Shown here: in pieces, positions 1 to 64,000 of the stretch
Numbering within the stretch: the stretch's first letter is position 1
Layout of the letters: each line of letters opens with the position of its first letter
Assembly: GCF_006381105.1 (NCBI RefSeq)
Contig: NZ_VDET01000002.1
Location: forward strand, 1,153,578-1,217,577
DNA length: 64,000 bases
Direction: 5' to 3'
Source of the DNA: Flavicella sediminum
GTDB taxonomy: Bacteria; Bacteroidota; Bacteroidia; Flavobacteriales; Flavobacteriaceae
Notes under the pieces: generated by a model
What the model saw: the letters and a program-made list of their open reading frames with translations, nothing else
Database searches by the model: none
What the model was told of the DNA's origin: nothing
Made by a program: the position numbers and the translations under genes

Positions 1-1
1 T

Positions 2-2200
2 AATGATGGTAAAGATCCTTTTTATTCTGATGAACAAATAAACAATTACAGAAACAACCCTTCTGTTTTAAATCCTGATGTTGATTTTTATGACGAATTC
101 TTGAAAAAAAGTGCGTCATTTCAACGATTCAATGCACAATTAATTGGAGGTTCAGACAAAACTAAATTTTTCTTAAACTTAGGTTATGTAGGAGAAAACG
201 GACTAGAAAACTTGGGTAAAAATCAAAAATTCAATCGACTGAATGTTCGTGGGAACTTAGATTTTAAAGTAAACGAGGTGACTTCTATGTTTTTAGATAT
301 TGCTGGAAGAATGGATATTTGGGACAGAGCAAATATTAGCAATGAGGACTTCTTTAAATCTTTATCAACACATCGTCCAAATGATTATCCTCTTTGGTTT
401 GGAGAAGTAGGTGACACAGACAATTTAGGTTTCAGTCCAAGATTAGGGACCAACCTTGTTGGAGAATTAGCTAGATCTGGCTATGTAAATACTAAAAACT
501 ACTATGCGCAAACTAATATTGGATTCAATTTTGATCTTGATAAATATGCCAAAGGCTTAAAAGCAGGTGCCTACTTAACTTTTGATATGTACAATAACAT
601 CAATATTGGGAAAGCTTTGCAATACTCTAGAATACGAATTAACAATGGAGATATCAACGACACAACTAGAGAAGGTGTTGATCAGTTAGCCAGTCAAGAA
701 GGAAGACGTGGTGATGATGTTTACCAAAATGTAGGATTGGTTGCAAATATCGATTATGAAAAATCTTGGGATGACAATGATTTACAAATCAATTTGGCCG
801 CTATTCAGCAAACCTTAACAAGAAAATCAACATTAGCGGGTCCTACAACACAACAAGATGATAAAAACATGAACTTCGGACTGCGTGTAAATTATACTTT
901 AAAAGACAAGTATACCTTTGAAGGAACTTCTTCTTATATGGGTTCTGATAAATTTACACCTGAAAACCGTTGGGGCTTATTTGGAGCTGGTGGTTTTGGA
1001 TGGATTCTTTCCAAAGAAGACTTTTTAAAAGACAATAGCCATATAAATTACCTAAAACTAAAAGGATCTTTTGGTGTAATGGGCTATGATCGTTCTTTTG
1101 ATTATTTACTATACAATGATTTTTATGTTGCCAATGGAAACTTTAGAACCGGACCAAAAAGTGCCAATATTGAATACGGATGGAGAGCGGGTCAAATAGG
1201 TAATAAAAACATCACCTTTGAAAAATCAAGAGAGTTAAATTTTGGTATAGAAGCTAGTTTGTTTAAAAATAAGCTAGACCTAGAAATCAATTATTTTAAC
1301 GAATATAGATACGATATTCCTGTTGTTTTAAACAATGCTGTGCCTGACTTTACCGGACAATTAAAACCGATTGGAAACTTTAATGAAATTTCGAATAAGG
1401 GTATGGATTTATTTGTAAAATACCACGATAAAGTTGGTGATTTAAGTTATTCTGTAGGTGCTAATTTTATTTATTCAAAAGCAACAAATGAAGTGTTTGA
1501 TGAAGTAAATGAATACGCACACACAAACAGAACAGGACAAGTAACGGATGCTATTTGGGGATGGGAAGCTGATGGTTTGTATGCCGACCAAACAGCTATT
1601 ACAAATCATGGTGTCAGCTCTTCTTACGGAGATATAATTCCTGGAGATGTAAAACTGGTTAATTATATCAATGATAAAAACGACAATATCATCGATCAAT
1701 TTGACCAAAAAGTAATTGGAAACAGCTTTCCTAGGATAAATTATTCTTTGAATATCAATCTTGAATACAAAGGTTTGGGCTTATTTGTACTTGGACAAGG
1801 AGTTGCTGGTTTAGACAAAATGCTGAATAATTCTTATTACTGGAATACAGGACAAAATAAATATTCTGTAAAAGCCGTTGGTTCTGCTGTTCCAGGAGCT
1901 GTTGCCGGAGCGACTTCTCCTCGATTAACCACTTTAAATCAATCGCATAGTTACAGAAATTCAAGCTACTGGATGACCAATGGTGCTTTCTTTAAACTAA
2001 GAACCGCCGAGTTAAGTTATACTTTTCCTGGTTATATAAGTAAAAACTTCGGTGCAGAGAATTTCAAATTATTTGTTCGAGGAAATGACTTGTTCACTAT
2101 TTCTAAAATTAAAGACGCTGATCCGGAAAATTTAAACTCTGGAATAAGTACTTATCCAATGTATAAAACAGTTTCCTTAGGTTTAAAACTAACCTACTAA
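2..2200 (+). CDS. SusC-like TonB-dependent receptor, C-terminal part
   Basis: The frame is open from the window edge, so the gene starts upstream and about 732 C-terminal residues are seen. The protein is an outer-membrane beta-barrel, importing oligosaccharides or other large nutrients with TonB energy. The visible part is barrel: alternating aromatic/polar strands, repeated NFGIEASLF-type turns, and a last strand ending KTVSLGLKLTY with the terminal aromatic residue typical of outer-membrane proteins. The N-terminal carboxypeptidase-like and plug domains are out of view. A SusD partner follows 85 bases downstream of its stop, which makes the SusC assignment firm. The substrate cannot be told from this part; enzymes of the locus may lie to the left of the window. 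Confidence 0.93.
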   Translation, partial: NDGKDPFYSDEQINNYRNNPSVLNPDVDFYDEFLKKSASFQRFNAQLIGGSDKTKFFLNLGYVGENGLENLGKNQKFNRLNVRGNLDFKVNEVTSMFLDIAGRMDIWDRANISNEDFFKSLSTHRPNDYPLWFGEVGDTDNLGFSPRLGTNLVGELARSGYVNTKNYYAQTNIGFNFDLDKYAKGLKAGAYLTFDMYNNINIGKALQYSRIRINNGDINDTTREGVDQLASQEGRRGDDVYQNVGLVANIDYEKSWDDNDLQINLAAIQQTLTRKSTLAGPTTQQDDKNMNFGLRVNYTLKDKYTFEGTSSYMGSDKFTPENRWGLFGAGGFGWILSKEDFLKDNSHINYLKLKGSFGVMGYDRSFDYLLYNDFYVANGNFRTGPKSANIEYGWRAGQIGNKNITFEKSRELNFGIEASLFKNKLDLEINYFNEYRYDIPVVLNNAVPDFTGQLKPIGNFNEISNKGMDLFVKYHDKVGDLSYSVGANFIYSKATNEVFDEVNEYAHTNRTGQVTDAIWGWEADGLYADQTAITNHGVSSSYGDIIPGDVKLVNYINDKNDNIIDQFDQKVIGNSFPRINYSLNINLEYKGLGLFVLGQGVAGLDKMLNNSYYWNTGQNKYSVKAVGSAVPGAVAGATSPRLTTLNQSHSYRNSSYWMTNGAFFKLRTAELSYTFPGYISKNFGAENFKLFVRGNDLFTISKIKDADPENLNSGISTYPMYKTVSLGLKLTY

Positions 2201-2285
2201 ACATAAAAATACGATGATGCAAAAGCGATATAAAAATGAAAAATCAGGTCCTGAAACACTGACCGTTTTCAAAAAAAGATATACC

Positions 2286-4016
2286 ATGAAAAATATTTTA
2301 TTCACCTTAGGAATTTTGATTCTTTTTTCTTCTTGCGATGATTATTTTGAAACAAAATTGACGAATGAAAGAACCTCTGAACAATTGTTGGAAAACCCAA
2401 ATTATGTTCGTGGTTTGTTAACCTATGCCTACCGTTCAATTCCAACTTCATACGACACTTTTGGTGCCGATTTTTTGGACAGTTCGACAGACAATGCCTT
2501 ATCCAATAATTTGTCGGGTAGCATGAACAAAATGGTAGAAATTGAGGGCTACTGGACCGCCGTTTCTAATCCCATTAACTCTTGGCAATCTAGATACGAT
2601 GATTTAAAACATGTAAACCTTTTTATTGAGCTTGGCCTTGATGAAAACATGCTTTATTTTAAATCTGATTTGGTTAGAAATGAAGCCTACCAAAATAGAC
2701 TCAAAGGAGAGGCTTATTTTTTAAGAGCTTGGATTCATTTTGATCTTTTACGCAGGTATGGTGGTGTCGATTCAAATGGAGAACTCCTAGGAATTCCTCT
2801 AATTACCTCAGCACTTGATATAAATGTAGACGATTTAAACTTATCTAGAAATTCTTATGCCGACTGTGTTCAACAAATTATTGAGGATATTGATACTGCA
2901 TTAGCTGCTGGCTTGTTAGATAAATACGAAGGAAATGGCGATGATTTTGGAATAAATAATCTGGGAAGACCGACAACTATTGCCTGCAAGGCTTTAAAAT
3001 CTAGAGTTGTTTTGTATGCAGCTAGTCCGGCCTTTGCAACTGCTTCCTTTACTGAAGCGGCAGAAGCAGCTTATGAGGTAATCGAGATGATAGGTACCAC
3101 GCTTCCTACTGATGTTTATGATGTGCAAAATATTTCAGCAAAATTTTATAACAATGATCAAAATGATGAATTGATTATGCGCAGAGGAAGCGGAAATCAA
3201 AATGGAAACAATGGATTAGAGCGCAATCATTTCCCTCCTGGTGATGGGCTTAAAGGAGCAGGTAGATGCAATCCATCGCAAAATTTAGTTGATGCTTTTC
3301 CAATGGCCAACGGATATCCTATTACAGATCCTGCCAGTGGTTATAATGAAAATGACATGTATGTAAATAGAGATCCTCGTTTCTACATGACTGTTATTCA
3401 TAACAATCAATCGTTTAAAAACCAAACGGTAGAAACTTTTGAAGGCGGAAACAATATGCCAAGTGAAAGCAATAACGTAACCATTGAGCAAGCTACTAGA
3501 ACGGGGTATTATTTACGTAAATGGATCAGCTCTAAATCAAATTTGGTAGTAGGAAATGTTGTGAATGACCAGCATTACCATGCTTTATTTAGAAAGGTTG
3601 AAGTCTTTTTAAATTTTGCAGAAGCTGCCAATGAAGCTTTCGGACCTGATGATGCTTCATTAGGTATGTCGGCAAGACAAGCCATAGCTGAAGTTAGAAA
3701 AAGAGCAGGAATTGATCCAGCTGATTTGTATTTGGCAACAATTAATTCTAAAGAAGCAATGAGAGCTTTGATAAAAAATGAACGTAGAATAGAATTGTGT
3801 TTTGAGGGACATCGCTTTTTTGACTTAAGAAGATGGGAAGATAATTTAAATACACCTATTGCAGGAGTTACGATTACCAAAAACAACGATGGCAGTTTTA
3901 ATTATGAACGAAAAAATGTGGTAACACCGAGCTACAAAGCTTATATGAATTATGGGCCACTACCATTTAATGAATTATTAAAAACAGAGAATATTACTCA
4001 AAACCAAGGGTGGTAA
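2286..4016 (+). CDS. SusD/RagB family nutrient-binding outer-membrane lipoprotein
   Basis: Surface lipoprotein that caps the SusC barrel and binds the substrate. I place the start at the ATG at 2286 (576 aa), because it gives a clean lipoprotein signal, MKNILFTLGILILFSSC, with the lipobox cysteine at residue 17. An in-frame upstream ATG at 2214 would add 24 charged residues before the signal. Family hallmarks are AYFLRAWIHFDLLRRYGG near residue 150 and the C-terminal NERRIELCFEGHRFFDLRRW. It lies between the SusC receptor and a third lipoprotein in one plus-strand operon. The SusD helices that bind SusC appear intact, and length is normal for the family. Confidence 0.95.
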   Translation: MKNILFTLGILILFSSCDDYFETKLTNERTSEQLLENPNYVRGLLTYAYRSIPTSYDTFGADFLDSSTDNALSNNLSGSMNKMVEIEGYWTAVSNPINSWQSRYDDLKHVNLFIELGLDENMLYFKSDLVRNEAYQNRLKGEAYFLRAWIHFDLLRRYGGVDSNGELLGIPLITSALDINVDDLNLSRNSYADCVQQIIEDIDTALAAGLLDKYEGNGDDFGINNLGRPTTIACKALKSRVVLYAASPAFATASFTEAAEAAYEVIEMIGTTLPTDVYDVQNISAKFYNNDQNDELIMRRGSGNQNGNNGLERNHFPPGDGLKGAGRCNPSQNLVDAFPMANGYPITDPASGYNENDMYVNRDPRFYMTVIHNNQSFKNQTVETFEGGNNMPSESNNVTIEQATRTGYYLRKWISSKSNLVVGNVVNDQHYHALFRKVEVFLNFAEAANEAFGPDDASLGMSARQAIAEVRKRAGIDPADLYLATINSKEAMRALIKNERRIELCFEGHRFFDLRRWEDNLNTPIAGVTITKNNDGSFNYERKNVVTPSYKAYMNYGPLPFNELLKTENITQNQGW

Positions 4017-4041
4017 TAAGCGCAACTAAAATTTTAAGATT

Positions 4042-4932
4042 ATGATAAAAAAAATAGCATTTGTATGTTTTATGGGAACCTTGCTTTTATTACAAGGCTG
4101 CTATGACGACTATAAAATAGATTACGAATATTCAACTACTTATTTTGCAAGACAATTTCCACTAAGAACTCTTGTAGATGAAGAAGGAAAAGATTTAAGT
4201 TTTGAAATTGGCGCTGTACTTGGTGGAAAATACAGCAATAAAACCAATGAAAAAGTTGAATTTATCATTCAGGATACCTTGCTAAATAGCTATCCTGAAT
4301 TGACCCAATTACCTGAAGATTATTATACGCTTGCCAGTAAAAACATTACCATTCCAAGTGGAAAATTTAAGGGTAGTGTAAAGGTAACTTTGGATAAGGA
4401 CAAGTTTTTAAACGATCCGTTAGCAGTGGGTAAAAATTATGCATTGCCCATTCAAATGGTAAACAGTACAACCGATTCTATTTTAGAAAACAAACATTTT
4501 TCTATTATCGTGCTTCGTTACTACAATAAGTACCATGGTTGGTATTACCTAAAGGGAGTCGATTCAAAAGTAGATGGTACAGGTACCGTTTTAGAAAGCA
4601 TTTCTTATTCTGAAAAAGATTTGACAGAAAATCAAGATATGATGTTAGAAACTTTTGCAAAAGACAGCTTGCTGGTTCGTTATGATTGGGATCAAAGAAT
4701 TTCAAAACCAAAGTATGACATGGTTCTTGGAGTTAATGGCTCAGCAGTCACCATTGAACAAAATGAAAAGACCACAGGTATTACAGAAAATAACGGAACG
4801 GGTAACTATGACCCAAATACAAGAAATTTTACCTTAGAATACAATTACAAAGACACAGCTGGTGATTTACACGCAGTAAAAGATACTTTGTATTATAGAA
4901 ACACCGAATTGATCCTAGAGGATTGGAACTAA
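4042..4932 (+). CDS. Lipoprotein of DUF1735 (BT_3987-like) type, third gene of the SusCD operon
   Basis: A 296-residue lipoprotein: signal MIKKIAFVCFMGTLLLLQGC with cysteine at residue 20. The N-terminal half (about 25-160) resembles the DUF1735/BT_3987-like immunoglobulin-like domain, with YFARQFPLRTLV and a long beta-rich stretch. The C-terminal half (about 165-296) looks like the DUF4361-type domain often found with it. Such proteins commonly follow SusD genes and are thought to be surface glycan-binding proteins. That role is inferred from position and family, not shown here. The gene follows SusD by 25 bases and ends the operon; two hairpins lie downstream. Confidence 0.75.
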   Translation: MIKKIAFVCFMGTLLLLQGCYDDYKIDYEYSTTYFARQFPLRTLVDEEGKDLSFEIGAVLGGKYSNKTNEKVEFIIQDTLLNSYPELTQLPEDYYTLASKNITIPSGKFKGSVKVTLDKDKFLNDPLAVGKNYALPIQMVNSTTDSILENKHFSIIVLRYYNKYHGWYYLKGVDSKVDGTGTVLESISYSEKDLTENQDMMLETFAKDSLLVRYDWDQRISKPKYDMVLGVNGSAVTIEQNEKTTGITENNGTGNYDPNTRNFTLEYNYKDTAGDLHAVKDTLYYRNTELILEDWN

Positions 4933-4939
4933 AATAAAA

Positions 4940-4970
4940 AACCGTCTTTTAAAAACATTAAAAGACGGTT
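4940..4970 (-). terminator. Intrinsic terminator, minus-strand
   Basis: A 13-bp perfect stem (AACCGTCTTTTAA with its complement, loop AAACA). The U-tract lies on the minus-strand side, so it best serves transcripts of the aldo/keto reductase gene coming from the right. It sits only 7 bases after the plus-strand operon, which ends without its own U-tract here. Confidence 0.7.
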
Positions 4971-5052
4971 ATAGACTACATTGTATTTCTTCTATTTCGG
5001 GTAAAACACCGAATTTAGAAAAACCTTAGTTTTTAGTTAATATGTAGTGCTT

Positions 5053-5088
5053 AGAACCCTAAATTGGTCTTTAGGGTTCTTTTTTTTA
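5053..5088 (+). terminator. Intrinsic terminator of the SusCD operon
   Basis: An 11-bp perfect stem (AGAACCCTAAA / TTTAGGGTTCT, 6-base loop) is followed by eight T on the plus strand. It is the plus-strand terminator of the SusCD operon. It crosses the minus-strand terminator at 4940-4970, so each operon is terminated by the hairpin nearer to the opposite one. Confidence 0.8.
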
Positions 5089-5108
5089 TCTGAAACATAG
5101 ACCTTTAT

Positions 5109-6146
5109 TTAAGGTGCTGGATTTGGTTGTAAACGATGTATTGCATCAATTTCTTCTAAAATTTCATTAGATAATTTTACATTTATTGTGGCTATATTTT
5201 CTTTTAATTGCTGCATAGTGGTAGCTCCTATAATTGAAGCCGTAACAAAGGGCTGACTTTCAATAAATGCCAAGGACAACTCAACTAAACTTACCCCATG
5301 CTTTTTTGCTAATTCAGCGTACTTCTCCGCTAAAAACAGCGCTTGTTCATTGCTATACCTATTGTAAGCAGGAAAAAGCTTTAAACGCGATTTTTCAGGT
5401 AATTTTCCATTGAAATATTTTCCAGACAATACGCCAAAACCTAAAGGAGAATAAGCCAAAAGTCCAATATTTTCTCTCATAGCTACCTCAGCATTTCCTA
5501 TTTCAAAAGACCTATTTAACAAAGAGTACGGATTCTGAATGGTTTTTACCCTTGTTAAATTGTTTGTGGTACTTTCTTGTAAATGTCGCATGGTTCCCCA
5601 AGGAGTTTCATTAGAAATTCCATAATGTCTAATTTTTCCAGCTTTTACCAAAACATCCAAAGTTTCCACTACAGTTCCTATAGTATCTTGCCATTGCTCT
5701 TCGCTATTATGTTGGTAAGCCAATTTTCCAAAATAATTTGCATTTCTATCAGGCCAATGAATTTGATACAAATCTATATAATCTGTTTGCAAACGCTTTA
5801 AGTTATCTTCTACCGCATTCAGAATTAAATTTTTCGAAAAAGCTTGTGGCTTTCTTATATAGGACAAGCCAGGATTTGGTCCTGTTACTTTTGTAGCCAC
5901 AACAAAATCAGCTCTTTTTTGATCTTTCAACCAAGTACCAATAAATCGTTCAGAATTACCCTGAGTTTCTTGTCTACCAGGTACACTATACATTTCTGCC
6001 GTGTCTATAAAATTAACTCCTTTTGAAGCTGCATAGTTTAATTGTTCATGGGCTTCAACTTCTGAATTTTGTTCACCAAAAGTCATGGTACCTAAACATA
6101 TTTTACTAACTTTTATATCTGTATTTGGAATTTTCGTGTACTTCAT
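5109..6146 (-). CDS. Aldo/keto reductase, NADP(H)-dependent (Tas-like)
   Basis: Cytoplasmic TIM-barrel oxidoreductase that reduces aldehydes or ketones with NADPH. The start at 6146 (MKYTKIPNTDIKVSKICLG, 345 aa) is the family's usual beginning; the frame runs 19 codons further upstream with a hydrophobic, unlikely extension. The catalytic tetrad is visible: Asp in NFIDTAEMY, Tyr in the same motif, Lys in VVATKVTGP, and His in IDLYQIHWPDR. The C-terminal cofactor-binding region ASIIGATTMQQLKENI is also present. The length fits the longer Tas/YajO-type members. It is a single gene; the upstream hairpin at 6183-6210 ends the preceding gene. The physiological substrate is unknown, and its place between a SusCD operon and a beta-helix enzyme suggests sugar metabolism, as an inference only. 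Confidence 0.92.
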   Translation of the reverse strand: MKYTKIPNTDIKVSKICLGTMTFGEQNSEVEAHEQLNYAASKGVNFIDTAEMYSVPGRQETQGNSERFIGTWLKDQKRADFVVATKVTGPNPGLSYIRKPQAFSKNLILNAVEDNLKRLQTDYIDLYQIHWPDRNANYFGKLAYQHNSEEQWQDTIGTVVETLDVLVKAGKIRHYGISNETPWGTMRHLQESTTNNLTRVKTIQNPYSLLNRSFEIGNAEVAMRENIGLLAYSPLGFGVLSGKYFNGKLPEKSRLKLFPAYNRYSNEQALFLAEKYAELAKKHGVSLVELSLAFIESQPFVTASIIGATTMQQLKENIATINVKLSNEILEEIDAIHRLQPNPAP

Positions 6147-6182
6147 GGAATGCAAAAAAAATTTGAAAATCAAAAATACAAA

Positions 6183-6210
6183 AAAGCATTTGAAACTCTT
6201 CAAATGCTTT
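6183..6210 (-). terminator. Intrinsic terminator after the beta-helix gene
   Basis: A 12-bp perfect stem (AAAGCATTTGAA / TTCAAATGCTTT, 4-base loop) has T/A runs on both sides. It lies downstream of the minus-strand beta-helix gene and between it and the aldo/keto reductase, so the two are probably separate transcription units. Confidence 0.75.
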
Positions 6211-6263
6211 TTTTATAATTTTTTCAATTTCTTGAACTGAGAAATTGTAACAACAAATCAGAA

Positions 6264-7814
6264 TTATTTAAATTTTTTATCTTTCTTTTTTTTACCCTTT
6301 TTGTCTTTTTTCTTGTCGCTCTTAGCTTTACTTTCTTTTGAAGATCTTACAATACGCTCGCACTTATTAAAATCGTATTGCCCACTTGTTTTTATCAACC
6401 CATTGGCCGGAATGGAACTTGGAAAACCGAAAGCCTTTACATTCGTAATCTTAATTCCTGTTGTACTCCCATCTTTTATAGAATGCAAAGAAGGTCCTCT
6501 ATAACTTTCAAAATCTAGTCCTATTTCTACGGCTAGTCCTTTATTCGGATCCGTAGCATCTGCTCCTTTATCTATTCTTAATTCACAAGGAATGTATTTA
6601 AAATTCTTAGCTTTTATTTGTGCATTCTGACCAAAAATTGCGGTTACATTCTCTACGGTAGATTCGCCCGAAAAAGAACCCGGTGTAATTCCGAAAGCGG
6701 CCACATCTAAACCAGCAGCTTCTTCTCTGCTAAAATTATTTATAAAACCATCTCCTACATAACCTGCATCCTGACAAGCTTCCACATGAATATTTTTGAT
6801 AAAAACTCTTCCTTGGTGGATGGTATGTGGCGACATAGAAAAAGCGGAGTGGCCATCTTTACATGAAATATGATCTAAATACACCAAATCAATTTTTGGT
6901 TGTTTGTCAATTGTTAAAGGCAAACCAATACCTCCTACCGTATACACAGCCTTAGAACCAACAGGCCTGAACAATTGGTTGATATTTAATCCCGACTCTA
7001 AGCGAACAATAATACCACCTGTACCGCTTAAATTTCTATAAACAATATTATTTCCTGCCTGCATTTGCACCAAACCGTACCCAAAAGCACCATTTAAATT
7101 ATCTATATTTTCAACAATTCCTTTGGAGGGTACACCGTACACTTTATTTATAAGATTTGACCTAGAAGAGGATTTCTTCTTGGCTTTTTTTGCCGCTTTT
7201 TTTCCATCTATATTTTCTTCTTTATCACTTGAAAACACATTTACTGTGGTGAATTCTGGAGATAAAGCAATAGATGATGGTTGCGTATATTGGTCTATAA
7301 TTATAAAGTTTGCCAATTTAAAATTCGAGGCATTTCCAATTCTAATAACGGCACTTTTTTTGGTGTTTGAACTTTTATTTTCATATTTAAATTTGATAAC
7401 AAAGCGATCATCGGAACCTCCTGATTTTCTATTGTCTGTTCCTAAACCTTGAAAACTAAAATTTGTTAAAGGTATTTCAGAACCACTTTGTGCTGAAAAG
7501 ATAGTCCCCGTTCCATCCAATTCAAATACGGCTCCAGCAGCCACTTTTATATGCACATTACTTTTAAAAGAAAGTCCCCCGTTTATTTTATAGGTACCTG
7601 AATTGATCTTTATGACTCCACCCTTCTTCGTTAATTTATCGATACTCTTTTGAAGGGTATGATTAATCGCTTCTCCTTTTGAATAATTTACATCCGTGGC
7701 TTCTATTTCAACAAAACCAGAACCTTCATTCGGGTTGAAATAAAAGGAATCCTTTTGTTGTTTTTGACCAAAACAACTGATAGTTACTAACAGTAAGACA
7801 AATAATTTATTCAT
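6264..7814 (-). CDS. Secreted right-handed beta-helix protein, GH82 (iota-carrageenase)-like, with lysine-rich tail
   Basis: A 516-residue exported protein (signal MNKLFVLLLVTISCFGQ). Residues about 40-470 show the repeating short strands of a right-handed beta-helix (INGGLSFKSNVHIKVAAGAV). It is a paralogue of the protein at 33641-34984. Both share GYGL-x-Q, a central R-[LI]-E motif and a later P-H-x(4)-G-R-V motif. From memory of GH82 iota-carrageenases, these match the Gln, first acid and His of the active site; the second acid two residues after Glu is Gly here (RLESG). Residues about 198-212 and the last ~25 are runs of lysine. GH28-like or pectate-lyase-like ancestry is the alternative. 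It probably acts on, or only binds, a sulfated algal polysaccharide. It has its own terminator. Confidence 0.6.
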   Translation of the reverse strand: MNKLFVLLLVTISCFGQKQQKDSFYFNPNEGSGFVEIEATDVNYSKGEAINHTLQKSIDKLTKKGGVIKINSGTYKINGGLSFKSNVHIKVAAGAVFELDGTGTIFSAQSGSEIPLTNFSFQGLGTDNRKSGGSDDRFVIKFKYENKSSNTKKSAVIRIGNASNFKLANFIIIDQYTQPSSIALSPEFTTVNVFSSDKEENIDGKKAAKKAKKKSSSRSNLINKVYGVPSKGIVENIDNLNGAFGYGLVQMQAGNNIVYRNLSGTGGIIVRLESGLNINQLFRPVGSKAVYTVGGIGLPLTIDKQPKIDLVYLDHISCKDGHSAFSMSPHTIHQGRVFIKNIHVEACQDAGYVGDGFINNFSREEAAGLDVAAFGITPGSFSGESTVENVTAIFGQNAQIKAKNFKYIPCELRIDKGADATDPNKGLAVEIGLDFESYRGPSLHSIKDGSTTGIKITNVKAFGFPSSIPANGLIKTSGQYDFNKCERIVRSSKESKAKSDKKKDKKGKKKKDKKFK

Positions 7815-7980
7815 GGTTTGTAGGTGTTTTTATATAGTTGTAAAAATACATAGCCAACAGTTTCACCATGTAGTTCTATGTCAATTAGATGTGCATAAAA
7901 ATTTATGAAACGAAGAAATTATGTCCATCAGAGTCTCGTACTTTTGTCTGTGTCCTATTTGAGCCAAATAGTTAAACGAA

Positions 7981-8015
7981 GAAAGACATTTGAAAATTTC
8001 AAATGTCTTTCTTTG
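7981..8015. terminator. Bidirectional hairpin terminator
   Basis: A perfect palindrome whose arms read GAAAGACATTTGAAA and its complement. It is T-rich on the plus side. It is a second hairpin downstream of pgk on the minus strand. Confidence 0.6.
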
Positions 8016-8112
8016 TAAACGGACACTATAAGTAGGCTTATTAAGCTTTATTAAAGCGCTTATTTTTTTCAGCAGTATTTACTTAGGACTCATTTTCCGC
8101 TGAAGGCACAAA

Positions 8113-8143
8113 AAATGCCTTACTGAAAATCAGTAAAGCATTT
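8113..8143 (-). terminator. Intrinsic terminator of pgk
   Basis: A 14-bp stem with a 3-base loop. Its single non-Watson-Crick position becomes a G-U pair only in the minus-strand RNA, and the U-tract is also on the minus side. Both points assign it to pgk. Confidence 0.8.
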
Positions 8144-8162
8144 AATAATATGTATCGTTGGA

Positions 8163-9347
8163 TTATGCTCTTAAAGCAGCAATACCAGGTAATTCTTTAC
8201 CTTCCATGTATTCTAACAATGCACCACCACCTGTAGACACGTAAGATACATCATCTCCAAAACCTAAATTATTAATGGCTGCAGCAGAATCACCACCTCC
8301 AATTAATGAGAAAGCTCCATTTGCTGTAGCATCTTTCACCGCTTTCGCAACTTCAATAGTTCCTGTAGCGTATAATGGAATTTCAGAAACTCCCATTGGT
8401 CCGTTCCAAATTACGGTTTTAGATTCTTTGATAATATTTGAGAATAATTCAATAGTTTGAGGTCCGATATCGAACCCTTCCCAACCATCAGGAATTTGTC
8501 CTCTTAACACAACTTGTGTATTTGCGTCATTAGAGAAAGCATCTCCTAAGAAATTATCAATAGGGAAAATTAATTTTACCCCTTTCGCTTTCGCTTTTTC
8601 TTCTAATTCTAAAACGTATTCTAACAAATCATTTTGACAAAGTGAATTTCCAATCTTTCCTCCTTCTGCTTTAGCAAAAGTATAAGACATTCCACCACCA
8701 ATAATGATATTATCAGCAACGTCTAATAATTTTTCAATAATTAAAATTTTATCAGAAACCTTAGCACCACCCATAATAGCCGTTACTGGTTTGTCTCCAC
8801 CTTTTAAAACTTTATCAGCATTTACCAATTCCGCTTCAATTACAAAACCTGCTAATTTATCTTGAAAATACTTTGCTACAATTGTTGTTGAAGCATGTGC
8901 TCTATGTGCTGTTCCAAAAGCATCATTTACATAAACATCGCCTAATTTAGACAATTGTTCAGAAAAGGCTTCGTCACCCGCTGTTTCTTCTTTAAAGAAA
9001 CGTAAGTTTTCTAATAATAATACTTCTCCTGCTTTCAATTCAGCAACAGCAGCTTCCGCTTCAGCGCCAACAGTTGCCGCTACAAATTTCACTTCAATTC
9101 CTAAAACCTCCGTAGCTTTTGCGACAATATGTCTTAATGAAAATTTATCCTCTACTCCTTTTGGACGACCTAAATGCGACATCAATACTGCCGATCCACC
9201 ATCTTCTAATATTTTAATGATTGTAGGCTTTGCTGCCTTTAATCTTGTAATATCAGTTACGTTAAAATCTGCATCTAATGGCACGTTAAAGTCAACTCTT
9301 ACTAAGGCTTTTTTACCTTTAAAATTAAAATCTTTAATGGTTTTCAT
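8163..9347 (-). CDS. pgk: Phosphoglycerate kinase
   Basis: Cytoplasmic glycolytic/gluconeogenic enzyme: 1,3-bisphosphoglycerate + ADP to 3-phosphoglycerate + ATP. The start at 9347 ([20 protein letters not shown], 394 aa) gives the standard length; the frame extends upstream but crosses the promoter at 9373-9380. Signatures are [10 protein letters not shown] with the substrate-binding Arg/Asp/Asn near residue 20, the SHLGRPKG loop near 60, [29 protein letters not shown], and the nucleotide-binding GGGDSAAAI near the C-terminus. It appears to be a single-gene unit with a close promoter and its own terminator. Confidence 0.99.
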
Positions 9348-9372
9348 CTCTTGTTTTATTAAAATTTGTAAG

Positions 9373-9380
9373 CAAATATA
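9373..9380 (-). promoter_or_regulatory. -7 promoter element of pgk
   Basis: TATATTTG on the minus strand matches the Bacteroidota TAnnTTTG consensus, 25 bases before the pgk start codon. Confidence 0.65.
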
Positions 9381-9453
9381 GTCCAAATCATACAGACGAT
9401 TATTCTTTTCGCTCAAAAGCTACTACAACGTTTTTGTAAAATAGCTGTTGCTG

Positions 9454-10137
9454 TTATTTAGCACCGTATTTAAGTGTAATTTCTACAGCACCATTTCCTC
9501 CTCTTACTCCCCAATGAGCGGCTTGATTTCCGACCAAAACTTTTACCGATTTTACTTGTAATGGCGAAACATTGGAAATATCGTTAACCACCACACCATC
9601 TACCACTAACAAAGCATGTATGTCGGCAAACAAAGAATTTTCTCCTCTAGCATTTAAAATAATTCGAATGGAGCCCGAATCATTATTTAATTTTGCACCC
9701 GGGTAAACAGTCTGAATAATTTGATAAATATCAGCAGCTTGATCAAAATTATTATTTTCTTCAATTAAATTTTCCAAACAATGATCGAGCACCTTTTTAC
9801 TTAGATGATTCCCATTCAACACTTTGTTATATGCAAACTGTTTTCGCTTTACATCGTATACTAAATTTATTTCAACCGCTTCCTCTCCTTCAATTTCCAT
9901 TTTTTCCATAAAAAAACCACCGGCCTTTGCTTTCAGTTTGTCTTTTGATTTGCATTGAATTTCAAATTTACCCTCTGCATCTGTATAAACTTTTTCTTTC
10001 GATCCTTTCGAAGTAATTTCCACACCTTTTACTGGATACTTTTTAAAGGCTACAACGGTTCCTTTTACAATTTTGATTTGTGAAAATAATTGGAACACTG
10101 TTAAAAAGAAGCTCAGCGCTAATAGTTTCGTTTTCAT
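9454..10137 (-). CDS. Exported protein with carboxypeptidase-like regulatory domain and an orphan TonB-plug-like domain
   Basis: A 227-residue protein. The start at 10137 gives the signal MKTKLLALSFFLTVFQLFSQ; 16 further upstream codons are open but unlikely. Residues about 21-90 form a carboxypeptidase regulatory-like beta-sandwich (VKGTVVAFKKYPVKGVEI, then DAEGKFEI). Residues about 130-227 resemble the second half of a TonB-receptor plug: LLVVDGVVV, VKSVKVLVGNQAAHWGVRGG, and NGAVEITLKYG match the usual plug ending YGxRGANGVxxITTKxG. There is no barrel, so it cannot be a receptor itself. A periplasmic or surface role in binding is possible, and I assign no function. It lies divergently from holB. 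Confidence 0.7.
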   Translation of the reverse strand: MKTKLLALSFFLTVFQLFSQIKIVKGTVVAFKKYPVKGVEITSKGSKEKVYTDAEGKFEIQCKSKDKLKAKAGGFFMEKMEIEGEEAVEINLVYDVKRKQFAYNKVLNGNHLSKKVLDHCLENLIEENNNFDQAADIYQIIQTVYPGAKLNNDSGSIRIILNARGENSLFADIHALLVVDGVVVNDISNVSPLQVKSVKVLVGNQAAHWGVRGGNGAVEITLKYGAK

Positions 10138-10219
10138 AGTTTTATTTTTTTTAAAGCTACAAAAGTTTTTTAAAATTTTATCCAAATAAAAATCACCGAA
10201 TAAACTATACAGAATACGC

Positions 10220-10227
10220 TATATTTG
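10220..10227 (+). promoter_or_regulatory. -7 promoter element of holB, almost touching the start codon
   Basis: TATATTTG fits TAnnTTTG and ends 3 bases before the ATG at 10231. Transcription would start at or inside the first codons, so the message would be leaderless. It also rules out a start upstream of 10231. No convincing -33 TTG is seen. Confidence 0.55.
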
Positions 10228-10230
10228 CGC

Positions 10231-11370
10231 ATGCTTTTTACAGATATTATAGGACAAACACATATCAAAAATCACCTGAAAACCTCAGCTGACAATGGTC
10301 GAATTCCGCATGCCCAATTGTTTATTGGTAAAGAAGGAAGTGGAACCTTGGCTACGGCTATTGCCTATGCCCAATATGTTTTATGCAGCAATAATTCAGA
10401 TCCTGAATCTTGTGCTTTAAAATGCGAAAAACTAGCCCATCCCGATTTGCATTTTGCATTTCCTGTGGCTACAAATGACAAAGTAAAAAAGCATCCGGTA
10501 AGTAATTTGTTCTTAGAAGACTGGAGAAATTTTGTCAAAGAACAACCTTATGGTAATTTGTTCAATTGGTTTCAACAGATCAATGTAGAAAACAAACAAG
10601 GTCAAATTGGTGTTGATGAGGCCGAACAAATTGTAAAATCCTTACAACTAAAATCCTATGAAGGCGGCTACAAAATAATGATTATTTGGCATGCTGAAAA
10701 AATGCATACCTCCGCTGCCAACAAGCTTTTAAAATTAATAGAAGAACCTCCTGCAAAAACTATTTTTATCCTTATTGCCGAAGATCAAGAGCAAATAATC
10801 AATACCATTTTATCTCGCTGTCAAGTATTGCATTTTCCTGTTTTAAGTGAAAGTGATATTGCAGATACTTTGGTGGAAAGAGAAAATTCTTTTCATGCTG
10901 AAGCTTCAAAAATTGCACATCAAGCGGAAGGGAATTACAACAAAGCTTTGCATCTTTTAAAACATGATTCTAACGATTTAGTGTTTGAAAATTGGTTTAT
11001 TCTTTGGGTAAGAACCGCATTTAAAGCGAAAGGAAATGCTGCCGTTGTACAAAATTTAATTGAGTGGAGTGATACCATTGCCAAATCAGGTAGAGAAACG
11101 CAAAAACGTTTTTTACAGTATTGTTTACAGTTTTTTAGACAAGCATTATTGGCCAATTATAGTGCTAGTAGTTTGGTGTTTTTAGAAACTCAAGACCCTG
11201 GATTTAAAATGGAAAAATTTGCACCATTTATTCATAGCAGTAATATTTTAGAAATAGAAAAAGAGCTAGGTGATGCACTTTATCATATTGAAAGAAATGG
11301 AAATGCTAAAATTATTCTACTTGACTTATCCATAAAGTTGACTAAATTGTTGCATCTAAAAGAAGCTTAA
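10231..11370 (+). CDS. holB: DNA polymerase III delta' subunit
   Basis: Clamp-loader ATPase-fold subunit that helps load the sliding clamp at replication forks. It is 379 aa from the ATG at 10231; an in-frame TTG two codons earlier lies inside the promoter. Key regions are LFTDIIGQTHIKNHL, RIPHAQLFIGKEGSG (P-loop-like region near residue 35), a cysteine cluster before HPDLHFAFPV (residues about 60-85; three cysteines where a zinc module usually has four), IGVDEAEQIV, MIIWHAEKMHTSAANKLLKL (the delta' box VIc-like segment), EEPPAKTIFILIAED, and the arginine-finger-like SRCQ. It is followed 48 bases later by the nitroreductase gene. Confidence 0.93.
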   Translation: MLFTDIIGQTHIKNHLKTSADNGRIPHAQLFIGKEGSGTLATAIAYAQYVLCSNNSDPESCALKCEKLAHPDLHFAFPVATNDKVKKHPVSNLFLEDWRNFVKEQPYGNLFNWFQQINVENKQGQIGVDEAEQIVKSLQLKSYEGGYKIMIIWHAEKMHTSAANKLLKLIEEPPAKTIFILIAEDQEQIINTILSRCQVLHFPVLSESDIADTLVERENSFHAEASKIAHQAEGNYNKALHLLKHDSNDLVFENWFILWVRTAFKAKGNAAVVQNLIEWSDTIAKSGRETQKRFLQYCLQFFRQALLANYSASSLVFLETQDPGFKMEKFAPFIHSSNILEIEKELGDALYHIERNGNAKIILLDLSIKLTKLLHLKEA

Positions 11371-11418
11371 ATTCATTCTCTAAAAAATTTAGCTTCTAAA
11401 ACTCAAAGCCAAATTTTG

Positions 11419-12102
11419 ATGGAGAAAACAAACAACAAACCCGCACACATTCCCTATATTTCTAAAGAAATTTCTGAAGAAACCCTTGTAGAAAAAACGG
11501 CCTCTTTTTACAATTTTAGCAATACAAGACGCTCTATACGCGAATTTTCTACAACACCCATTGCGAAAGAAGTAATTGAAAACCTTATAAAAACGGCTTC
11601 AACAGCACCTTCTGGTGCGCATAAGCAACCATGGATTTTCTGTGCCATTTCTAACAAAGCCTTAAAAAGTAAAATTAGAATTGCTGCTGAAAAAGAAGAA
11701 AAAGAAAATTACGATTCTAGAATGAGTGAGCGTTGGAAAAAAGATTTAGAACCCTTAGCTACCAATCATGAAAAATCTTTCCTTGAAGAGGCTCCTTGGC
11801 TCATTGTTGTTTTTAAAAAAACCTACGAATTGCATGCCAACGGAGAAAAAAGTAACAATTACTATGTAAATGAATCGGTAGGTATTGCTTGTGGAACTTT
11901 GCTTGCGGCAATTCATGCGGCCGGACTCGTTTCTTTAACCCATACACCAAGTCCTATGAATTTTTTATCAAAGCTTTTAAAAAGACCAGCAAACGAAAAA
12001 CCATTTTTACTAATTCCCATAGGTTTTGCCAAGCAACCCACACAAATTCCGAACTTAACTAGAAAACCTTTAGCAGAAGTTTCGGTATTTTATGAAGCCT
12101 AA
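11419..12102 (+). CDS. Nitroreductase-fold flavoprotein, probable iodotyrosine deiodinase (halotyrosine dehalogenase)
   Basis: A 227-residue FMN protein of the nitroreductase superfamily. FMN-site motifs are RRSIREFS (residues about 34-41), STAPSGAHKQPW (about 62-73) and a C-terminal IPIGF plus RKPL. It resembles mammalian iodotyrosine deiodinase along its length, including ESVGIACGTLLAAIHAAGLV and the final TRKPLAEV. The lid residues that grip the iodotyrosine zwitterion in the human enzyme (Glu157, Tyr161, Lys182, from memory) have counterparts with the same spacing: Glu four before the Tyr of ENYDSRM and Lys 21 after it. I use the ATG at 11419; the TTG one codon earlier is less likely. The stop is 3 bases from the convergent receptor gene, with no terminator between. 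Confidence 0.8.
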   Translation: MEKTNNKPAHIPYISKEISEETLVEKTASFYNFSNTRRSIREFSTTPIAKEVIENLIKTASTAPSGAHKQPWIFCAISNKALKSKIRIAAEKEEKENYDSRMSERWKKDLEPLATNHEKSFLEEAPWLIVVFKKTYELHANGEKSNNYYVNESVGIACGTLLAAIHAAGLVSLTHTPSPMNFLSKLLKRPANEKPFLLIPIGFAKQPTQIPNLTRKPLAEVSVFYEA

Positions 12103-12105
12103 TTT

Positions 12106-14727
12106 TTAAAAATTGACTCTAAAAACCACGTTGGGTGTAAAACCAATAGAAAGCCTGTCCACCGCCACCAAATTTTCCTTTTCTTCTGGCCTAGCTCCTT
12201 GAGTTCCTGGTGTAACTCTCGTAATTTTTATCTCGTAAGCACGATCTAAAATATTTTTAGTATTTAGAATATTTAAAAGCGACAAGCCTATTTTACCTTC
12301 CGTTTTTCCATCTTTAGAAAATTTAAATTTATAGGTGGTAGAAAAATCGAATTTTTGAAAAGTAGGCAATCTTTTTGCGTTGATATCTCCAAATAAAATG
12401 GCTTTTTTATCCGGGTTATTTTGGTTATTTACTAATTTTATTCCTTGTGTATAAACACTCCCTGAACGGACTTTCCACCCCAAAGAAAACTGAAATTTAT
12501 TATGTGAATAGGTATGTGACCAAACCAAAGAATGTGGAATGTCATAAGTACCCGTAAAGCTGTTTCCGCTATTTAATTTAGCATAGGTAAAATCGGAAGA
12601 AGAAAGCGTATAGCTAATCCAAGAACGGTAATTTCCAAAGCGTTTTTTTAATAGGAAATCCATACCCAATATTTTATTGGTTCCTCCTAAATAACTTGGT
12701 GCTACGGTAATTAAATCTTCCGTTAGGAGCGTCAGCCCAGAAATGTTTTTTTGGTAAAAATCCACATCTAAATTCCAACCCTTCTTTTGATACAGCAACC
12801 CTACAGAAATTTGTTTGCTATTTAATACAGGAATCTCGTCATTGTCCGACAACACCCAAATATCATTTTCAAAGCCCAAACCAATATTTCTAAATTCTAT
12901 TAATTGACTTACCACTTGGTTTTTTATTTCTCCGGAGGCTTTTAACTGAAAATTCGTTGTTAATTGATTGGACACAAAAACTCGTGGTTCCAAATAAAAC
13001 CGACCAACTTTAGAAAAATAATTCGATCGAAGCCCTGTACTAACAAACCATTTGTTCTTTTTGTAGACATGCTCAGCATAAAAAGCATGTGTTTTATTTT
13101 GCAAAGGATCTTCTACAAAAACTACGTTATTTGGCTCCTGCAAAGAATTATCATATACATACTGCACTTTGTTTTTTGTAAACTGATACCCTCCAGAAAT
13201 TGTTGAATATTCGTTTACTTTAAAATCTAAATTGTAATGTATGCCAAAATCCTCAACCGTATTGTATTTCCCAAAATCTTCATTTGTCGATTCACTTTCA
13301 TTTTGCCTGTTGATAATTCTATTTCCTGTATAATCTAGTGTATACGAAGAGTTAGAAATATCCAATTCTTGTGTCAAGCGTTTGGACCAATTTTTGGTCC
13401 ATTTTAAATCAAAACCTCTATTTTTAATACCAATATTATCGCTAACTTCTTCATGAAATTTTTCGTTTTCAGCCGCATAAGTCAGTTGATTGTTGTTGTA
13501 CAAATTGCTAAACACCAATTTGTCATTTTTAGAAATTTTGGCAATTAACTTTAAATTGTAATCGTTAAAATAAAAGGTATTATTTGTTTCTGTTAGATTG
13601 ACATCTTCTTCCCCCTCTAAAATTCTTGTATTTTGAAAAACACTCTCAGAAAATTTTTGGTAGGTAATAGAATTCCACACATCTGTTAAAGACCTTCTTG
13701 CGGAAAAAACCAATCCTATTTTATTATGAAACAAGGGTGTTTTTACAAAAGCATCGGCATGGGTCATATTGACACCAAAACCCACTTTAGATTTGGAAAT
13801 TTCTTCACCAGAACTAATATCCAAAACCCCACCTATCCGATCGCCATATTTGGCTTTGGTACCACTTCTGTACAAGGCAATTTTTTGGGTAACATAAGGG
13901 TTAAAAGAAGAGATCAATCCGAAAAAATGACCCGTTTGATACATTTTTATTCCATCAAATAAAATCAAATTCTGATCGGGAGTTGAGCCTCTTACATGAA
14001 TTCCTGTAGCCGTACCATTTGGACTTTGAATACCTGGTAATAATTGCAAACTTTGCAATACATCTGGCTCAATTAAACCTGGTAGAATAGCCAATTTTCT
14101 AGGCGATACCTGTATGGCTCCATCATTTTTTTTCACCATTCCTTGGGTTAAATAATCACTAATCAACACCTCATCTAACTCTTCGTTTGCTTCTTTTAAA
14201 GAAATAAACGAACAGCTAGTATTTTGTAATTTAAATACAGGGGCTTTTTGACTTTGATAACCTAAATAATCAATTTGTGCAATCCAGTCGGAATGCAATT
14301 CTTTTAACTCAAAAAAACCTTTGTCGTCTGTGGAAGTCCCAATAGATTTTCCTAGGATCCAAACCGTGGCTTGCTGAATGGGTTCTCGGGTAAGTTCATC
14401 AACAAGAAAACCACAAATAGTAATATCTGTGGCTGGTTCTTGTTCTTTAATAACAATGTATCGTTGATTTATTTTTTCGAAAAGTAATTGAGTTTCCTTT
14501 TTTAGAAAGGCCAGTTTCTCCTCCAAATTTGTTTCTTCAAGAAACGGCAAACACTGCAAAGCAGCAATTAAATTGGGATCAAATGAAAAGCGAACCTCGT
14601 ACTCTTTTTCTAATTGTTTTAAAATTTTTGACAGTGCAATTTTCTCTACATCGCCTGTTTGGTTGGGCTTTTGAGCATAAACTAGAGAAACACTAAATAA
14701 AAGAAAAAAGCAGTACTTTTTAAACAT
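12106..14727 (-). CDS. FecA-type TonB-dependent receptor with STN signalling domain
   Basis: An 873-residue outer-membrane receptor. After the signal (MFKKYCFFLLFSVSLVYA), residues about 25-95 form an STN (secretin/TonB short N-terminal) domain, which signals to a FecR-type anti-sigma factor. Residues about 100-185 are a carboxypeptidase-like regulatory domain (GFLVDELTREPIQQATVWIL). The plug (about 200-310) has LPGIQSPNGTATGIHVRG and LILFDGIKMYQTGHFFG. The rest is barrel, ending SIGFTPNVVFRVNF. Its start codon overlaps the FecR stop codon by one base (TAATG on the minus strand), which implies translational coupling. With the sigma factor upstream it forms one cell-surface signalling unit; the ligand (siderophore or oligosaccharide) is unknown. 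Confidence 0.93.
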   Translation of the reverse strand: MFKKYCFFLLFSVSLVYAQKPNQTGDVEKIALSKILKQLEKEYEVRFSFDPNLIAALQCLPFLEETNLEEKLAFLKKETQLLFEKINQRYIVIKEQEPATDITICGFLVDELTREPIQQATVWILGKSIGTSTDDKGFFELKELHSDWIAQIDYLGYQSQKAPVFKLQNTSCSFISLKEANEELDEVLISDYLTQGMVKKNDGAIQVSPRKLAILPGLIEPDVLQSLQLLPGIQSPNGTATGIHVRGSTPDQNLILFDGIKMYQTGHFFGLISSFNPYVTQKIALYRSGTKAKYGDRIGGVLDISSGEEISKSKVGFGVNMTHADAFVKTPLFHNKIGLVFSARRSLTDVWNSITYQKFSESVFQNTRILEGEEDVNLTETNNTFYFNDYNLKLIAKISKNDKLVFSNLYNNNQLTYAAENEKFHEEVSDNIGIKNRGFDLKWTKNWSKRLTQELDISNSSYTLDYTGNRIINRQNESESTNEDFGKYNTVEDFGIHYNLDFKVNEYSTISGGYQFTKNKVQYVYDNSLQEPNNVVFVEDPLQNKTHAFYAEHVYKKNKWFVSTGLRSNYFSKVGRFYLEPRVFVSNQLTTNFQLKASGEIKNQVVSQLIEFRNIGLGFENDIWVLSDNDEIPVLNSKQISVGLLYQKKGWNLDVDFYQKNISGLTLLTEDLITVAPSYLGGTNKILGMDFLLKKRFGNYRSWISYTLSSSDFTYAKLNSGNSFTGTYDIPHSLVWSHTYSHNKFQFSLGWKVRSGSVYTQGIKLVNNQNNPDKKAILFGDINAKRLPTFQKFDFSTTYKFKFSKDGKTEGKIGLSLLNILNTKNILDRAYEIKITRVTPGTQGARPEEKENLVAVDRLSIGFTPNVVFRVNF

Positions 14728-15644
14728 TATTTTTTGCTCAGCAAAATAGTGTTTTTTTCTGTTACCTCAAACTTAAAGCCTAAAGGAGCGCATACTGTTT
14801 GCAAGGCCAATTCTTTATTTTTATTAGAAAAACTTCCAGTAAAAACTCTATCGGTATTTATTAAATCTACTTCAAATTGAATTTGAAACTGCTTTTCTAA
14901 TTCTTCCAAAACAATAACAAGTGGCGCGTTTGTAAAAGTAGATTCTCCGGCAATCCAAGTCGGTGCTGTTGTTTCAAAAATTAATTTTTCTGAAGCCTTG
15001 TCTGCAACTTTTCTATAGCCTTTTCCTGGAGTTAAAATTTCAGAATCTGTTGTGTTTACCACACTTACTTTTCCTTCAAAACATTTTACTTCAAAATAGG
15101 CTTTTGCTTCTTTTACATTAAATTGAGTTCCTAAAACGCTCACATCTCCAGACCCTGTGTTTACGGTAAATTTTGATCCTTTTTTTACTTTAAAATAGGC
15201 TTCTCCTTCTAAAAATAAATTTCTTTTTCCTGCTTTCCATTCATCCTTATCGAAGCTCAATATCGATTTTGCATTTAATTCTACTTTTGATCCATCAGGT
15301 AAAACAACGGCTAGTTGCTCTCCAAATCCGGTTGTATATTCTGTATCTGAATTCATAAAAAAGAAAAGTCCAAAAAGAATGGCAACAGAAGCTGCAACAG
15401 CTGAAACCCAATTCGGAATCAAGCTTTTTACTTTGGCTTTTGGTTTTGCCTGTGTTTTTTCTAGAATGTTTTTATAAACTCTTTCTTGTTGAAAAGAAGG
15501 AGCTTCAAACAAGTCCATTTTTTTTATAATTTTTTGATATTCTTTAAAAGCAGGTGTTTTTTCAAAAGCCAGACGATCTTCTTCTGTCAACTCTTTAGAT
15601 AACCATTTGGCTAAGAAAGTATCTTCTGTGTATTTTTGCTCCAT
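14727..15644 (-). CDS. FecR family anti-sigma factor
   Basis: A 305-residue single-pass membrane protein that links the periplasmic domain of the downstream receptor to the sigma factor upstream. The N-terminal cytoplasmic part (about 1-85) contains LAKWLSKELTEEDRLAF. The membrane segment (about 90-110) is VSAVAASVAILFGLFFFM with the conserved preceding Trp (PNWVS). The periplasmic FecR domain (about 115-210) has VVLPDGSKVELNAKSILSF and LEGEAYFKVKKGSKFTVNTG, followed by a DUF4974-like C-terminal domain (TNAPLVIVLEELEKQFQIQF). The order sigma-FecR-receptor is standard in Bacteroidota. It is translationally coupled to the receptor. Confidence 0.95.
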   Translation of the reverse strand: MEQKYTEDTFLAKWLSKELTEEDRLAFEKTPAFKEYQKIIKKMDLFEAPSFQQERVYKNILEKTQAKPKAKVKSLIPNWVSAVAASVAILFGLFFFMNSDTEYTTGFGEQLAVVLPDGSKVELNAKSILSFDKDEWKAGKRNLFLEGEAYFKVKKGSKFTVNTGSGDVSVLGTQFNVKEAKAYFEVKCFEGKVSVVNTTDSEILTPGKGYRKVADKASEKLIFETTAPTWIAGESTFTNAPLVIVLEELEKQFQIQFEVDLINTDRVFTGSFSNKNKELALQTVCAPLGFKFEVTEKNTILLSKK

Positions 15645-15813
15645 AATTATACTGTTTAACTATATAACAGGTATTTATATAAAAACCCTACCTACTTTGA
15701 TATTTATTTTTTTAATGTAGAAGCATACCTTTATTTTTTCTTTAAAACCCACTCTATTCTAAAATAAAGAAAGCTTTTAAACAAAAAAAGTAATTGCTTA
15801 CAATTGTAAATTC

Positions 15814-16326
15814 TTAAAATTTAGTTCCTATTTTTTCTCTCATTTTTACCAAAGCACCATGCATTCTTTTTTCCACCGCTTTGACAGAAATATTTAACAT
15901 TTCGGAAATTTCTTTGTAGGTTTTTTTATCAATTCTATTCAAAAGAAATACTTCTCGTTGTCCTTCTGTTAAATTTGAAATGGCATTTTGAAGCTTGTCC
16001 ATAAATTCTTTTTCTTCCATTAAAAAATCTGGACTTTCATTTGTGGCATCATTTACGGGGATTTGATTGTATTTCAAAACCACTTTTTTATGCGCTACTT
16101 CGTTTAAAAACAAATTATTAGTAACCGTGTACAAAAAGGATTTTGCTTTTTCAAAAATCACTTTTGCACAATTGTTCCACATTTTAATAAAGGCTTCCTG
16201 TACTAAATCTTCTGCCTGAGCTTGATTTCCACATTTGTAATAAATAAAATTATACAAGGATTTTGAATGATTGGTATAAATACTTTCAAAAACTTGGGCT
16301 TCACAAACGGATTTATTTTCTGACAT
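15814..16326 (-). CDS. ECF sigma-70 factor, FecI-like
   Basis: A 170-residue extracytoplasmic-function sigma factor that directs RNA polymerase to the genes of its own regulon. Region 2 is in residues about 12-80 (YNFIYYKCGNQAQAEDLVQE, FIKMWNNC) and region 4 in about 110-165 (LTEGQREVFLLNRIDKKTYK, EISEMLNISVKAVEKRMHGA). I choose the ATG at 16326. The in-frame ATG at 16353 would fall inside the -7 element at 16351-16358. It precedes the FecR gene by 169 bases, in which I see no gene or strong hairpin. Confidence 0.95.
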   Translation of the reverse strand: MSENKSVCEAQVFESIYTNHSKSLYNFIYYKCGNQAQAEDLVQEAFIKMWNNCAKVIFEKAKSFLYTVTNNLFLNEVAHKKVVLKYNQIPVNDATNESPDFLMEEKEFMDKLQNAISNLTEGQREVFLLNRIDKKTYKEISEMLNISVKAVEKRMHGALVKMREKIGTKF

Positions 16327-16350
16327 AAAAAGGCACGAATTTAACTTCTT

Positions 16351-16358
16351 CAAAAATA
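16351..16358 (-). promoter_or_regulatory. -7 promoter element of the FecI-like sigma gene
   Basis: TATTTTTG on the minus strand matches TAnnTTTG, 24 bases before the chosen start at 16326. It argues against the longer start. Confidence 0.5.
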
Positions 16359-16413
16359 AGAGAAAAATATGGATCTCTCCTTCTAAGAATTCAACATCAA
16401 TTGTAACTATTTG

Positions 16414-17436
16414 TTAATAGTCTTTATCTTCTGGATATTTTGCCATAAAACTTTCTGCTTTGGCAACCATTTTTGTACTTCCACAAAAAATTGGCACACG
16501 TTGGTGCAATTCTGTTGGGTCAATATCCATTATTCTTTTGTAGCCATCGGTTGCTTTTCCTTTGGCCTGTTCTGCCAAAAATGCAATTGGATTACACTCA
16601 TACAACAATCTTAATTTTCCTTTCGGTGCCTTTGCACTGGTAGGGTACATATATATACCTCCTTTGATCATATTTCTATGAAAATCGGAAACTAAGGAAC
16701 CAATATATCTTGAGGTATACGGTCTGTTTTCCGATTCTTCCTGACAATATTTAATATAATCTTTTACACCTTGTGGAAAGTGTACATAATTTCCTTCATT
16801 GATAGAATAAATAGCTCCATCTTCAGGGAATTCCATATTTGGATGCGATAAATAAAATACACCCAAAGCAGGGTTTAATGTAAATCCGTTTACCCCATGC
16901 CCTGTGGTATACACCAACATGGTTGATGTTCCATAAATAATATAACCTGCAGCTACTTGTTCATTTCCTTTTTGTAAAAAATCTTCTGATTGTACTGGTG
17001 TACCTGACGGCGTAACTCTTCTATAAATAGAAAAAATAGTTCCCACAGAAACATTGACATCAATATTTGAAGAACCATCTAAAGGATCAATTAATAAGAC
17101 ATATTTATTGGTATGTGAATTTTCTTTCCCTTCAATGGTTACAAAATCATCTTCCTCTTCGCTGGCAATACCACAAACAATTTCTCTATTTATCAGTGCC
17201 GATTTAAACACATCATTTGCATATACGTCTAATTTTTGTTGGTCTTCACCTTGAATATTGGTGTCGCCCGCTTCTCCTAAAATATCTACTAGCCCCGCTT
17301 TATTTACATCATGATTGACAATTTTGGCTGCCAAGCGAATGGAGTTTAATAATCTGGATAGCTCTCCAGAAGAATATTTAAAGTGTTTTTGATTGTCGAT
17401 AATGAACTCTCCGAGAGTCATGTGTGTTTTTTGCAT
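16414..17436 (-). CDS. fbp: Fructose-1,6-bisphosphatase, class I
   Basis: Gluconeogenic enzyme hydrolysing fructose-1,6-bisphosphate to fructose-6-phosphate, in the cytoplasm. The start at 17436 ([18 protein letters not shown], 340 aa) gives the family's normal length; the frame is open 55 codons further but that part looks non-coding. The metal-binding motif [20 protein letters not shown] (about 115-135) is intact, as are the acidic [28 protein letters not shown] and [18 protein letters not shown], which contribute the metal and substrate sites. It lies directly upstream of the sigma factor on the same strand (87-base gap), but the sigma gene has its own promoter-like element. Confidence 0.98.
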
Positions 17437-17630
17437 AGTCAAATTATTTAATTCGCTAAATTTAAATCTTTTCAATGAAATAAAGGCAGAAACAGGAGTT
17501 CTTATCGTTTTAATAACCTTTATTTTTTCATTTTCTAAAAGAAAATTAAAATTTTTGGTAGGGTAAATTGTCTCTTTACCTGTTTCATTAATAGAAACCA
17601 AAGATTATTAACTTCTAAATAAAAACAATT

Positions 17631-18722
17631 ATGAAACGATTTACAAACACAGTAGCCATTTTAGCAGTAGCCATGACAGTATTTACTTCTTGTCAAGAAA
17701 ACGCAAGCGAAGATCTTGTAGGAACAGCATTAGCAACAACTCAAGATTTAACTTCTGACGAAATTTCTTCAGCCATAGAAACAATGGCAATTAATTATTC
17801 AATAACGGTTATTGGAGAAGATGATGGAACCTTAGAAATTTCAAACGATGATGAATTGGCTGAATATGGTAAAAAACATGCCAAACCAAGAATAGAATTT
17901 CCTATTGAAATTACAGTAGATGGAGAAGTAATTACGGTAAATTCTAAAGAAGAATTAAAAGCACTTATTGGAAACAAGAAAAAAAATCATAGAACACCTC
18001 CTTTTGAATTGGTATTTCCAGTAAGCGTAACGACTGAGGACGGTACCCAAGAAATTGCCGACAAAGAGGCTTTTAAAGCTTATAGAGAAAGTTTAGAAAA
18101 AGGAACACATCCTGCTTTTGTTTTCCCTATTTCAGTAATCATTGATGAAGAAACAATTGTGGTAAACAGCGAAGAAGAATTAAAAGAATTGATGCCTGCA
18201 AACGACAGACCTGCTAGACCAGAATTTGTATTTCCAGTTTCCGTAACTACAGAAACTGGTACAGAAGAAATTGCAGATCAAGAAGCTTTTAAAACCTATG
18301 TGCAATCTTTAGAAGAAGGAACGCATCCTGCTTTTGTTTTCCCTATTTCAGTAGTTATTGACGAAGAAACAATTGCGGTAAACAGCGAAGAAGAATTGAA
18401 AACATTGATGCCAAAAAAAGGCGATAAAGGTGGTCGTGAAGGCGGACAAAAACCAGGACAAGGTGGAGAAGGACAAGCCGGTGCTAGACCCGAATTTGTA
18501 TTTCCACTTTCTGTAACTACAGAAGCCGGTACAGAAGAAATTGCCGATCAAGAAGCTTTTAAAACCTATGTGCAATCTTTAGAAGAAGGAACGCATCCAA
18601 CTTTTGTTTTCCCTATTTCAGTAGTCATTGACGAAGAAACAACGGTTGTTAATAGCGAAGAAGAATTAAAAGCATTGATGCCAAAAAAAGGCGGTAAAGG
18701 CGACAAAGGTGGTCGTAGATAA
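17631..18722 (+). CDS. Lipoprotein made of 36-residue repeats, function unknown
   Basis: A 363-residue lipoprotein (signal ending TVFTSC, cysteine 21) that I do not recognise. From about residue 55 it is built of half-units marked by a Phe-Pro pair, at residues 90, 129, 165, 201, 237, 291 and 327, plus a degenerate first unit near 58. The spacing is 36 residues except for one 18-residue Gly/Lys-rich insert (about 262-285). Two half-unit types alternate: FPxSVTTExGTEEIADxEAF and FPISVVIDEETxxVNSEEEL. Both share a beta-beta-alpha-like pattern and are probably homologous. The DNA of the last two 72-residue units is nearly identical over long stretches, so duplication was recent. The C-terminus is Gly/Lys/Arg-rich. 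It is flanked by fbp (divergent) and a strong terminator. Confidence 0.85.
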   Translation: MKRFTNTVAILAVAMTVFTSCQENASEDLVGTALATTQDLTSDEISSAIETMAINYSITVIGEDDGTLEISNDDELAEYGKKHAKPRIEFPIEITVDGEVITVNSKEELKALIGNKKKNHRTPPFELVFPVSVTTEDGTQEIADKEAFKAYRESLEKGTHPAFVFPISVIIDEETIVVNSEEELKELMPANDRPARPEFVFPVSVTTETGTEEIADQEAFKTYVQSLEEGTHPAFVFPISVVIDEETIAVNSEEELKTLMPKKGDKGGREGGQKPGQGGEGQAGARPEFVFPLSVTTEAGTEEIADQEAFKTYVQSLEEGTHPTFVFPISVVIDEETTVVNSEEELKALMPKKGGKGDKGGRR

Positions 18723-18736
18723 TACGGACTAATTTT

Positions 18737-18780
18737 AAAATTCCCCATTGGAAACAAAAGTTTCTAATGGGGAATTTTTT
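18737..18780 (+). terminator. Intrinsic terminator of the repeat lipoprotein
   Basis: A 19-bp stem (with one G-U pair) around an AAAA loop, followed by six T. It lies between two convergent genes and could serve both. Confidence 0.85.
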
Positions 18781-18792
18781 ATACTTCAAATA

Positions 18793-19935
18793 CTAGTTTT
18801 TTGGTTTAAAAACTCGAAACCAATCTACTTTCATCGTGTTTTTATCTTTGTTTTTTAAATCGGCATCTGTTGGGGTTCTGCCTGCTTTTACATGCCAATC
18901 TTGAGATTCTAAGTTGATGATTACATTCAATTCCTTGGTAAATCCTTTTCCTCCTTGATATTCATAAGGATCTATAATACTAACTTTAGAAACAGCATTG
19001 GCTTTTTCTAATTCTTCAAAAGAATAATTTTCTGAGGTACTAAAAACGGTTATTTTTTGCTTTCCCCTTTCTACATCTAATTTGCCATTTGTCATGGTTG
19101 GATATCCATATTCCCAAACACCATCAATTTTTGTCGCCAATGACTTGTCGTGTAAAACTCGTATCAATTCACCGTCAATATAATGTTCAAAATGTACAGG
19201 ACTTTTCCAATAAACTCCGGTTCTTACATATTTTCGATCGCCATTATTCCAACAATATTCACCCCAACCCGTAATTCCTTTTCGTTTATACCAAGCCCCT
19301 TTGTCTCGTGGTTGATAATCGGTAAATGGTTTTCTAATAAAAGAATGGTGACTTACATGTATGGACTGTGCAAAATACTCATTCCCATGTTCTTTACCTC
19401 CATAACATTCCATAATATCAATTTCTTGGGTCGCATCAGGACTTAACAACCAAACATCAGAGGCCAAAACAATATTAGCCACACTCGATTTTGATTCAAT
19501 AAAAACAGGGTATTTTACTTTCCCTACAGAAGTGATACAACCTGCATTGATTCCTCCATTTGGTTTGTCCATTTTATTTGGATTCCTAGCTATCGGTTCG
19601 TCTTCATTTTCTCGATCCCATCTTGAAGAAGTGATCAATAATTCTCCATCAGCTACACTTACGTGATTGTATTTCCAATAGGTAGTTCCTGGACCATCCC
19701 AATGACTCTGATAAAAATTGATCCATTTTCCTTTTCCAAATTCTGTGTGTTTATTTTGGGGTGAAAAATTATAGTTGAAATCATCGGAAATTTCTTCTTG
19801 AAAATCCCAAGTAGCTTCCTTTTGCAAATTTGTAGGCAAGGGTAAGTTTTCAATTTTTTCTTGTGAAATTAATTTGCTTTCCAAAGAAAACAAAGAATTA
19901 ATTAGAAGAACAGCAAGGACTATTTTAAGTTTCAT
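18793..19935 (-). CDS. Secreted GH16 glycoside hydrolase, beta-agarase/porphyranase type
   Basis: A 380-residue exported enzyme (hydrophobic residues 3-17) of the beta-jelly-roll GH16 family, which cleaves beta-1,4 or beta-1,3 bonds in algal galactans and related glucans. The catalytic signature is EIDIMECYGG near residue 170: nucleophile Glu, assisting Asp, acid/base Glu in the E-x-D-x-x-E form with the beta-bulge typical of agarases, porphyranases and kappa-carrageenases. SDVWLLSPDATQ just before it matches agarase-like members. The final strand is MKVDWFRVFKPK. No carbohydrate-binding or secretion-system C-terminal domain follows. Agarase versus porphyranase cannot be settled by eye. A long hairpin lies immediately before its start codon. 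Confidence 0.9.
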   Translation of the reverse strand: MKLKIVLAVLLINSLFSLESKLISQEKIENLPLPTNLQKEATWDFQEEISDDFNYNFSPQNKHTEFGKGKWINFYQSHWDGPGTTYWKYNHVSVADGELLITSSRWDRENEDEPIARNPNKMDKPNGGINAGCITSVGKVKYPVFIESKSSVANIVLASDVWLLSPDATQEIDIMECYGGKEHGNEYFAQSIHVSHHSFIRKPFTDYQPRDKGAWYKRKGITGWGEYCWNNGDRKYVRTGVYWKSPVHFEHYIDGELIRVLHDKSLATKIDGVWEYGYPTMTNGKLDVERGKQKITVFSTSENYSFEELEKANAVSKVSIIDPYEYQGGKGFTKELNVIINLESQDWHVKAGRTPTDADLKNKDKNTMKVDWFRVFKPKN

Positions 19936-19938
19936 TTT

Positions 19939-19988
19939 TTGGTTTTAAAAGGTTCAAACAAATTTAATTTGAACCTTTTAAAAACCAA
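19939..19988 (-). promoter_or_regulatory. Long inverted repeat in the leader of the GH16 gene
   Basis: Arms of about 20 bases (TTGGTTTTAAAAGGTTCAAA and near-complement, one extra base) are separated by a 9-base AT-rich spacer. The structure ends 3 bases before the ATG on the minus strand. No minus-strand gene ends here, so it is not an ordinary terminator. It may be an operator or an mRNA hairpin covering the ribosome-binding region. Confidence 0.6.
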
Positions 19989-20057
19989 GAATCTTCAACT
20001 ATTAATAAACTGTACATTTTATAAAAAGCTACTAAAAATCTTAATTTAGGTTCTTAT

Positions 20058-20080
20058 AAAACTAGACAACGCCTAGTTTT
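20058..20080. repeat. Small hairpin in intergenic region
   Basis: AAAACTAG and CTAGTTTT form an 8-bp stem around a 7-base loop. It lies between the GH16 leader and the first of three long tandem repeats. Confidence 0.45.
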
Positions 20081-20120
20081 GGGCTAATTTTTACGTAGAC
20101 TGTTACAGTTTTATTGCCTT

Positions 20121-20400
20121 AACTTTTTCTTGATAAAAAGTTACAAAAATCAAGACTTATTTTTGTTTATTTGAATTCTTGCTTTTTAGCGCGAACGCAT
20201 CCAGACCATTCCATTTTTTGGATGCTTATACGCTTCTAAAACTTGAATTCTACAGAAACAAAAAATAGGTCGTTACCATATTTGTATTTATTTTCTTCTT
20301 GTCGTATAAAAAAAAAACTAACAACTGCTCTTGGAAAATTTCTAAGATTTGCTCCTTTTTTTTAGATTGTATTACATACTTCTGCCTTACTATTTTCCTT
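20121..20400. repeat. Tandem ~280-bp non-coding repeat, copy 1
   Basis: The first of three direct repeats. Each begins with a hairpin AACTTTTT...AAAAAGTT (6-base loop) followed by ACAAAAATCAAGACTT. Each then contains GCATCC...GGATGC nested inside GAATTC...GAATTC, forming a larger imperfect inverted repeat, and TATTTTCTTCTT further on. Reading frames are short and not conserved in phase, so it is probably non-coding. Confidence 0.85.
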
Positions 20401-20678
20401 AACTTTTTCTTGATAAAAAGTTACAAAAATCAAGACTTATTTTTATTTATTTCAATTCTTGCTTTTTAGCGCGAACGCATCCAGACCATTCCATTTTTTG
20501 GATGCTTATACGCTTCTAAAACTTGAATTCTACAGAAACAAAAAGTAGGTCGTTAGCATATTTGTATTTATTTTCTTCTTGTCAGCTTTAAAAGAAACTA
20601 ACAACTGCATTTGAAAAAATTCTAAGATTGGTTCCTTTTTTATATTGTTTTACATATTACTGACTTACTATTTTCATT
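20401..20678. repeat. Tandem ~280-bp non-coding repeat, copy 2
   Basis: It starts with the same hairpin as copy 1, exactly 280 bases later. The first ~180 bases are nearly identical to copy 1; the last ~100 are more diverged but still alignable (CTAACAACTGC, TCTAAGATT, TTACTATTTTC). Confidence 0.85.
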
Positions 20679-20857
20679 AACTTTTTCTTGATAAAAAGTC
20701 ACAAAAATCAAGACTTGTTTTAGTTTATTTGAATTCTAGCTTTTTAACACAAACGCATCCAGACCATCCCATTCTTTTGGATGCTTATACGCTTCTAAAA
20801 CTTGAATTCTACAGAAACAAAAAATAGATCATTTCCATATTTGTATTTATTTTCTTC
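20679..20857. repeat. Tandem repeat, copy 3 (truncated at the VWA gene)
   Basis: It starts 278 bases after copy 2 and keeps the first ~180-base block. It then runs into the 3' end of the VWA gene, whose stop codon sits within the terminal TTTTCTTCTTA block. Small changes such as TTTTAACACAAACGC in place of TTTTAGCGCGAACGC mark it as older or free to drift. Confidence 0.8.
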
Positions 20858-22723
20858 TTACAACAAAGAAACCAACTCCACCAAACGTATAAACTCTGAA
20901 CGGTATCCGTGCGCATCATTTCCTTTTCCTTCTTTTGCCATTTTTAAAACCACTTCGTAATTCAAATTTTCTTTGTAATCAGAATTTTTTAACAACATTC
21001 CAAATCCGGCCACTGCACTTGAAAATTTAAAATTTTCTGATATTTCTTGTTGCTTTTTTGCGCTATTGTGTAAAGTTCTCACCAACAATTTACTTTTGCT
21101 TTCGTTTGGCTTTTTGTATCGGAATTTTACGGTTGCCAATTCATTTTCAAAATTGTTTTTAGTTTCTGTTTTTTTAACTTTTTGATATTTTAAATCAGTG
21201 TCGTATTTCTTTTTTGCGTCCATAGGTACAATTTCATACAAAGCTGTAACGGTATGCCCTGCTCCTAATTCTCCTGCATCTTTTTTATCATTTTGAAAAT
21301 CCTGGGCTTTTAGCATTCTATTTTCATAACCGATCAATCGATAAGATCTTACCTGACTTGGATTGAATTCAATTTGAATTTTTACATCTTTTGCAATGGT
21401 AAAAAGCGTACTACTAAACTCATTGATAAATACTTTTTTAGCTTCTAAAATATTATCGATATAAGAATAATTTCCGTTTCCTTTATCGGCAATAATTTCC
21501 ATTTTACTGTCTTTGTAATTTCCCATTCCAAATCCGGTTACAGAAATAAAAATTCCTTGGTCTCTTTTTGAAACAATTAATTTTTCTAAATCCGAATTGC
21601 TTGATTGCCCCACATTAAAATCGCCATCGGTTGCTAAAATAATTCTGTTATTTCCGTCTTTTATAAAATTTTCTTCCGCAATTTCATAAGCCAATTTTAA
21701 TCCTTTTGCACCTGCTGTACCACCACCCGATTGCAATTTATTCAAAGCCTTTAGTATTTTTTTCTTTTCATTTCCTGGTGTTGAAGGCAATACCACACCT
21801 GAGTTACCCGCATACACAACAATGGCAATTTTATCTTTGGCTCTTAATTGATTTACTAACAAAGCATAGGCCTTTTTTAAAAGTGGTAATTTATTTTGAG
21901 CACGCATAGAACCTGAAACATCTATTAAAAAAACCAAATTGCTTGCCGGAGCTTCTTTTGTTTCTAAAGATTTTCCTTGCAGTCCGATATGCACCAATTT
22001 ATTTTCAGGGTTCCATGGACATGCAGCTACTTCATAATTAATTGAAAACGGATCTGATCCTTTTGGTTGCGGATAATTGTACTCAAAATAATTGATCATT
22101 TCTTCAATACGAATTGCTGCAGCAGGTGGTTTTTGTCCGTCATTTATAAAACGACGCATATTGCTATACGAAGCAGCATCTACATCTATGGAAAAAGTAG
22201 ACAAAGGATTTGTCAATGGGTTTTTAAACTCATTTTCTTCCAACGATTCGTATACTTCATCATCCCCTTCTCTAACATAATTTCCGTATAAATAATCCTG
22301 CTTATCTAGCACCGTTTCATGAACTTCCATACTACTAAGCCCTCTAATTTGTAAAGAATTCACTGAGGCCACAGAAGATTTCATTTTACTTTTTTTAAGG
22401 CTTCCATATCCTATGGTAACAACTTCTTCCAGTTCCGTCATTTGTGGCATTAATGAAATTGTATACTTCTCTGACTTTCCAACTTTTAATTTTTTAGTAA
22501 CAAAACCTATATAGTTAAAAATTAAAGTCTTGCCTTCTTCTATTTCTATTTGAAAATGTCCATCAAAATCGGTAGTTGTTCCACGTGAAGTTCCTTCTAC
22601 CAAAACGGAAACACCAGGAAGTGGCGCTCCCAAATGTTCTCGTACAATTCCTGTAACTGTTTTTGCTGTTAGTTGGCCGATTGCCAAAACGAATAAAATG
22701 ATCATTGCTGCTACTTTTTTCAT
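20858..22723 (-). CDS. VWA-domain protein (YfbK-like) with carboxypeptidase-like and SusC-type linker domains
   Basis: A 621-residue exported protein (signal 1-20). Residues 22-92 are a carboxypeptidase-like regulatory domain (GIVREHLGAPLPGVSVLVEG, TDFDGHFQIE). Residues 97-120 carry a SusC-style linker, LEEVVTIGYGSLKKSKMKSS, which normally joins such a domain to a receptor plug. Here it leads instead into the vWF_A N-terminal region (NPLSTFSIDVDAASYSNMRR, about 172-220) and a VWA domain with an intact MIDAS (Asp268-x-Ser270-x-Ser272, later ATDGDFNVG). A DUF3520-like end (GKGNDAHGYRSEFIRLVE) follows. YfbK-like proteins are metal-dependent binding proteins of unknown role. It is divergent from an ECF sigma factor whose next gene shares the same linker, so they probably work together (inference). 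Confidence 0.9.
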   Translation of the reverse strand: MKKVAAMIILFVLAIGQLTAKTVTGIVREHLGAPLPGVSVLVEGTSRGTTTDFDGHFQIEIEEGKTLIFNYIGFVTKKLKVGKSEKYTISLMPQMTELEEVVTIGYGSLKKSKMKSSVASVNSLQIRGLSSMEVHETVLDKQDYLYGNYVREGDDEVYESLEENEFKNPLTNPLSTFSIDVDAASYSNMRRFINDGQKPPAAAIRIEEMINYFEYNYPQPKGSDPFSINYEVAACPWNPENKLVHIGLQGKSLETKEAPASNLVFLIDVSGSMRAQNKLPLLKKAYALLVNQLRAKDKIAIVVYAGNSGVVLPSTPGNEKKKILKALNKLQSGGGTAGAKGLKLAYEIAEENFIKDGNNRIILATDGDFNVGQSSNSDLEKLIVSKRDQGIFISVTGFGMGNYKDSKMEIIADKGNGNYSYIDNILEAKKVFINEFSSTLFTIAKDVKIQIEFNPSQVRSYRLIGYENRMLKAQDFQNDKKDAGELGAGHTVTALYEIVPMDAKKKYDTDLKYQKVKKTETKNNFENELATVKFRYKKPNESKSKLLVRTLHNSAKKQQEISENFKFSSAVAGFGMLLKNSDYKENLNYEVVLKMAKEGKGNDAHGYRSEFIRLVELVSLL

Positions 22724-22824
22724 GATTTAAAATTTTAAGTGAAACTTGTTTTCTAATAAGATGCAGCAATGGCAAAAATTCCATAAAAGTTTTTTATGTT
22801 TTTTTAATAGTGTTACTTTGCTTT

Positions 22825-23415
22825 GTGCAATTCCTAAAAAACAAACCGAAAAAAGACACTGACGAAGCCCTAATTTTGCGCTTTTGTCAAGAAAACGACC
22901 TTGAGGTTTTAGGAACACTTTACCACAGATATATGCATTTGGTGTATGGAATTTGTTTGAAGTATTTAAAAAACAGAGAAGAAAGTCAAGATGCGGTAAT
23001 GCAAATTTTCGAAATCTTGGTAAAAGAACTTCCCAGGCATGAAATTAAAATTTTCAAAAACTGGTTGTATGGGGTTAGTAAGAATTATTGCTTGATGAAA
23101 ATTAGAAAAGACGTCTCAGAAAAAAAGAAGCAAGAAAATTATTCTTCTGATATTTTTATGGAAAACACTACTGAATTGCATCTATTAGATAAGGACGAAC
23201 CTGTTGATTTAAATATTGCTTTAAAAGAATGTATGGAAGCTTTAAAAGAACAGCAACGCTTATGTATTACTTCTTTCTATTATGAAGAAAAATGTTACCA
23301 AGAAATTTCTGATGATTTAAATATTGATCTAAAAAAAGTGAAAAGTTTTATACAGAACGGAAAACGAAATTTAAAAATTTGTTTGGATCAAAAAAAACAA
23401 ATAGACCATGTTTGA
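22825..23415 (+). CDS. ECF sigma-70 factor
   Basis: A sigma factor of about 196 residues. Region 2 spans about 12-85 (ILRFCQENDLEVLGTLYHRY, KNREESQDAVMQIFEILVKE). Region 4 spans about 125-190 (CMEALKEQQRLCITSFYYEE, CYQEISDDLNIDLKKVKSFI). No ATG is available near the beginning. I propose the GTG at 22825 (VQFLKNKPKK); a GTG at 22810 would overlap a TTACTTTG promoter-like element at 22813-22820. The stop overlaps the next gene by 8 bases, indicating translational coupling with its presumed anti-sigma partner. It is divergent from the VWA gene, which is a common neighbour of such sigma factors in Bacteroidota. Confidence 0.9.
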   Translation: MQFLKNKPKKDTDEALILRFCQENDLEVLGTLYHRYMHLVYGICLKYLKNREESQDAVMQIFEILVKELPRHEIKIFKNWLYGVSKNYCLMKIRKDVSEKKKQENYSSDIFMENTTELHLLDKDEPVDLNIALKECMEALKEQQRLCITSFYYEEKCYQEISDDLNIDLKKVKSFIQNGKRNLKICLDQKKQIDHV

Positions 23416-24964
23416 TATTGGAATGACATTAAAAAAAACACTTGCCTATTTGAAAAACACGCTTTCAAATAAGGAAAAATACGCCTTTGAAAAAAATATG
23501 ATGAAAGATCCTTTTGAAGAGGAAGCTTTAGAAGGATTGGGAAATTTATCGGCAAAACAACTAGAAGCCGATTTTGAAAAATTACAATTCAGACTAAAAA
23601 ACAAAACACGAAAAAATAATAGAAAAATAATTTTCTTAAGAACTAGAATTGCTGCTTCCATTTTGCTATTTATCGGACTTGGGACTTTGGTTTATGTGTT
23701 AAATATTGAACAACCAAACCTGAACGAAATACAACAAACAAAACCAGTCGTAGTTTCGCCTAAAGAAGAAATAAAAGAATTTGACCCTTCTCAACTAAAT
23801 AACCTTGATGTAGAAATTGATGCCCTTGTTATTTCAGAGGAAGAAGAGGAACAAATAGAAACAAAAAGAATACCACCAACTACGACAAGAAGTTTAAAGA
23901 AAAAAGCAATTTCTAGACCTTCACCAAAAACAGAATTCAAACAAGAAATAGAAATATCCCATGAAGTAGAGGAAGTCGTAATTTCTGATGTTAAAAAAGT
24001 AAATGCTATAATAAACACCTCTCCTGATACGCAAATTGAAAAACTAGCGGACCATGACTTGCCACAAAACAAATTGATTAAAGGAACGGTAACTGATTCA
24101 GAAGGACAACCTTTACCTGGGGTTACCATTACAGATTCGAAGAAAAAAACAAGAGCAGTGACTGATTTTGATGGAAACTTTAGTTTAGAATCTGATAAAA
24201 ACAGTACGCTTGAATTTAATTATATCGGATTTGAGAAATTAATCAAACAAGCAAACGACAGTATGTCAATTGCTATGCAAGAAGACAATGCCTCGTTAGA
24301 TGAAGTAGTGGTAGTTGGTTATGGAACGCTTAAAAAAAGCAAAATAACAAAAGCAGCGGAAAACGCAAAAAACGAGGCTAAACTCTTAAATGAAATAGAA
24401 AATAAAATTGCGGGTATTTCTTTAAAACCTTCAGAAAATCAAAAACTTAAAGGAATAACAAACACTAAAACCCCCTTGTATATCATTGATGGAATTGAAA
24501 TGAAAAACGGATTTCCAACAATAGATCCGTATGAAATAGCTATGATGGATGTTCTAAAAAAAGCAGAAGAAATAACAGCATATGGAACAAAAGGTGCCAA
24601 TGGTGTTGTGCTGGTTACAACTAAACGAGGCCTATTGCATAGCGCAATTTTTTCGGAGAATAGGAATACACAACAATCTGTTTTTTATAAAACTACCATT
24701 GCTGATTTTAAAAATTGGCTCCAAACAAATATCGATCGTAGTTTGTTTAAAGAAAATAAAAAATATGCTATAAAAATTAAATTCAGTGTACAAACTAACG
24801 GACAATTATCTAACTTTAAGATTTTTAACTATAAAAAATTAAAAATTAAGAAGGCTTTAAAAGAGCTACTAGCAAAAAGTCCACTATGGACAGCTGCAAC
24901 AAAAGTTGATGGAACTTTAATTCCCCTCGAAATTGAACTAGTATTAGAACCTACTTTTAATTAA
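23408..24964 (+). CDS. Membrane protein fusing anti-sigma-like tail, carboxypeptidase-like, plug-like and TonB-C-like domains
   Basis: A 518-residue protein. Residues 1-75 are cytoplasmic, charged and helical, as in anti-sigma factors. One membrane helix follows (about 80-99), then a low-complexity acidic/proline linker to about 215. Residues 223-291 are a carboxypeptidase-like regulatory domain (IKGTVTDSEGQPLPGVTI, TDFDGNFSLE). Residues 297-316 are a SusC-type linker (LDEVVVVGYGTLKKSKITKA), and 357-408 a plug-like segment (PLYIIDGIEM, AYGTKGANGVVLVTTKRG). Residues 432-515 resemble a TonB C-terminal domain (IKFSVQTNGQLSNF, then LLAKSPLWTAATKVDGTLIP). It overlaps the sigma gene by 8 bases, so it is probably its anti-sigma factor. 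The fusion is unusual, and domain calls past residue 410 are tentative. Confidence 0.8.
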   Translation: MFDIGMTLKKTLAYLKNTLSNKEKYAFEKNMMKDPFEEEALEGLGNLSAKQLEADFEKLQFRLKNKTRKNNRKIIFLRTRIAASILLFIGLGTLVYVLNIEQPNLNEIQQTKPVVVSPKEEIKEFDPSQLNNLDVEIDALVISEEEEEQIETKRIPPTTTRSLKKKAISRPSPKTEFKQEIEISHEVEEVVISDVKKVNAIINTSPDTQIEKLADHDLPQNKLIKGTVTDSEGQPLPGVTITDSKKKTRAVTDFDGNFSLESDKNSTLEFNYIGFEKLIKQANDSMSIAMQEDNASLDEVVVVGYGTLKKSKITKAAENAKNEAKLLNEIENKIAGISLKPSENQKLKGITNTKTPLYIIDGIEMKNGFPTIDPYEIAMMDVLKKAEEITAYGTKGANGVVLVTTKRGLLHSAIFSENRNTQQSVFYKTTIADFKNWLQTNIDRSLFKENKKYAIKIKFSVQTNGQLSNFKIFNYKKLKIKKALKELLAKSPLWTAATKVDGTLIPLEIELVLEPTFN

Positions 24965-24975
24965 ACCTAAACAAC

Positions 24976-25371
24976 ATGACCTTGATTACATCGCATCTCC
25001 CAGAATTATTGATCCTACTATTTTTAATAATTACGTTTGCCATTTCTGTTATAGAAAAATTTGCAGATTGGAAAGGCACCGTTACTTATATCAAAGAAAC
25101 TTTTAAAAACACATTTATCAGTCCGGTTATAAAACCGCTATTAATTTTATTGGTATTTTTTGAAGTGGTAAGTTCTTATTTTTTAATAAATGGCTTTTTT
25201 CATTTATTGCTTTCAGGCGATAATGAAAATGCACTTTATGGTTGTGTGTTTTCTTCGCTAACAATTTTAAGTATGTTAATCGGACAAAGAATTGCCAAAG
25301 ATTATCCTGGAGCAACTTCCTTGGGGGTATATTTTTTAATTTCTGTATTTGGCGTTTTCCTATTGAGTTAG
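24976..25371 (+). CDS. DoxX-like four-helix membrane protein
   Basis: A 131-residue inner-membrane protein with four hydrophobic helices (about 8-27, 52-75, 83-103, 112-131). The segment AKDYPGATSLGVYFLISVFG resembles the last helix of DoxX/SURF4-like proteins of Bacteroidota. It begins 11 bases after the anti-sigma-like gene, so it is the last gene of that operon. Its role there is unknown; DoxX-like proteins are loosely tied to redox or membrane stress. Confidence 0.65.
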   Translation: MTLITSHLPELLILLFLIITFAISVIEKFADWKGTVTYIKETFKNTFISPVIKPLLILLVFFEVVSSYFLINGFFHLLLSGDNENALYGCVFSSLTILSMLIGQRIAKDYPGATSLGVYFLISVFGVFLLS

Positions 25372-25533
25372 CCTAAAAAAACAACTATAAGAAATATTGA
25401 TACAAACTACAGAAGACAATAAGATTACCTTATAAAAAACAACCTGTTTTAAAGCGTTTTAAGACGTTTTTACAAAACCCGAAACACATTGCACCTTTTT
25501 TTAAAATTAAAAAAACTAACCCTGTTTAAAATA

Positions 25534-25617
25534 AGTTTTTCGTGTTTTTACAAGTATAGTTTGAAGTAAAATACTCTTTTCTGATTTTATCTTAACTATT
25601 AGAACACAAACCAACCT
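25534..25617. repeat. Diverged copy of the methyltransferase 3' end
   Basis: This non-coding segment aligns without gaps to 26119-26202, the last codons of the methyltransferase gene. I count about 60 of 84 identical bases, including 17 in a row (AGTTTTTCGTGTTTTTA). It lies in the same orientation, 585 bases away, on the other side of the small unknown gene. The similarity seems to continue weakly to about 25638. Confidence 0.6.
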
Positions 25618-25640
25618 AAAAGTATTGAAAAATTTTTTTT

Positions 25641-26024
25641 TTACACAGAACTAGCTGTTGGACTAAATAACAAATCTGTAGGTGTATCAACATCATATAA
25701 ATATTGAAAGCCTTTTGATTCTTTTTTGCAAAATGGTTCTATAAGTTGAACCATGTTTGTAAAACCTTCTAAAGTTAGAATACAAAAAAAAGTTTGCTTG
25801 TCTTTTGTTAAAATTCCTTCATCAGATTTAAACAAACCAAAAATTAAATTGCAATTACGAGGCGTAATAAAATCTACTTGTGACAGGTCAAGTTTTTCCT
25901 TTTTAAGAAGCACTGTTTCTACTAACAAATCTCTAAACAGAATTGCTTCCGCTTTGTTAAAGTTATAAAGTCGAACAATATTCTCATCTAAGCCATTTAC
26001 ATTTTCAATATAATCTACTTCCAT
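25641..26024 (-). CDS. Conserved-looking hypothetical protein, 127 aa
   Basis: A soluble 127-residue protein that I do not recognise. It has no signal peptide or membrane helix. The composition is mixed alpha/beta: an acidic N-terminus (MEVDYIENVNGLDENIVRLY), a central SQVDFITPRNCNLIFGLF strand-turn-strand, and FFCILTLEGFTNMVQLIEPF. It lies downstream of the methyltransferase on the same strand (83-base gap). It is flanked on both sides by related copies of the methyltransferase 3' end, so it may have been brought in or left by a duplication. Confidence 0.75.
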   Translation of the reverse strand: MEVDYIENVNGLDENIVRLYNFNKAEAILFRDLLVETVLLKKEKLDLSQVDFITPRNCNLIFGLFKSDEGILTKDKQTFFCILTLEGFTNMVQLIEPFCKKESKGFQYLYDVDTPTDLLFSPTASSV

Positions 26025-26107
26025 TTCTTATTTTTTACCCTTGTCATTTATTTTCACCTCTGCCCTACTTCACCACAAAAGGAATATTTATTTTAAAAAA
26101 AAATAGA

Positions 26108-27025
26108 CTACTGCAGCCAGTTTTTCGTGTTTTTAATAATATAAATCAAAGAAGAATATTCTTTTGTTTTTTTCGCTTTTAAATTTGAACGCAAGCCAAT
26201 CCAAAAAGCTTTCAAAAAATTATTCTTTTTGTTTTTATGTTTTTCACTTAATAAGGAAACATAAAAGGAATCAAATTTCATAGGAAGTGTTTTTACAACT
26301 TCCATACTTTGAAAAAAGAACAACCTTCTTATAGCGGTTTGAGAAAAATGCCAAAGATGTCTGGGTACATCATAAGCCGCCCAAAATTGTTTGTAATAAT
26401 CAGCGTCAAAACTTTTAAAATTTGGAACAGCAATAATTAAAACTCCTTCAGGTTTTAACAATTTCTTTAAATTAAAAATTGTTTCATCTAAGTTAGGCAC
26501 ATGTTCTAAAACATGCCACATGGTAATAATATCAAATGAAAGAAACACGTTTTCTTCTTTTTTTAAATCCTCAATTGTTTCAAAAAATGAAGCCGTTGAA
26601 TTGGTACATTTAGACAAAGCCAATGCTCTTGCTTTCTCATTGGGTTCTACTCCACTTACCTCCCATTTATTATCAGAACATATTTTTAAAAAATCACCTG
26701 TCCCACAACCTAAGTCCAAAACTTTCACCCTTTCCGTATTGAAAGAATTGATCAGTTTTAATTTCTTTTTTAATGTGTAATTTTTCACCAATTGATAGGC
26801 AACATCCACCAAAGATTTTTTAGCATCTGTATGAGAAATATACGCTTCACTTTCGTAGTATTTTCCTAAATCTTCTTCCTTCGGTTTTGGAGAAGTCATT
26901 AACAAATCTAAATTATCATCCAATAACAAATTAAATTTTTCACCTGAAACCAAATGATCTTGACAAGAAACATAGGTTTCAAAAGTACTTTCTTTAGGAG
27001 GTGTATTTACAGTTTTAGTTGTCAT
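26108..27025 (-). CDS. Class I SAM-dependent methyltransferase
   Basis: A 305-residue cytoplasmic methyltransferase. Motif I is VKVLDLGCGTGDFLKI (about residues 100-115), the post-I acidic residue is in VSGVEPNEKA, motif II is FDIITMWHVLEHVPNLDETI, and motif III is LKPEGVLIIAVPNF. The N-terminus (CQDHLVSGEKFNLLLDDN) looks like a degenerate version of the zinc-ribbon-type leader seen in Methyltransf_23-like proteins. After the Rossmann core comes FWAAYDVPRHLWHFSQTAIR, typical of methyltransferases next to glycan or membrane genes. The substrate is unknown. Its 3' end is duplicated at 25534-25617. Confidence 0.9.
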   Translation of the reverse strand: MTTKTVNTPPKESTFETYVSCQDHLVSGEKFNLLLDDNLDLLMTSPKPKEEDLGKYYESEAYISHTDAKKSLVDVAYQLVKNYTLKKKLKLINSFNTERVKVLDLGCGTGDFLKICSDNKWEVSGVEPNEKARALALSKCTNSTASFFETIEDLKKEENVFLSFDIITMWHVLEHVPNLDETIFNLKKLLKPEGVLIIAVPNFKSFDADYYKQFWAAYDVPRHLWHFSQTAIRRLFFFQSMEVVKTLPMKFDSFYVSLLSEKHKNKKNNFLKAFWIGLRSNLKAKKTKEYSSLIYIIKNTKNWLQ

Positions 27026-27115
27026 TAATTTTTATTTTTTTTGGAAGCCTCAGCTTATATTTTATATTCCTACCCTTCTACAGACTCAGGATACAGATCT
27101 TGTATTTCGTTAACT

Positions 27116-27150
27116 TTGATCCTTCGACAAGCTTATCACAAGCGGCCGAA
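27116..27150. repeat. Remnant of an interspersed short repeat
   Basis: The sequence around GATCCTTCGACAAGCTTATC resembles short palindromic elements scattered in flavobacterial genomes (recalled, not checked). It is more GC-rich than its surroundings, in the 141-bp gap between two genes. Confidence 0.3.
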
Positions 27151-27166
27151 TTTGTTTTAATTCAAA

Positions 27167-27808
27167 TTATTCTGCTTCAAGCAAAGCTAGCAAATCTTTC
27201 ATTTGATAAAACACTTTTGCACCCGCGTTTTTTAAAGATTCTTCACTCCTACTATTAGCAAATCCAAACACTTCAAATCCGCCAGAAATTGCTGCTTCAA
27301 CTCCATGCACACTATCTTCAATTACCACACATTCTTCAGGTTTAAACCCCATGGTTTTTGCAGCATGTAAAAACACAGCTGGATCTGGTTTCCATTTTCC
27401 CAAATCAAAACAACTAAAAATATTTCCTTCAAAATAAGTATACAAATTGGTTAGCTTAAGGTTCATTGCAATTTTATTTTGAGGTCCACTAGACGCCACA
27501 CAAAACGGAATTTTTAAAGATGAAACTACATCATGAATTCCATCAATCGCTTTTAATTCTTTATTAAAAAGTTCAAAAGTTCTTTTTCTAAATTCCGGTT
27601 CTATATCTTTTGGCAAGGGAACAACTACGCGTTCTTCAATAAATTCAAAACACTTAATTAAAGACAAACCCGTAAAAACTTGTACGGCATTTTCATAGTC
27701 CAATTCCAAACCCAATGGCTTTGCTAACTCCATTAAAACCTTTACAGAAATAGCTTCCGTGTCTACCAAGATTCCATCACAATCGAATATAATACATTTA
27801 TACCTCAT
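27167..27808 (-). CDS. HAD-superfamily phosphatase, beta-phosphoglucomutase-like
   Basis: A 213-residue cytoplasmic hydrolase. The start at 27808 (MRYKCIIFDCDGILVDTEAI) puts the nucleophile motif DxDG at residues 9-12; a GTG 4 codons earlier is possible. The order is a cap domain after motif I (about 16-80), motif II ASSG (PFCVASSGPQNK, about 103-114), motif III Lys in LGKWKPDPAVFLHAA, and motif IV VVIEDSVHGVEAA (about 163-175). This layout fits beta-phosphoglucomutase/YniC-type sugar-phosphate phosphatases; the substrate cannot be told. Confidence 0.92.
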   Translation of the reverse strand: MRYKCIIFDCDGILVDTEAISVKVLMELAKPLGLELDYENAVQVFTGLSLIKCFEFIEERVVVPLPKDIEPEFRKRTFELFNKELKAIDGIHDVVSSLKIPFCVASSGPQNKIAMNLKLTNLYTYFEGNIFSCFDLGKWKPDPAVFLHAAKTMGFKPEECVVIEDSVHGVEAAISGGFEVFGFANSRSEESLKNAGAKVFYQMKDLLALLEAE

Positions 27809-27825
27809 ACCATTTTTCACTAAAA

Positions 27826-27855
27826 ATAGCCTATCCTAAAACCAGAATAGGCTAC
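27826..27855 (-). terminator. Intrinsic terminator of mnmG
   Basis: On the minus strand, AGCCTATTCT pairs with AGGATAGGCT (one G-U pair) around a short loop. ATTTTTA follows. It lies just past parS-1. Confidence 0.65.
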
Positions 27856-27879
27856 TATAATTCATTTATCATCTTTCAC

Positions 27880-27893
27880 GTTCCACGTGGAAC
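27880..27893. other. parS site 1 (ParB-binding centromere-like site)
   Basis: The perfect palindrome GTTCCACGTGGAAC, in context CGTTCCACGTGGAACG, matches the parS consensus with its CACGTG core. It lies 9 bases after the mnmG stop codon. A second copy precedes the gene. Confidence 0.85.
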
Positions 27894-27902
27894 GCTATAA
27901 AA

Positions 27903-29780
27903 TTATCTTCCCATATACACCAACAAAACAGAAATATCACTTGGTGAAACACCACTAATTCTGCTTGCCTGAGAAATGGTAACAGGTTTAATTTTTGTTA
28001 ATTTTTGACGAGCTTCAATAGACAAAGATTTCACTTTATGGTAATCAAAAGATTCTGGAATAGAAACGTTTTCTAAGCGTGTTAACTTATCTGCATTCTT
28101 CTTTTCCTTATCAATATACCCAGCATATTTTACATGAACTTCTGTTTGTTCAACAATCTCATCATCTATTCCATTTGCTTCAATAAATTCTAAAACACCT
28201 GGAAATTTCTTTACATCTTCAAAGTCCAATTGCGGACGAGCAGCCAACTTAAACATCTTCATAGACTGATCTACAACAGCAGAATTTTTAGCCTCTAAAA
28301 TAGGATTTACATCCGTATGTTTGATACTCGTATTTCTTAAAAATGCCACAAACAAATCTGTCTTTTCTTGCTTTTCAATCACACGATCCAAACGCTCTTT
28401 TGAAGCGATTCCCAATTCATAAGCCATAGGTGTCAAACGCAAATCTGCATTATCTTGACGTAACAAAGTTCTATATTCTGCCCTAGAAGTAAACATACGA
28501 TAAGGCTCCTCTGTACCTTTTGTAATCAAATCATCAATTAAAACACCAATATAAGCCTCATGACGTTTCAATATAAAAGGCGCTTTTCCTTGCACTTTTA
28601 AAGCCGCATTTATACCAGCCATTAATCCTTGAGCACCTGCTTCTTCATAACCCGTTGTTCCGTTAATTTGACCCGCAAAAAACAAATTAGAAACCAACTT
28701 CGTTTCCAAATTATGTTTTAATTGCGTCGGTTGAAAAAAGTCATATTCGATTGCATAACCGAAACGAAGAAACTTTACATTTTCAAAACCTGCCACTTTA
28801 CGCAAAGCTTTATCTTGAACATCTTCTGGCAAAGATGTAGAAAATCCATTAACATAAATCTCGGTTGTATCCCAACCTTCAGGCTCAATAAACAATTGGT
28901 GCTTGTCTTTTGTAGCAAAACGATCTATTTTATCTTCAATAGAAGGACAATATCTTGGACCCGTACTTTGAATACGACCATTAAACATTGGTGAACGATC
29001 AAATCCTGTTCTTAACAAATCATGCACTTCTTGAGAAGTATATGCCATATAACAAGAACGTTGTTTTTCCAAAGGTTTCGTAGATGACAAATAAGAAAAT
29101 TTCTCTGGCTTTTCATCTCCTGGTTGCTCTACCATTTTAGAAAAATCTAAAGAACGTGCATCCACTCTAGGTGGTGTTCCTGTCTTCATTCTTCCCGCTT
29201 CAAAACCTACCTTTACCAAATCTTCAGTAATACCCGTAGAAGCACTTTCACCGGCTCTTCCTCCTCCAAATGTTTTTTCACCTATATGAATCAATCCATT
29301 TAAAAAAGTACCTGCCGTAATAATTACCGACTTCGCTTTTATATCAAAACCTAAAGTTGTACGTATTCCTTTGATCACATTATCTTCGATAATCAAACCA
29401 CGAACCATGTCTTGATAAAAATCTAAATTATCCGTTTGCTCTAACATCATTCTCCATTTCTCAGCAAAACGCATACGGTCACTTTGCGCTCTTGGAGACC
29501 ACATTGCAGGACCTTTAGATTTGTTCAACATTTTAAATTGAATCGCTGTTTCATCCGTCACAATTCCGCTATATCCACCAAGCGCATCTATTTCACGAAC
29601 AATTTGTCCTTTGGCAATTCCTCCCATAGCAGGATTGCAACTCATTTGCGCAATGTTCTGCAAACTCATTGTTATCAATAGAGTTTTAGCACCCATATTA
29701 GCACTTGCAGCAGCAGCTTCCGAACCTGCATGACCACCTCCAACAACTATAACATCGTATGTATCAGTAAAAAGACTCAT
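27903..29780 (-). CDS. mnmG: tRNA uridine-5-carboxymethylaminomethyl modification enzyme MnmG (GidA)
   Basis: A 625-residue FAD protein that, with MnmE, installs the cmnm5 group at U34 of several tRNAs in the cytoplasm. The N-terminal FAD motif is VIVVGGGHAGSEAAAASANM (residues about 10-30). Further signatures are CNPAMGGIAKGQIVREIDAL, GTFLNGLIHIGEKTFGGGRA, GRMKTGTPPRVDARSLDF and GTTGYEEAGAQGLMAGINAA. The C-terminal helical domain ends IKPVTISQASRISGVSPSDI. The length is standard. The gene is bracketed by two parS sites; gidA genes are classically close to the replication origin. Confidence 0.99.
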   Translation of the reverse strand: MSLFTDTYDVIVVGGGHAGSEAAAASANMGAKTLLITMSLQNIAQMSCNPAMGGIAKGQIVREIDALGGYSGIVTDETAIQFKMLNKSKGPAMWSPRAQSDRMRFAEKWRMMLEQTDNLDFYQDMVRGLIIEDNVIKGIRTTLGFDIKAKSVIITAGTFLNGLIHIGEKTFGGGRAGESASTGITEDLVKVGFEAGRMKTGTPPRVDARSLDFSKMVEQPGDEKPEKFSYLSSTKPLEKQRSCYMAYTSQEVHDLLRTGFDRSPMFNGRIQSTGPRYCPSIEDKIDRFATKDKHQLFIEPEGWDTTEIYVNGFSTSLPEDVQDKALRKVAGFENVKFLRFGYAIEYDFFQPTQLKHNLETKLVSNLFFAGQINGTTGYEEAGAQGLMAGINAALKVQGKAPFILKRHEAYIGVLIDDLITKGTEEPYRMFTSRAEYRTLLRQDNADLRLTPMAYELGIASKERLDRVIEKQEKTDLFVAFLRNTSIKHTDVNPILEAKNSAVVDQSMKMFKLAARPQLDFEDVKKFPGVLEFIEANGIDDEIVEQTEVHVKYAGYIDKEKKNADKLTRLENVSIPESFDYHKVKSLSIEARQKLTKIKPVTISQASRISGVSPSDISVLLVYMGR

Positions 29781-29790
29781 AATTTATACA

Positions 29791-29804
29791 GTTCCACGTG
29801 GAAC
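29791..29804. other. parS site 2
   Basis: GTTCCACGTGGAAC, in context AGTTCCACGTGGAACA, is identical in its 14-base core to site 1. It lies 10 bases upstream of the mnmG start codon and so inside its leader. ParB bound here could affect mnmG transcription. Confidence 0.88.
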
Positions 29805-29830
29805 AAAGTTTTTATAATATTGATATTCAA

Positions 29831-30241
29831 TTAAATAAAATCACTTAAACATGCATCCTCCATAGAACGCATCTTCAATTTTTCCTCATCCGTTTTATCT
29901 TTCAACCCCATATAATGCAACACTCCATGAATCATCACTCTTTTTAATTCTTCTTCAAAAGAGATATTCAATTCAGCTGCATTTTCTTTCACTCTTTCAA
30001 CAGAAATAAAAATATCTCCGCTAATAAGTTTTCCCATGGTGTAATCAAAACTAATAATATCCGTTAAAGTATCGTGCTCTAAAAACTCGACATTCAACTT
30101 TAAAAGATAAGCATCATCACAAAAAATATAATTCAATTCACCCAAACGAAATTCCTGTTTTTCAACACAAGCTGTAATCCAGCTTTCTAACTTTTCATGG
30201 TTAGCCAATTCAAATTCTGTTTCGTAATTAAATGCAATCAT
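29831..30241 (-). CDS. ybeY: Endoribonuclease YbeY (rRNA maturation)
   Basis: A 136-residue metalloenzyme for 16S rRNA 3'-end maturation and ribosome quality control. The zinc motif near residue 108 reads HGVLHYMGLKDK. The two histidines of HGxLH are present, but the third ligand position, usually His in HGxLHLxGYDH, is Asp here; I recall this GxKDK form from other Bacteroidota. LTDIISFDY and SGDIFISVERVKENA fit the family. It starts at 30241 with a -7 element 15 bases upstream. mnmG follows 50 bases downstream, with parS-2 between. Confidence 0.95.
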   Translation of the reverse strand: MIAFNYETEFELANHEKLESWITACVEKQEFRLGELNYIFCDDAYLLKLNVEFLEHDTLTDIISFDYTMGKLISGDIFISVERVKENAAELNISFEEELKRVMIHGVLHYMGLKDKTDEEKLKMRSMEDACLSDFI

Positions 30242-30255
30242 TGTAAAAATTTTTG

Positions 30256-30263
30256 CAAAGATA
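30256..30263 (-). promoter_or_regulatory. -7 promoter element of ybeY
   Basis: TATCTTTG on the minus strand matches TAnnTTTG and lies 14 bases before the start codon. Confidence 0.6.
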
Positions 30264-30412
30264 CCATTTAGTTTTGAGTTCTTGGTTTTGAGCTATAAAT
30301 ATGCAGCCTCTTATAAAATATAATAAAAATGATCTCTTTTACAATTCGGAAAGTGAGGAGTTTTAACAAACACATTTCATCATTTAAACACTTCGCGATT
30401 CAACAGAATAAG

Positions 30413-30420
30413 TATCTTTG
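30413..30420 (+). promoter_or_regulatory. -7 promoter element of gltX
   Basis: TATCTTTG matches TAnnTTTG, 19 bases before the gltX ATG. No clear -33 TTG is visible. Confidence 0.6.
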
Positions 30421-30439
30421 CACTTTAATTTTTTGAACC

Positions 30440-31966
30440 ATGAACAACGTTAGAGTACGATTTGCACCAAGTCCAACCGGTCCCCTACATATAGGAGGCG
30501 TTAGAACCGCTTTGTATAATTATTTATTTGCCAAAAAACATGGTGGCGAATTTATACTAAGAATTGAAGATACCGATCAGACTAGGTATGTTGCCAATGC
30601 AGAACAATATATAATTGACGCCTTAGATTGGTGTAACATTCCTTTTGATGAAGGACCAAATAAAAATGAAAAGTTTGGACCTTACCGTCAATCAGAACGA
30701 AGGGAATTATACAAACAATATGCCGATCAGTTGATCGCTTCTGGAAATGCTTATTATGCATTTGACACCGCTGAAGAGTTAGATGCTGAACGTACAAAAG
30801 CCGAAGCAAAAAAAGAACCTTTTATTTACAACCATAGCACAAGACAAAAATTAAACAACTCTTTGACTTTATCAAAGGAAGAAGTTGCTGCTAAAATTGA
30901 AGCTGGTGAAAAATATGTTGTGCGTTTTAAAATGTACGATACTAGTTTTGAAAACGATATTTTAACAACGACAGACTTAATTCGTAAAGACGTTTCTTTT
31001 AAATTATTCCTTTTAGATGACAAAGTTTTATACAAAAGTGATGGTATGCCTACCTACCATTTGGCAAACATTGTAGATGATCATTTGATGGAAATTTCAC
31101 ATGTAATTCGTGGTGAAGAATGGTTACCTTCTCTCCCATTACATATTTCATTATACAATGCGTTGGAATGGACAGCACCACAATTTGCACATTTACCTTT
31201 GATATTAAAACCTGTAGGAAAAGGAAAATTAAGCAAACGTGACGGTGATAAATTAGGCTTTCCTGTTTTTCCTTTGGAATATACCAATGAAATATCTGGC
31301 GAAATTTCAAGAGGATATAAAGAAGATGGTTATTTACCAGATGCCTTTATAAACATGCTAGCTTTGTTAGGATGGAATCCTGGAACAGAACAAGAAATAT
31401 TTTCTTTGGAAGAATTGTCACAAAATTTCTCTTTAGAACGTGTTAGTAAATCCGGAGCAAAATTTAGCCCAGAAAAAACAAATTGGTTCAACCAACAATA
31501 TTTACAGGCAAAAAATAATTCAGAAGTCGCTGAATTGTTTACAGCAATATTAACCGAAAAAGGAATTCAAGCAAATGCTGCTTATATAGAAACTGTAGTT
31601 GGACTTGTAAAAGAACGTGCTGTTTTTGTAAAAGATCTTTGGGATTTAAGTGATTTCTTTTTTACCAAGCCTACAGAATTTGATGAAAAGGCTTCTAAAA
31701 AACAATGGAAAGCGGATACAGGTTCTTTAATGAATGAAGTCATTGAAGTTTTAAAACCGATAGAAGATTTTTCTTCAGCAAACGTTGAAACTATTTTAAA
31801 AGAATGGATCACAGCGAAAGAAATTGGTTTTGGAAAAGTAATGCAACCTTTACGTTTAAGTTTGGTTGGTGCTTTAAAAGGTCCTCACCTATTTGACATT
31901 GCAGCCATGATTGGAAAAGAGGCTACTTTGGAAAGAATTCAATTTGCCATCCATACTTTGGGATAA
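30440..31966 (+). CDS. gltX: Glutamate-tRNA ligase
   Basis: A 508-residue class I aminoacyl-tRNA synthetase charging tRNA-Glu. The nucleotide-binding HIGH motif appears as HIGG (RFAPSPTGPLHIGGVRTALY, residues 6-25), as is common for GluRS. The KMSKS motif is KLSKRDGD near residue 258. LRIEDTDQTR and VIRGEEWLPSLPLHI are also typical. The C-terminal helical anticodon-binding domain begins at about 340. The length is normal. It is followed by a bidirectional terminator. Confidence 0.99.
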   Translation: MNNVRVRFAPSPTGPLHIGGVRTALYNYLFAKKHGGEFILRIEDTDQTRYVANAEQYIIDALDWCNIPFDEGPNKNEKFGPYRQSERRELYKQYADQLIASGNAYYAFDTAEELDAERTKAEAKKEPFIYNHSTRQKLNNSLTLSKEEVAAKIEAGEKYVVRFKMYDTSFENDILTTTDLIRKDVSFKLFLLDDKVLYKSDGMPTYHLANIVDDHLMEISHVIRGEEWLPSLPLHISLYNALEWTAPQFAHLPLILKPVGKGKLSKRDGDKLGFPVFPLEYTNEISGEISRGYKEDGYLPDAFINMLALLGWNPGTEQEIFSLEELSQNFSLERVSKSGAKFSPEKTNWFNQQYLQAKNNSEVAELFTAILTEKGIQANAAYIETVVGLVKERAVFVKDLWDLSDFFFTKPTEFDEKASKKQWKADTGSLMNEVIEVLKPIEDFSSANVETILKEWITAKEIGFGKVMQPLRLSLVGALKGPHLFDIAAMIGKEATLERIQFAIHTLG

Positions 31967-31988
31967 TCAATTTTATTTATACACATAA

Positions 31989-32019
31989 AAAAACGCCTTT
32001 ACAAAATAAAGGCGTTTTT
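31989..32019. terminator. Bidirectional terminator overlapping the end of the next gene
   Basis: A 12-bp perfect stem (AAAAACGCCTTT and its complement, 7-base loop) serves gltX on the plus strand. It also contains the last codons and stop of the minus-strand gene ending at 31999. Confidence 0.85.
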
Positions 32020-32403
32020 CTCTTTTTCTATTTTTTCAATGCTTTCTTCTTTATCGTCTTGTATTCTTTCTATGTCGATCACAAAATACAGACTGTCACC
32101 CAACCAAGGAAATGTTGCAAATCTTTCTTTATAGGTTAAGCGAACAAATTTGCCTTGGTACTCTTTCATCAAGTCAATAATTCTTTCTTGATCTTTTTCA
32201 ATTGAAAAACTAAAATGTTGCGATTCGGAAACTCCCTGACTTATTTCCCCTTCCCAAGTTTTAAATAAAATTCCTTTTTTGGTGACTTTCACCAATTCAC
32301 CAGAACGAAAACCTTCACTAAAAGTTACATAATATACGGCAGTAATATATAAAGCCACACCTACAATAATAGCGCTGATAAGAATGATTAAGAATTTTTT
32401 CAT
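31999..32403 (-). CDS. Small membrane-anchored protein, unknown function
   Basis: 134 residues from the ATG at 32403; seven more upstream codons are open but would cross the promoter. It has an N-terminal membrane anchor (LIILISAIIVGVALYITAVY, about 4-23) and a soluble part with SGELVKVTKKGILFKTWEGE, LMKEYQGKFVRLTYKER and a lysine/glutamate tail. Relatives in Bacteroidota are, as I recall, often mislabelled as 6-phosphogluconate dehydrogenase. No dehydrogenase motif is present, and I give no function. The stop codon lies within the terminator hairpin. Confidence 0.8.
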   Translation of the reverse strand: MKKFLIILISAIIVGVALYITAVYYVTFSEGFRSGELVKVTKKGILFKTWEGEISQGVSESQHFSFSIEKDQERIIDLMKEYQGKFVRLTYKERFATFPWLGDSLYFVIDIERIQDDKEESIEKIEKEKNAFIL

Positions 32404-32421
32404 GATCTGATTGTTTGCGCA

Positions 32422-32429
32422 CAAAGATA
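32422..32429 (-). promoter_or_regulatory. -7 promoter element of the small membrane protein gene
   Basis: TATCTTTG on the minus strand, 18 bases before the start at 32403. Confidence 0.55.
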
Positions 32430-32519
32430 CTTAGAAAGAATTAATATCAGCTGTACAAAATATCTTTTGACAATAAGTAGAAACAGCGTAACTTACAAAC
32501 TCATTTAAAAAAGTAATCT

Positions 32520-33440
32520 ATGTTAGTAGTCTCCAATCTTATTTATTTAGTTCCCATAGTAATTCTTGTCTTTCTTGGTTTATTCACTGTAAAACAACAA
32601 ACTACAGCCATTGTAGAACGTTTCGGAAAATTTTTAAGCATTCGTCAATCGGGATTGCAATTTAAAATTCCTGTAATTGATAAAATCTCAGGAAGAGTCA
32701 GTCTAAAAATTCAACAATTAGATGTGATTGTAGAAACCAAAACAAAAGATGATGTATTTGTCCAATTAAAAATATCTGTTCAATTTCAAATACTTAGAGA
32801 AAAAGTATACGATGCCTTTTACAAATTACAAAATCCACATGATCAGATAACCGCTTATATATTTGATACCGTACGAGCAGAAGTACCAAAAATGAAATTG
32901 GACGATGTATTTGAGAAAAAAGACGATATTGCCTTAGCAATACAAAGAGAACTAAAACAAGCCATGCTAGATTATGGTTATGACATTGTAAAAGCGCTTG
33001 TTACAGACATTGACCCTGATGCACAGGTAAAGGAAGCAATGAACAGAATTAACGCCGCAGAACGTGAGAAATTAGCTGCTCAATTTGAAGGAGATGCACA
33101 ACGAATATTAATCGTGGAACGTGCCAAAGCAGAAGCTGAAAGCAAACGTTTACAAGGAATGGGTATTGCCGATCAGCGAAGAGAAATTGCTCGTGGTTTG
33201 GAAGAATCAGTAGATGTTTTAAACAAGGCTGGAATCAATTCGCAAGAAGCCTCTGCCCTAATTGTGATTACACAACATTACGACACCTTGCAATCTATTG
33301 GATCGGATACAAACAGTAATTTAATTTTATTACCCAACAACCCAAATGCAGCCAGTTCTATGTTAAATGATATGGTGACGAGTTTGGTCGCTGCCAATAA
33401 AATAAATGAAAGTTCAAATAAAACAAAAGACAAAAATTAA
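32520..33440 (+). CDS. SPFH/band 7 domain protein (stomatin, QmcA-like)
   Basis: A 306-residue membrane-associated scaffold protein. The N-terminal membrane helix (LIYLVPIVILVFLGLFTV, residues about 6-23) is followed by the SPFH domain: QQTTAIVERFGKFLSIRQSG, LQFKIPVIDKI, and TKDDVFVQLKISVQFQI. Then comes DYGYDIVKALVTDIDPDAQV and the coiled-coil NRINAAEREKLAAQFEGDAQ ... AKAEAESKRLQGMG. The family organises membrane microdomains and often regulates proteases. No NfeD partner is adjacent. The tail is Asn/Ser/Lys-rich. It is a single gene with its own terminator. Confidence 0.95.
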   Translation: MLVVSNLIYLVPIVILVFLGLFTVKQQTTAIVERFGKFLSIRQSGLQFKIPVIDKISGRVSLKIQQLDVIVETKTKDDVFVQLKISVQFQILREKVYDAFYKLQNPHDQITAYIFDTVRAEVPKMKLDDVFEKKDDIALAIQRELKQAMLDYGYDIVKALVTDIDPDAQVKEAMNRINAAEREKLAAQFEGDAQRILIVERAKAEAESKRLQGMGIADQRREIARGLEESVDVLNKAGINSQEASALIVITQHYDTLQSIGSDTNSNLILLPNNPNAASSMLNDMVTSLVAANKINESSNKTKDKN

Positions 33441-33457
33441 TTTTCTACCCAAAACGA

Positions 33458-33487
33458 AAAACCTTCAAAATACACTTGAAGGTTTTT
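33458..33487 (+). terminator. Intrinsic terminator of the SPFH gene
   Basis: An 11-bp stem (AAAACCTTCAA / TTGAAGGTTTT) followed by a T-run, 18 bases after the stop. Confidence 0.8.
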
Positions 33488-33640
33488 TTATGCTTTAAAA
33501 ATTCTTAACAAATATCTTAGACCAGATTTCTCAAAATTAATTCTTAGAAAAAAAAACAAAACTCTAAAAGTTTCTCAAATTCATTTTTTACAACTGTTTT
33601 TCTAATTTTCACCCAAAAAGCAAGTTATTGAAATAAACTA

Positions 33641-34984
33641 TTACTTTTTAATATTTAATAACTTTAATCGATTTAAAACCACCCCTTTTAAGACGATTTC
33701 AGACGTTTTTGGAATATTTAGAGGATAACTTATATCTGAAAAAATAACAGCAACTGAAGGTCCTGTAATTGGACTTTCATTCGAATATAAGCCATCACTA
33801 GTCAACACATGGTTTACATCTTTGCTATTGCGAACAAAAGTTGGAGGATAGTACAAATATTGCAAAGCGGCTGGTACGTATTTGAAATTTTTAAAAGAAA
33901 GCGAGGCAGTCGCATCTTTTGAGATCAAACTAATATTTTTAAAAGTAGAACTGGCATCAAAAGTACCTATCGCTCTTCGTTTTGAATCTTTGGCAACAAA
34001 ACCTTCTTTTAAAAATAGAGTCCAAGAACTTCCTTCCGATTTTGCAACATCAACCAACACTCTTCCATTGACCACAGAATGAGGTTGCAACAATACGGCA
34101 GCCTTACCATTTTTACTCACCACATTTTTGATGCTAATATTATAAACTCCCAAATCTAAATGTCGACCGGTATGTGCTTCAATACGGCAAGTCATACCAC
34201 CTTCACAAATTAAATTTTTTAATAAAATATTTCTTCCTGTATTTGTCTGTGCCAAACCATAACCAATAGAAGCTCCTTTCATGCTAATATTTGCAATTGT
34301 TACATTTTCTGGAATATGTGCTGTTTCCTCATCTATTCGAACGGGGTTAAATGCTATGGCTGTACCTTTTGTAAATTCATCATAAATGGAAAAATTTTGC
34401 ACCAATACATTTTTTGTATGTCCTAAAGCAATGGCTCTTCTAAATGCTTTTCCATTTTTTTCTAAATACAATTTTGGCCTTTCGGAAGGACTTCCTAAAC
34501 CCACTAATTTTACATTCTCTACAATTGGTTGCTTTTCTGTTGCGCCTATATTGAATAAAAATCCTTTTCCATTTAAAGAATTGTCCATATGAATCACAAC
34601 ATATTTATCGAACGTGATATGGATATTAGATTTCAGGGCTATATTTTTAAAAAGATAATTTCCTGAAGGAATAAAAATATTCCCTCCTCCTGCTCGACTT
34701 AATTCATTGATGATTTTTTCTAAATTATGACTGTCCTTTTCTTCTAAACTTTTAGAGAAAGTAATATTTCTACTTTTAGGTAAATTCTTAAAATCCTTAG
34801 CTATGTAACCTGCCCCATCTTGAAAATACGGTGTGGGTTTGTACAAGGCCATATCAGAAACATCTCCTTCGGGAACAATTGTTTTTACAGAAGTAGCTAC
34901 AACTTCATTTTTACCAACTACTTTTTCTTGTGAAGTACAAGCAAAACAAATGCACACAAAATAACTAAAGAATAAATTTTTCAT
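33641..34984 (-). CDS. Exported right-handed beta-helix protein, GH82-like paralogue
   Basis: A 447-residue protein with a lipoprotein-type signal (residues 1-16, ending CFACTSQ; Cys16 is the likely lipobox cysteine). Residues about 85-420 form a right-handed beta-helix. It is related to the protein at 6264-7814: both have an early GG-x-I-x-[IF]-P/NSG-x-Y segment, GYGLAQ (versus GYGLVQ), a central RIEAHTG (versus RLESG), and QPHSVVNGRV (versus SPHTIHQGRV). These parallel the active site of GH82 iota-carrageenases as I remember it, but the second acid is replaced (His here). It follows a TonB receptor and an AraC regulator on the same strand. It could be a carrageenan- or agar-binding or degrading protein. 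Some other polysaccharide lyase or hydrolase on a beta-helix is the alternative. Confidence 0.6.
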   Translation of the reverse strand: MKNLFFSYFVCICFACTSQEKVVGKNEVVATSVKTIVPEGDVSDMALYKPTPYFQDGAGYIAKDFKNLPKSRNITFSKSLEEKDSHNLEKIINELSRAGGGNIFIPSGNYLFKNIALKSNIHITFDKYVVIHMDNSLNGKGFLFNIGATEKQPIVENVKLVGLGSPSERPKLYLEKNGKAFRRAIALGHTKNVLVQNFSIYDEFTKGTAIAFNPVRIDEETAHIPENVTIANISMKGASIGYGLAQTNTGRNILLKNLICEGGMTCRIEAHTGRHLDLGVYNISIKNVVSKNGKAAVLLQPHSVVNGRVLVDVAKSEGSSWTLFLKEGFVAKDSKRRAIGTFDASSTFKNISLISKDATASLSFKNFKYVPAALQYLYYPPTFVRNSKDVNHVLTSDGLYSNESPITGPSVAVIFSDISYPLNIPKTSEIVLKGVVLNRLKLLNIKK

Positions 34985-35120
34985 GGTTACTGATTTTTAT
35001 TTCAAACAAAAATAAGTTTGAACCCATTTACAAAAAGGTTTGTCAGTACATATCTTGTAACGAGTATGATTTTATAAACACAATAAAAACTAAACAGGTT
35101 ACATTATTCAATGTACTATA

Positions 35121-35167
35121 AAACTAAAAACCTATCAGGTCATTTAGACTTGATAGGTTTTTAGTTT
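35121..35167. terminator. 17-bp perfect inverted repeat
   Basis: AAACTAAAAACCTATCA and its exact complement are separated by 13 bases. It is the second hairpin downstream of the TonB receptor gene on the minus strand. It could be a back-up terminator or a processing site between receptor and beta-helix transcripts. Confidence 0.55.
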
Positions 35168-35238
35168 CACAAAGTTTATTTTGCTTATTCGGTCTCGACT
35201 TCCCTCAACCTGACAAACTTCTAATTCTTATAAATAAA

Positions 35239-35271
35239 AAACCTCGCAGCCTTTATAGCACTACGAGGTTT
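35239..35271 (-). terminator. Intrinsic terminator of the TonB receptor
   Basis: AAACCTCG / CGAGGTTT stem with a long loop; on the minus strand TTTTTATTT follows. It is 28 bases past the stop. Confidence 0.65.
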
Positions 35272-35298
35272 GAATTTTCAATACGGAGATTTGAATTC

Positions 35299-37938
35299 TT
35301 AGAATTCGTTCTTACCAAATTCACTATCAATAAACTTAGATTTGTTTCTTAGTTTGTTAAAAGTATAGGTTAAGTTTAATGAAATCATATCCACTTCATA
35401 CACATAATTAGTTGTTGTATAAAACTCATTAGGTCTTGAAGTGGTAATACGTTGTTCATTTGTATTCAACAGTCCCATATCGATATTTTGCCATTGCAAG
35501 GTAGCGGCCAAATTATCATCCCAAAATAATTTCTTAAAAGTTAAGTTTGGAGAATAGAAACGTGAATCTTCACCCATTGCTGTATTTCTATCAGAAATAT
35601 AGTTGAAGGCAAATTGCATAGAAGCATTTTTCCAAAATTTATACGTAGAGTTTAAGTTAAAAGAATAAATTGTTGATTTACTATCTATCAAATAGGTTCT
35701 TGATACTCCATCTCTATGGTTGAAATTTAATGCACCATCAATAGCATAGTTGTATACATTGGCACCAATAAAATTACTCCAGTTTTTAGAGCCTTTAATC
35801 GTAGCTCCAACTTCTAAACCAATGGCATTGCTTTTTCCAACATTAGAATACACACGGTTTAAAATACTGTCGTTTACAATATAGTTACCAGGGTTTTCCT
35901 TATCATCTTCATAAACTCTTGCATTTACTCTATTGATGACATTTTTTGTATGTCTAAAATAAGCCGTTGCAAACACAGAATTTCCATTGTTGTATTTTTT
36001 ATTGACACCCAATTCAACCAAATCAATAAATTCAGGTTTTAATTGATTGTCTCCTTGCTCGTATACCTCTGAATGCTCACGTTCCGCAAAACTATTCATT
36101 TTAAAAGTCGTAGTACGCACTACCCTTTTGCTATACGCCGCTTTAATATTCGTACTTTCATTCGCTTTGTATTGCAAAGATGCTGAAGGAAATAATTTGG
36201 CGTCATAACCATAATCGTAAGTAGTAGAATTTGTTGCAGTACCTAATTGCTCTTCATACTCTCTATCCATAGATTCTAAACGTACACCCGCCGCATAATC
36301 CCATTTTTTTTGATTTTTAGACAATTGTACATAAGCAGAATGAATGATTCTTTTTAGATTGATAGTACTTGAAAATTCTGGTACAGTAGTAAAATCTTGG
36401 ATTGGTTTTAAAACACCTGTAGAGTTTCTAGTATAATCAAATTCACCTTCATGATCTAAATGTCTGAATTGGTAACCTGTTTCAAAAGTACCTATATTGC
36501 TTGGTGCCCATTTATAATCTAAATTGAAACGCATTCCGTTTAACGGGTTGTCATTGGTATTGTATTCTTGTTGATATACAATTGTTCCATTATCTGTTTT
36601 ATAAGCATCCGATAAATCACTACCATCTACATTGTCATTTTCTGTAGGACCTCCTAAAAAAGTGTATTCATATAAAAATGAAGTAGACAATTTAGATGCA
36701 TTGTCGAATGTATGTGCATAATCGAAACTAGCCAAAGCAAAATCACCTTTACGAGTTCTTAAATTATGGTTGTAATATTGAAATCCATTTTCTTTATCAG
36801 CAGAATTATAAGTCGTATTACCTGGAGCTGAATTAAAACTATTAACATCATTCACAGAAAAATTATTGTAAAGAATATCAGCCAAACGATCTTTTTTTCT
36901 TTTACCACCATACACACCAAAAGAAAATTCATTTTTAGCATTTGGTGTAAAATCAGCTGTAAAACGTGCATTGTAACTTACATCATCAAAACTACGTTCT
37001 CCGTCTGAAAGTAAATACCTTCTTGTATCATCAGAGAAATTAGCATGGGTTCCGTTATCATTTTGAATAAATACTTCACCTTCTCTTCTACCCGCTTTAT
37101 CATTGCGTTGGTAACTAGCGCCTATAGAAACATTCCATAAATCGTTTCTAGTATTGTAAGTAACATCTACACCATAACGTTGCGGATATTCTTTGGTATT
37201 GTAGTCTTGTACAGGAGGAAATCCGCCACGGATATTTACCTGTGCATAATCTCCGTTTGTAGCTCCTTTTTTAGTGATGATATTTAAAATACCTGCTGTT
37301 CCTTCTGGGTCATATTTTGCAGAAGGCGCCGTAATTAATTCAACTTTTTCCAAAGCATTAGCAGGCAATTGTGCTAGTAAAGAAGCCGCATCACCTTGGG
37401 TTGGTTTTCCATTAATTAATACCGCAAAACTATTACTTCCTCTTACACTAATGGCACCTTCACCATTTACGGTAACAGATGGTAAATTTTTAACAACATC
37501 AACGGCACTACCACCTTGGCTGTTTTGAAATTTATCAGATTCGAAAACCTGACGGTCAATTTTATGTGCCACCGTAGCTTTATCACCTCTTACCACAACC
37601 TCATTTAACTGAGAACTTGAGATTTTAAGGTTGATTGCACCAAGATTTTTGTATTCACCTTTTTTAGTAATGCTAATATTTCTTATTGTTTTTGTTTCAA
37701 AACCGATAAAAGAAGCTTCCAAATAATACGTACCTGACTTTACTTTTTCTATAGAAAATTCACCATCCAAACCGGTTACCACACCCGTTACCAAACTACC
37801 ATCGGCTTGTTTGTATAAAATTACACTCGCATACTCTAAAGCATCCTGACTTGATTCATCTTTGATTGAACCTGTAATTTGAGCGGATACAAAACTGCTT
37901 GTTAAAATTACTGCAATCAGTAAAAGTTTTTTAATCAT
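35299..37938 (-). CDS. TonB-dependent receptor, outer-membrane beta-barrel family (OMP_b-brl_3 type)
   Basis: An 879-residue outer-membrane protein. The signal is MIKKLLLIAVILTSSFVSA. Residues about 20-110 are a carboxypeptidase-like regulatory domain (ITGSIKDESSQDALEYASVI, LDGEFSIEKVKSG). The plug (about 120-225) has VFESDKFQNSQGGSAVDVVK, SVRGSNSFAVLINGKPTQ and AKYDPEGTAGILNIITKKG. The barrel follows and ends MISLNLTYTF plus a charged tail of about 20 residues. It is not of the SusC type and has no SusD beside it. The AraC regulator gene lies 133 bases upstream on the same strand, and the beta-helix gene lies downstream. Confidence 0.93.
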   Translation of the reverse strand: MIKKLLLIAVILTSSFVSAQITGSIKDESSQDALEYASVILYKQADGSLVTGVVTGLDGEFSIEKVKSGTYYLEASFIGFETKTIRNISITKKGEYKNLGAINLKISSSQLNEVVVRGDKATVAHKIDRQVFESDKFQNSQGGSAVDVVKNLPSVTVNGEGAISVRGSNSFAVLINGKPTQGDAASLLAQLPANALEKVELITAPSAKYDPEGTAGILNIITKKGATNGDYAQVNIRGGFPPVQDYNTKEYPQRYGVDVTYNTRNDLWNVSIGASYQRNDKAGRREGEVFIQNDNGTHANFSDDTRRYLLSDGERSFDDVSYNARFTADFTPNAKNEFSFGVYGGKRKKDRLADILYNNFSVNDVNSFNSAPGNTTYNSADKENGFQYYNHNLRTRKGDFALASFDYAHTFDNASKLSTSFLYEYTFLGGPTENDNVDGSDLSDAYKTDNGTIVYQQEYNTNDNPLNGMRFNLDYKWAPSNIGTFETGYQFRHLDHEGEFDYTRNSTGVLKPIQDFTTVPEFSSTINLKRIIHSAYVQLSKNQKKWDYAAGVRLESMDREYEEQLGTATNSTTYDYGYDAKLFPSASLQYKANESTNIKAAYSKRVVRTTTFKMNSFAEREHSEVYEQGDNQLKPEFIDLVELGVNKKYNNGNSVFATAYFRHTKNVINRVNARVYEDDKENPGNYIVNDSILNRVYSNVGKSNAIGLEVGATIKGSKNWSNFIGANVYNYAIDGALNFNHRDGVSRTYLIDSKSTIYSFNLNSTYKFWKNASMQFAFNYISDRNTAMGEDSRFYSPNLTFKKLFWDDNLAATLQWQNIDMGLLNTNEQRITTSRPNEFYTTTNYVYEVDMISLNLTYTFNKLRNKSKFIDSEFGKNEF

Positions 37939-38071
37939 TTTTTTTAGTTTTTAGTTTTTAATCTTGTTCCTGGTCAAGGATTTTAAAATTAAGCTTGGTA
38001 AATTTAACGGTGCAAAACTATTAAATAAAACAAAAGGGCAAATGGTTTATTTGAAATATAAATGGTCTTTA

Positions 38072-38878
38072 TTACGTATTACTTCTAAATTCACTGGGTG
38101 TAGTTCCTACAATTCGTTTAAAGTACTTCCCAAAATGAGAATTGTCTTTAAAAAATAAGGTGTAGGAAATTTCACTAATCGTTAAATCGGTATAAATTAA
38201 CAATCGTTTTGCTTCCATAATTATACGATCGGTTAGTATGGAAGAAGCTGTCGTATTGTGTTCTTTTTTACAGCAGTTATTTAAGTTTTGTGGTGTGGTA
38301 TTTAAAATAGTCGCGTAATAATCTACAGTTTGTAATTGTACTTCTTGGGTATTTAATACATCCATAAATTTTGAATACAAACCTATTTTTGTTTGCGTTA
38401 CATTATTATCTGATTGAATTACTTTTGCTAACAATGCCTTTAATAAACCCTCCAAAATCATGGTATTATTTTCAGATTTATTTTCGATGATTAACAAATC
38501 AAATAAGTTTATAAGCGTCTCAGCAGATTCAAAATAACGATAAGTAATGGCAGAAATTTTAGCAATGACTTTTTTCAATTCAAGATCTAGGCTGTTATCA
38601 ACAAAGGACTTTTTTAATAAAATAACATAGCCATTGGGTTCCGAATCTAAATCCCAAAAATGCACTTGTTCTTTGCGAACAACGAAAAAAGTTCCAGGCT
38701 TTACTTCTATTTTATGATTGTCAATTGTATGAAAACCAGAGGCATTGGTAAAGAAAACCAATTCTAAATATTTATTGTGCTTATGAGCTGCCGTTTTACG
38801 AACATGTTTTTTAAAAACCTCTATTTTAATAGCCTTGGAGGTTTTTATTTTATCTTTGATCGTAAAAATTTCATTCAT
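38072..38878 (-). CDS. AraC-family transcriptional regulator
   Basis: A 268-residue regulator. The N-terminal half is a cupin-like ligand-sensing domain (HKHNKYLELVFFTNASGFHT, KPGTFFVVRKEQVHFWDLDS). The C-terminal half (about 165-268) is the double helix-turn-helix: QLQTVDYYATILNTTPQNLN and, in the second, DLTISEISYTLFFKDNSHFG with KYFKRIVGTTPSEFR. This places it among XylS/AraC-type activators of catabolic genes. It is immediately upstream of the TonB receptor and beta-helix genes and is their likely regulator. A perfect inverted repeat lies 48 bases before its start. Confidence 0.93.
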   Translation of the reverse strand: MNEIFTIKDKIKTSKAIKIEVFKKHVRKTAAHKHNKYLELVFFTNASGFHTIDNHKIEVKPGTFFVVRKEQVHFWDLDSEPNGYVILLKKSFVDNSLDLELKKVIAKISAITYRYFESAETLINLFDLLIIENKSENNTMILEGLLKALLAKVIQSDNNVTQTKIGLYSKFMDVLNTQEVQLQTVDYYATILNTTPQNLNNCCKKEHNTTASSILTDRIIMEAKRLLIYTDLTISEISYTLFFKDNSHFGKYFKRIVGTTPSEFRSNT

Positions 38879-38926
38879 GCTTTCACTTTTAAATAATTTG
38901 TAAGCTCAATTAAAAAGACTTGTTAG

Positions 38927-38948
38927 GCTATTAACTATTGTTAATAGC
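38927..38948. promoter_or_regulatory. Inverted repeat upstream of the AraC-type gene
   Basis: GCTATTAAC and GTTAATAGC, separated by 4 bases, make a perfect 9-bp dyad in the promoter region of the regulator gene. It could be an autoregulatory operator or a leader hairpin. Confidence 0.45.
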
Positions 38949-39054
38949 TTGAGACTGTAAAAGAACGAAAAAGTTTAAGGAAGCTCTAAATTTTAACATA
39001 TGAAGACTAGCTTGAATCTCTTTATCTATAGAGCAAATGATTTAAAAACAAAAA

Positions 39055-39084
39055 AAAGCCTGTAAGTAGTTACTTACAGGCTTT
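39055..39084 (-). terminator. Intrinsic terminator of tatA
   Basis: A 14-bp perfect stem AAAGCCTGTAAGTA / TACTTACAGGCTTT. On the minus strand it is followed by a T-run. It begins 20 bases past the stop. Confidence 0.8.
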
Positions 39085-39104
39085 ATATTTTAGAAAGATC
39101 CTAC

Positions 39105-39302
39105 TTATTTAGCATCTTTTTTATCGTCTATCTTATCAGCATCTTCATCTTTAGAAGCGTTTTTAAATTCTTTAATTCCGCTACCTAAACCACGCATTAA
39201 TTCTGGTATTTTTCGTCCTCCAAAAAGTAACAATACAACCACCACAATAATGATCACTTGTGGACCACCAATCATTCCTAAAAATATACTTGATAAATTC
39301 AT
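39105..39302 (-). CDS. tatA: Twin-arginine translocase subunit TatA
   Basis: A 65-residue inner-membrane protein forming the pore element of the Tat pathway for folded proteins. It has one membrane helix ([15 protein letters not shown], about residues 13-27), the hinge [14 protein letters not shown], an amphipathic helix, and an acidic/lysine tail. The motif F-G-x-x-x-[IL]-P is intact. TatB/E-type roles cannot be separated by sequence alone. The DUF1501 protein at 46471-47661 carries a Tat-like signal and could be a substrate. Confidence 0.95.
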
Positions 39303-39321
39303 TTCTTTTTTATTTAGAAAA

Positions 39322-39329
39322 CAAAGATA
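39322..39329 (-). promoter_or_regulatory. -7 promoter element of tatA
   Basis: TATCTTTG on the minus strand, 19 bases before the tatA start. Confidence 0.6.
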
Positions 39330-39379
39330 ATAACTTTGTTTAAATAATATAATTTTTGCTAGTTAATTCGAATATCTGA

Positions 39380-40078
39380 TTATATATCTAGTTTTTCACC
39401 ATTTTTAAAAATACTTCCGCCCATAACCTTGGTGGTTTTAACAGATTTTGTTTTCCCAAAATACTCTATCGTTCCGCCCAATTTTACTTTGGCATCTAAA
39501 ATATCTTCCACAAAAATTTTCGCTTCACCGCCAGTTGTAACAGAAATATCTGTTTGTTTTGTGATTAATTCCGTTCCATTATAATTACTTCCGGTAGTTA
39601 TATCTACACTTTGAGATTTTGCAGTACCTTTTAATTGAATGTTTCCTCCAGTAATGGCTTTTACTTTCAAATAATCTACCGCTAAACTTAATTTTATATA
39701 AGCACCTTCTTGAGAACTTACATCCAATTGTGTTTGTTTAAAAACTTCTTTGGAAGTAATTACAGCCCCCTGATTTGCATCCAACTCGCCAATAATACTA
39801 TTGTAGTACAAGTTGATATCAACTTTATCAGATTTAAAAAGACTTTTTACTTTTAAGGTGAATTTTAAAACTCCTTTTTTATTACTTACCACAACTTCTG
39901 TAGCTTTTTCACCTGAAATTTCTATTTTTTGAACCTCCGATTTTATCAGATTTACCGTTAAACCATTAAATACTTTTAATTCATCAAAGTTTTTAACATC
40001 ATTTATAACTACATCCTGTGCAAACATAAAATTTGTCAAAAACAGGAATGCCAAAAGACAAACTTTCTGCAATTTCAT
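39380..40078 (-). CDS. GIN-domain (DUF2807) exported protein
   Basis: 232 residues from the ATG at 40078, giving the signal MKLQKVCLLAFLFLTNFMFA. An upstream ATG at 40105 would overlap the preceding gene by 19 bases. The rest is a beta-solenoid-like head GIN domain with short alternating strands and repeated Gly turns: NGLTVNLIKSEVQKIEISGE, LDANQGAVITSKEV, VKAITGGNIQLKGTAKSQSV, VTTGGEAKIFVED. Members are periplasmic or surface proteins of unknown function, perhaps adhesive. It lies 8 bases after the neighbouring membrane protein gene, so the two are probably co-transcribed. Confidence 0.85.
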   Translation of the reverse strand: MKLQKVCLLAFLFLTNFMFAQDVVINDVKNFDELKVFNGLTVNLIKSEVQKIEISGEKATEVVVSNKKGVLKFTLKVKSLFKSDKVDINLYYNSIIGELDANQGAVITSKEVFKQTQLDVSSQEGAYIKLSLAVDYLKVKAITGGNIQLKGTAKSQSVDITTGSNYNGTELITKQTDISVTTGGEAKIFVEDILDAKVKLGGTIEYFGKTKSVKTTKVMGGSIFKNGEKLDI

Positions 40079-40086
40079 AAGCTTAT

Positions 40087-40563
40087 TTACTGTATTTTTT
40101 TCCATTTATTTTTATCAAAATTAACTTTATTATACGTTTTTATTTTTAGAATCTTATCGGTCAAATAACTTACTTCCACTGTACGTGTTTTTAAAATAGA
40201 AGAAGTCAGCATTTTTTGTTTTTGTATTTCAACTTTTACATTGGGATCCTCTTTGCTTTCAAACAACACTTTTTCAGTGTTCCAAACATTAGAACTGTCT
40301 AATATTTCCATAGGATTTAGATAAAATATAACAACAAAACCTATAATTGGAGATAGAATTCTATAAATTTTATTCAATTTAGGTTTGTAAAAATAGATAT
40401 CCCAAACAAGCAATGCAGGTGTCAAAATTAATACGCCTACATAGATGGCCGATTTTAAAACTGAATGATTTATTTCAAAAGGAGTATTTACTATAATTAA
40501 AAACAAAAATAATAGCACAAAATAAGCTCTATTAAAAATTCTTGAAACTACTCGCTTTTTCAT
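40087..40563 (-). CDS. Membrane protein of unknown function, 158 aa
   Basis: A protein I do not recognise. It has three predicted membrane helices in the first ~85 residues (AYFVLLFLFLIIVNTPF, SAIYVGVLILTPALLVWDIY, ILSPIIGFVVIFYL). A basic, beta-rich C-terminal part follows (KVEIQKQKMLTSSILKTRTV). It lies 13 bases downstream of rnr and just upstream of the GIN-domain gene on the same strand, so it probably belongs to an rnr-membrane protein-GIN operon. Confidence 0.75.
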   Translation of the reverse strand: MKKRVVSRIFNRAYFVLLFLFLIIVNTPFEINHSVLKSAIYVGVLILTPALLVWDIYFYKPKLNKIYRILSPIIGFVVIFYLNPMEILDSSNVWNTEKVLFESKEDPNVKVEIQKQKMLTSSILKTRTVEVSYLTDKILKIKTYNKVNFDKNKWKKIQ

Positions 40564-40576
40564 AATTACAATTTTT

Positions 40577-42778
40577 TTATTGCAGCAAACTAAAATCTAA
40601 ATGTTTTCTATCCAAATCAGTATTTTTAACTTTTACCGTTACTTCATCACCCAATTGGTACATATTTTTAGTAGACTGTCCCACCAAGGCATATTGCTTT
40701 TCATCAAAGATATAATAATCGTCTTTTATATCACGAGTTCTTACCATTCCTTCGCATTTATTTTCAATAATTTCTACATAAATACCCCATTCTGTAACGC
40801 CAGAAATAACACCTACAAATTCTTGATCTTGATGATCTTGCATGTATTTAATTTGCATGTATTTGATAGAATCTCTTTCTGCTTTGGTGGCTAAATATTC
40901 CATTTCAGAAGAATGTTTACATTTCTCTTCGTATTCTTCAATTTTAGGCGATGGTTTTCCATCCAAATAATTTTGCAACAAACGATGTGCCATTACATCA
41001 GGATATCGTCTAATTGGCGAAGTAAAATGAGAATAATGATCAAAAGCCAAACCGTAATGTCCAATATTATTGGTGGTATATTCTGCTTTACTCATAGAGC
41101 GAATGGTTAAAGTTTCAATCATATTTGATTCACCTTTTCCATGCACATCTGTTAATAATTTGTTCAAACTATCAGAGGTCGTTTTTCTTGATTTTAAATC
41201 AATGCTATACCCAAATTTATTAATGATTCCTTGCAAAGCCATTAACTTGTCTACATTAGGTTCATCGTGAACTCGATAAACAAACGTATTTTTCGACGGT
41301 CGACCACCTTTGATACTGACAAACTCAGAAACTTTTCTGTTGGCCAACAACATAAATTCTTCAATTAATTTATTGGCATCTTTAGATTCTTTAAAGAAAA
41401 CTCCTAAAGGATTCGCCTCTTCATCTAAATTAAATTTCACTTCTACTCTATCAAAAGTAATGGCACCGTCTTTTAAACGTTTCTTACGCATTATTTTTGC
41501 TAAAGTATCCATCTTCAACACTGCATTTACAACAGCTTCAGAAACCTCATAAGAACCTTCTCTAATAGAAATATCTTCTGGTACAGTTGCTTTGGTATTT
41601 TCTTTTCCTTCTTCAATAATTACCTGGGCTTCTTCATACGCAAAACGTTCATCAGAATAGGTAACGGTTCTACCATACCATTCGTTGACCAATTGTGCTT
41701 TTTCATTCAATTCAAAAACTGCTGAAAAAGTTAATTTTTCTTCGTGTGGACGCAAAGAACAAACACCGTTTGATAATTTTTCTGGCAACATAGGAACGAC
41801 ACGATCTACCAAATACACGGAAGTGGCTCTTTCATACGCTTCTTTTTCCATTTCAGAATCTAAAGCCAAATAATGAGAAACATCGGCAATATGAATTCCT
41901 ATTTCGTAATTTCCATTTTCTAAGACCTTGTATGACAAAGCATCATCAAAATCTTTTGCATCTTTTGGATCTATGGTAAAAGTCAAATCTTTACGCATGT
42001 CTCTACGTTTCGAAATTTCTTCTTCCGTAATGGTCGTATCTAAATCTTCTGCTTCTTTTTCTACATGCGCTGGAAACTCAATAGGCAAACCATATTCAGC
42101 TAAAATACTGTGAATCTCTGTATTATGATCTCCTGGTAATCCTAAGATTTGTGAAATTTTACCAAAAGGATTTTTTGAATTTTGTGGCCAATCTGTTAAA
42201 GTAGCAATTACTTTTTCACCATCCACAGCACCATTCAATTCATCTTTTGGAATAAAAATATCTGTGTACATTTTGTTATTATCTGGCACAACAAAACCAA
42301 AGTTTTTACTGACTTGTAAAACGCCAACAAATTCAGTTTTAGCGCGTTCTATAATTTCAACAACATCTCCTTCTTTTTTAGAACTTCTACGTTTGTCGTA
42401 TACATACACTTTTACGGTGTCTTTATCCAAACCTCTGTTTACGTTGATAGATGGAATAAATACATCTTTTTCAAAATCGTCACAGATAAAATAAGCGTTT
42501 CCGCTAGATGTTAAATCTAACGTTCCTGTATAATAATTTTTATTTTCTACCAGTATGTATTTTCCTCTTTCTACTTCTTCTAACTTCCCCTGACCTTTTA
42601 AGTCTTCTAGCTTTTTAATTACTTGCGACCTTCCAATAGCATCAGTTAGTTCAAGTTTACCAGCAATTTGTTTGTAGTTAAATATTTTATTTGGATTCTT
42701 TCCAAACACTTTTAAAATTTTACTTGTCAATTCTCTAACTACGTTACCTTTCTTTTTATAAATTTTCTTTTTTGGCAT
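40577..42778 (-). CDS. rnr: Ribonuclease R
   Basis: A 733-residue 3'-to-5' exoribonuclease of the RNase II family that degrades structured RNA. The order is: N-terminal winged-helix region with a basic start (MPKKKIYKKKGN), cold-shock domains (about 75-215), and the RNB catalytic domain from about 250 with DLTFTIDPKDAKDFDDALSY carrying the metal-binding aspartates. HIADVSHYLALDSEMEKEAY, YGLAFDHYSHFTSPIRRYPD and a C-terminal S1 domain (EFVGVISGVTEWGIYVEIIE) follow. The end DRKHLDFSLLQ is typical. The length is standard. Its upstream side is the putative origin region. Confidence 0.98.
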   Translation of the reverse strand: MPKKKIYKKKGNVVRELTSKILKVFGKNPNKIFNYKQIAGKLELTDAIGRSQVIKKLEDLKGQGKLEEVERGKYILVENKNYYTGTLDLTSSGNAYFICDDFEKDVFIPSINVNRGLDKDTVKVYVYDKRRSSKKEGDVVEIIERAKTEFVGVLQVSKNFGFVVPDNNKMYTDIFIPKDELNGAVDGEKVIATLTDWPQNSKNPFGKISQILGLPGDHNTEIHSILAEYGLPIEFPAHVEKEAEDLDTTITEEEISKRRDMRKDLTFTIDPKDAKDFDDALSYKVLENGNYEIGIHIADVSHYLALDSEMEKEAYERATSVYLVDRVVPMLPEKLSNGVCSLRPHEEKLTFSAVFELNEKAQLVNEWYGRTVTYSDERFAYEEAQVIIEEGKENTKATVPEDISIREGSYEVSEAVVNAVLKMDTLAKIMRKKRLKDGAITFDRVEVKFNLDEEANPLGVFFKESKDANKLIEEFMLLANRKVSEFVSIKGGRPSKNTFVYRVHDEPNVDKLMALQGIINKFGYSIDLKSRKTTSDSLNKLLTDVHGKGESNMIETLTIRSMSKAEYTTNNIGHYGLAFDHYSHFTSPIRRYPDVMAHRLLQNYLDGKPSPKIEEYEEKCKHSSEMEYLATKAERDSIKYMQIKYMQDHQDQEFVGVISGVTEWGIYVEIIENKCEGMVRTRDIKDDYYIFDEKQYALVGQSTKNMYQLGDEVTVKVKNTDLDRKHLDFSLLQ

Positions 42779-43861
42779 TTACCTAATTTTATTATTTCTT
42801 AAAAGTACGGATAAAGTTATTCTATATAGATTACGAAGTATTAATATTTTGTAATCTTTAACGCTTTGGATGTGAAGAAGTGCTCAACTATTATTTCTGT
42901 TGAACTTAATTATCCGTCTTTTTGTGACTGCAAAGCTACATTATTTATTTTTAGTACACTTTTTTATAAAACACAAGCTACTTATTTAAGAAAAGAATTA
43001 TGGTAAGCTTCCTCAATTCTACAATTTCAAAAGTTGACTTAGTTATAAACATATATAATATATATACTATTCTTCTTTTAAAATTTAAAAAAACAATAAT
43101 GGTATATTATAGGGTGTGAATAAGTACCATAACTTTGTAAATTATTATTAGGATTTGTTACTTATTGCTACTTAATAAACAGCTATTAACATTTTATGAG
43201 TTATTTAATTGCTTTATTTCTAGACAGAAAAGGGTACTTATTAACAAGTCGATGAAAAGTAGTGTTTACTTTAAATTCTATGTAAAATTACTTCTGTTCA
43301 GTATTAACAAGTATGTTTATTATTGTTAATAACTAGAAGTTATTTTATTGAAAATAAATTTGCGTATGTGTTACCCTTCGCTGTATTGTTTTTTTAGTTT
43401 TAATAAGCAAATTTAGTTGTTGTTTTTTTACCGCTATTTGTTAACATTTAGATAATATAGCTAATCTGTTTAAAACTAAGGAGTTTTACAAAAGTTGTTA
43501 GAAAGCCTGTTAATAGCGGGGCTTATTGTAAATATTTCCTTTTTTTTAAAAGTTACCAAATTGTTAATAGATTCAATGATAAAGGTTTAGCTAGTTGAAA
43601 TTGTTCATAAGTCTACCTAAACAGAAAAGAGAATTTTAACCAAGCGTTTTCGATCTAGATTTTTTAAAATAACAGCAGTATTTATGATAAAAGTACCGTA
43701 TAAAACCAATATAGTATTACTTAGTTATTAGAACAGCTGTTGATAAGCTTATTTTTAAAATAAAATAGGTATAAATACTCATTAGTGGGTATTGTTACGG
43801 CTGTGTATAACTTGTATTTTTGATTTTTTAAGACGAAACTAAAAGATTAAAAATAATAACT
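42779..43861. other. Putative replication origin (oriC): AT-rich non-coding region with DnaA-box-like sites
   Basis: 1083 bp with no credible gene. Six exact matches to TGTKNATAA occur on either strand: 43115 (TGTGAATAA), 43238 (complement of TGTTAATAA), 43324 (TGTTAATAA), 43602 (TGTTCATAA), 43738 (TGTTGATAA) and 43802 (TGTGTATAA). At least four one-mismatch sites lie at 43183, 43301, 43508 and 43562. A very AT-rich stretch at about 43041-43110 (ACATATATAATATATATAC) could be the unwinding element. The best DnaA consensus, TGTGGATAA, does not occur exactly. Gene strand bias changes here, and two parS sites lie 14-16 kb to the left. dnaA is not adjacent, as is common in Bacteroidota. Confidence 0.65.
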
Positions 43862-45748
43862 ATGAAAATTTTAAAATTCGCAACTTTTTTATTGTTAATA
43901 ACTGTTTTAAGCTGTTCAAAATCAAGTGATAAAATTGAGATAACACCTGTAAAAGATGGAGAAACCTTTGTTTTTAATGGTGGAGCTACTTTTAAATATG
44001 AAGTCAATTTAATTTCTACAGATACTATTCCTTTTCAAGAAGAAAGTATTGAGGCAGAATTAAACGGAGAAAAAATTCAAATTAATAAAGTTGATGATGT
44101 TACTTGGGGCTATGCTATTGCAAATGTTACTGCCAGTAGTTCGGTGGTAGATTTGACTTTTAAAATTGGCCAGGATACCTATATTATCAATCATGTGATT
44201 AATGAAATTGTTTTGGATGATACGCCAGAGGAAATAAGTAATACTTATTTTGATAAAGTTGAAGTTGCAAAATCAGAAATTACGGAAGCTAGTACTGTGG
44301 CAGAAGTTTCTAAATTATCAGACATTTTTGATGATATATGGAGCAAAGCAACAGAGCAAGAAAAAAAGGAGTTTGCAGAATTTTATACGGTAAATAAAGA
44401 AATGTTTGCCAATTTAATAAATCCTTCTTCCGCAGAAAATAAATCGAAAGAATCGGTAGTTTACCTTCAAAACAAAACAAGTATTAGTGAAAGTAATAAG
44501 CTGGCATTGCTATTTGCAGGTTCTGTATTTACCTTGGGTACCTCTATACAAGCCGGAGTTAGAAGTGTAGCGAATCCATTGGCGGCAGCAGCCTTTGTAG
44601 TAGCGGCAGTTATTTCATTTAAAGTTGCTGTAAGAGCTTGGAATGCTTATTCTACTTTGCAATTGGAATTGATAGAAGCACATTTTGAAAATTCTCAAAA
44701 TAAATCGAAAACAGCTTCGAAAACCAATGCCGATAACATTCAAAATGAAGGGCAAAACAAATCTTATGGTATACATCTAACCTTGAGTAATATTTCAGAA
44801 AATTCGGAAATTCCGATCATGGCCAAAGTTTGGTCTAATTATAAAAGTTTGCAAGGAATTACGGAAAAAATAAATTCTGTCATTGCTTTTGTAAATGATT
44901 ACAATCCTTTTAGCGATATTCCGAGTCTTGATTATCCTAGTGCACCTCCAGTTTTAAAAGATACAAGACCAATAACGGAAGAAGAATATAACGCGTTAAC
45001 GATTTCTAATAACAGTTCTAAATTAAAGCAAACAGCAAGTTATTCAGGAGGTGGAATTTCTTTAAAATTCGATAAAAAAAAAGGAGAAGATTATTCGGAT
45101 CTTCAAAAAGTGAGTGTGGGTGTTAGTGTTGCTTTGAACTCAGAATTCGGAAATGTGAATGCTTCCATGTCCGTAGATGTATTATTGAAAGATTGTAACG
45201 ATGATTTTGGAGGTGATGCTTTTATGTCGGAATGTGATATTTGTGTGGAAGGAAAAACAGGAAAAACTGAAGAAGAAGCCTGTAAAGAAAATCCACTTTT
45301 TGGTAGTTGGCAAGCAATTAGTTACAACGGAAAATCTATGGGAACATTGACTGAGGAACTTTATAATGAAGAATGTGATGTATACCTGAATACACATGCT
45401 TTGAATTCGTCTTTAATGACTATTTCGGAAGAAGATTTTTCAGTAACAGAAAATCGAACTGTTTATAATGTAACATACAGTTCTGATGGTGAAACAAATG
45501 AAGTTGATTGTGAATCTATTGTGAAAACTCCTGAAACATCAAACTATTCTGTAAATTTAAAACTTAAGGATTTTACCCAAGAAGGCAGCTCTAATGTTTA
45601 TAAAAATGTAACCACTTATAGTGATGGTCAAGTGAGTACTTTAGAAATTGTGTTACTAAGTGATACAAGTCTTAGATTTACTAACTATCATAAAGATACA
45701 GATGGTATTACGCGTAATGCTTATAGTTTATTGTATAGCAAAAAATAA
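43862..45748 (+). CDS. Large lipoprotein of unknown function with a lipocalin-like C-terminus
   Basis: A 628-residue protein with a lipoprotein signal (MKILKFATFLLLITVLSC, Cys18) that I do not recognise as a whole. Residues about 25-120 are beta-rich and Ig-like. Residues about 125-200 are helical and acidic. Residues about 205-285 contain Ala/Val-rich hydrophobic stretches (NPLAAAAFVVAAVISFKVAV) that could insert in a membrane. A cysteine cluster (DCNDDFGGDAFMSECDIC) sits near residue 450. The last ~140 residues, starting NPLFGSWQAISYNGKSMG, look like the lipocalin-like domain common in Bacteroidota lipoproteins. It is the first gene right of the putative origin. A T-x-T repeat-like or calcium-binding role is not supported. 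Confidence 0.85.
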   Translation: MKILKFATFLLLITVLSCSKSSDKIEITPVKDGETFVFNGGATFKYEVNLISTDTIPFQEESIEAELNGEKIQINKVDDVTWGYAIANVTASSSVVDLTFKIGQDTYIINHVINEIVLDDTPEEISNTYFDKVEVAKSEITEASTVAEVSKLSDIFDDIWSKATEQEKKEFAEFYTVNKEMFANLINPSSAENKSKESVVYLQNKTSISESNKLALLFAGSVFTLGTSIQAGVRSVANPLAAAAFVVAAVISFKVAVRAWNAYSTLQLELIEAHFENSQNKSKTASKTNADNIQNEGQNKSYGIHLTLSNISENSEIPIMAKVWSNYKSLQGITEKINSVIAFVNDYNPFSDIPSLDYPSAPPVLKDTRPITEEEYNALTISNNSSKLKQTASYSGGGISLKFDKKKGEDYSDLQKVSVGVSVALNSEFGNVNASMSVDVLLKDCNDDFGGDAFMSECDICVEGKTGKTEEEACKENPLFGSWQAISYNGKSMGTLTEELYNEECDVYLNTHALNSSLMTISEEDFSVTENRTVYNVTYSSDGETNEVDCESIVKTPETSNYSVNLKLKDFTQEGSSNVYKNVTTYSDGQVSTLEIVLLSDTSLRFTNYHKDTDGITRNAYSLLYSKK

Positions 45749-45832
45749 TATACAGTTACAAGGATTGATTGGTGAACATTTTTATTCAGTAGCATGCTAT
45801 TTAAACTAAAAGGTAGAATTTTAGTGCTTGTT

Positions 45833-45863
45833 TTGACAACTCCTGTCATTTATTGTACTTTTG
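45833..45863 (+). promoter_or_regulatory. Promoter of rpiB
   Basis: TTG at 45833-45835 and TACTTTTG at 45856-45863 are separated by 20 bases. This fits the full Bacteroidota consensus TTG-N17-23-TAnnTTTG. The start codon is 26 bases downstream. Confidence 0.75.
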
Positions 45864-45889
45864 CCAAATAAAATATTTATACAATAAAA

Positions 45890-46321
45890 ATGACAATAGC
45901 AATAGGAAATGATCATGCGGGTCCAGATTATAAATCGGCAATCGTAGAAGTATTAGAAAGTAAAGGAATTACGGTAACTAATTACGGTACAGATAGTTTT
46001 GATAGTGTTGATTATCCTGATTTTGCACACAAAGTTGCTGGGGCTGTGGATACAAAACAAGTAGATTTAGGAATCTTAATTTGTGGTAGTGCAAATGGAG
46101 TAGCTATGACTGCAAATAAATATGCAAATGTACGTGCTGGTTTGTGTTGGACTAAAGAAATTGTAGAGTTGATCAAACAACACAACAACGCAAATGTTTT
46201 GTGTATTCCTGCGCGTTATACATCTATACCACAAGCAGTAGCTATGGTTGAAACTTTTTTAAACACTGAATTTGAAGGAGGTCGCCACCAAAATAGAGTT
46301 GATAAAATTAGCTGTAGTTAA
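45890..46321 (+). CDS. rpiB: Ribose-5-phosphate isomerase B
   Basis: A 143-residue cytoplasmic isomerase of the RpiB/LacAB family, interconverting ribose-5-phosphate and ribulose-5-phosphate in the pentose phosphate pathway. IAIGNDHAGPDYK (residues 3-15) is the phosphate/ring-opening site. The active cysteine is in LGILICGSANGVAMTANKY (near residue 66). HNNANVLCIPARY (about 99-111) carries the conserved His and Arg. The final GGRHQNRVDKI is typical. It has its own promoter and terminator. Confidence 0.96.
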   Translation: MTIAIGNDHAGPDYKSAIVEVLESKGITVTNYGTDSFDSVDYPDFAHKVAGAVDTKQVDLGILICGSANGVAMTANKYANVRAGLCWTKEIVELIKQHNNANVLCIPARYTSIPQAVAMVETFLNTEFEGGRHQNRVDKISCS

Positions 46322-46346
46322 TACACTATAATGCGATTAATAAAAT

Positions 46347-46378
46347 AAAAAGAGAACCTAATTTAGGTTCTCTTTTTT
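46347..46378 (+). terminator. Intrinsic terminator of rpiB
   Basis: Stem AAAAGAGAACCTA / TAGGTTCTCTTTT with a short loop and a trailing T-run, 26 bases after the stop. Confidence 0.85.
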
Positions 46379-46398
46379 GTTTGTTCTTTTAGCAAAAA

Positions 46399-46428
46399 AA
46401 AGGAATTACCAATGAAAGTAATTCCTTT
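46399..46428 (-). terminator. Intrinsic terminator of the DUF1501 gene
   Basis: Stem AAAGGAATTAC / GTAATTCCTTT with an 8-base loop and a T-run on the minus side. A smaller 7-bp stem (TTGAGAC / GTCTCAA, about 46439-46459) lies between it and the gene. Confidence 0.75.
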
Positions 46429-46470
46429 ACAAACAACCTTGAGACCAACCAAGTCTCAAAAAAACTAAAA

Positions 46471-47661
46471 CTATATAAAATCCATCTTTCCGAAAGATTT
46501 ATTCAATATTTTTTCATCATCTACCTCCATCCAATTTTCTAAAACGGTGGCATAAATATCTCTAAAATCTACTTTGTATTTTAAATCCCCATTTTTATCT
46601 AAGTCGGCTAAATTGGGTTGTTCATTGTAAAAACCTTGTTTTTTTAAGTTTTTTCCAATAATAAATAAATTATTTGCCGTTCCATGATCTGTTCCCTGCG
46701 AACCGTTTTGTTTTACTCTTCGTCCAAATTCAGAAAAAGTCACAATCAAAGTATCTTTAAACGTATCGTTTTGTTCTAAATCTTTGACAAACATTTCCAT
46801 AGATTTACTGTATATATCTAACAATTTATCTTGTCGCCCTTCTTGTGCGTAATGTGTATCAAAACCACCCATAGTCACATAATATACTTTGGATTCTACA
46901 TTAGAATTGATAAATTCTGCCGTCGTTTTTAATTGTTTTCCAAAAGCATTGCTAGGATAAGAAATGCTACTTTTAAAGGTTTTGGACTTATTGTATATAT
47001 GAGTTGCTGAAGAATTCGCTTCAATCATAGTTTTATACAAATAACCCAAGTTATGTTCACTTAAATGCTCGTCTTCTTGTGTTTTAAGCACTTTTTTAAA
47101 GAAAGGTGTATTGGTGGTGTAAAATAATGTTTTTGCGTTCTGAGTGGCAATCCCATTCATTTTCTCCCCTTTCATGATAAGCGACAAACTATCATCTACT
47201 TCAATACCGGTATATGGAAATTTTCCATAAGTATCAATATAACGACCCAACCAACCTGTAGATAAATATTCATCAGCATTACTTGCTGTATGCCAAATAT
47301 CTGTCGATCTGAAATGAGATCTGTTAGGATTTGGATATCCTACATTGTTAATAATAGACAAATATCCTTGATCGTATAAATTTTTTAAAGGTCCTAAATT
47401 TTTATGAAAACCTAAGTCATCACTAATTTTTAAAACGTCTTCTTTTTTAATTGCCAATCGAGGTCTTTCTTTATAATAAATATCGTTTCTGTAAGGAATA
47501 ATTGTGTTTAAACCATCATTTCCTCCAGCCAATTGTACAATCACCAATTTTTTAAATCCTAAAGATTTTTTGGCAACATTTTCAAAAGCTTTGACAAAGC
47601 TTGGTACCATAAACGCACTGCTGGCTAAGGCACTATTTTTTAAAAATTCTCTTCTTTCCAT
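46471..47661 (-). CDS. DUF1501 domain protein with Tat-like signal
   Basis: A 396-residue protein of the alkaline-phosphatase-like superfamily. The N-terminus MERREFLKNSALASSAFMVP has the twin-arginine pattern R-R-x-F-L-K, so export through Tat is expected. LVIVQLAGGNDGLNTIIPY (about 38-56) and the late VTFSEFGRRVKQNGSQGTDH and GTANNLFIIGKN are DUF1501 signatures, probably metal-site residues. In Bacteroidota and Planctomycetes DUF1501 genes are paired with DUF1800 genes, as here (10-base gap). The function of the pair is not established. Confidence 0.93.
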   Translation of the reverse strand: MERREFLKNSALASSAFMVPSFVKAFENVAKKSLGFKKLVIVQLAGGNDGLNTIIPYRNDIYYKERPRLAIKKEDVLKISDDLGFHKNLGPLKNLYDQGYLSIINNVGYPNPNRSHFRSTDIWHTASNADEYLSTGWLGRYIDTYGKFPYTGIEVDDSLSLIMKGEKMNGIATQNAKTLFYTTNTPFFKKVLKTQEDEHLSEHNLGYLYKTMIEANSSATHIYNKSKTFKSSISYPSNAFGKQLKTTAEFINSNVESKVYYVTMGGFDTHYAQEGRQDKLLDIYSKSMEMFVKDLEQNDTFKDTLIVTFSEFGRRVKQNGSQGTDHGTANNLFIIGKNLKKQGFYNEQPNLADLDKNGDLKYKVDFRDIYATVLENWMEVDDEKILNKSFGKMDFI

Positions 47662-47671
47662 GGAGTTGTAT

Positions 47672-49057
47672 TTAACAAAGTTGGTATTCAGGAATAGACA
47701 TAAGTTGAATGCAATAGTCTTTCAATTTATCAATCTGTAAATTGGCAAGCATGGCATCAGTATCCACATCAATTTTGCTTATAAGTAGCGTACTTTTTAA
47801 ATCTTTTTCTTCCGATTTAGAATAATTTTTTTCAAAATGATCCCAATCAACAGTTACTTTTAAATAACCTTTTCCTTTTCTTTTTTGGTAGAATTCTTCA
47901 AATGTACCCTCAATATCTCCTTTTTCTATTAAACTAATTTGTGCATTGTTTAATAGCATGGAAGGTAGTTTTAATCGGAACATTAAAGTATTGGAATCAA
48001 TCCAGCTCTTTCCTCCTTTCCAACCAGCAACATTTACGGGTTTCAACAATATTTGTCCCATCATTTTTTGAAGGTATACTTGTTGTTTGTAATTTTTAAA
48101 TTTAAATGGCACAACTTTATGAATTCCTACAAGTAATTCAATAGGCGATTTTATTTTAACGCCAATATTATTTTCATCATAAAACCAATCGGAATTAAAA
48201 ATATGAAACATCAATTTTTTAATGTCGTAATCTTTATAAAATAAGTCGGTAATTTCTGCTAAATTTTCTTCATCAATAACAGGGTTAACAAAGTATTTGT
48301 AGACTTTGGTACAAATAAATTTGGCACATTGTTTTTGTTCTAAAATGATATCTATAATATCATTACCATCAAATTTTCCTGTTTTACCAAAAAAGGTTTT
48401 GTTGCCAAAATCATGTTGTTTTCTTGAAAATATAAATTCACCATTTCTTTTAGAATTCCAACCCGTAAAAGCCCTAGCCGATTCTTTGATATCATTTTCC
48501 GTATAATTCCCTGCTCCTAAAGTGAATAATTCCATCAATTCACGCGCAAAATTTTCGTTCGGTTTTCCTTTTTTATTTTGTTTGTTATTTAGGTATCTGA
48601 TCATAGAAGCCTCATGCGAAATTGCTTTTACAAACTGACCAAAATTGCCTAATGCATGTTTTCTTAAGGTGTTATTGTAGTTTTGAATACTCCAGGTATT
48701 GTTGTCGGCACATACAAATACATTCGCCCAAAAAAGCGTCATTTTTTCTCGTAACAAAGCTTCTGAAGTAGCCATTTTTTGAATCCAAGCTTGGTTCAAT
48801 TCAATGCCTTTTTCACGTAAATATTTTTGCTCCTTTCTTCTTTGATCGGTCGTTTTATTCTTGACTTTTTTAAAACTATCTGTCAATGATTTTTCATATT
48901 CAGATAAGTCAACTGCAAGGTCCTTACTTTTTTCTGAAGCAGAGAAGAGTTTTTTTAGGATGGTTTTTCTTGATTTTTTCTTGATTTTATTCAAATCTTC
49001 AAAACCAATTCCAAAACCTGCTCGCCAATAAAGATGCTGTATTTCTTTTTTATCCAT
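47672..49057 (-). CDS. DUF1800 domain protein
   Basis: A 461-residue protein with DUF1800 signatures: HLYWRAGFGIGFEDLNKI at the N-terminus, LLREKMTLFWANVFVCADN, LGNFGQFVKAISHEASMIRY, the NENFARELMELFTLGAGNYT motif with YTENDIKESARAFTGW, and a C-terminal KSPIELLVGIHK and LKPVNVAGWKGGKSWIDSNT. No signal peptide is obvious. It precedes the DUF1501 gene by 10 bases and is surely co-transcribed with it. The role of the family is unknown; the two proteins probably act together. Confidence 0.93.
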   Translation of the reverse strand: MDKKEIQHLYWRAGFGIGFEDLNKIKKKSRKTILKKLFSASEKSKDLAVDLSEYEKSLTDSFKKVKNKTTDQRRKEQKYLREKGIELNQAWIQKMATSEALLREKMTLFWANVFVCADNNTWSIQNYNNTLRKHALGNFGQFVKAISHEASMIRYLNNKQNKKGKPNENFARELMELFTLGAGNYTENDIKESARAFTGWNSKRNGEFIFSRKQHDFGNKTFFGKTGKFDGNDIIDIILEQKQCAKFICTKVYKYFVNPVIDEENLAEITDLFYKDYDIKKLMFHIFNSDWFYDENNIGVKIKSPIELLVGIHKVVPFKFKNYKQQVYLQKMMGQILLKPVNVAGWKGGKSWIDSNTLMFRLKLPSMLLNNAQISLIEKGDIEGTFEEFYQKRKGKGYLKVTVDWDHFEKNYSKSEEKDLKSTLLISKIDVDTDAMLANLQIDKLKDYCIQLMSIPEYQLC

Positions 49058-49245
49058 GAAGATTTCGAGGTTTAGTTCTTTTAATAGACTTTACGAAATC
49101 GAAATAGTTTAATTATATAGGAAGGTTTATTTTTTGCAAGTGCCTTCTAAATGACAAGCTTGATTTCTTTTTACAAAAACTACCCGTTTGTGTATTAATT
49201 GGTTAACTTCGTAAACACATTAAAATAGAACTTAGTAAGAACAAC

Positions 49246-49281
49246 AAAGCCTTTCGATTTAATTAAAAAAAGAAAGGCTTT
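49246..49281 (-). terminator. Hairpin downstream of the cytochrome gene
   Basis: AAAGCCTTTC / GAAAGGCTTT with a 16-base loop. The U-tract is weak on the minus strand, so it is a possible terminator. Confidence 0.5.
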
Positions 49282-49302
49282 ATTGAAAATAGAATTCGTT
49301 AT

Positions 49303-51564
49303 TTATTGCTGATTTAACTGCTGTAAAAAATTATAATATTGTGTATTATTAGGATACAATTGCACCAATTTCATGGTCACATTTTTGGCTTTATCTAGCT
49401 GCCCATTTTTCTGATATAAATATGCCAAAGCATACAATAAATTTTCTTCATTAGGGGCAATTTTCAAACCTCTAATTAAGGCATCTTCTGCCATGGTATA
49501 ATTTTGAATACCATCATATAACAAACTTAAATTATAATACACTCTAGTGTTTTCAGACATGTATTTAGTTGCCAATTCCATTTGTACAATTGCCTCTTTG
49601 TTTCGCTTTAATTCTGCCAATAACAAAGCGTATGAATAATAGGTAGCACCATAAGCGGGTTCTTGTTCAATAATGGTTTTAAAGGCTTTTTCTGCTTTGT
49701 CAAACTCCCTATTTCTATAATATAAATTAGCCAAATTGGTACGTACAATATTATTTATTGGGTCAATAGAAAGTGCACTCTCGTAATATTTAATTCCCCC
49801 TTTTAAATCGCCTTGTTTGATCAAATAGTTGGCTCTATTTACACGACCTCCTACAAAATCAGAGGTAATTTTTAAATAGGTTTCAAACTCTACCGCTACT
49901 TTTTTATAAAGCTCTAAATAATCATCAGGTATCTGACTTTCCTTTACGCTACCTAAGGCGTTAAAAGCTTTTACCCGAACTACTCTTTTAGGGTCTTTTA
50001 ACAAAGGAATAAAATAGTTTAAATATTCGGGTCTATTTATTTCATTTAAGGCATCTACAGTACTTGCACGCACCATGGCAGAGTCGTCATTTAAAAATGA
50101 AAGTAATTCTTTTACCGTAGCCTGTGTTCTATAAGCACCCAAGCCAATAACTGCCGATGCTCTGGCGATTTCTGGTTGTGTAGTGTCTTTTGCCAATTGT
50201 CTATAAGAAGCTTCAGCATTTGGTGCATTGGTAATACCAGGAGCTAAAAGTTCTGAAAAATGCGTGTAATCTGGTTTTCCGTGTTGCTCAATAAATTTTG
50301 CTTCCGCCCATGTATCGTCTTTGTCTTTATGACAACCTGTACACGCATTTGGCGTTCCATATTTTACACTTAAATCGGGTCTAGGAATTCTAAAACTATG
50401 ATCGCGTCTAAAATCATTCCCCATATAAAATTTACCTGGCATATGGCAGTTGATACACAAAGCACCTTCTGTTCCATTTTTATGAAAATGATGTTTTTCA
50501 GTATCATAAGTTTCTTTGATATGACATTGAGTACACAATTTATTTCCTTCAAATTTACGTTCTAAAGTATGCGCATCATGACAGTTGGTACAGGTAACAT
50601 TGTTATGATACATTTTACTTTGTACAAAAGATCCGTAAACATAATCTTCATCTAAAATTTGACCATCTGCATGGTAAATTGGTGAGGTAATTAGTTGCGG
50701 ATAATAATGATCTAATAGGGTTCCTTCAAAATTAAATTTTTCAGAAATTTGTTCTCTTCGCATATGACATCGAGCACATTGATCTACCAATTCTTTTGGT
50801 TTTGTTTCCAAAGTCATTTGCATGGTCCCCGTATTTCGGTAATTATCTCCTTGGGTAGCTACATCAGAAACATGTTGTTTTCCTGGGCCATGGCACGCTT
50901 CACAACTCACATTAATAATAGCAAATTTGGTATCGTAACTGTGGGTTTCTTGGTCGTAATTTTTACGAACATTGGTTGAGTGACAATCGGCACACATATT
51001 GTTCCAATTCAAACCACCTCTTGACCAGTGCAACCATTCAGAATGCACCACTTTAAAGTCTGGATACAAATCGAACCAAATATTTTTTTTGCTGTCCCAA
51101 GCCGTACGCAAACATTGGTAATGGCCATCAGGAAATTTTACGATATACTGTTGCAAAGGTGTAATTCCGAAAACATATTCAATTTTGTAATCGTGATTTT
51201 TTCCATCTGGGCCTTCTGTATTGGCAAAGAATTCTCCGTTTTTTTCAAAGAATCTAGAGTGCACACCTTGGCTAAAAAATTTCTCTCCTTTAAAATCGGC
51301 AAGTATGGTTTCTCTAGTGGCAATGTCCATGGATTTGTCATGATGAGATCCCTCCCATTTTTCAAACTGATTTTCATGACATTCTTTACATTTTTTATCG
51401 CCTAAAAAATGCGCATCAGGTATTTGTTTTGTTGATGAAAAAATAGGCCTTTCTTCACTTTTAGGAATTGCTTTGTAGGTTTCTTTCTTTTCTGTTTGAC
51501 AGGAAAGTAAAAAAAGAAATAAGATTCCTAATAAACTGCTATATTTTAACTTCAACTGATGCAT
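49303..51564 (-). CDS. Octaheme c-type cytochrome lipoprotein with HEAT and TPR repeats
   Basis: A 753-residue protein with a lipoprotein signal (FLFLLSC). Eight CxxCH heme-binding motifs occur between about residues 59 and 410: CKECH, CADCH, CEACH, CARCH, CTNCH, CTQCH, CINCH, CTGCH. Their arrangement (GDKKCKECHENQF ... VSCEACHGPG ... CINCHMPG) recalls cytochrome c554-like multiheme proteins. About 455-560 are HEAT-like repeats (SAVIGLGAYRTQATVKELLS, DSAMVRASTVDAL). About 575-750 are TPR repeats (YYESALSIDPINNIVRTNLA). It may be a periplasmic or surface electron carrier or reductase; the substrate is unknown. The SUMF1-like lipoprotein gene is 60 bases upstream on the same strand. Confidence 0.92.
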   Translation of the reverse strand: MHQLKLKYSSLLGILFLFLLSCQTEKKETYKAIPKSEERPIFSSTKQIPDAHFLGDKKCKECHENQFEKWEGSHHDKSMDIATRETILADFKGEKFFSQGVHSRFFEKNGEFFANTEGPDGKNHDYKIEYVFGITPLQQYIVKFPDGHYQCLRTAWDSKKNIWFDLYPDFKVVHSEWLHWSRGGLNWNNMCADCHSTNVRKNYDQETHSYDTKFAIINVSCEACHGPGKQHVSDVATQGDNYRNTGTMQMTLETKPKELVDQCARCHMRREQISEKFNFEGTLLDHYYPQLITSPIYHADGQILDEDYVYGSFVQSKMYHNNVTCTNCHDAHTLERKFEGNKLCTQCHIKETYDTEKHHFHKNGTEGALCINCHMPGKFYMGNDFRRDHSFRIPRPDLSVKYGTPNACTGCHKDKDDTWAEAKFIEQHGKPDYTHFSELLAPGITNAPNAEASYRQLAKDTTQPEIARASAVIGLGAYRTQATVKELLSFLNDDSAMVRASTVDALNEINRPEYLNYFIPLLKDPKRVVRVKAFNALGSVKESQIPDDYLELYKKVAVEFETYLKITSDFVGGRVNRANYLIKQGDLKGGIKYYESALSIDPINNIVRTNLANLYYRNREFDKAEKAFKTIIEQEPAYGATYYSYALLLAELKRNKEAIVQMELATKYMSENTRVYYNLSLLYDGIQNYTMAEDALIRGLKIAPNEENLLYALAYLYQKNGQLDKAKNVTMKLVQLYPNNTQYYNFLQQLNQQ

Positions 51565-51624
51565 ACTAAACGTTTTTTAGCCTTTCGACTATGAGTTTTT
51601 TTAATGATGAAAAATAGCCATCAT

Positions 51625-52527
51625 TTATTTTGCACAACGGAAACCTGTATTGAATAACGAAGTATCTATTGAATTTTTGGCTCTAAAAGTAGTGGTAAAA
51701 CTTTTTTCTAAAGCTTGGTCAAACATAAAAGCACCACCTCTAGTTGTTTTAAAATTTGGATCTTTTGGATCTGGTCGTGCAGCTCCAGGATAGGATTCAA
51801 AAGTGTTTTCACACCATTGCCAAACATTACCTGCCATATCGCTTAAGCCAGCAGGCGTTTCACCATAATGTCCAACCGGTGAAGTTAGTTTGTAACCATC
51901 TTCTATTTTGGCATCTTGCACAGTTGCTCCTTGCCAAACATTGGCTTGGTGTTTTCCGTTTACTAAAACAGTTTCTCCCCAAGGGTAGGTAGAATTACCT
52001 CCATTTTTTGCAGCAAATTCCCATTCAAATTCTGTAGGTAATCTTTTTCCTACCCAATTAGCATAGGCTTTGGCATCATTCCAACTTACATGTGTTACGG
52101 GGTGATTGTCTATAGATTTTGCTTCTGTTTCTCCTAATGGATACTCCCAAGTTGCACCAGGCATCAAAGTCCATTGACCTTGGTCAAATAAAAAGACACC
52201 AGAATCTCCAAATTTTTCAGCTTCTGTTTTATAATTTGTTGCTTCTACAAAAGTTCTAAATTCAGCAACAGTTACTAAGTTTTTGTCTAAATAAAAAGGA
52301 GCAATTTCTTTTTCAAAAGCGGGTTTTTCTATAGCAGTTCCTTTGTCGCTACCAATCGTAATTTTACCTCCTTTAAAATGAACCATATTTGAAGTATCTG
52401 CTTTTACAGGTGTAGGAGCTACAGAAGGTGCTTGTTCAACTTTTGTTGGCACGGCTTCTTTTTTTGTTTTTTCTTTACAAGAAATGACAGAGGCTACTAA
52501 GGCAACTGTTATAATAATATGTTTCAT
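51625..52527 (-). CDS. SUMF1/formylglycine-enzyme-like lipoprotein lacking the catalytic cysteines
   Basis: A 300-residue lipoprotein (signal ending SVISC, Cys17, then a Lys/Pro/Val linker to about 45). The rest has the SUMF1 fold: FYLDKNLVTVAEFRTFVEAT, HPVTHVSWNDAKAYANWVGK, RLPTEFEWEFAAKNGG, LSDMAGNVWQWCENTF and a final TRGGAFMFD ... FNTGFRCAK. In true formylglycine-generating enzymes two cysteines lie in the segment after RGGSY. Here that segment has none, so sulfatase activation is unlikely. A binding or assembly role, as for NirV-like relatives, is more plausible. It is the first gene of the operon with the octaheme cytochrome. Confidence 0.9.
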   Translation of the reverse strand: MKHIIITVALVASVISCKEKTKKEAVPTKVEQAPSVAPTPVKADTSNMVHFKGGKITIGSDKGTAIEKPAFEKEIAPFYLDKNLVTVAEFRTFVEATNYKTEAEKFGDSGVFLFDQGQWTLMPGATWEYPLGETEAKSIDNHPVTHVSWNDAKAYANWVGKRLPTEFEWEFAAKNGGNSTYPWGETVLVNGKHQANVWQGATVQDAKIEDGYKLTSPVGHYGETPAGLSDMAGNVWQWCENTFESYPGAARPDPKDPNFKTTRGGAFMFDQALEKSFTTTFRAKNSIDTSLFNTGFRCAK

Positions 52528-52597
52528 AAATTGCTTTTAAATAATAAGACTACAATATTACTAGATTTATTTTAAAAGCCTCCTGATTTAACTCATG

Positions 52598-52643
52598 AAA
52601 ATGTATTTCTCTGTCCCAATTTAGTGCCTTAAAATGTATTTCT
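52598..52643. promoter_or_regulatory. Paired 13-bp direct repeats between divergent genes
   Basis: AAAATGTATTTCT occurs at 52598-52610 and again at 52631-52643, 33 bases apart. The pair sits in the 224-bp divergent promoter region of the SUMF1/cytochrome operon and the HupE gene. Such spacing, about three helical turns, suits a dimeric regulator. Confidence 0.5.
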
Positions 52644-52684
52644 GCCAAAAAGTATAAATACCCGCTAAAATTAAATGCAAAGTG

Positions 52685-52692
52685 TATCTTTG
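52685..52692 (+). promoter_or_regulatory. -7 promoter element of the HupE/UreJ gene
   Basis: TATCTTTG matches TAnnTTTG. It lies 59 bases before the start codon and 41 bases after the second direct repeat. Confidence 0.55.
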
Positions 52693-52751
52693 AATTTCAT
52701 AAAATAATTCTCTTTTTTTAAAAGAAATTTTCAAAATTTAACTCGCTATTA

Positions 52752-53351
52752 ATGAATGATTTTTTACTTTATTTTAAGTTAGGCCTAACACATGTTTTAG
52801 ATTTTAAAGCCTACGATCATATTTTATTTTTGTTAGTATTAGTGGTTCCCTATACTGCAAAACAATGGAAAGAATTGCTTTATTTGGTGAGTATTTTTAC
52901 GGTTGGGCATACCTTAACATTGGCTTTGGCCGCTTATAAAATTTTGGAAGTAAACGTTGGACTTATTGAATTTTTAATTCCTTTTACCATTTTTGTAACC
53001 GCGCTATTAAATATATTTTTTGGACTCAACTCTAAAGCAAGTACAAAATTAAAAATGGTGTGTACCTTTTGTTTTGGTTGGGTGCACGGACTAGGGTTTT
53101 CATATTATTTACAAATGCTGTTGGCAGACACCGATTCAAAATTAATTCCTTTGGTAGAATTTGCCTTAGGTATTGAAGGTGCTCAAGTGCTAATTGCTGT
53201 GGTCATGTTGCTTTTATTTGCCTTATTGCATTTAATTTTTAAAGTAACAAAAAGAGATTGGATTTTGGTTTGTTCCGCAATTGTGGTAGGAATTGTTATT
53301 CCGATGATGGAAGAAAGATTTGATGCATTTTTGAAAATAATAACATCTTAA
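52752..53351 (+). CDS. HupE/UreJ-like membrane protein
   Basis: A 199-residue inner-membrane protein with about six helices. FKLGLTHVLDFKAYDHILFL (residues 7-26) contains the conserved GxxHxxxxxDHxxF metal-binding pattern. FTVGHTLTLALAAYK (about 49-63) and FGWVHGLGFSYYL (about 113-125) add the other conserved histidines. HupE/UreJ proteins are metal permeases, mainly nickel or cobalt; this short Bacteroidota form usually has no assigned metal. It is divergent from the cytochrome operon and may supply metal to, or be regulated with, it. No hydrogenase or urease is nearby. Confidence 0.88.
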   Translation: MNDFLLYFKLGLTHVLDFKAYDHILFLLVLVVPYTAKQWKELLYLVSIFTVGHTLTLALAAYKILEVNVGLIEFLIPFTIFVTALLNIFFGLNSKASTKLKMVCTFCFGWVHGLGFSYYLQMLLADTDSKLIPLVEFALGIEGAQVLIAVVMLLLFALLHLIFKVTKRDWILVCSAIVVGIVIPMMEERFDAFLKIITS

Positions 53352-53369
53352 GAAAAATTAAAATGTATA

Positions 53370-53400
53370 AGAAGGTCTCCTTGAGCGGAGTCGAGAGCTT
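53370..53400. repeat. Remnant of an interspersed short repeat
   Basis: GTCTCCTTGAGCGGAGTCGA contains a CTCC...GGAG dyad and a GC-rich core unlike its surroundings. It resembles short palindromes scattered in flavobacterial intergenic regions, and the complement of the segment near 35190. Confidence 0.35.
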
Positions 53401-53506
53401 GAGCTATAAAAAATTATTAAGATAAAAATAGAATTCAGGTTGTTTGTAGGTTGTATTTAGAATTACGACTTTTGATAACGATAAATAAGAAATAATTGCC
53501 ATTTAT

Positions 53507-53938
53507 ATGAAAGCAAAAAAACAATTAAAATACGATACCGCTTATATCAACATGGCTTTTGAATGGGGTAAATTATCACATTGCAAAAGAAAACAGGTTG
53601 GGGCGTTAATCGTAAAAGGAAGAATGATTATTTCTGATGGTTTTAATGGGGCGCCTACGGGGTTCGACAATTGTTGTGAAAATGATTCAGGAGAAACAAA
53701 ATGGATGGTGTTACATGCCGAAGCAAATGCGATTTTAAAAGTTGCCGCGTCTACACAGTCGTCAAAAGGAGCTACTTTGTACATCACCTTATCTCCTTGT
53801 AGAGATTGTAGTAAACTAATTTTACAAGCGGGGATTACCAGAGTCGTTTATGCACGTGCTTATAAAGATTTATCGGGAGTAGATTTTCTTTTACAAGCAG
53901 GAATTGAAGTAATACATTTAGAAGGATATGCTGAATAA
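53507..53938 (+). CDS. dCMP deaminase family protein (ComEB-like)
   Basis: A 143-residue zinc hydrolase of the cytidine/deoxycytidylate deaminase family, probably dCMP to dUMP in the thymidylate pathway. The zinc motifs are HAEANAI (residues about 72-78; catalytic Glu) and SPCRDC (about 98-103). MAFEWGKLSHCKRKQVGALI and DGFNGAPTGFDNC are typical of dCMP deaminases. There is no sign of a fused competence domain. The end overlaps the next gene by 11 bases. Confidence 0.93.
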   Translation: MKAKKQLKYDTAYINMAFEWGKLSHCKRKQVGALIVKGRMIISDGFNGAPTGFDNCCENDSGETKWMVLHAEANAILKVAASTQSSKGATLYITLSPCRDCSKLILQAGITRVVYARAYKDLSGVDFLLQAGIEVIHLEGYAE

Positions 53939-55496
53939 TAAAAATAATTTGCCCTTATTATTAGGGATAGCCGTCGCTTTTGGAATTGCTTTGGGTTCGT
54001 TTTTTAATTTTGAAAACGGAGTGTCCAATTATTTTGTAAGCAATCAAACCGACAGCAAGCTTGGTAAATTGCTGCAGTTTATTGAACAAGATTATGTTGA
54101 TGAAGTAAATACCGATGCGTTATTAGACGATGTTATCAAAGGAATTGTCGATAAATTAGATCCGCATTCTGTGTATTTTCCAAAAGAAGATTTTTTGGCG
54201 AGTCATGAAAATATGCAAGGAAATTTTGAAGGAATCGGCGTGCAGTTTTTTATGAACAATGATTCTTTGGTGGTGACAAAAGTCATTAAAGGTGGCCCAA
54301 GTGAAAAGGCAGGTGTTTTGGCTGGAGATCGAATTTTATTGGCCAATAAAGACACACTTTACAATAAAAATTTACAAAGTAGAGATATTGTAAAAATTTT
54401 AAAAGGACCTGCAGACACCAAAGTTGATTTAGAAATTTTTAGAAGGCAAACCCAAGAAATACTTCATATTCCTATTGTTAGAAATAAAGTGGATATTTTA
54501 AGTGTTGAAGTCGCCTATATGCTAACCGATAGTTTGGGGTATTTAAAATTAGACCGCTTTGCCATGACATCCTATGATGAATTCAAACATAATTTGGGAG
54601 ATTTACAACAACAAGGAGCTAAAAATTTGGTGTTAGATTTACGTCAAAATGGAGGTGGATTTATTCATGTGGCCAATGCTATTATTGATGAATTTTTAAA
54701 AGAAGGAAAACTCATTGTTTTTACTGAAAATAACAAAGGAAGAATTGAAGAATCTTTTGCAACAGCCAAAGGAAGTTTTCAAGAAGGAAACGTATATGTT
54801 TTAATTGATGAAGGTTCTGCTTCTGCAAGTGAAATTTTAGCCGGTGCCTTACAAGATAACGACAAAGGTGTTATTGTAGGTAGAAGATCTTTTGGAAAAG
54901 GATTGGTTCAACAAGAACGAGACTTAGGAGATGGCTCTGCGGTTCGATTGACCATTGCTCGCTATTTTACACCAACAGGTAGATCTATTCAAAAACCCTA
55001 TAATTTAGACGATAACTATTCCTATTCTTTAGATCATCAGAATCGAATTTTAAGTGGAGAATTACTTTCGAAAGACAGTATAAAAGTGGTGGATTCTTTA
55101 AAGTATACAACACCAAAAGGAAAGGTTGTTTATGGCGGTGGAGGAATTATTCCTGATGTTTTTGTAGCCATTGACACCACAGCTTATTTAGAAAATTTTT
55201 ATTTCAACAGTCTTAATAATTTTACTTTTGAATATGCCGATAAGCATCGTAAGAAAATGGAAGCGTTAAGTTTTGAAGATTTCAATGCGTCATTTGATGC
55301 AAATGATGAAGTGCTTAAAGAATATTTAAAGTATATAAAATTAGACAAGCCGGTTCCTGCTGAAAAAAAGAAACTGGTAAAGCATTATTTAAAAGCCTTG
55401 GTTGCCAGACAAGCTTATGATGAGGTGGCATTTTATAAAATCAATCAAAAGCAAGACAAAATGATTGAGAAAGTTTTGGAATTGGAAAAGCAATAA
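53928..55496 (+). CDS. S41 family carboxy-terminal processing protease (CtpA/Prc-like)
   Basis: A 522-residue periplasmic protease anchored by an N-terminal helix (LPLLLGIAVAFGIALGSFF). The N-terminal helical part (FIEQDYVDEVNTDALLDDVI) is followed by a PDZ domain (about 95-180; FEGIGVQFFMNNDSLVVTKV, GPSEKAGVLAGDRIL). The S41 domain holds the nucleophile Ser in VLIDEGSASASEILAGALQD and Lys about 25 residues later in GRRSFGKGLVQ. TARYFTPTGRSIQ-type end motifs (TIARYFTPTGRSIQKP) are present. It trims or degrades exported proteins at their C-terminus. Start ATG 53928 lies inside the dCMP deaminase gene, an 11-base overlap seen in many Flavobacteriaceae. Confidence 0.95.
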   Translation: MLNNKNNLPLLLGIAVAFGIALGSFFNFENGVSNYFVSNQTDSKLGKLLQFIEQDYVDEVNTDALLDDVIKGIVDKLDPHSVYFPKEDFLASHENMQGNFEGIGVQFFMNNDSLVVTKVIKGGPSEKAGVLAGDRILLANKDTLYNKNLQSRDIVKILKGPADTKVDLEIFRRQTQEILHIPIVRNKVDILSVEVAYMLTDSLGYLKLDRFAMTSYDEFKHNLGDLQQQGAKNLVLDLRQNGGGFIHVANAIIDEFLKEGKLIVFTENNKGRIEESFATAKGSFQEGNVYVLIDEGSASASEILAGALQDNDKGVIVGRRSFGKGLVQQERDLGDGSAVRLTIARYFTPTGRSIQKPYNLDDNYSYSLDHQNRILSGELLSKDSIKVVDSLKYTTPKGKVVYGGGGIIPDVFVAIDTTAYLENFYFNSLNNFTFEYADKHRKKMEALSFEDFNASFDANDEVLKEYLKYIKLDKPVPAEKKKLVKHYLKALVARQAYDEVAFYKINQKQDKMIEKVLELEKQ

Positions 55497-55551
55497 AAAC
55501 CACAAAGCGAGTGCTTCTTTTTAGAAGTAGTATGCAGAGATTCCAAAATTG

Positions 55552-55559
55552 TATCTTTG
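55552..55559 (+). promoter_or_regulatory. -7 promoter element of the LpxH-like gene
   Basis: TATCTTTG matches TAnnTTTG. It overlaps a TTG that opens the reading frame at 55557, so that codon cannot be the translation start. Confidence 0.6.
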
Positions 55560-55580
55560 TCGAACACAAAAATTAATACA

Positions 55581-56336
55581 TTGACCGCACAAAAAATATA
55601 TTTTGCTTCAGATCAACATTTTGGAGCACCGACAGCAGAAAAAAGCAAGGCTCGCGAAGAAAAATTTGTGCGTTGGTTGGATGTTATTAAAAAAGATGCC
55701 GATGTGTTATTTCTTCTCGGTGATTTATTTGATTTTTGGTTTGAATACAAAACAGTAGTCCCAAAAGGTTTTATACGGGTTTTAGGCAAGCTTGCTGAAC
55801 TAAGAGACAGTGGCATAGAAATCCATTTTTTTGTAGGTAACCACGACCTTTGGATGCATGATTATTTTGAAAAAGAATTAAACATTCCGGTGTACCACGA
55901 ACCTAAAGAATTTACCTTCCACGAAAAAACATTTTTAATTGGACATGGTGATGGATTAGGCCCAGGTGATTATGGTTACAAACGCATGAAAAAAGTATTT
56001 ACAAGTTCTATTTGTAAATGGCTTTTTCGTTGGTTACATCCAGATATTGGGGTTGGACTGGCACAATATTTATCTGTAAAAAATAAATTAATTTCAGGAG
56101 ATGAAGATGTTGTTTTTCTAGGAGAAGAAAATGAATGGCTGATCCAATATTCAAAAGAAGTATTAGAAACAAAACACTACAATTATTTTGTTTTTGGGCA
56201 TCGTCATTTGCCAATGACCCTTGCAATAGGAGAAAATTCGGAATATGTAAATCTAGGCGATTGGATTTCTTATTTTACCTATGGAGAATTTGATGGAGAA
56301 AAGATGAAAGTACTTCCTTTTGAAGAAAGTAAATAA
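55581..56336 (+). CDS. lpxH: UDP-2,3-diacylglucosamine diphosphatase (LpxH-like)
   Basis: A 251-residue calcineurin-like metallophosphoesterase. In lipid A synthesis LpxH hydrolyses UDP-2,3-diacylglucosamine to lipid X at the inner membrane. Metal motifs in order are SDQHFGAP (Asp, His), LGDLFDFWFEY, VGNHDLWM, IGHGDGLG and FGHRHLP. The loop KRMKKVFTSSICKWLFRWLH is the lipid-binding cap. The likely start is the TTG at 55581 (LTAQKIYFASDQHFG); no ATG fits, and an earlier TTG is part of the promoter. A strong terminator follows. Confidence 0.92.
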   Translation: MTAQKIYFASDQHFGAPTAEKSKAREEKFVRWLDVIKKDADVLFLLGDLFDFWFEYKTVVPKGFIRVLGKLAELRDSGIEIHFFVGNHDLWMHDYFEKELNIPVYHEPKEFTFHEKTFLIGHGDGLGPGDYGYKRMKKVFTSSICKWLFRWLHPDIGVGLAQYLSVKNKLISGDEDVVFLGEENEWLIQYSKEVLETKHYNYFVFGHRHLPMTLAIGENSEYVNLGDWISYFTYGEFDGEKMKVLPFEESK

Positions 56337-56347
56337 TGCTATAAAGT

Positions 56348-56380
56348 AAAAGCCAGTGAAATTTCACTGGCTTTTGTTTT
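56348..56380. terminator. Bidirectional intrinsic terminator
   Basis: AAAAGCCAGTGAAA followed directly by its complement, then a T-run. It lies between the convergent LpxH-like gene and the TonB receptor and can end both. Confidence 0.85.
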
Positions 56381-56387
56381 TTTTTAA

Positions 56388-59315
56388 TTATAAGGTTATG
56401 TTTATTCTTGCAAATAAATACCTACCTGAATAACCAAATTGTGATGTTCTTCTAGAGTATACAAACTGATTTCCAGAAGTACCTCCGGCTCTGTTTTCAT
56501 CTGGATAGACGTCCAATAAATTATTGGCTCCAATAGTAACTCGAGTAGATTCATACAATTGAAGAGATGCTGTTAAGTCGCTAATAATTTTACCACCATA
56601 AATAGCTTCTGCATTGGCATCTCTAGTAGATACTCTTGCTGTACCAGCATAATCATCCGGATCAGTAACTTCACCAAAATAAACGTTTCTTAACATAAAA
56701 TTCCATTTTTTATAACTCACAGCATTTGTTAAATTTATTTTAGCTCTTGGCTGTGCAATGGTTAAAAAAGCTTCCTCTTGTGCGTCAAAGAAATTTCCAC
56801 TTTGTCCTGCTGAAATAATTTTTTCAGGAATATTAAGTGCCGTTATTTCAGTCTCAGAAAAGGTAGCAGATAGATCATTTTTAAGAACAACATCGTCGCC
56901 AATAAATAATTTATGGGAAGCCACAACTTCAAAACCTTTTGATCGAGTATCAATAGCATTTACAAAGAAGCGGGCACTGGTAGCACCAGCACTTTTAAAA
57001 ATAGCAACCAATTCTGCATTGGTTCCTGCTCCAAAACTACCACTATACACAATTCGGTCATCAATATCAATAACATAGGCATCAGCTGTAAAAGAGAAAT
57101 TTCCAAACCGTCCTGTAATTCCAGCACTCAAGCTTTTCGAAGTTTCTTCTCTCAATTTATCAATTCCAATTAAGGTTGCCGCTCTACTATCATTGGTAAA
57201 AGTTCCTTGTTCAAATGGTGCGTTGTCAATAAAAACAGTACTGGTTCTACTAAAAAACTGTTGGTGTAAAGAAGGAGCTCTAAAACCGGTACTATGTGCA
57301 CCTCTTAAAGCCATATTCTCACTAATTTTTAAATTTCCAGCAACTTTATAATTGAAGGTGCTTCCAAAATCTGAAAAACTTTCATAACGTGCAGCAAGAC
57401 TCATTAACAACTTTTCTGTCAAGTCGGCTTCTAAGTCGATATAAGCAGCAATACTATTTCTAAATTTGTTGGTTTCATTTTTCGGGTCGTAACCTCTAAA
57501 AACCTGTGCGCCACCTCCTAAAACAGCGCCAGTAAAATTATTTGTAATTAGCAAATTGGGATCTGTAATACTTGTTACAGGATTTCCATTTACATCATAA
57601 CTAGTATAAGAAGCTTCTTCACCCGCTTGAATTTCGTAATTTTCAACTTTAAATTCTGCTCCAAAAGCAACATTTAGGCCATATAAAATAGACTCATCAA
57701 ATTTTGTAAAATCTAGGTTAGAGGTGTTTTGAGCGAAACTTAATTCACCAGCATCAAAAGTTCTTTGTGTAGCAACCCCTAATGTACCGTTACTAGAGTT
57801 TCCAATTGTGATCCCAAAACTATTTTTACCATAACTATTCGAAAAATCTACATCCCAATCATTTAATTTTCCTTTGATTCCAAAAGCAAAAGATTGGTCT
57901 AAAATATCTGTACCAATATTTGGTAAAAAACCATTTGGAAAAGCAGGCGTATTTGCTCTACCATCACCTTGTGCAGGTCTTCTATAAAAACCGGAAGCCA
58001 AACCTTGGCGGTAACTAATTCCTCCAAAAGCATATACTTCAGCGTCTTCACCTAAAGGAATAGACATATTTCCAAAAAACTTTCCTTCTCTTAGTTTTGA
58101 GGTTCCCACTTTAAATCGATAATCGGCTCTTGTTTGTCCTCTAGCTGCTAGTTCGTCTTCATCCGCATCAAAACCTAATAAATCTCTTAGCGTAGCGATA
58201 TCAGCTTCCTGAGACACATCTAGGGCAGCAATTGAGTTTTTGGTAGCATTGTCTAAATAACTCATATTTGCTGCGGCATCTTGATAATCAAATAAAGTCA
58301 TATCGGCAACAACTCCACCGCTGCTTGCAAAAACTCTTTCGGCTCCGTGGTAGCCATTAAAAATATCTCCTGAATAATCTTTACTTCTAAGAGCAGGTTC
58401 TCTTGTAGCTAAGGAACCTGTAAAGTTTATAAATCCTCCATCGGTTCCAATTGGCAAACCATAATTGGCATCAATTTGTATTTTTTCTCCATCGGAACCA
58501 CCTTCAAAATGGTTGGAGTTTTTACTAAAATTGGCTCCGGTGGTAATTGATAAATCCAATTCTCCAGTCGCTTCTTTTAAAACAATATTAATAACCCCTG
58601 CAATGGCATCAGATCCATATTGTGCAGCAGCACCATCTCTTAAAACTTCAATTCTTTTAATAGCAGCTGTAGGAATTGAGTTCATATCGGTACCTACAGA
58701 ACCGGCACCAACAGTTCCATTTACATTAATCAAGGCACTGTTATGTCTTCTTTTTCCATTAATCAACACCAAAACTTGATCGGGGCCTAAACCTCTTAAA
58801 GATGCCGGATCAATATGATCGGTACCATCAGAAACTGTTTGCGTTTGTGAAGTAAAAGATGGGGCTACATAATTTAAAATTTCATTGATAGATGTTTGTG
58901 GTCCTTGCGATGTTAGTTCTGCTAAATCAATAACATCAACGGCTACAGCCGACTCTACAACGGTTCTGTTAGGGTTTCTTGAACCTACCAAAACGACTTC
59001 ATCTAAACTAACTCCATCTTCTTTTAAAACAACAGTAAGCACTGCATTGGCGTTTTTTATAAGTCTGTTTCGTGTTTTAAAACCTACATAAGAGATTTCT
59101 AATGTAGTGGGTATTTGTTTAACGGATATTGAAAATTCACCCTTATCATTGGTGGTAACACCATTAGTGGTTCCTTTTTCAATAATGTTTACATAAGGTA
59201 AGACCTCTCCTTTTTCGTCAATAACTTTACCTGTAATAGATTGCCCAATAGCTGAAAGAGAGCTTACAAGTAGAAAAAAAATGCATGTTCGTTTGATAAT
59301 TTGTAGTAGTTTCAT
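56388..59315 (-). CDS. TonB-dependent receptor with carboxypeptidase-like domain
   Basis: A 975-residue outer-membrane receptor. After the signal, residues about 25-105 are a carboxypeptidase-like regulatory domain (ITGKVIDEKGEVLPYVNIIE, TNDKGEFSISV). The plug (about 115-250) is canonical: SINEILNYVAPSFTSQ, SLRGLGPDQVLVLINGKRRH, IPTAAIKRIEVLRDGAAAQY and GSDAIAGVINIVLK. The 22-stranded barrel follows with the receptor C-terminal motif NNLLDVYPDENRAGGTSGNQ and end FGYSGRYLFARINITL. It resembles iron- or vitamin-type receptors of marine Bacteroidota rather than SusC. Upstream is a 534-bp divergent region containing a terminator-like hairpin. Confidence 0.95.
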   Translation of the reverse strand: MKLLQIIKRTCIFFLLVSSLSAIGQSITGKVIDEKGEVLPYVNIIEKGTTNGVTTNDKGEFSISVKQIPTTLEISYVGFKTRNRLIKNANAVLTVVLKEDGVSLDEVVLVGSRNPNRTVVESAVAVDVIDLAELTSQGPQTSINEILNYVAPSFTSQTQTVSDGTDHIDPASLRGLGPDQVLVLINGKRRHNSALINVNGTVGAGSVGTDMNSIPTAAIKRIEVLRDGAAAQYGSDAIAGVINIVLKEATGELDLSITTGANFSKNSNHFEGGSDGEKIQIDANYGLPIGTDGGFINFTGSLATREPALRSKDYSGDIFNGYHGAERVFASSGGVVADMTLFDYQDAAANMSYLDNATKNSIAALDVSQEADIATLRDLLGFDADEDELAARGQTRADYRFKVGTSKLREGKFFGNMSIPLGEDAEVYAFGGISYRQGLASGFYRRPAQGDGRANTPAFPNGFLPNIGTDILDQSFAFGIKGKLNDWDVDFSNSYGKNSFGITIGNSSNGTLGVATQRTFDAGELSFAQNTSNLDFTKFDESILYGLNVAFGAEFKVENYEIQAGEEASYTSYDVNGNPVTSITDPNLLITNNFTGAVLGGGAQVFRGYDPKNETNKFRNSIAAYIDLEADLTEKLLMSLAARYESFSDFGSTFNYKVAGNLKISENMALRGAHSTGFRAPSLHQQFFSRTSTVFIDNAPFEQGTFTNDSRAATLIGIDKLREETSKSLSAGITGRFGNFSFTADAYVIDIDDRIVYSGSFGAGTNAELVAIFKSAGATSARFFVNAIDTRSKGFEVVASHKLFIGDDVVLKNDLSATFSETEITALNIPEKIISAGQSGNFFDAQEEAFLTIAQPRAKINLTNAVSYKKWNFMLRNVYFGEVTDPDDYAGTARVSTRDANAEAIYGGKIISDLTASLQLYESTRVTIGANNLLDVYPDENRAGGTSGNQFVYSRRTSQFGYSGRYLFARINITL

Positions 59316-59580
59316 TGAATTCGGTTTTAACGGTTAAATAAAAAATATTAAGAATAGTTACTAAATGGTAACTTGGTACTTAGTTGATTTCTTCTGCTAA
59401 ACGGGATCTTCAATTGGGAAATATGTAAATTTCCTAGGGATGCATTTTTCAATTCGTTTTTTAAAAAACGGGTTGAATTTCATTTACAAGTTATGAAAAA
59501 TAAGGGCTTCTTTCAATTATTATTCTAGATACTCTAAAAATCAAGGGTTTTTACCTAGCTATTTTTAGTGGGAAGCATAA

Positions 59581-59610
59581 AAAAAGCAGCCTATAAATAG
59601 GCTGCTTTTT
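59581..59610. terminator. Terminator-like hairpin in a divergent promoter region
   Basis: The AAAAAGCAGCCTAT stem and its complement, with an AA spacer, are flanked by T-runs on both strands. No gene ends here, because both neighbours are transcribed away from it. On the minus strand it would lie about 265 bases before the receptor start codon, so it may act as a leader attenuator or end a small RNA. Confidence 0.65.
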
Positions 59611-59794
59611 TTGATAGTTTGGTTGTGTTTTAGTTTTTGGTTGCTACAAATATTGCGATAATTATTTGAACTACAAAGTAATAATAACATTTTTTTAACA
59701 TAAGTTCTGTTTTTTTATGTCAAAAAGCAGGTTTTAAAAGAGAAAATCTTTAAGGGTTTAACCAAATTTTAACAATACGAACACCATATTATTG

Positions 59795-59802
59795 TAGTTT
59801 TG
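59795..59802 (+). promoter_or_regulatory. -7 promoter element of the moxR operon
   Basis: TAGTTTTG matches TAnnTTTG, 47 bases before the moxR ATG. No clear -33 TTG is seen. Confidence 0.5.
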
Positions 59803-59849
59803 TGAACCTCGGAAAAAAAATGAAGTGTAAATAAAAAAGTTAATTGATA

Positions 59850-60854
59850 ATGGAAGAAAATAATGCCAGTGTAGACATTAGAGCGATCAATGAGAAAATT
59901 GAAAAAGAAAGTGCTTTTATAGATTTGTTAACGACGGAAATGAACAAGGTTATTGTCGGTCAAAAACAAATGATAGATCGTTTGTTAATTGGTTTGTTAG
60001 GAAATGGACACATCTTATTAGAAGGTGTTCCCGGTTTGGCAAAAACCTTAGCGATTAATACCCTTTCAAAAGCAGTTGCTGGAGATTTTAGTAGAATTCA
60101 ATTTACACCAGATTTATTACCAGCCGATGTTGTAGGTACGATGATTTACAACATGAAAGAAAATAATTTCGAAATTAAAAAAGGACCTATTTTCGCCAAT
60201 TTTGTTTTAGCAGATGAAATTAACAGAGCACCTGCCAAAGTGCAATCTGCTTTGTTAGAGGCTATGCAAGAAAAACAAGTAACCATTGGAGACGAAACCT
60301 TTCCCTTACAAGCACCATTTTTGGTGATGGCAACTCAAAATCCTGTTGAGCAAGAGGGAACCTATACTTTGCCGGAAGCACAGGTAGACCGTTTTATGTT
60401 AAAGGTGGTGATTGATTATCCGAAGTTGGAAGAAGAGCAATTGATCATGCGTCAAAACCTTAGCGGAAGTTTTGCTAAAGTAAATCCAGTAGTTTCTTTA
60501 AACGATATTCTGAAAGCCAGAGAAGTGGTAAAGGAAGTGTATATGGATGAAAAAATTGAAAAATATATTTTAGATATTATTTTCGCTACGCGTTATCCTG
60601 AAAAATACAATCTAGCAGATTTAAAACCATTGATTAGTTTTGGTGCCTCTCCTCGTGGAAGTATTAGTTTGGCACAAGCAGCCAAATGTTACGCTTTTAT
60701 CAAAAGAAGAGGCTATGTAATTCCTGAAGATGTTCGTGCTGTTGTTTACGATATTTTACGTCATAGAATTGGAATTACCTACGAAGCAGAAGCTGAGAAT
60801 ATTACTTCTGTTGATATTATTAACAAAATTGTAAACGAAATAGAAGTACCATAG
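59850..60854 (+). CDS. MoxR family AAA+ ATPase
   Basis: A 334-residue cytoplasmic AAA+ chaperone-like ATPase, thought to act with VWA proteins in metal insertion or stress tolerance. Walker A is LLEGVPGLAKTLAIN (GVPGLAKT near residue 57). Walker B is FANFVLADEINRAPAKVQSA. LLEAMQEKQVTIGDETFPLQ, the sensor VMATQNPVEQEGTYTLPEAQ, and the lid ISFGASPRGSISLAQAAK follow. The ATG at 59850 is chosen; the frame opens 2 codons earlier at a TTG. It is the first gene of the Bat-type operon, separated from the DUF58 gene by 441 bases that hold a pseudogene. Confidence 0.97.
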   Translation: MEENNASVDIRAINEKIEKESAFIDLLTTEMNKVIVGQKQMIDRLLIGLLGNGHILLEGVPGLAKTLAINTLSKAVAGDFSRIQFTPDLLPADVVGTMIYNMKENNFEIKKGPIFANFVLADEINRAPAKVQSALLEAMQEKQVTIGDETFPLQAPFLVMATQNPVEQEGTYTLPEAQVDRFMLKVVIDYPKLEEEQLIMRQNLSGSFAKVNPVVSLNDILKAREVVKEVYMDEKIEKYILDIIFATRYPEKYNLADLKPLISFGASPRGSISLAQAAKCYAFIKRRGYVIPEDVRAVVYDILRHRIGITYEAEAENITSVDIINKIVNEIEVP

Positions 60855-60899
60855 AGTGTTGAATCGAGTAATTGTTGTCTTGTTTAAAAGTGAAGTTAG

Positions 60900-61224
60900 T
60901 ATGTTTTTTCATTTAAAAAATTAGTAGTTTGGAAAGAAGCGATCCAGCTGTCTAAGTATATATAGAATAACAGAAATATTTCCTAGCGATGAAAAATTCG
61001 CATTGACAAGCCAAATTAGAAGAGCAACAAATTCTAAAGCTTCCAATTTTGCGGAAGGAACATCAAGAATAACAAGGAAAGAGAAAGCTCGATTTTATTC
61101 CATAGCATTTAGCACAACAATGGAGGTTTTAAATCATTTAATTCTTTCCAAAGAATTAGATTTTAGTACAGAAGAGAATTATTTAAAATTAAGGCAAGAG
61201 TTTGTAAAATATCTAATAGGTTGA
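60900..61224 (+). pseudogene. Frameshifted four-helix-bundle (23S rRNA IVS-type) protein
   Basis: Two frames together give one family member. The first part (from about 60903) reads FKKLVVWKEAIQLSKYI and stops. The rest, in another frame from about 60961, reads YRITEIFPSDEKFALTSQIR and continues RATNSKASNFAEGTSRITRK to the stop at 61224. The break is at the run TATATATA (60957-60964): adding back one TA pair would restore the frame, so a 2-base slip is likely. No good start codon is left. Such genes occur free-standing or inside 23S rRNA intervening sequences; here it sits within the moxR-DUF58 interval. Confidence 0.8.
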
Positions 61225-61295
61225 ATGCATTGAGAAAAGCAGAATTAAAAAACAGTTAACCAATTACACAATTCACCGATTAAACAATTTATCAA

Positions 61296-62168
61296 TTGGA
61301 AACTAAGGAAATACTTAAAAAAGTCCGCAAAATAGAAATTAAAACGCGTCGACTTTCAGATCATATTTTTTCAGGAGAATACCACAGTTCTTTTAAGGGT
61401 AGGGGTATGACTTTTAGCGAGGTCAGAGAATACCAATTTGGAGACGATATTAGAAATATTGACTGGAATGTAACTGCGCGTTACAATCAGCCTTATATCA
61501 AAGTATTTGAAGAAGAACGAGAACTGACCATGATGCTTTTGGTAGATATTAGTGGATCTGAATTTTTTGGTACGACTTCACAATTTAAAAAAGATACCGT
61601 GACTGAAATTGCGGCAACACTTGCTTTTTCAGCAATTCAAAACAATGATAAAGTTGGACTTATTTTATTTTCCGATCAGGTAGAATTGTTTATTCCTCCT
61701 AAAAAAGGAAAAAGCCATGTGCTTCGAATTATTAGAGAATTGATAGAGTTTCACCCCACAAGTAAAAAAACAAACCTAAACGAAGCCTTAAAATACTTGA
61801 CGAATGTAATGCGAAAAAAAGCCATTGTATTTGTACTTTCTGATTTTATGGATGATGATTACGAACAAACCCTAAAAATTGTTGGAAAAAAACACGATGT
61901 TACAGGGGTTCGCGTATTTGATAAACATGATGAAAGCATTCCCAATTTAGGAATTGTTCCTATGGAAGATGCGGAAACAGGACAAACAATGTTGGTGAAT
62001 ACAAGTTCTAAAAGTGTTCGAAAAGCCTACGAAGCACATTATTTAAAATCAGTTGCTTATTATCAAAACACTTTCAGTAAAAGTGGTTCAGGAACCATTA
62101 GTACAAGAGTAGATGAAAGTTATGTAAAAAAATTATTGGGGTATTTTAAACAAAAAGGAGGTAAATAA
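61296..62168 (+). CDS. DUF58 domain protein (Bat operon)
   Basis: A 290-residue cytoplasmic protein with a VWA-like fold. SSFKGRGMTFSEVREYQFGD (about 33-52), DIRNIDWNVTARYNQPYIKV and FEEERELTMMLLVDISGS are the DUF58 signature; DISGS resembles a MIDAS start. The start is a TTG at 61296 (METKEILKKVRKIEIK), since no ATG fits and the sequence matches the family's usual N-terminus. It lies 4 bases before the BatD-like gene. DUF58, MoxR and BatA/D proteins form a conserved operon linked to stress resistance in Bacteroidota. Confidence 0.95.
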   Translation: METKEILKKVRKIEIKTRRLSDHIFSGEYHSSFKGRGMTFSEVREYQFGDDIRNIDWNVTARYNQPYIKVFEEERELTMMLLVDISGSEFFGTTSQFKKDTVTEIAATLAFSAIQNNDKVGLILFSDQVELFIPPKKGKSHVLRIIRELIEFHPTSKKTNLNEALKYLTNVMRKKAIVFVLSDFMDDDYEQTLKIVGKKHDVTGVRVFDKHDESIPNLGIVPMEDAETGQTMLVNTSSKSVRKAYEAHYLKSVAYYQNTFSKSGSGTISTRVDESYVKKLLGYFKQKGGK

Positions 62169-62172
62169 AGCG

Positions 62173-63777
62173 ATGAAAAAAAGCATATTTTACATAGTAG
62201 TATTCATAAGCTCATGGTGTTTTGCTCAAGAGGATGTCCAGATACTTTCTGAAATAGACACGACTCAGATTAGAATAGGTGAGCAATTTGAATATACAAT
62301 TACCGTAGACAAAACAAGCGATGTTGTATTTCCAAAATTAGAAGCCTTAGGGGGTCTTGAAGTTGTTTCTGAAAGTAAAATAGATACTTTAGTTAGCAGC
62401 TTGGTTAAAAAATACCAACTTACAGGTTTTGATAGTGGTAGTTTTTACATTCCAAAACAGCAAGTATTTTTAGAAAGCAAGGCTTATTTTACAGATTCAT
62501 TATTGGTTAACGTAGCAACTGTTGCTGTAGATACTTTAAAACAGAAGCCATTTCCAATAAAACCAATTATTGACGAACCCGTAATTTTTGACGACTACCG
62601 TCCGTACTTTATTTGGTTGTATGTTTTATTATCTGTTTTGGTATTGGTCACAGCTATTTATTTTATTTTGAAAAAATATTATGGCGATGATTCTGCAAAT
62701 AAAAAAGAGCAAATTCCACCTTACCAAGAAGCCGTTGAAAAATTTGCTTCCTTAGAAGAAAAACAACTTTGGCAAAACAACAAAACCAAAGAATATTATA
62801 TTGAACTAACAGAAATTCTGAGAGTTTATATTGGTCGAGAAGTGAAAATTCAAACCTTAGAAGCTACTTCTGATGAATTAATTAGGCTTATTTCTAATAA
62901 AAATAAAGAAAAGGAAATAGGAATAGATCCTTCAGAAATAAAAACTTTAGCAGCCTTTTTAAAACATGCCGATTTTGTGAAATTCGCCAAATTAAGACCG
63001 CTAGCAGACGAAATTGAAAATGATAGAGCCACAGCAGCAAATATTGTTGAAGCCCTACAGCCTGTCTTAAAAAAGTACAAGCAAGCCAATTTATTAATTG
63101 ACGATGAATATTCTCGATACGTAAAGGCAGAAGCAGCATTAACACCTTCTGAAAAAAGAAAAAGAACTCTAAGCTATTTGGGGATGTTTGTTTTGGTTAT
63201 CGCAGCCTTGTCATTTGGAACTTTCCAAGTACTAAAACTCATGAAAATGGGAGCTGCTTCTATCTCACAAATAGAAATACCAGAATTGGGAACCAATGAA
63301 GTATGGGAGAAACAATCTTTTGGAACGCCTGCATTAACATTGCATGCTCCCGTTTCTATTCCCTTACGCACCAATGAAGTGCCACAACATATTCAAACTG
63401 TGTTGAGTAGTTTGGGAGTGTATGAATACAATCATCCTCAGGGACTTTCAAAAATAAATATAACAACACTGAGTTATGCGGGAATCAATGCGCAAATTGA
63501 GCAGGTTATGGAAAACACCATCAAAGGAATGCAACAGCAACCTAATGTTGAAGATTTTGAATATGAAAGACAACCGGCCAATTTAAAAAATGGAATGCAA
63601 GGTGTTTATTTGTCAGGAAACTTAAAAGAAAGTGGTGTAGAAAAAGAATTTAAGGTCATTGGTTTTACACATGAAAACTTAGTTTGGCAAGTAATAACTA
63701 TTTGCAATGAAGATGAAGATGAGATAAAAACAATGCTTGGAACCTTAATTGATTCCATTAATATTGAAATTGAATAA
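62173..63777 (+). CDS. BatD-like/DUF4381-like membrane protein of the Bat operon
   Basis: A 534-residue protein with an N-terminal signal (IFYIVVFISSWCFAQ). Residues about 20-115 are a beta-rich BatD-like exported domain (IGEQFEYTITVDKTSDVVFP). A membrane helix at about 145-167 (YFIWLYVLLSVLVLVTAIYF) follows. A helical DUF4381-like cytoplasmic part comes next (YYIELTEILRVYIGREVKIQ, TLEATSDELIRLI). A second helix lies at about 335-355 (YLGMFVLVIAALSFGTFQVL). The last ~170 residues (PALTLHAPVSIPLR ... VFEDFEYERQP-like region) have no family I can name. It is probably a scaffold for the VWA proteins that follow. Confidence 0.8.
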   Translation: MKKSIFYIVVFISSWCFAQEDVQILSEIDTTQIRIGEQFEYTITVDKTSDVVFPKLEALGGLEVVSESKIDTLVSSLVKKYQLTGFDSGSFYIPKQQVFLESKAYFTDSLLVNVATVAVDTLKQKPFPIKPIIDEPVIFDDYRPYFIWLYVLLSVLVLVTAIYFILKKYYGDDSANKKEQIPPYQEAVEKFASLEEKQLWQNNKTKEYYIELTEILRVYIGREVKIQTLEATSDELIRLISNKNKEKEIGIDPSEIKTLAAFLKHADFVKFAKLRPLADEIENDRATAANIVEALQPVLKKYKQANLLIDDEYSRYVKAEAALTPSEKRKRTLSYLGMFVLVIAALSFGTFQVLKLMKMGAASISQIEIPELGTNEVWEKQSFGTPALTLHAPVSIPLRTNEVPQHIQTVLSSLGVYEYNHPQGLSKINITTLSYAGINAQIEQVMENTIKGMQQQPNVEDFEYERQPANLKNGMQGVYLSGNLKESGVEKEFKVIGFTHENLVWQVITICNEDEDEIKTMLGTLIDSINIEIE

Positions 63778-63779
63778 GC

Positions 63780-64000
63780 ATGGAATGGAATAATTTTGAA
63801 TTCGAAAATCCGGCTTTTTTATGGGGCCTACTAATTTTACCTTTTTTAGTGTTTTGGTTTTTTTATACCCATGCTAAAAATTCAGCATCGTTACGGGTTG
63901 CTACAATCAAAGGGTTTAAAGTACAACCTTCTTTTTTAGCCAAATTAAAACCCCTGTTATACGTGTTAAGGTTGTTGGCAATTGCGTCACTTTTAGTGGC
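63780..64000 (+). CDS. BatA-type VWA membrane protein, N-terminal part
   Basis: The gene starts at 63780, 2 bases after the BatD-like stop, and runs off the window. About 73 residues are visible: FEFENPAFLWGLLILPFLVF is the BatA/BatB N-terminal signature with the first membrane helix. LRVATIKGFKVQPSFLAKLK and a second hydrophobic helix (LLYVLRLLAIASLLV) follow. The VWA domain should lie beyond the window. It is the fourth gene of the MoxR operon. Confidence 0.88.
   Translation, partial: MEWNNFEFENPAFLWGLLILPFLVFWFFYTHAKNSASLRVATIKGFKVQPSFLAKLKPLLYVLRLLAIASLLV

Follow-up and report, generated by a model that had tools for sequence, protein, structure and literature searches.

Does the AT-rich gap beside rnr hold the replication origin of this Flavobacteriaceae chromosome, and which part of it would be the origin proper? 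We analyzed a 64-kb stretch of DNA (hereafter the window), which corresponds to positions 1153578-1217577 of a 1.85-Mb contig. The initial annotation had placed oriC in the gap at 42779-43861, based on six exact TGTKNATAA sites. All six were found to be exact and located as claimed, but the tally was incomplete, a seventh exact site on the minus strand (43043-43051) having been overlooked. An eighth lies at 43893, within the lipoprotein-type gene. Local shuffles preserving the dinucleotides of the gap (1083 bp, 24% GC) gave an expectation of 0.34 sites, and none of 2000 shuffles reached the seven sites observed. The window as a whole contained 24 exact sites versus 12.5 expected, a number reached in none of 100 shuffles. 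The TATATA-rich block described in the gap is also present, at about 43050-43068.

The proposed scan for TGTKNATAA density was run on 464 kb, composed of the window and 20 sampled 20-kb stretches of the same contig, and it singled out the rnr gap. Among the 97 intergenic stretches of at least 150 bp, the runner-up contained two sites, and none of the others had more. The densest 1-kb interval was 43001-44000, with eight sites. The features of the region are collected in the table.

Table. Coordinates of the features discussed in the text, numbered along the window.
Feature	Position	Strand	Evidence or remark
parS-type palindrome	27879..27894	.	GTTCCACGTGGAAC inside
mnmG (gidA), between the two parS-type sites	27903..29780	-	ORF; TIGR00136
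parS-type palindrome	29790..29805	.	GTTCCACGTGGAAC inside
rnr, ribonuclease R, conserved origin neighbor	40577..42778	-	TIGR02063, 721 bits, over cut-off
Conserved oriC core	43041..43134	-	Model R1 match, 47.2 bits, E 9.2e-12
Second core DnaA box, TGTTTATAA, facing the first	43043..43051	-	Exact match
Probable DNA unwinding element, 63 bp between the core boxes	43052..43114	.	Low computed stability
Core DnaA box, TGTGAATAA (TTATTCACA in rnr orientation)	43115..43123	+	Exact match
DnaA box, TGTTAATAA, offset -195 from right core box	43238..43246	-	Exact
DnaA box, TGTTAATAA, offset -281	43324..43332	+	Exact
DnaA box, TGTTAACAA, offset -395	43438..43446	-	One mismatch
DnaA box, CTATTAACA in rnr orientation	43508..43516	+	One mismatch; identical in congener
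Three more DnaA boxes (43602, 43738, 43802)	43602..43810	+	Exact
628-aa gene, lipoprotein-type start MKILKFATFLLLITVLSCSKSS	43862..45748	+	
rpiB, usual neighbor opposite rnr	45890..46321	+	NF004051 and TIGR01120, above cut-off

We fetched the loci containing RNase R from 80 relatives, the titles of which correspond to Flavobacteriaceae genera, unclassified Flavobacteriales or Bacteroidota bins. In 68 of them rpiB lies beyond the gap and is oriented away from rnr; the 12 others, whose fetched DNA did not show rpiB in this arrangement, were left unused. The rpiB-rnr gap contained at least three exact boxes in 53 of these 68 loci and at most one in 6 of them. One locus, L042, with a gap of 305 bp, was set aside ahead of the alignment, and three more (L043, L045, and L080) did not enter the model, as the 650 bp taken lacked the core or cut it. 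A single block of highest conservation stood out in the alignment of the gaps, and this block was then aligned from 64 relatives. The window sequence can be aligned with the relatives over about 43015-43516, and the core alignment, from which the window was excluded, contains 14 invariant columns. The core is composed, in order, of a DnaA box, a CTATAATAA-CATCATT-type element, T/A tracts, the TATATA block, and a second, inward-facing DnaA box. In the consensus of the 64 relatives, AGTTATnnTAnCTATTAACAnnCTATAATAAnCATCATT at the start is followed by T and A tracts, then by an AT stretch, with TGTTGATAAC at the end. The two core boxes are spaced by 60 to 71 bp (median, 63) in all 64 relatives. 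The comparison narrows the probable oriC element to about 95 bp, at 43041-43134.

The boxes differ in their conservation. At the offset equivalent to that of the 43115 box, we found 58 matches with at most one mismatch, 14 of them exact, in the 64 relatives, and six of the nine columns of the 43043 box are invariant. Outside the core, the 43238 box corresponds to 38 matches with at most one mismatch at offset -192 ± 4 and is the same in the congener, and the 43438 box corresponds to 27 such matches at offset -393 ± 4 and is identical in the congener. The 43324 box falls near, yet outside, two offset classes seen in the relatives (-276 and -265), and its counterpart in the congener is an exact box. 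For the boxes at 43738 and 43802, the surrounding sequence has no counterpart in the congener alignment. As that alignment suggests that the new DNA extends from about 43.6 to 45.8 kb, these two boxes are probably recent.

The origin had been placed between rnr and the lipoprotein gene. The rnr side of this placement stands, but the lipoprotein gene appears to be lineage specific and the usual neighbor on that side is rpiB. The 628-aa gene had no Pfam match and was unmatched in five congeners, and a search of 60 genomes returned its own copy and one short, weak match. As far as searched, it is thus a lineage-specific insertion known in the source species only. In congener G002, the rpiB-rnr gap measures 952 bp and contains the same core without any intervening gene. 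Open frames of 301 to 544 aa, on either strand, are present between the core and rnr in 23 of the 64 relatives (e.g., L003:3961-4879, L004:3610-4912, and L076:3126-4758). In L043 and L080, as in the window, a frame lies between the boxes and rpiB. Thus, open frames appear and vanish on either flank while the core persists. No Rfam family was detected in the window at gathering scores, and no tRNA or tmRNA was found in it.

We built a sequence-only model, R1, from the 64 relatives without the window. Searching the genome of the window with R1 yielded a single strong match, that of the core, the next non-overlapping place scoring 14.7 bits. The core also matched the model on the reverse strand; the score was 19.7 bits here and reached 36.1 bits in G060, a relative. 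R1 matched 116 of 119 family genomes at E ≤ 0.01, a count that includes the source genome and may include some of the 64 relatives from which the model was built. The three without match were G051, G098, and G103. In a sample of 146 genomes from the order, which may also include contributors to R1, 45 matched at E ≤ 0.001, namely, 31 from the same family and, weakly, 14 others. The remaining 101 gave no match, and none of the 20 listed among them belongs to the same family. Weaker matches outside Flavobacteriaceae were found in family f6 of the order (G149, G160, G165, G169, G173, G177, G187, G194, G228, and G254), mostly extending no further than about position 78 to 86 of the model, which suggests a related yet diverged origin core.

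The position of the core relative to rnr and dnaA was determined in single-contig relatives. There were 22 of these, and the core was placed in 21, the match in G017 being weak (E 0.005) and its place not listed. In all 21, the core is on the rnr strand, 151 to 5072 bp away from where the rnr match starts, and dnaA is located at 0.20 to 0.48 of the chromosome from the core. In the source genome, the one PF00308 match for dnaA is on contig C20, separate from that of the gap. These data bear out the assertion that oriC is far from dnaA. The numbering of seven of the 22 genomes starts at or inside dnaA (G011, G052, G062, G089, G100, G106, and G115), which is 0.23 to 0.46 chromosome lengths from the probable origin. 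The numbering of G019 starts about 0.8 kb from its own core, indicating that the origin may already have been recorded there by someone.

By computed duplex stability, the weakest segments of 30, 60, and 100 bp in the window are 43040-43070, 43051-43111, and 43051-43151, respectively. Five NTN triplets follow each core box of the window on its inner side, with spacers of 14 and 12 bp. In 65 related sequences, the longest NTN run averaged 3.9 triplets on the left (3.0 in mononucleotide shuffles) and 4.9 on the right (3.6 in such shuffles). The best spacer on the left side was most commonly 4 bp (31 of 65 sequences); it was 13 bp in 17 sequences, and GAT, the preferred trio, was not prominent. 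According to PMC8287927, the basal unwinding system consists of a DnaA box, a spacer, most commonly of 13 bp, and DnaA-trios. The window resembles that system in that each core box leads inward to NTN triplets, but it differs from it in having two copies that face each other and in the weak enrichment of the triplets over shuffles. Because this enrichment is modest, the sequences are related, and the left spacer is mostly 4 bp, opening of the duplex by DnaA extending inward is an inference. It is conceivable, though on balance doubtful, that Flavobacteriaceae share a mirror-like origin, with facing DnaA boxes, some 63 bp of weak DNA between them, and trio-like tracts running inward, so that DnaA filaments could open the duplex from both ends and place one helicase on each strand.

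We determined GC skew in 20 stretches of 20 kb and in the window split at 43300, all from the 1.85-Mb contig, one of 77. All 13 pieces to the left of the gap had negative skew (-0.05 to -0.19), and all 9 to the right had positive skew (+0.02 to +0.15), with pooled values of -0.11 and +0.08. Third-position skew agreed on both arms for genes of either orientation. Read on the plus strand for single open reading frames longer than 400 bp, it was below zero for 25 of the 31 genes to the left and above zero for 11 of the 14 to the right; the other three on the right had values of -0.01 to -0.03. The sign order of the switch rules out a terminus instead of an origin. Thus, the GC-skew check of the initial annotation revealed an origin-type switch across the gap on the sampled contig, but the cumulative minimum inside the window is near 52 to 53 kb rather than at 43 kb, and skew alone therefore fails to single out the rnr gap. 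A run of minus-strand genes is located at 46.5 to 52.5 kb. Genes on the minus strand prevail left of the gap as noted earlier (25.3 versus 12.4 kb), whereas the claimed prevalence of plus-strand genes on the right does not hold in the window, with 8.7 kb on each strand. As the in-window minimum is displaced and the gene-wise skew splits at the gap, we took the region from the skew and the exact place from the box cluster.

Among the relatives, the skew comparison covers 19 genomes with stretches from either side of the core; G077 and G019 were sampled on the left only, and G017 was left out. In stretches 20 to 40 kb away, a negative left and a positive right side were found in 12 of the 19. 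Stretches further out were added for nine of the 19, picked for a weak or mixed first result. With these included, the right mean exceeded the left mean in 17 of 19 genomes for raw skew and in 18 of 19 for third-position skew, with some small margins. Raw skew failed in G067 and G099 and third-position skew in G044, while G094 and G106 were near ties. G099 had appeared terminus-like in the first count, but 19259 of the 20000 positions of its right stretch are N, making it uninformative there; it was kept among the 19.

The two parS sites announced in the initial annotation exist, but they are about 13.2 to 15.2 kb from the core and not 14 to 16 kb away. They contain the palindrome GTTCCACGTGGAAC, which we take to be the core of the parS-type site. 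An exact GTTCCACGTGGAAC occurs only twice in the 4.58-Mb assembly, at 27880 and 29791 of the window, on either side of mnmG (TIGR00136 match G000:C12:1181489-1183336, 849.5 bits). When two mismatches were allowed, the reversed control was as frequent (seven versus four hits per strand), so that only the exact hits carry weight. We also tried the parS consensus TGTTTCACGTGAAACA and rejected it, as its occurrences were scattered, with 35 per strand versus 29 for the control at up to three mismatches, the best having one mismatch. The variant GTTCCACGTGGAAC fits Flavobacteriaceae as a candidate parS pattern. It was found exactly in 18 of 23 genomes, own included, and its reversed control in none of the 23. 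Of its 33 sites, 32 are no more than 140 bp away from the mnmG match; the exception, in G017, is about 4.6 kb from rnr.

The rnr gap is very probably the chromosomal replication origin (oriC) of this Flavobacteriaceae bacterium. The skew switch, the unique parS-type sites, the lowest duplex stability in the window, and the unique conserved core next to rnr all support the original inference. DnaA, encoded far off, would bind the box array between rnr and rpiB, spread from the inward-facing boxes at 43115 and 43043 onto the 63-bp AT-rich stretch, and melt it. Two replicative helicases would then be loaded at the melted stretch, one per direction, after which ParB, loaded at the pair of parS sites next to mnmG, would segregate the new origins. 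The helicase-loading and ParB steps are drawn from general knowledge of bacterial replication.

Other readings of the gap were considered. That an AT-rich gap became rich in TGTKNATAA words by chance would suit its 24% GC content and the AT-rich motif, but this was already refuted by the comparison with relatives and has practically no probability left, given the failure of 2000 local shuffles to reproduce the cluster, the 14 invariant columns in 64 relatives, and the E value of 9.2e-12. Loci of the datA or DARS type also carry clustered boxes, and the gap might be such a DnaA-titrating or -reactivating locus, or else a DnaA-regulated rnr promoter, without being an origin. The divergent genes flanking the gap, like its clustered boxes, are compatible with this. 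Nevertheless, the gap coincides with an origin-type skew switch near parS and contains both the weakest duplex of the window and the only strong core match of the genome. Moreover, the neighboring frames vary, with the lipoprotein gene here and frames in 23 of 64 relatives, while the core is constant. We therefore regard a non-origin role as highly improbable.

A somewhat less remote alternative, although still very unlikely, is that replication starts at mnmG, where Ori-Finder placed the origin of two related species, the rnr gap being an accessory DnaA-binding region. The parS-type sites do sit at mnmG, and mnmG was within 55 kb of the core in all 20 single-contig relatives with an mnmG match. 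However, parS is usually near, yet not at, oriC. In addition, all 1-kb intervals with more than two boxes in the 464 kb scanned overlap the rnr gap. Skew was negative in 12 of 13 overlapping 2-kb intervals from 29001 to 43000, and third-position skew was negative in 7 of 10 genes between mnmG and the gap. Finally, the distance between mnmG and the core varies from 5.6 to 54.8 kb in these 20 relatives, whereas rnr is at most 5.1 kb from the core.

We thus retain the rnr gap as the probable oriC. From general knowledge, it resembles the oriC types of Escherichia coli, Bacillus subtilis, and Helicobacter pylori in its clustered boxes, its weak AT-rich block, and the skew switch. As in bacterial origins generally, parS is nearby, and here there is one strong core per genome. 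Unlike the general types, the origin of the window is away from dnaA, between rnr and rpiB, and its core boxes point toward one another from the two sides of the weak block.

In PMC11278836 (Mariniflexile litorale) and PMC12843772 (Algorimicrobium), Ori-Finder 2022 assigned oriC to mnmG or its neighborhood, in agreement with GC skew; oriC is given there at or next to mnmG. The text of PMC11278836 equates mnmG with oriC and leuB with ter, and the labels are reversed in the legend of its Figure 3. Ori-Finder 2022 scores lineage-specific indicator genes, according to PMC10225481. Our assignment shares with those in PMC11278836 and PMC12843772 the family, the chromosomal neighborhood, and the exclusion of dnaA. 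It differs from them in that the box cluster is next to rnr, 13 kb from mnmG (5.6 to 54.8 kb in relatives, the genomes of those papers being outside the comparison). The placements at mnmG probably miss the origin by several to tens of kilobases. The literature searched contained no description of an rpiB-rnr origin; DoriC may list such origins.

The probable origin of a large, ecologically important family is thus pinned to a 95-bp core next to rnr. Growth-rate estimates from read depth, skew plots, the construction of ori plasmids, and origin annotation in Flavobacteriaceae depend on the correct origin, and the dnaA start of seven of the 22 single-contig genomes is not the origin. The layout with facing boxes provides a testable model for bidirectional helicase loading.
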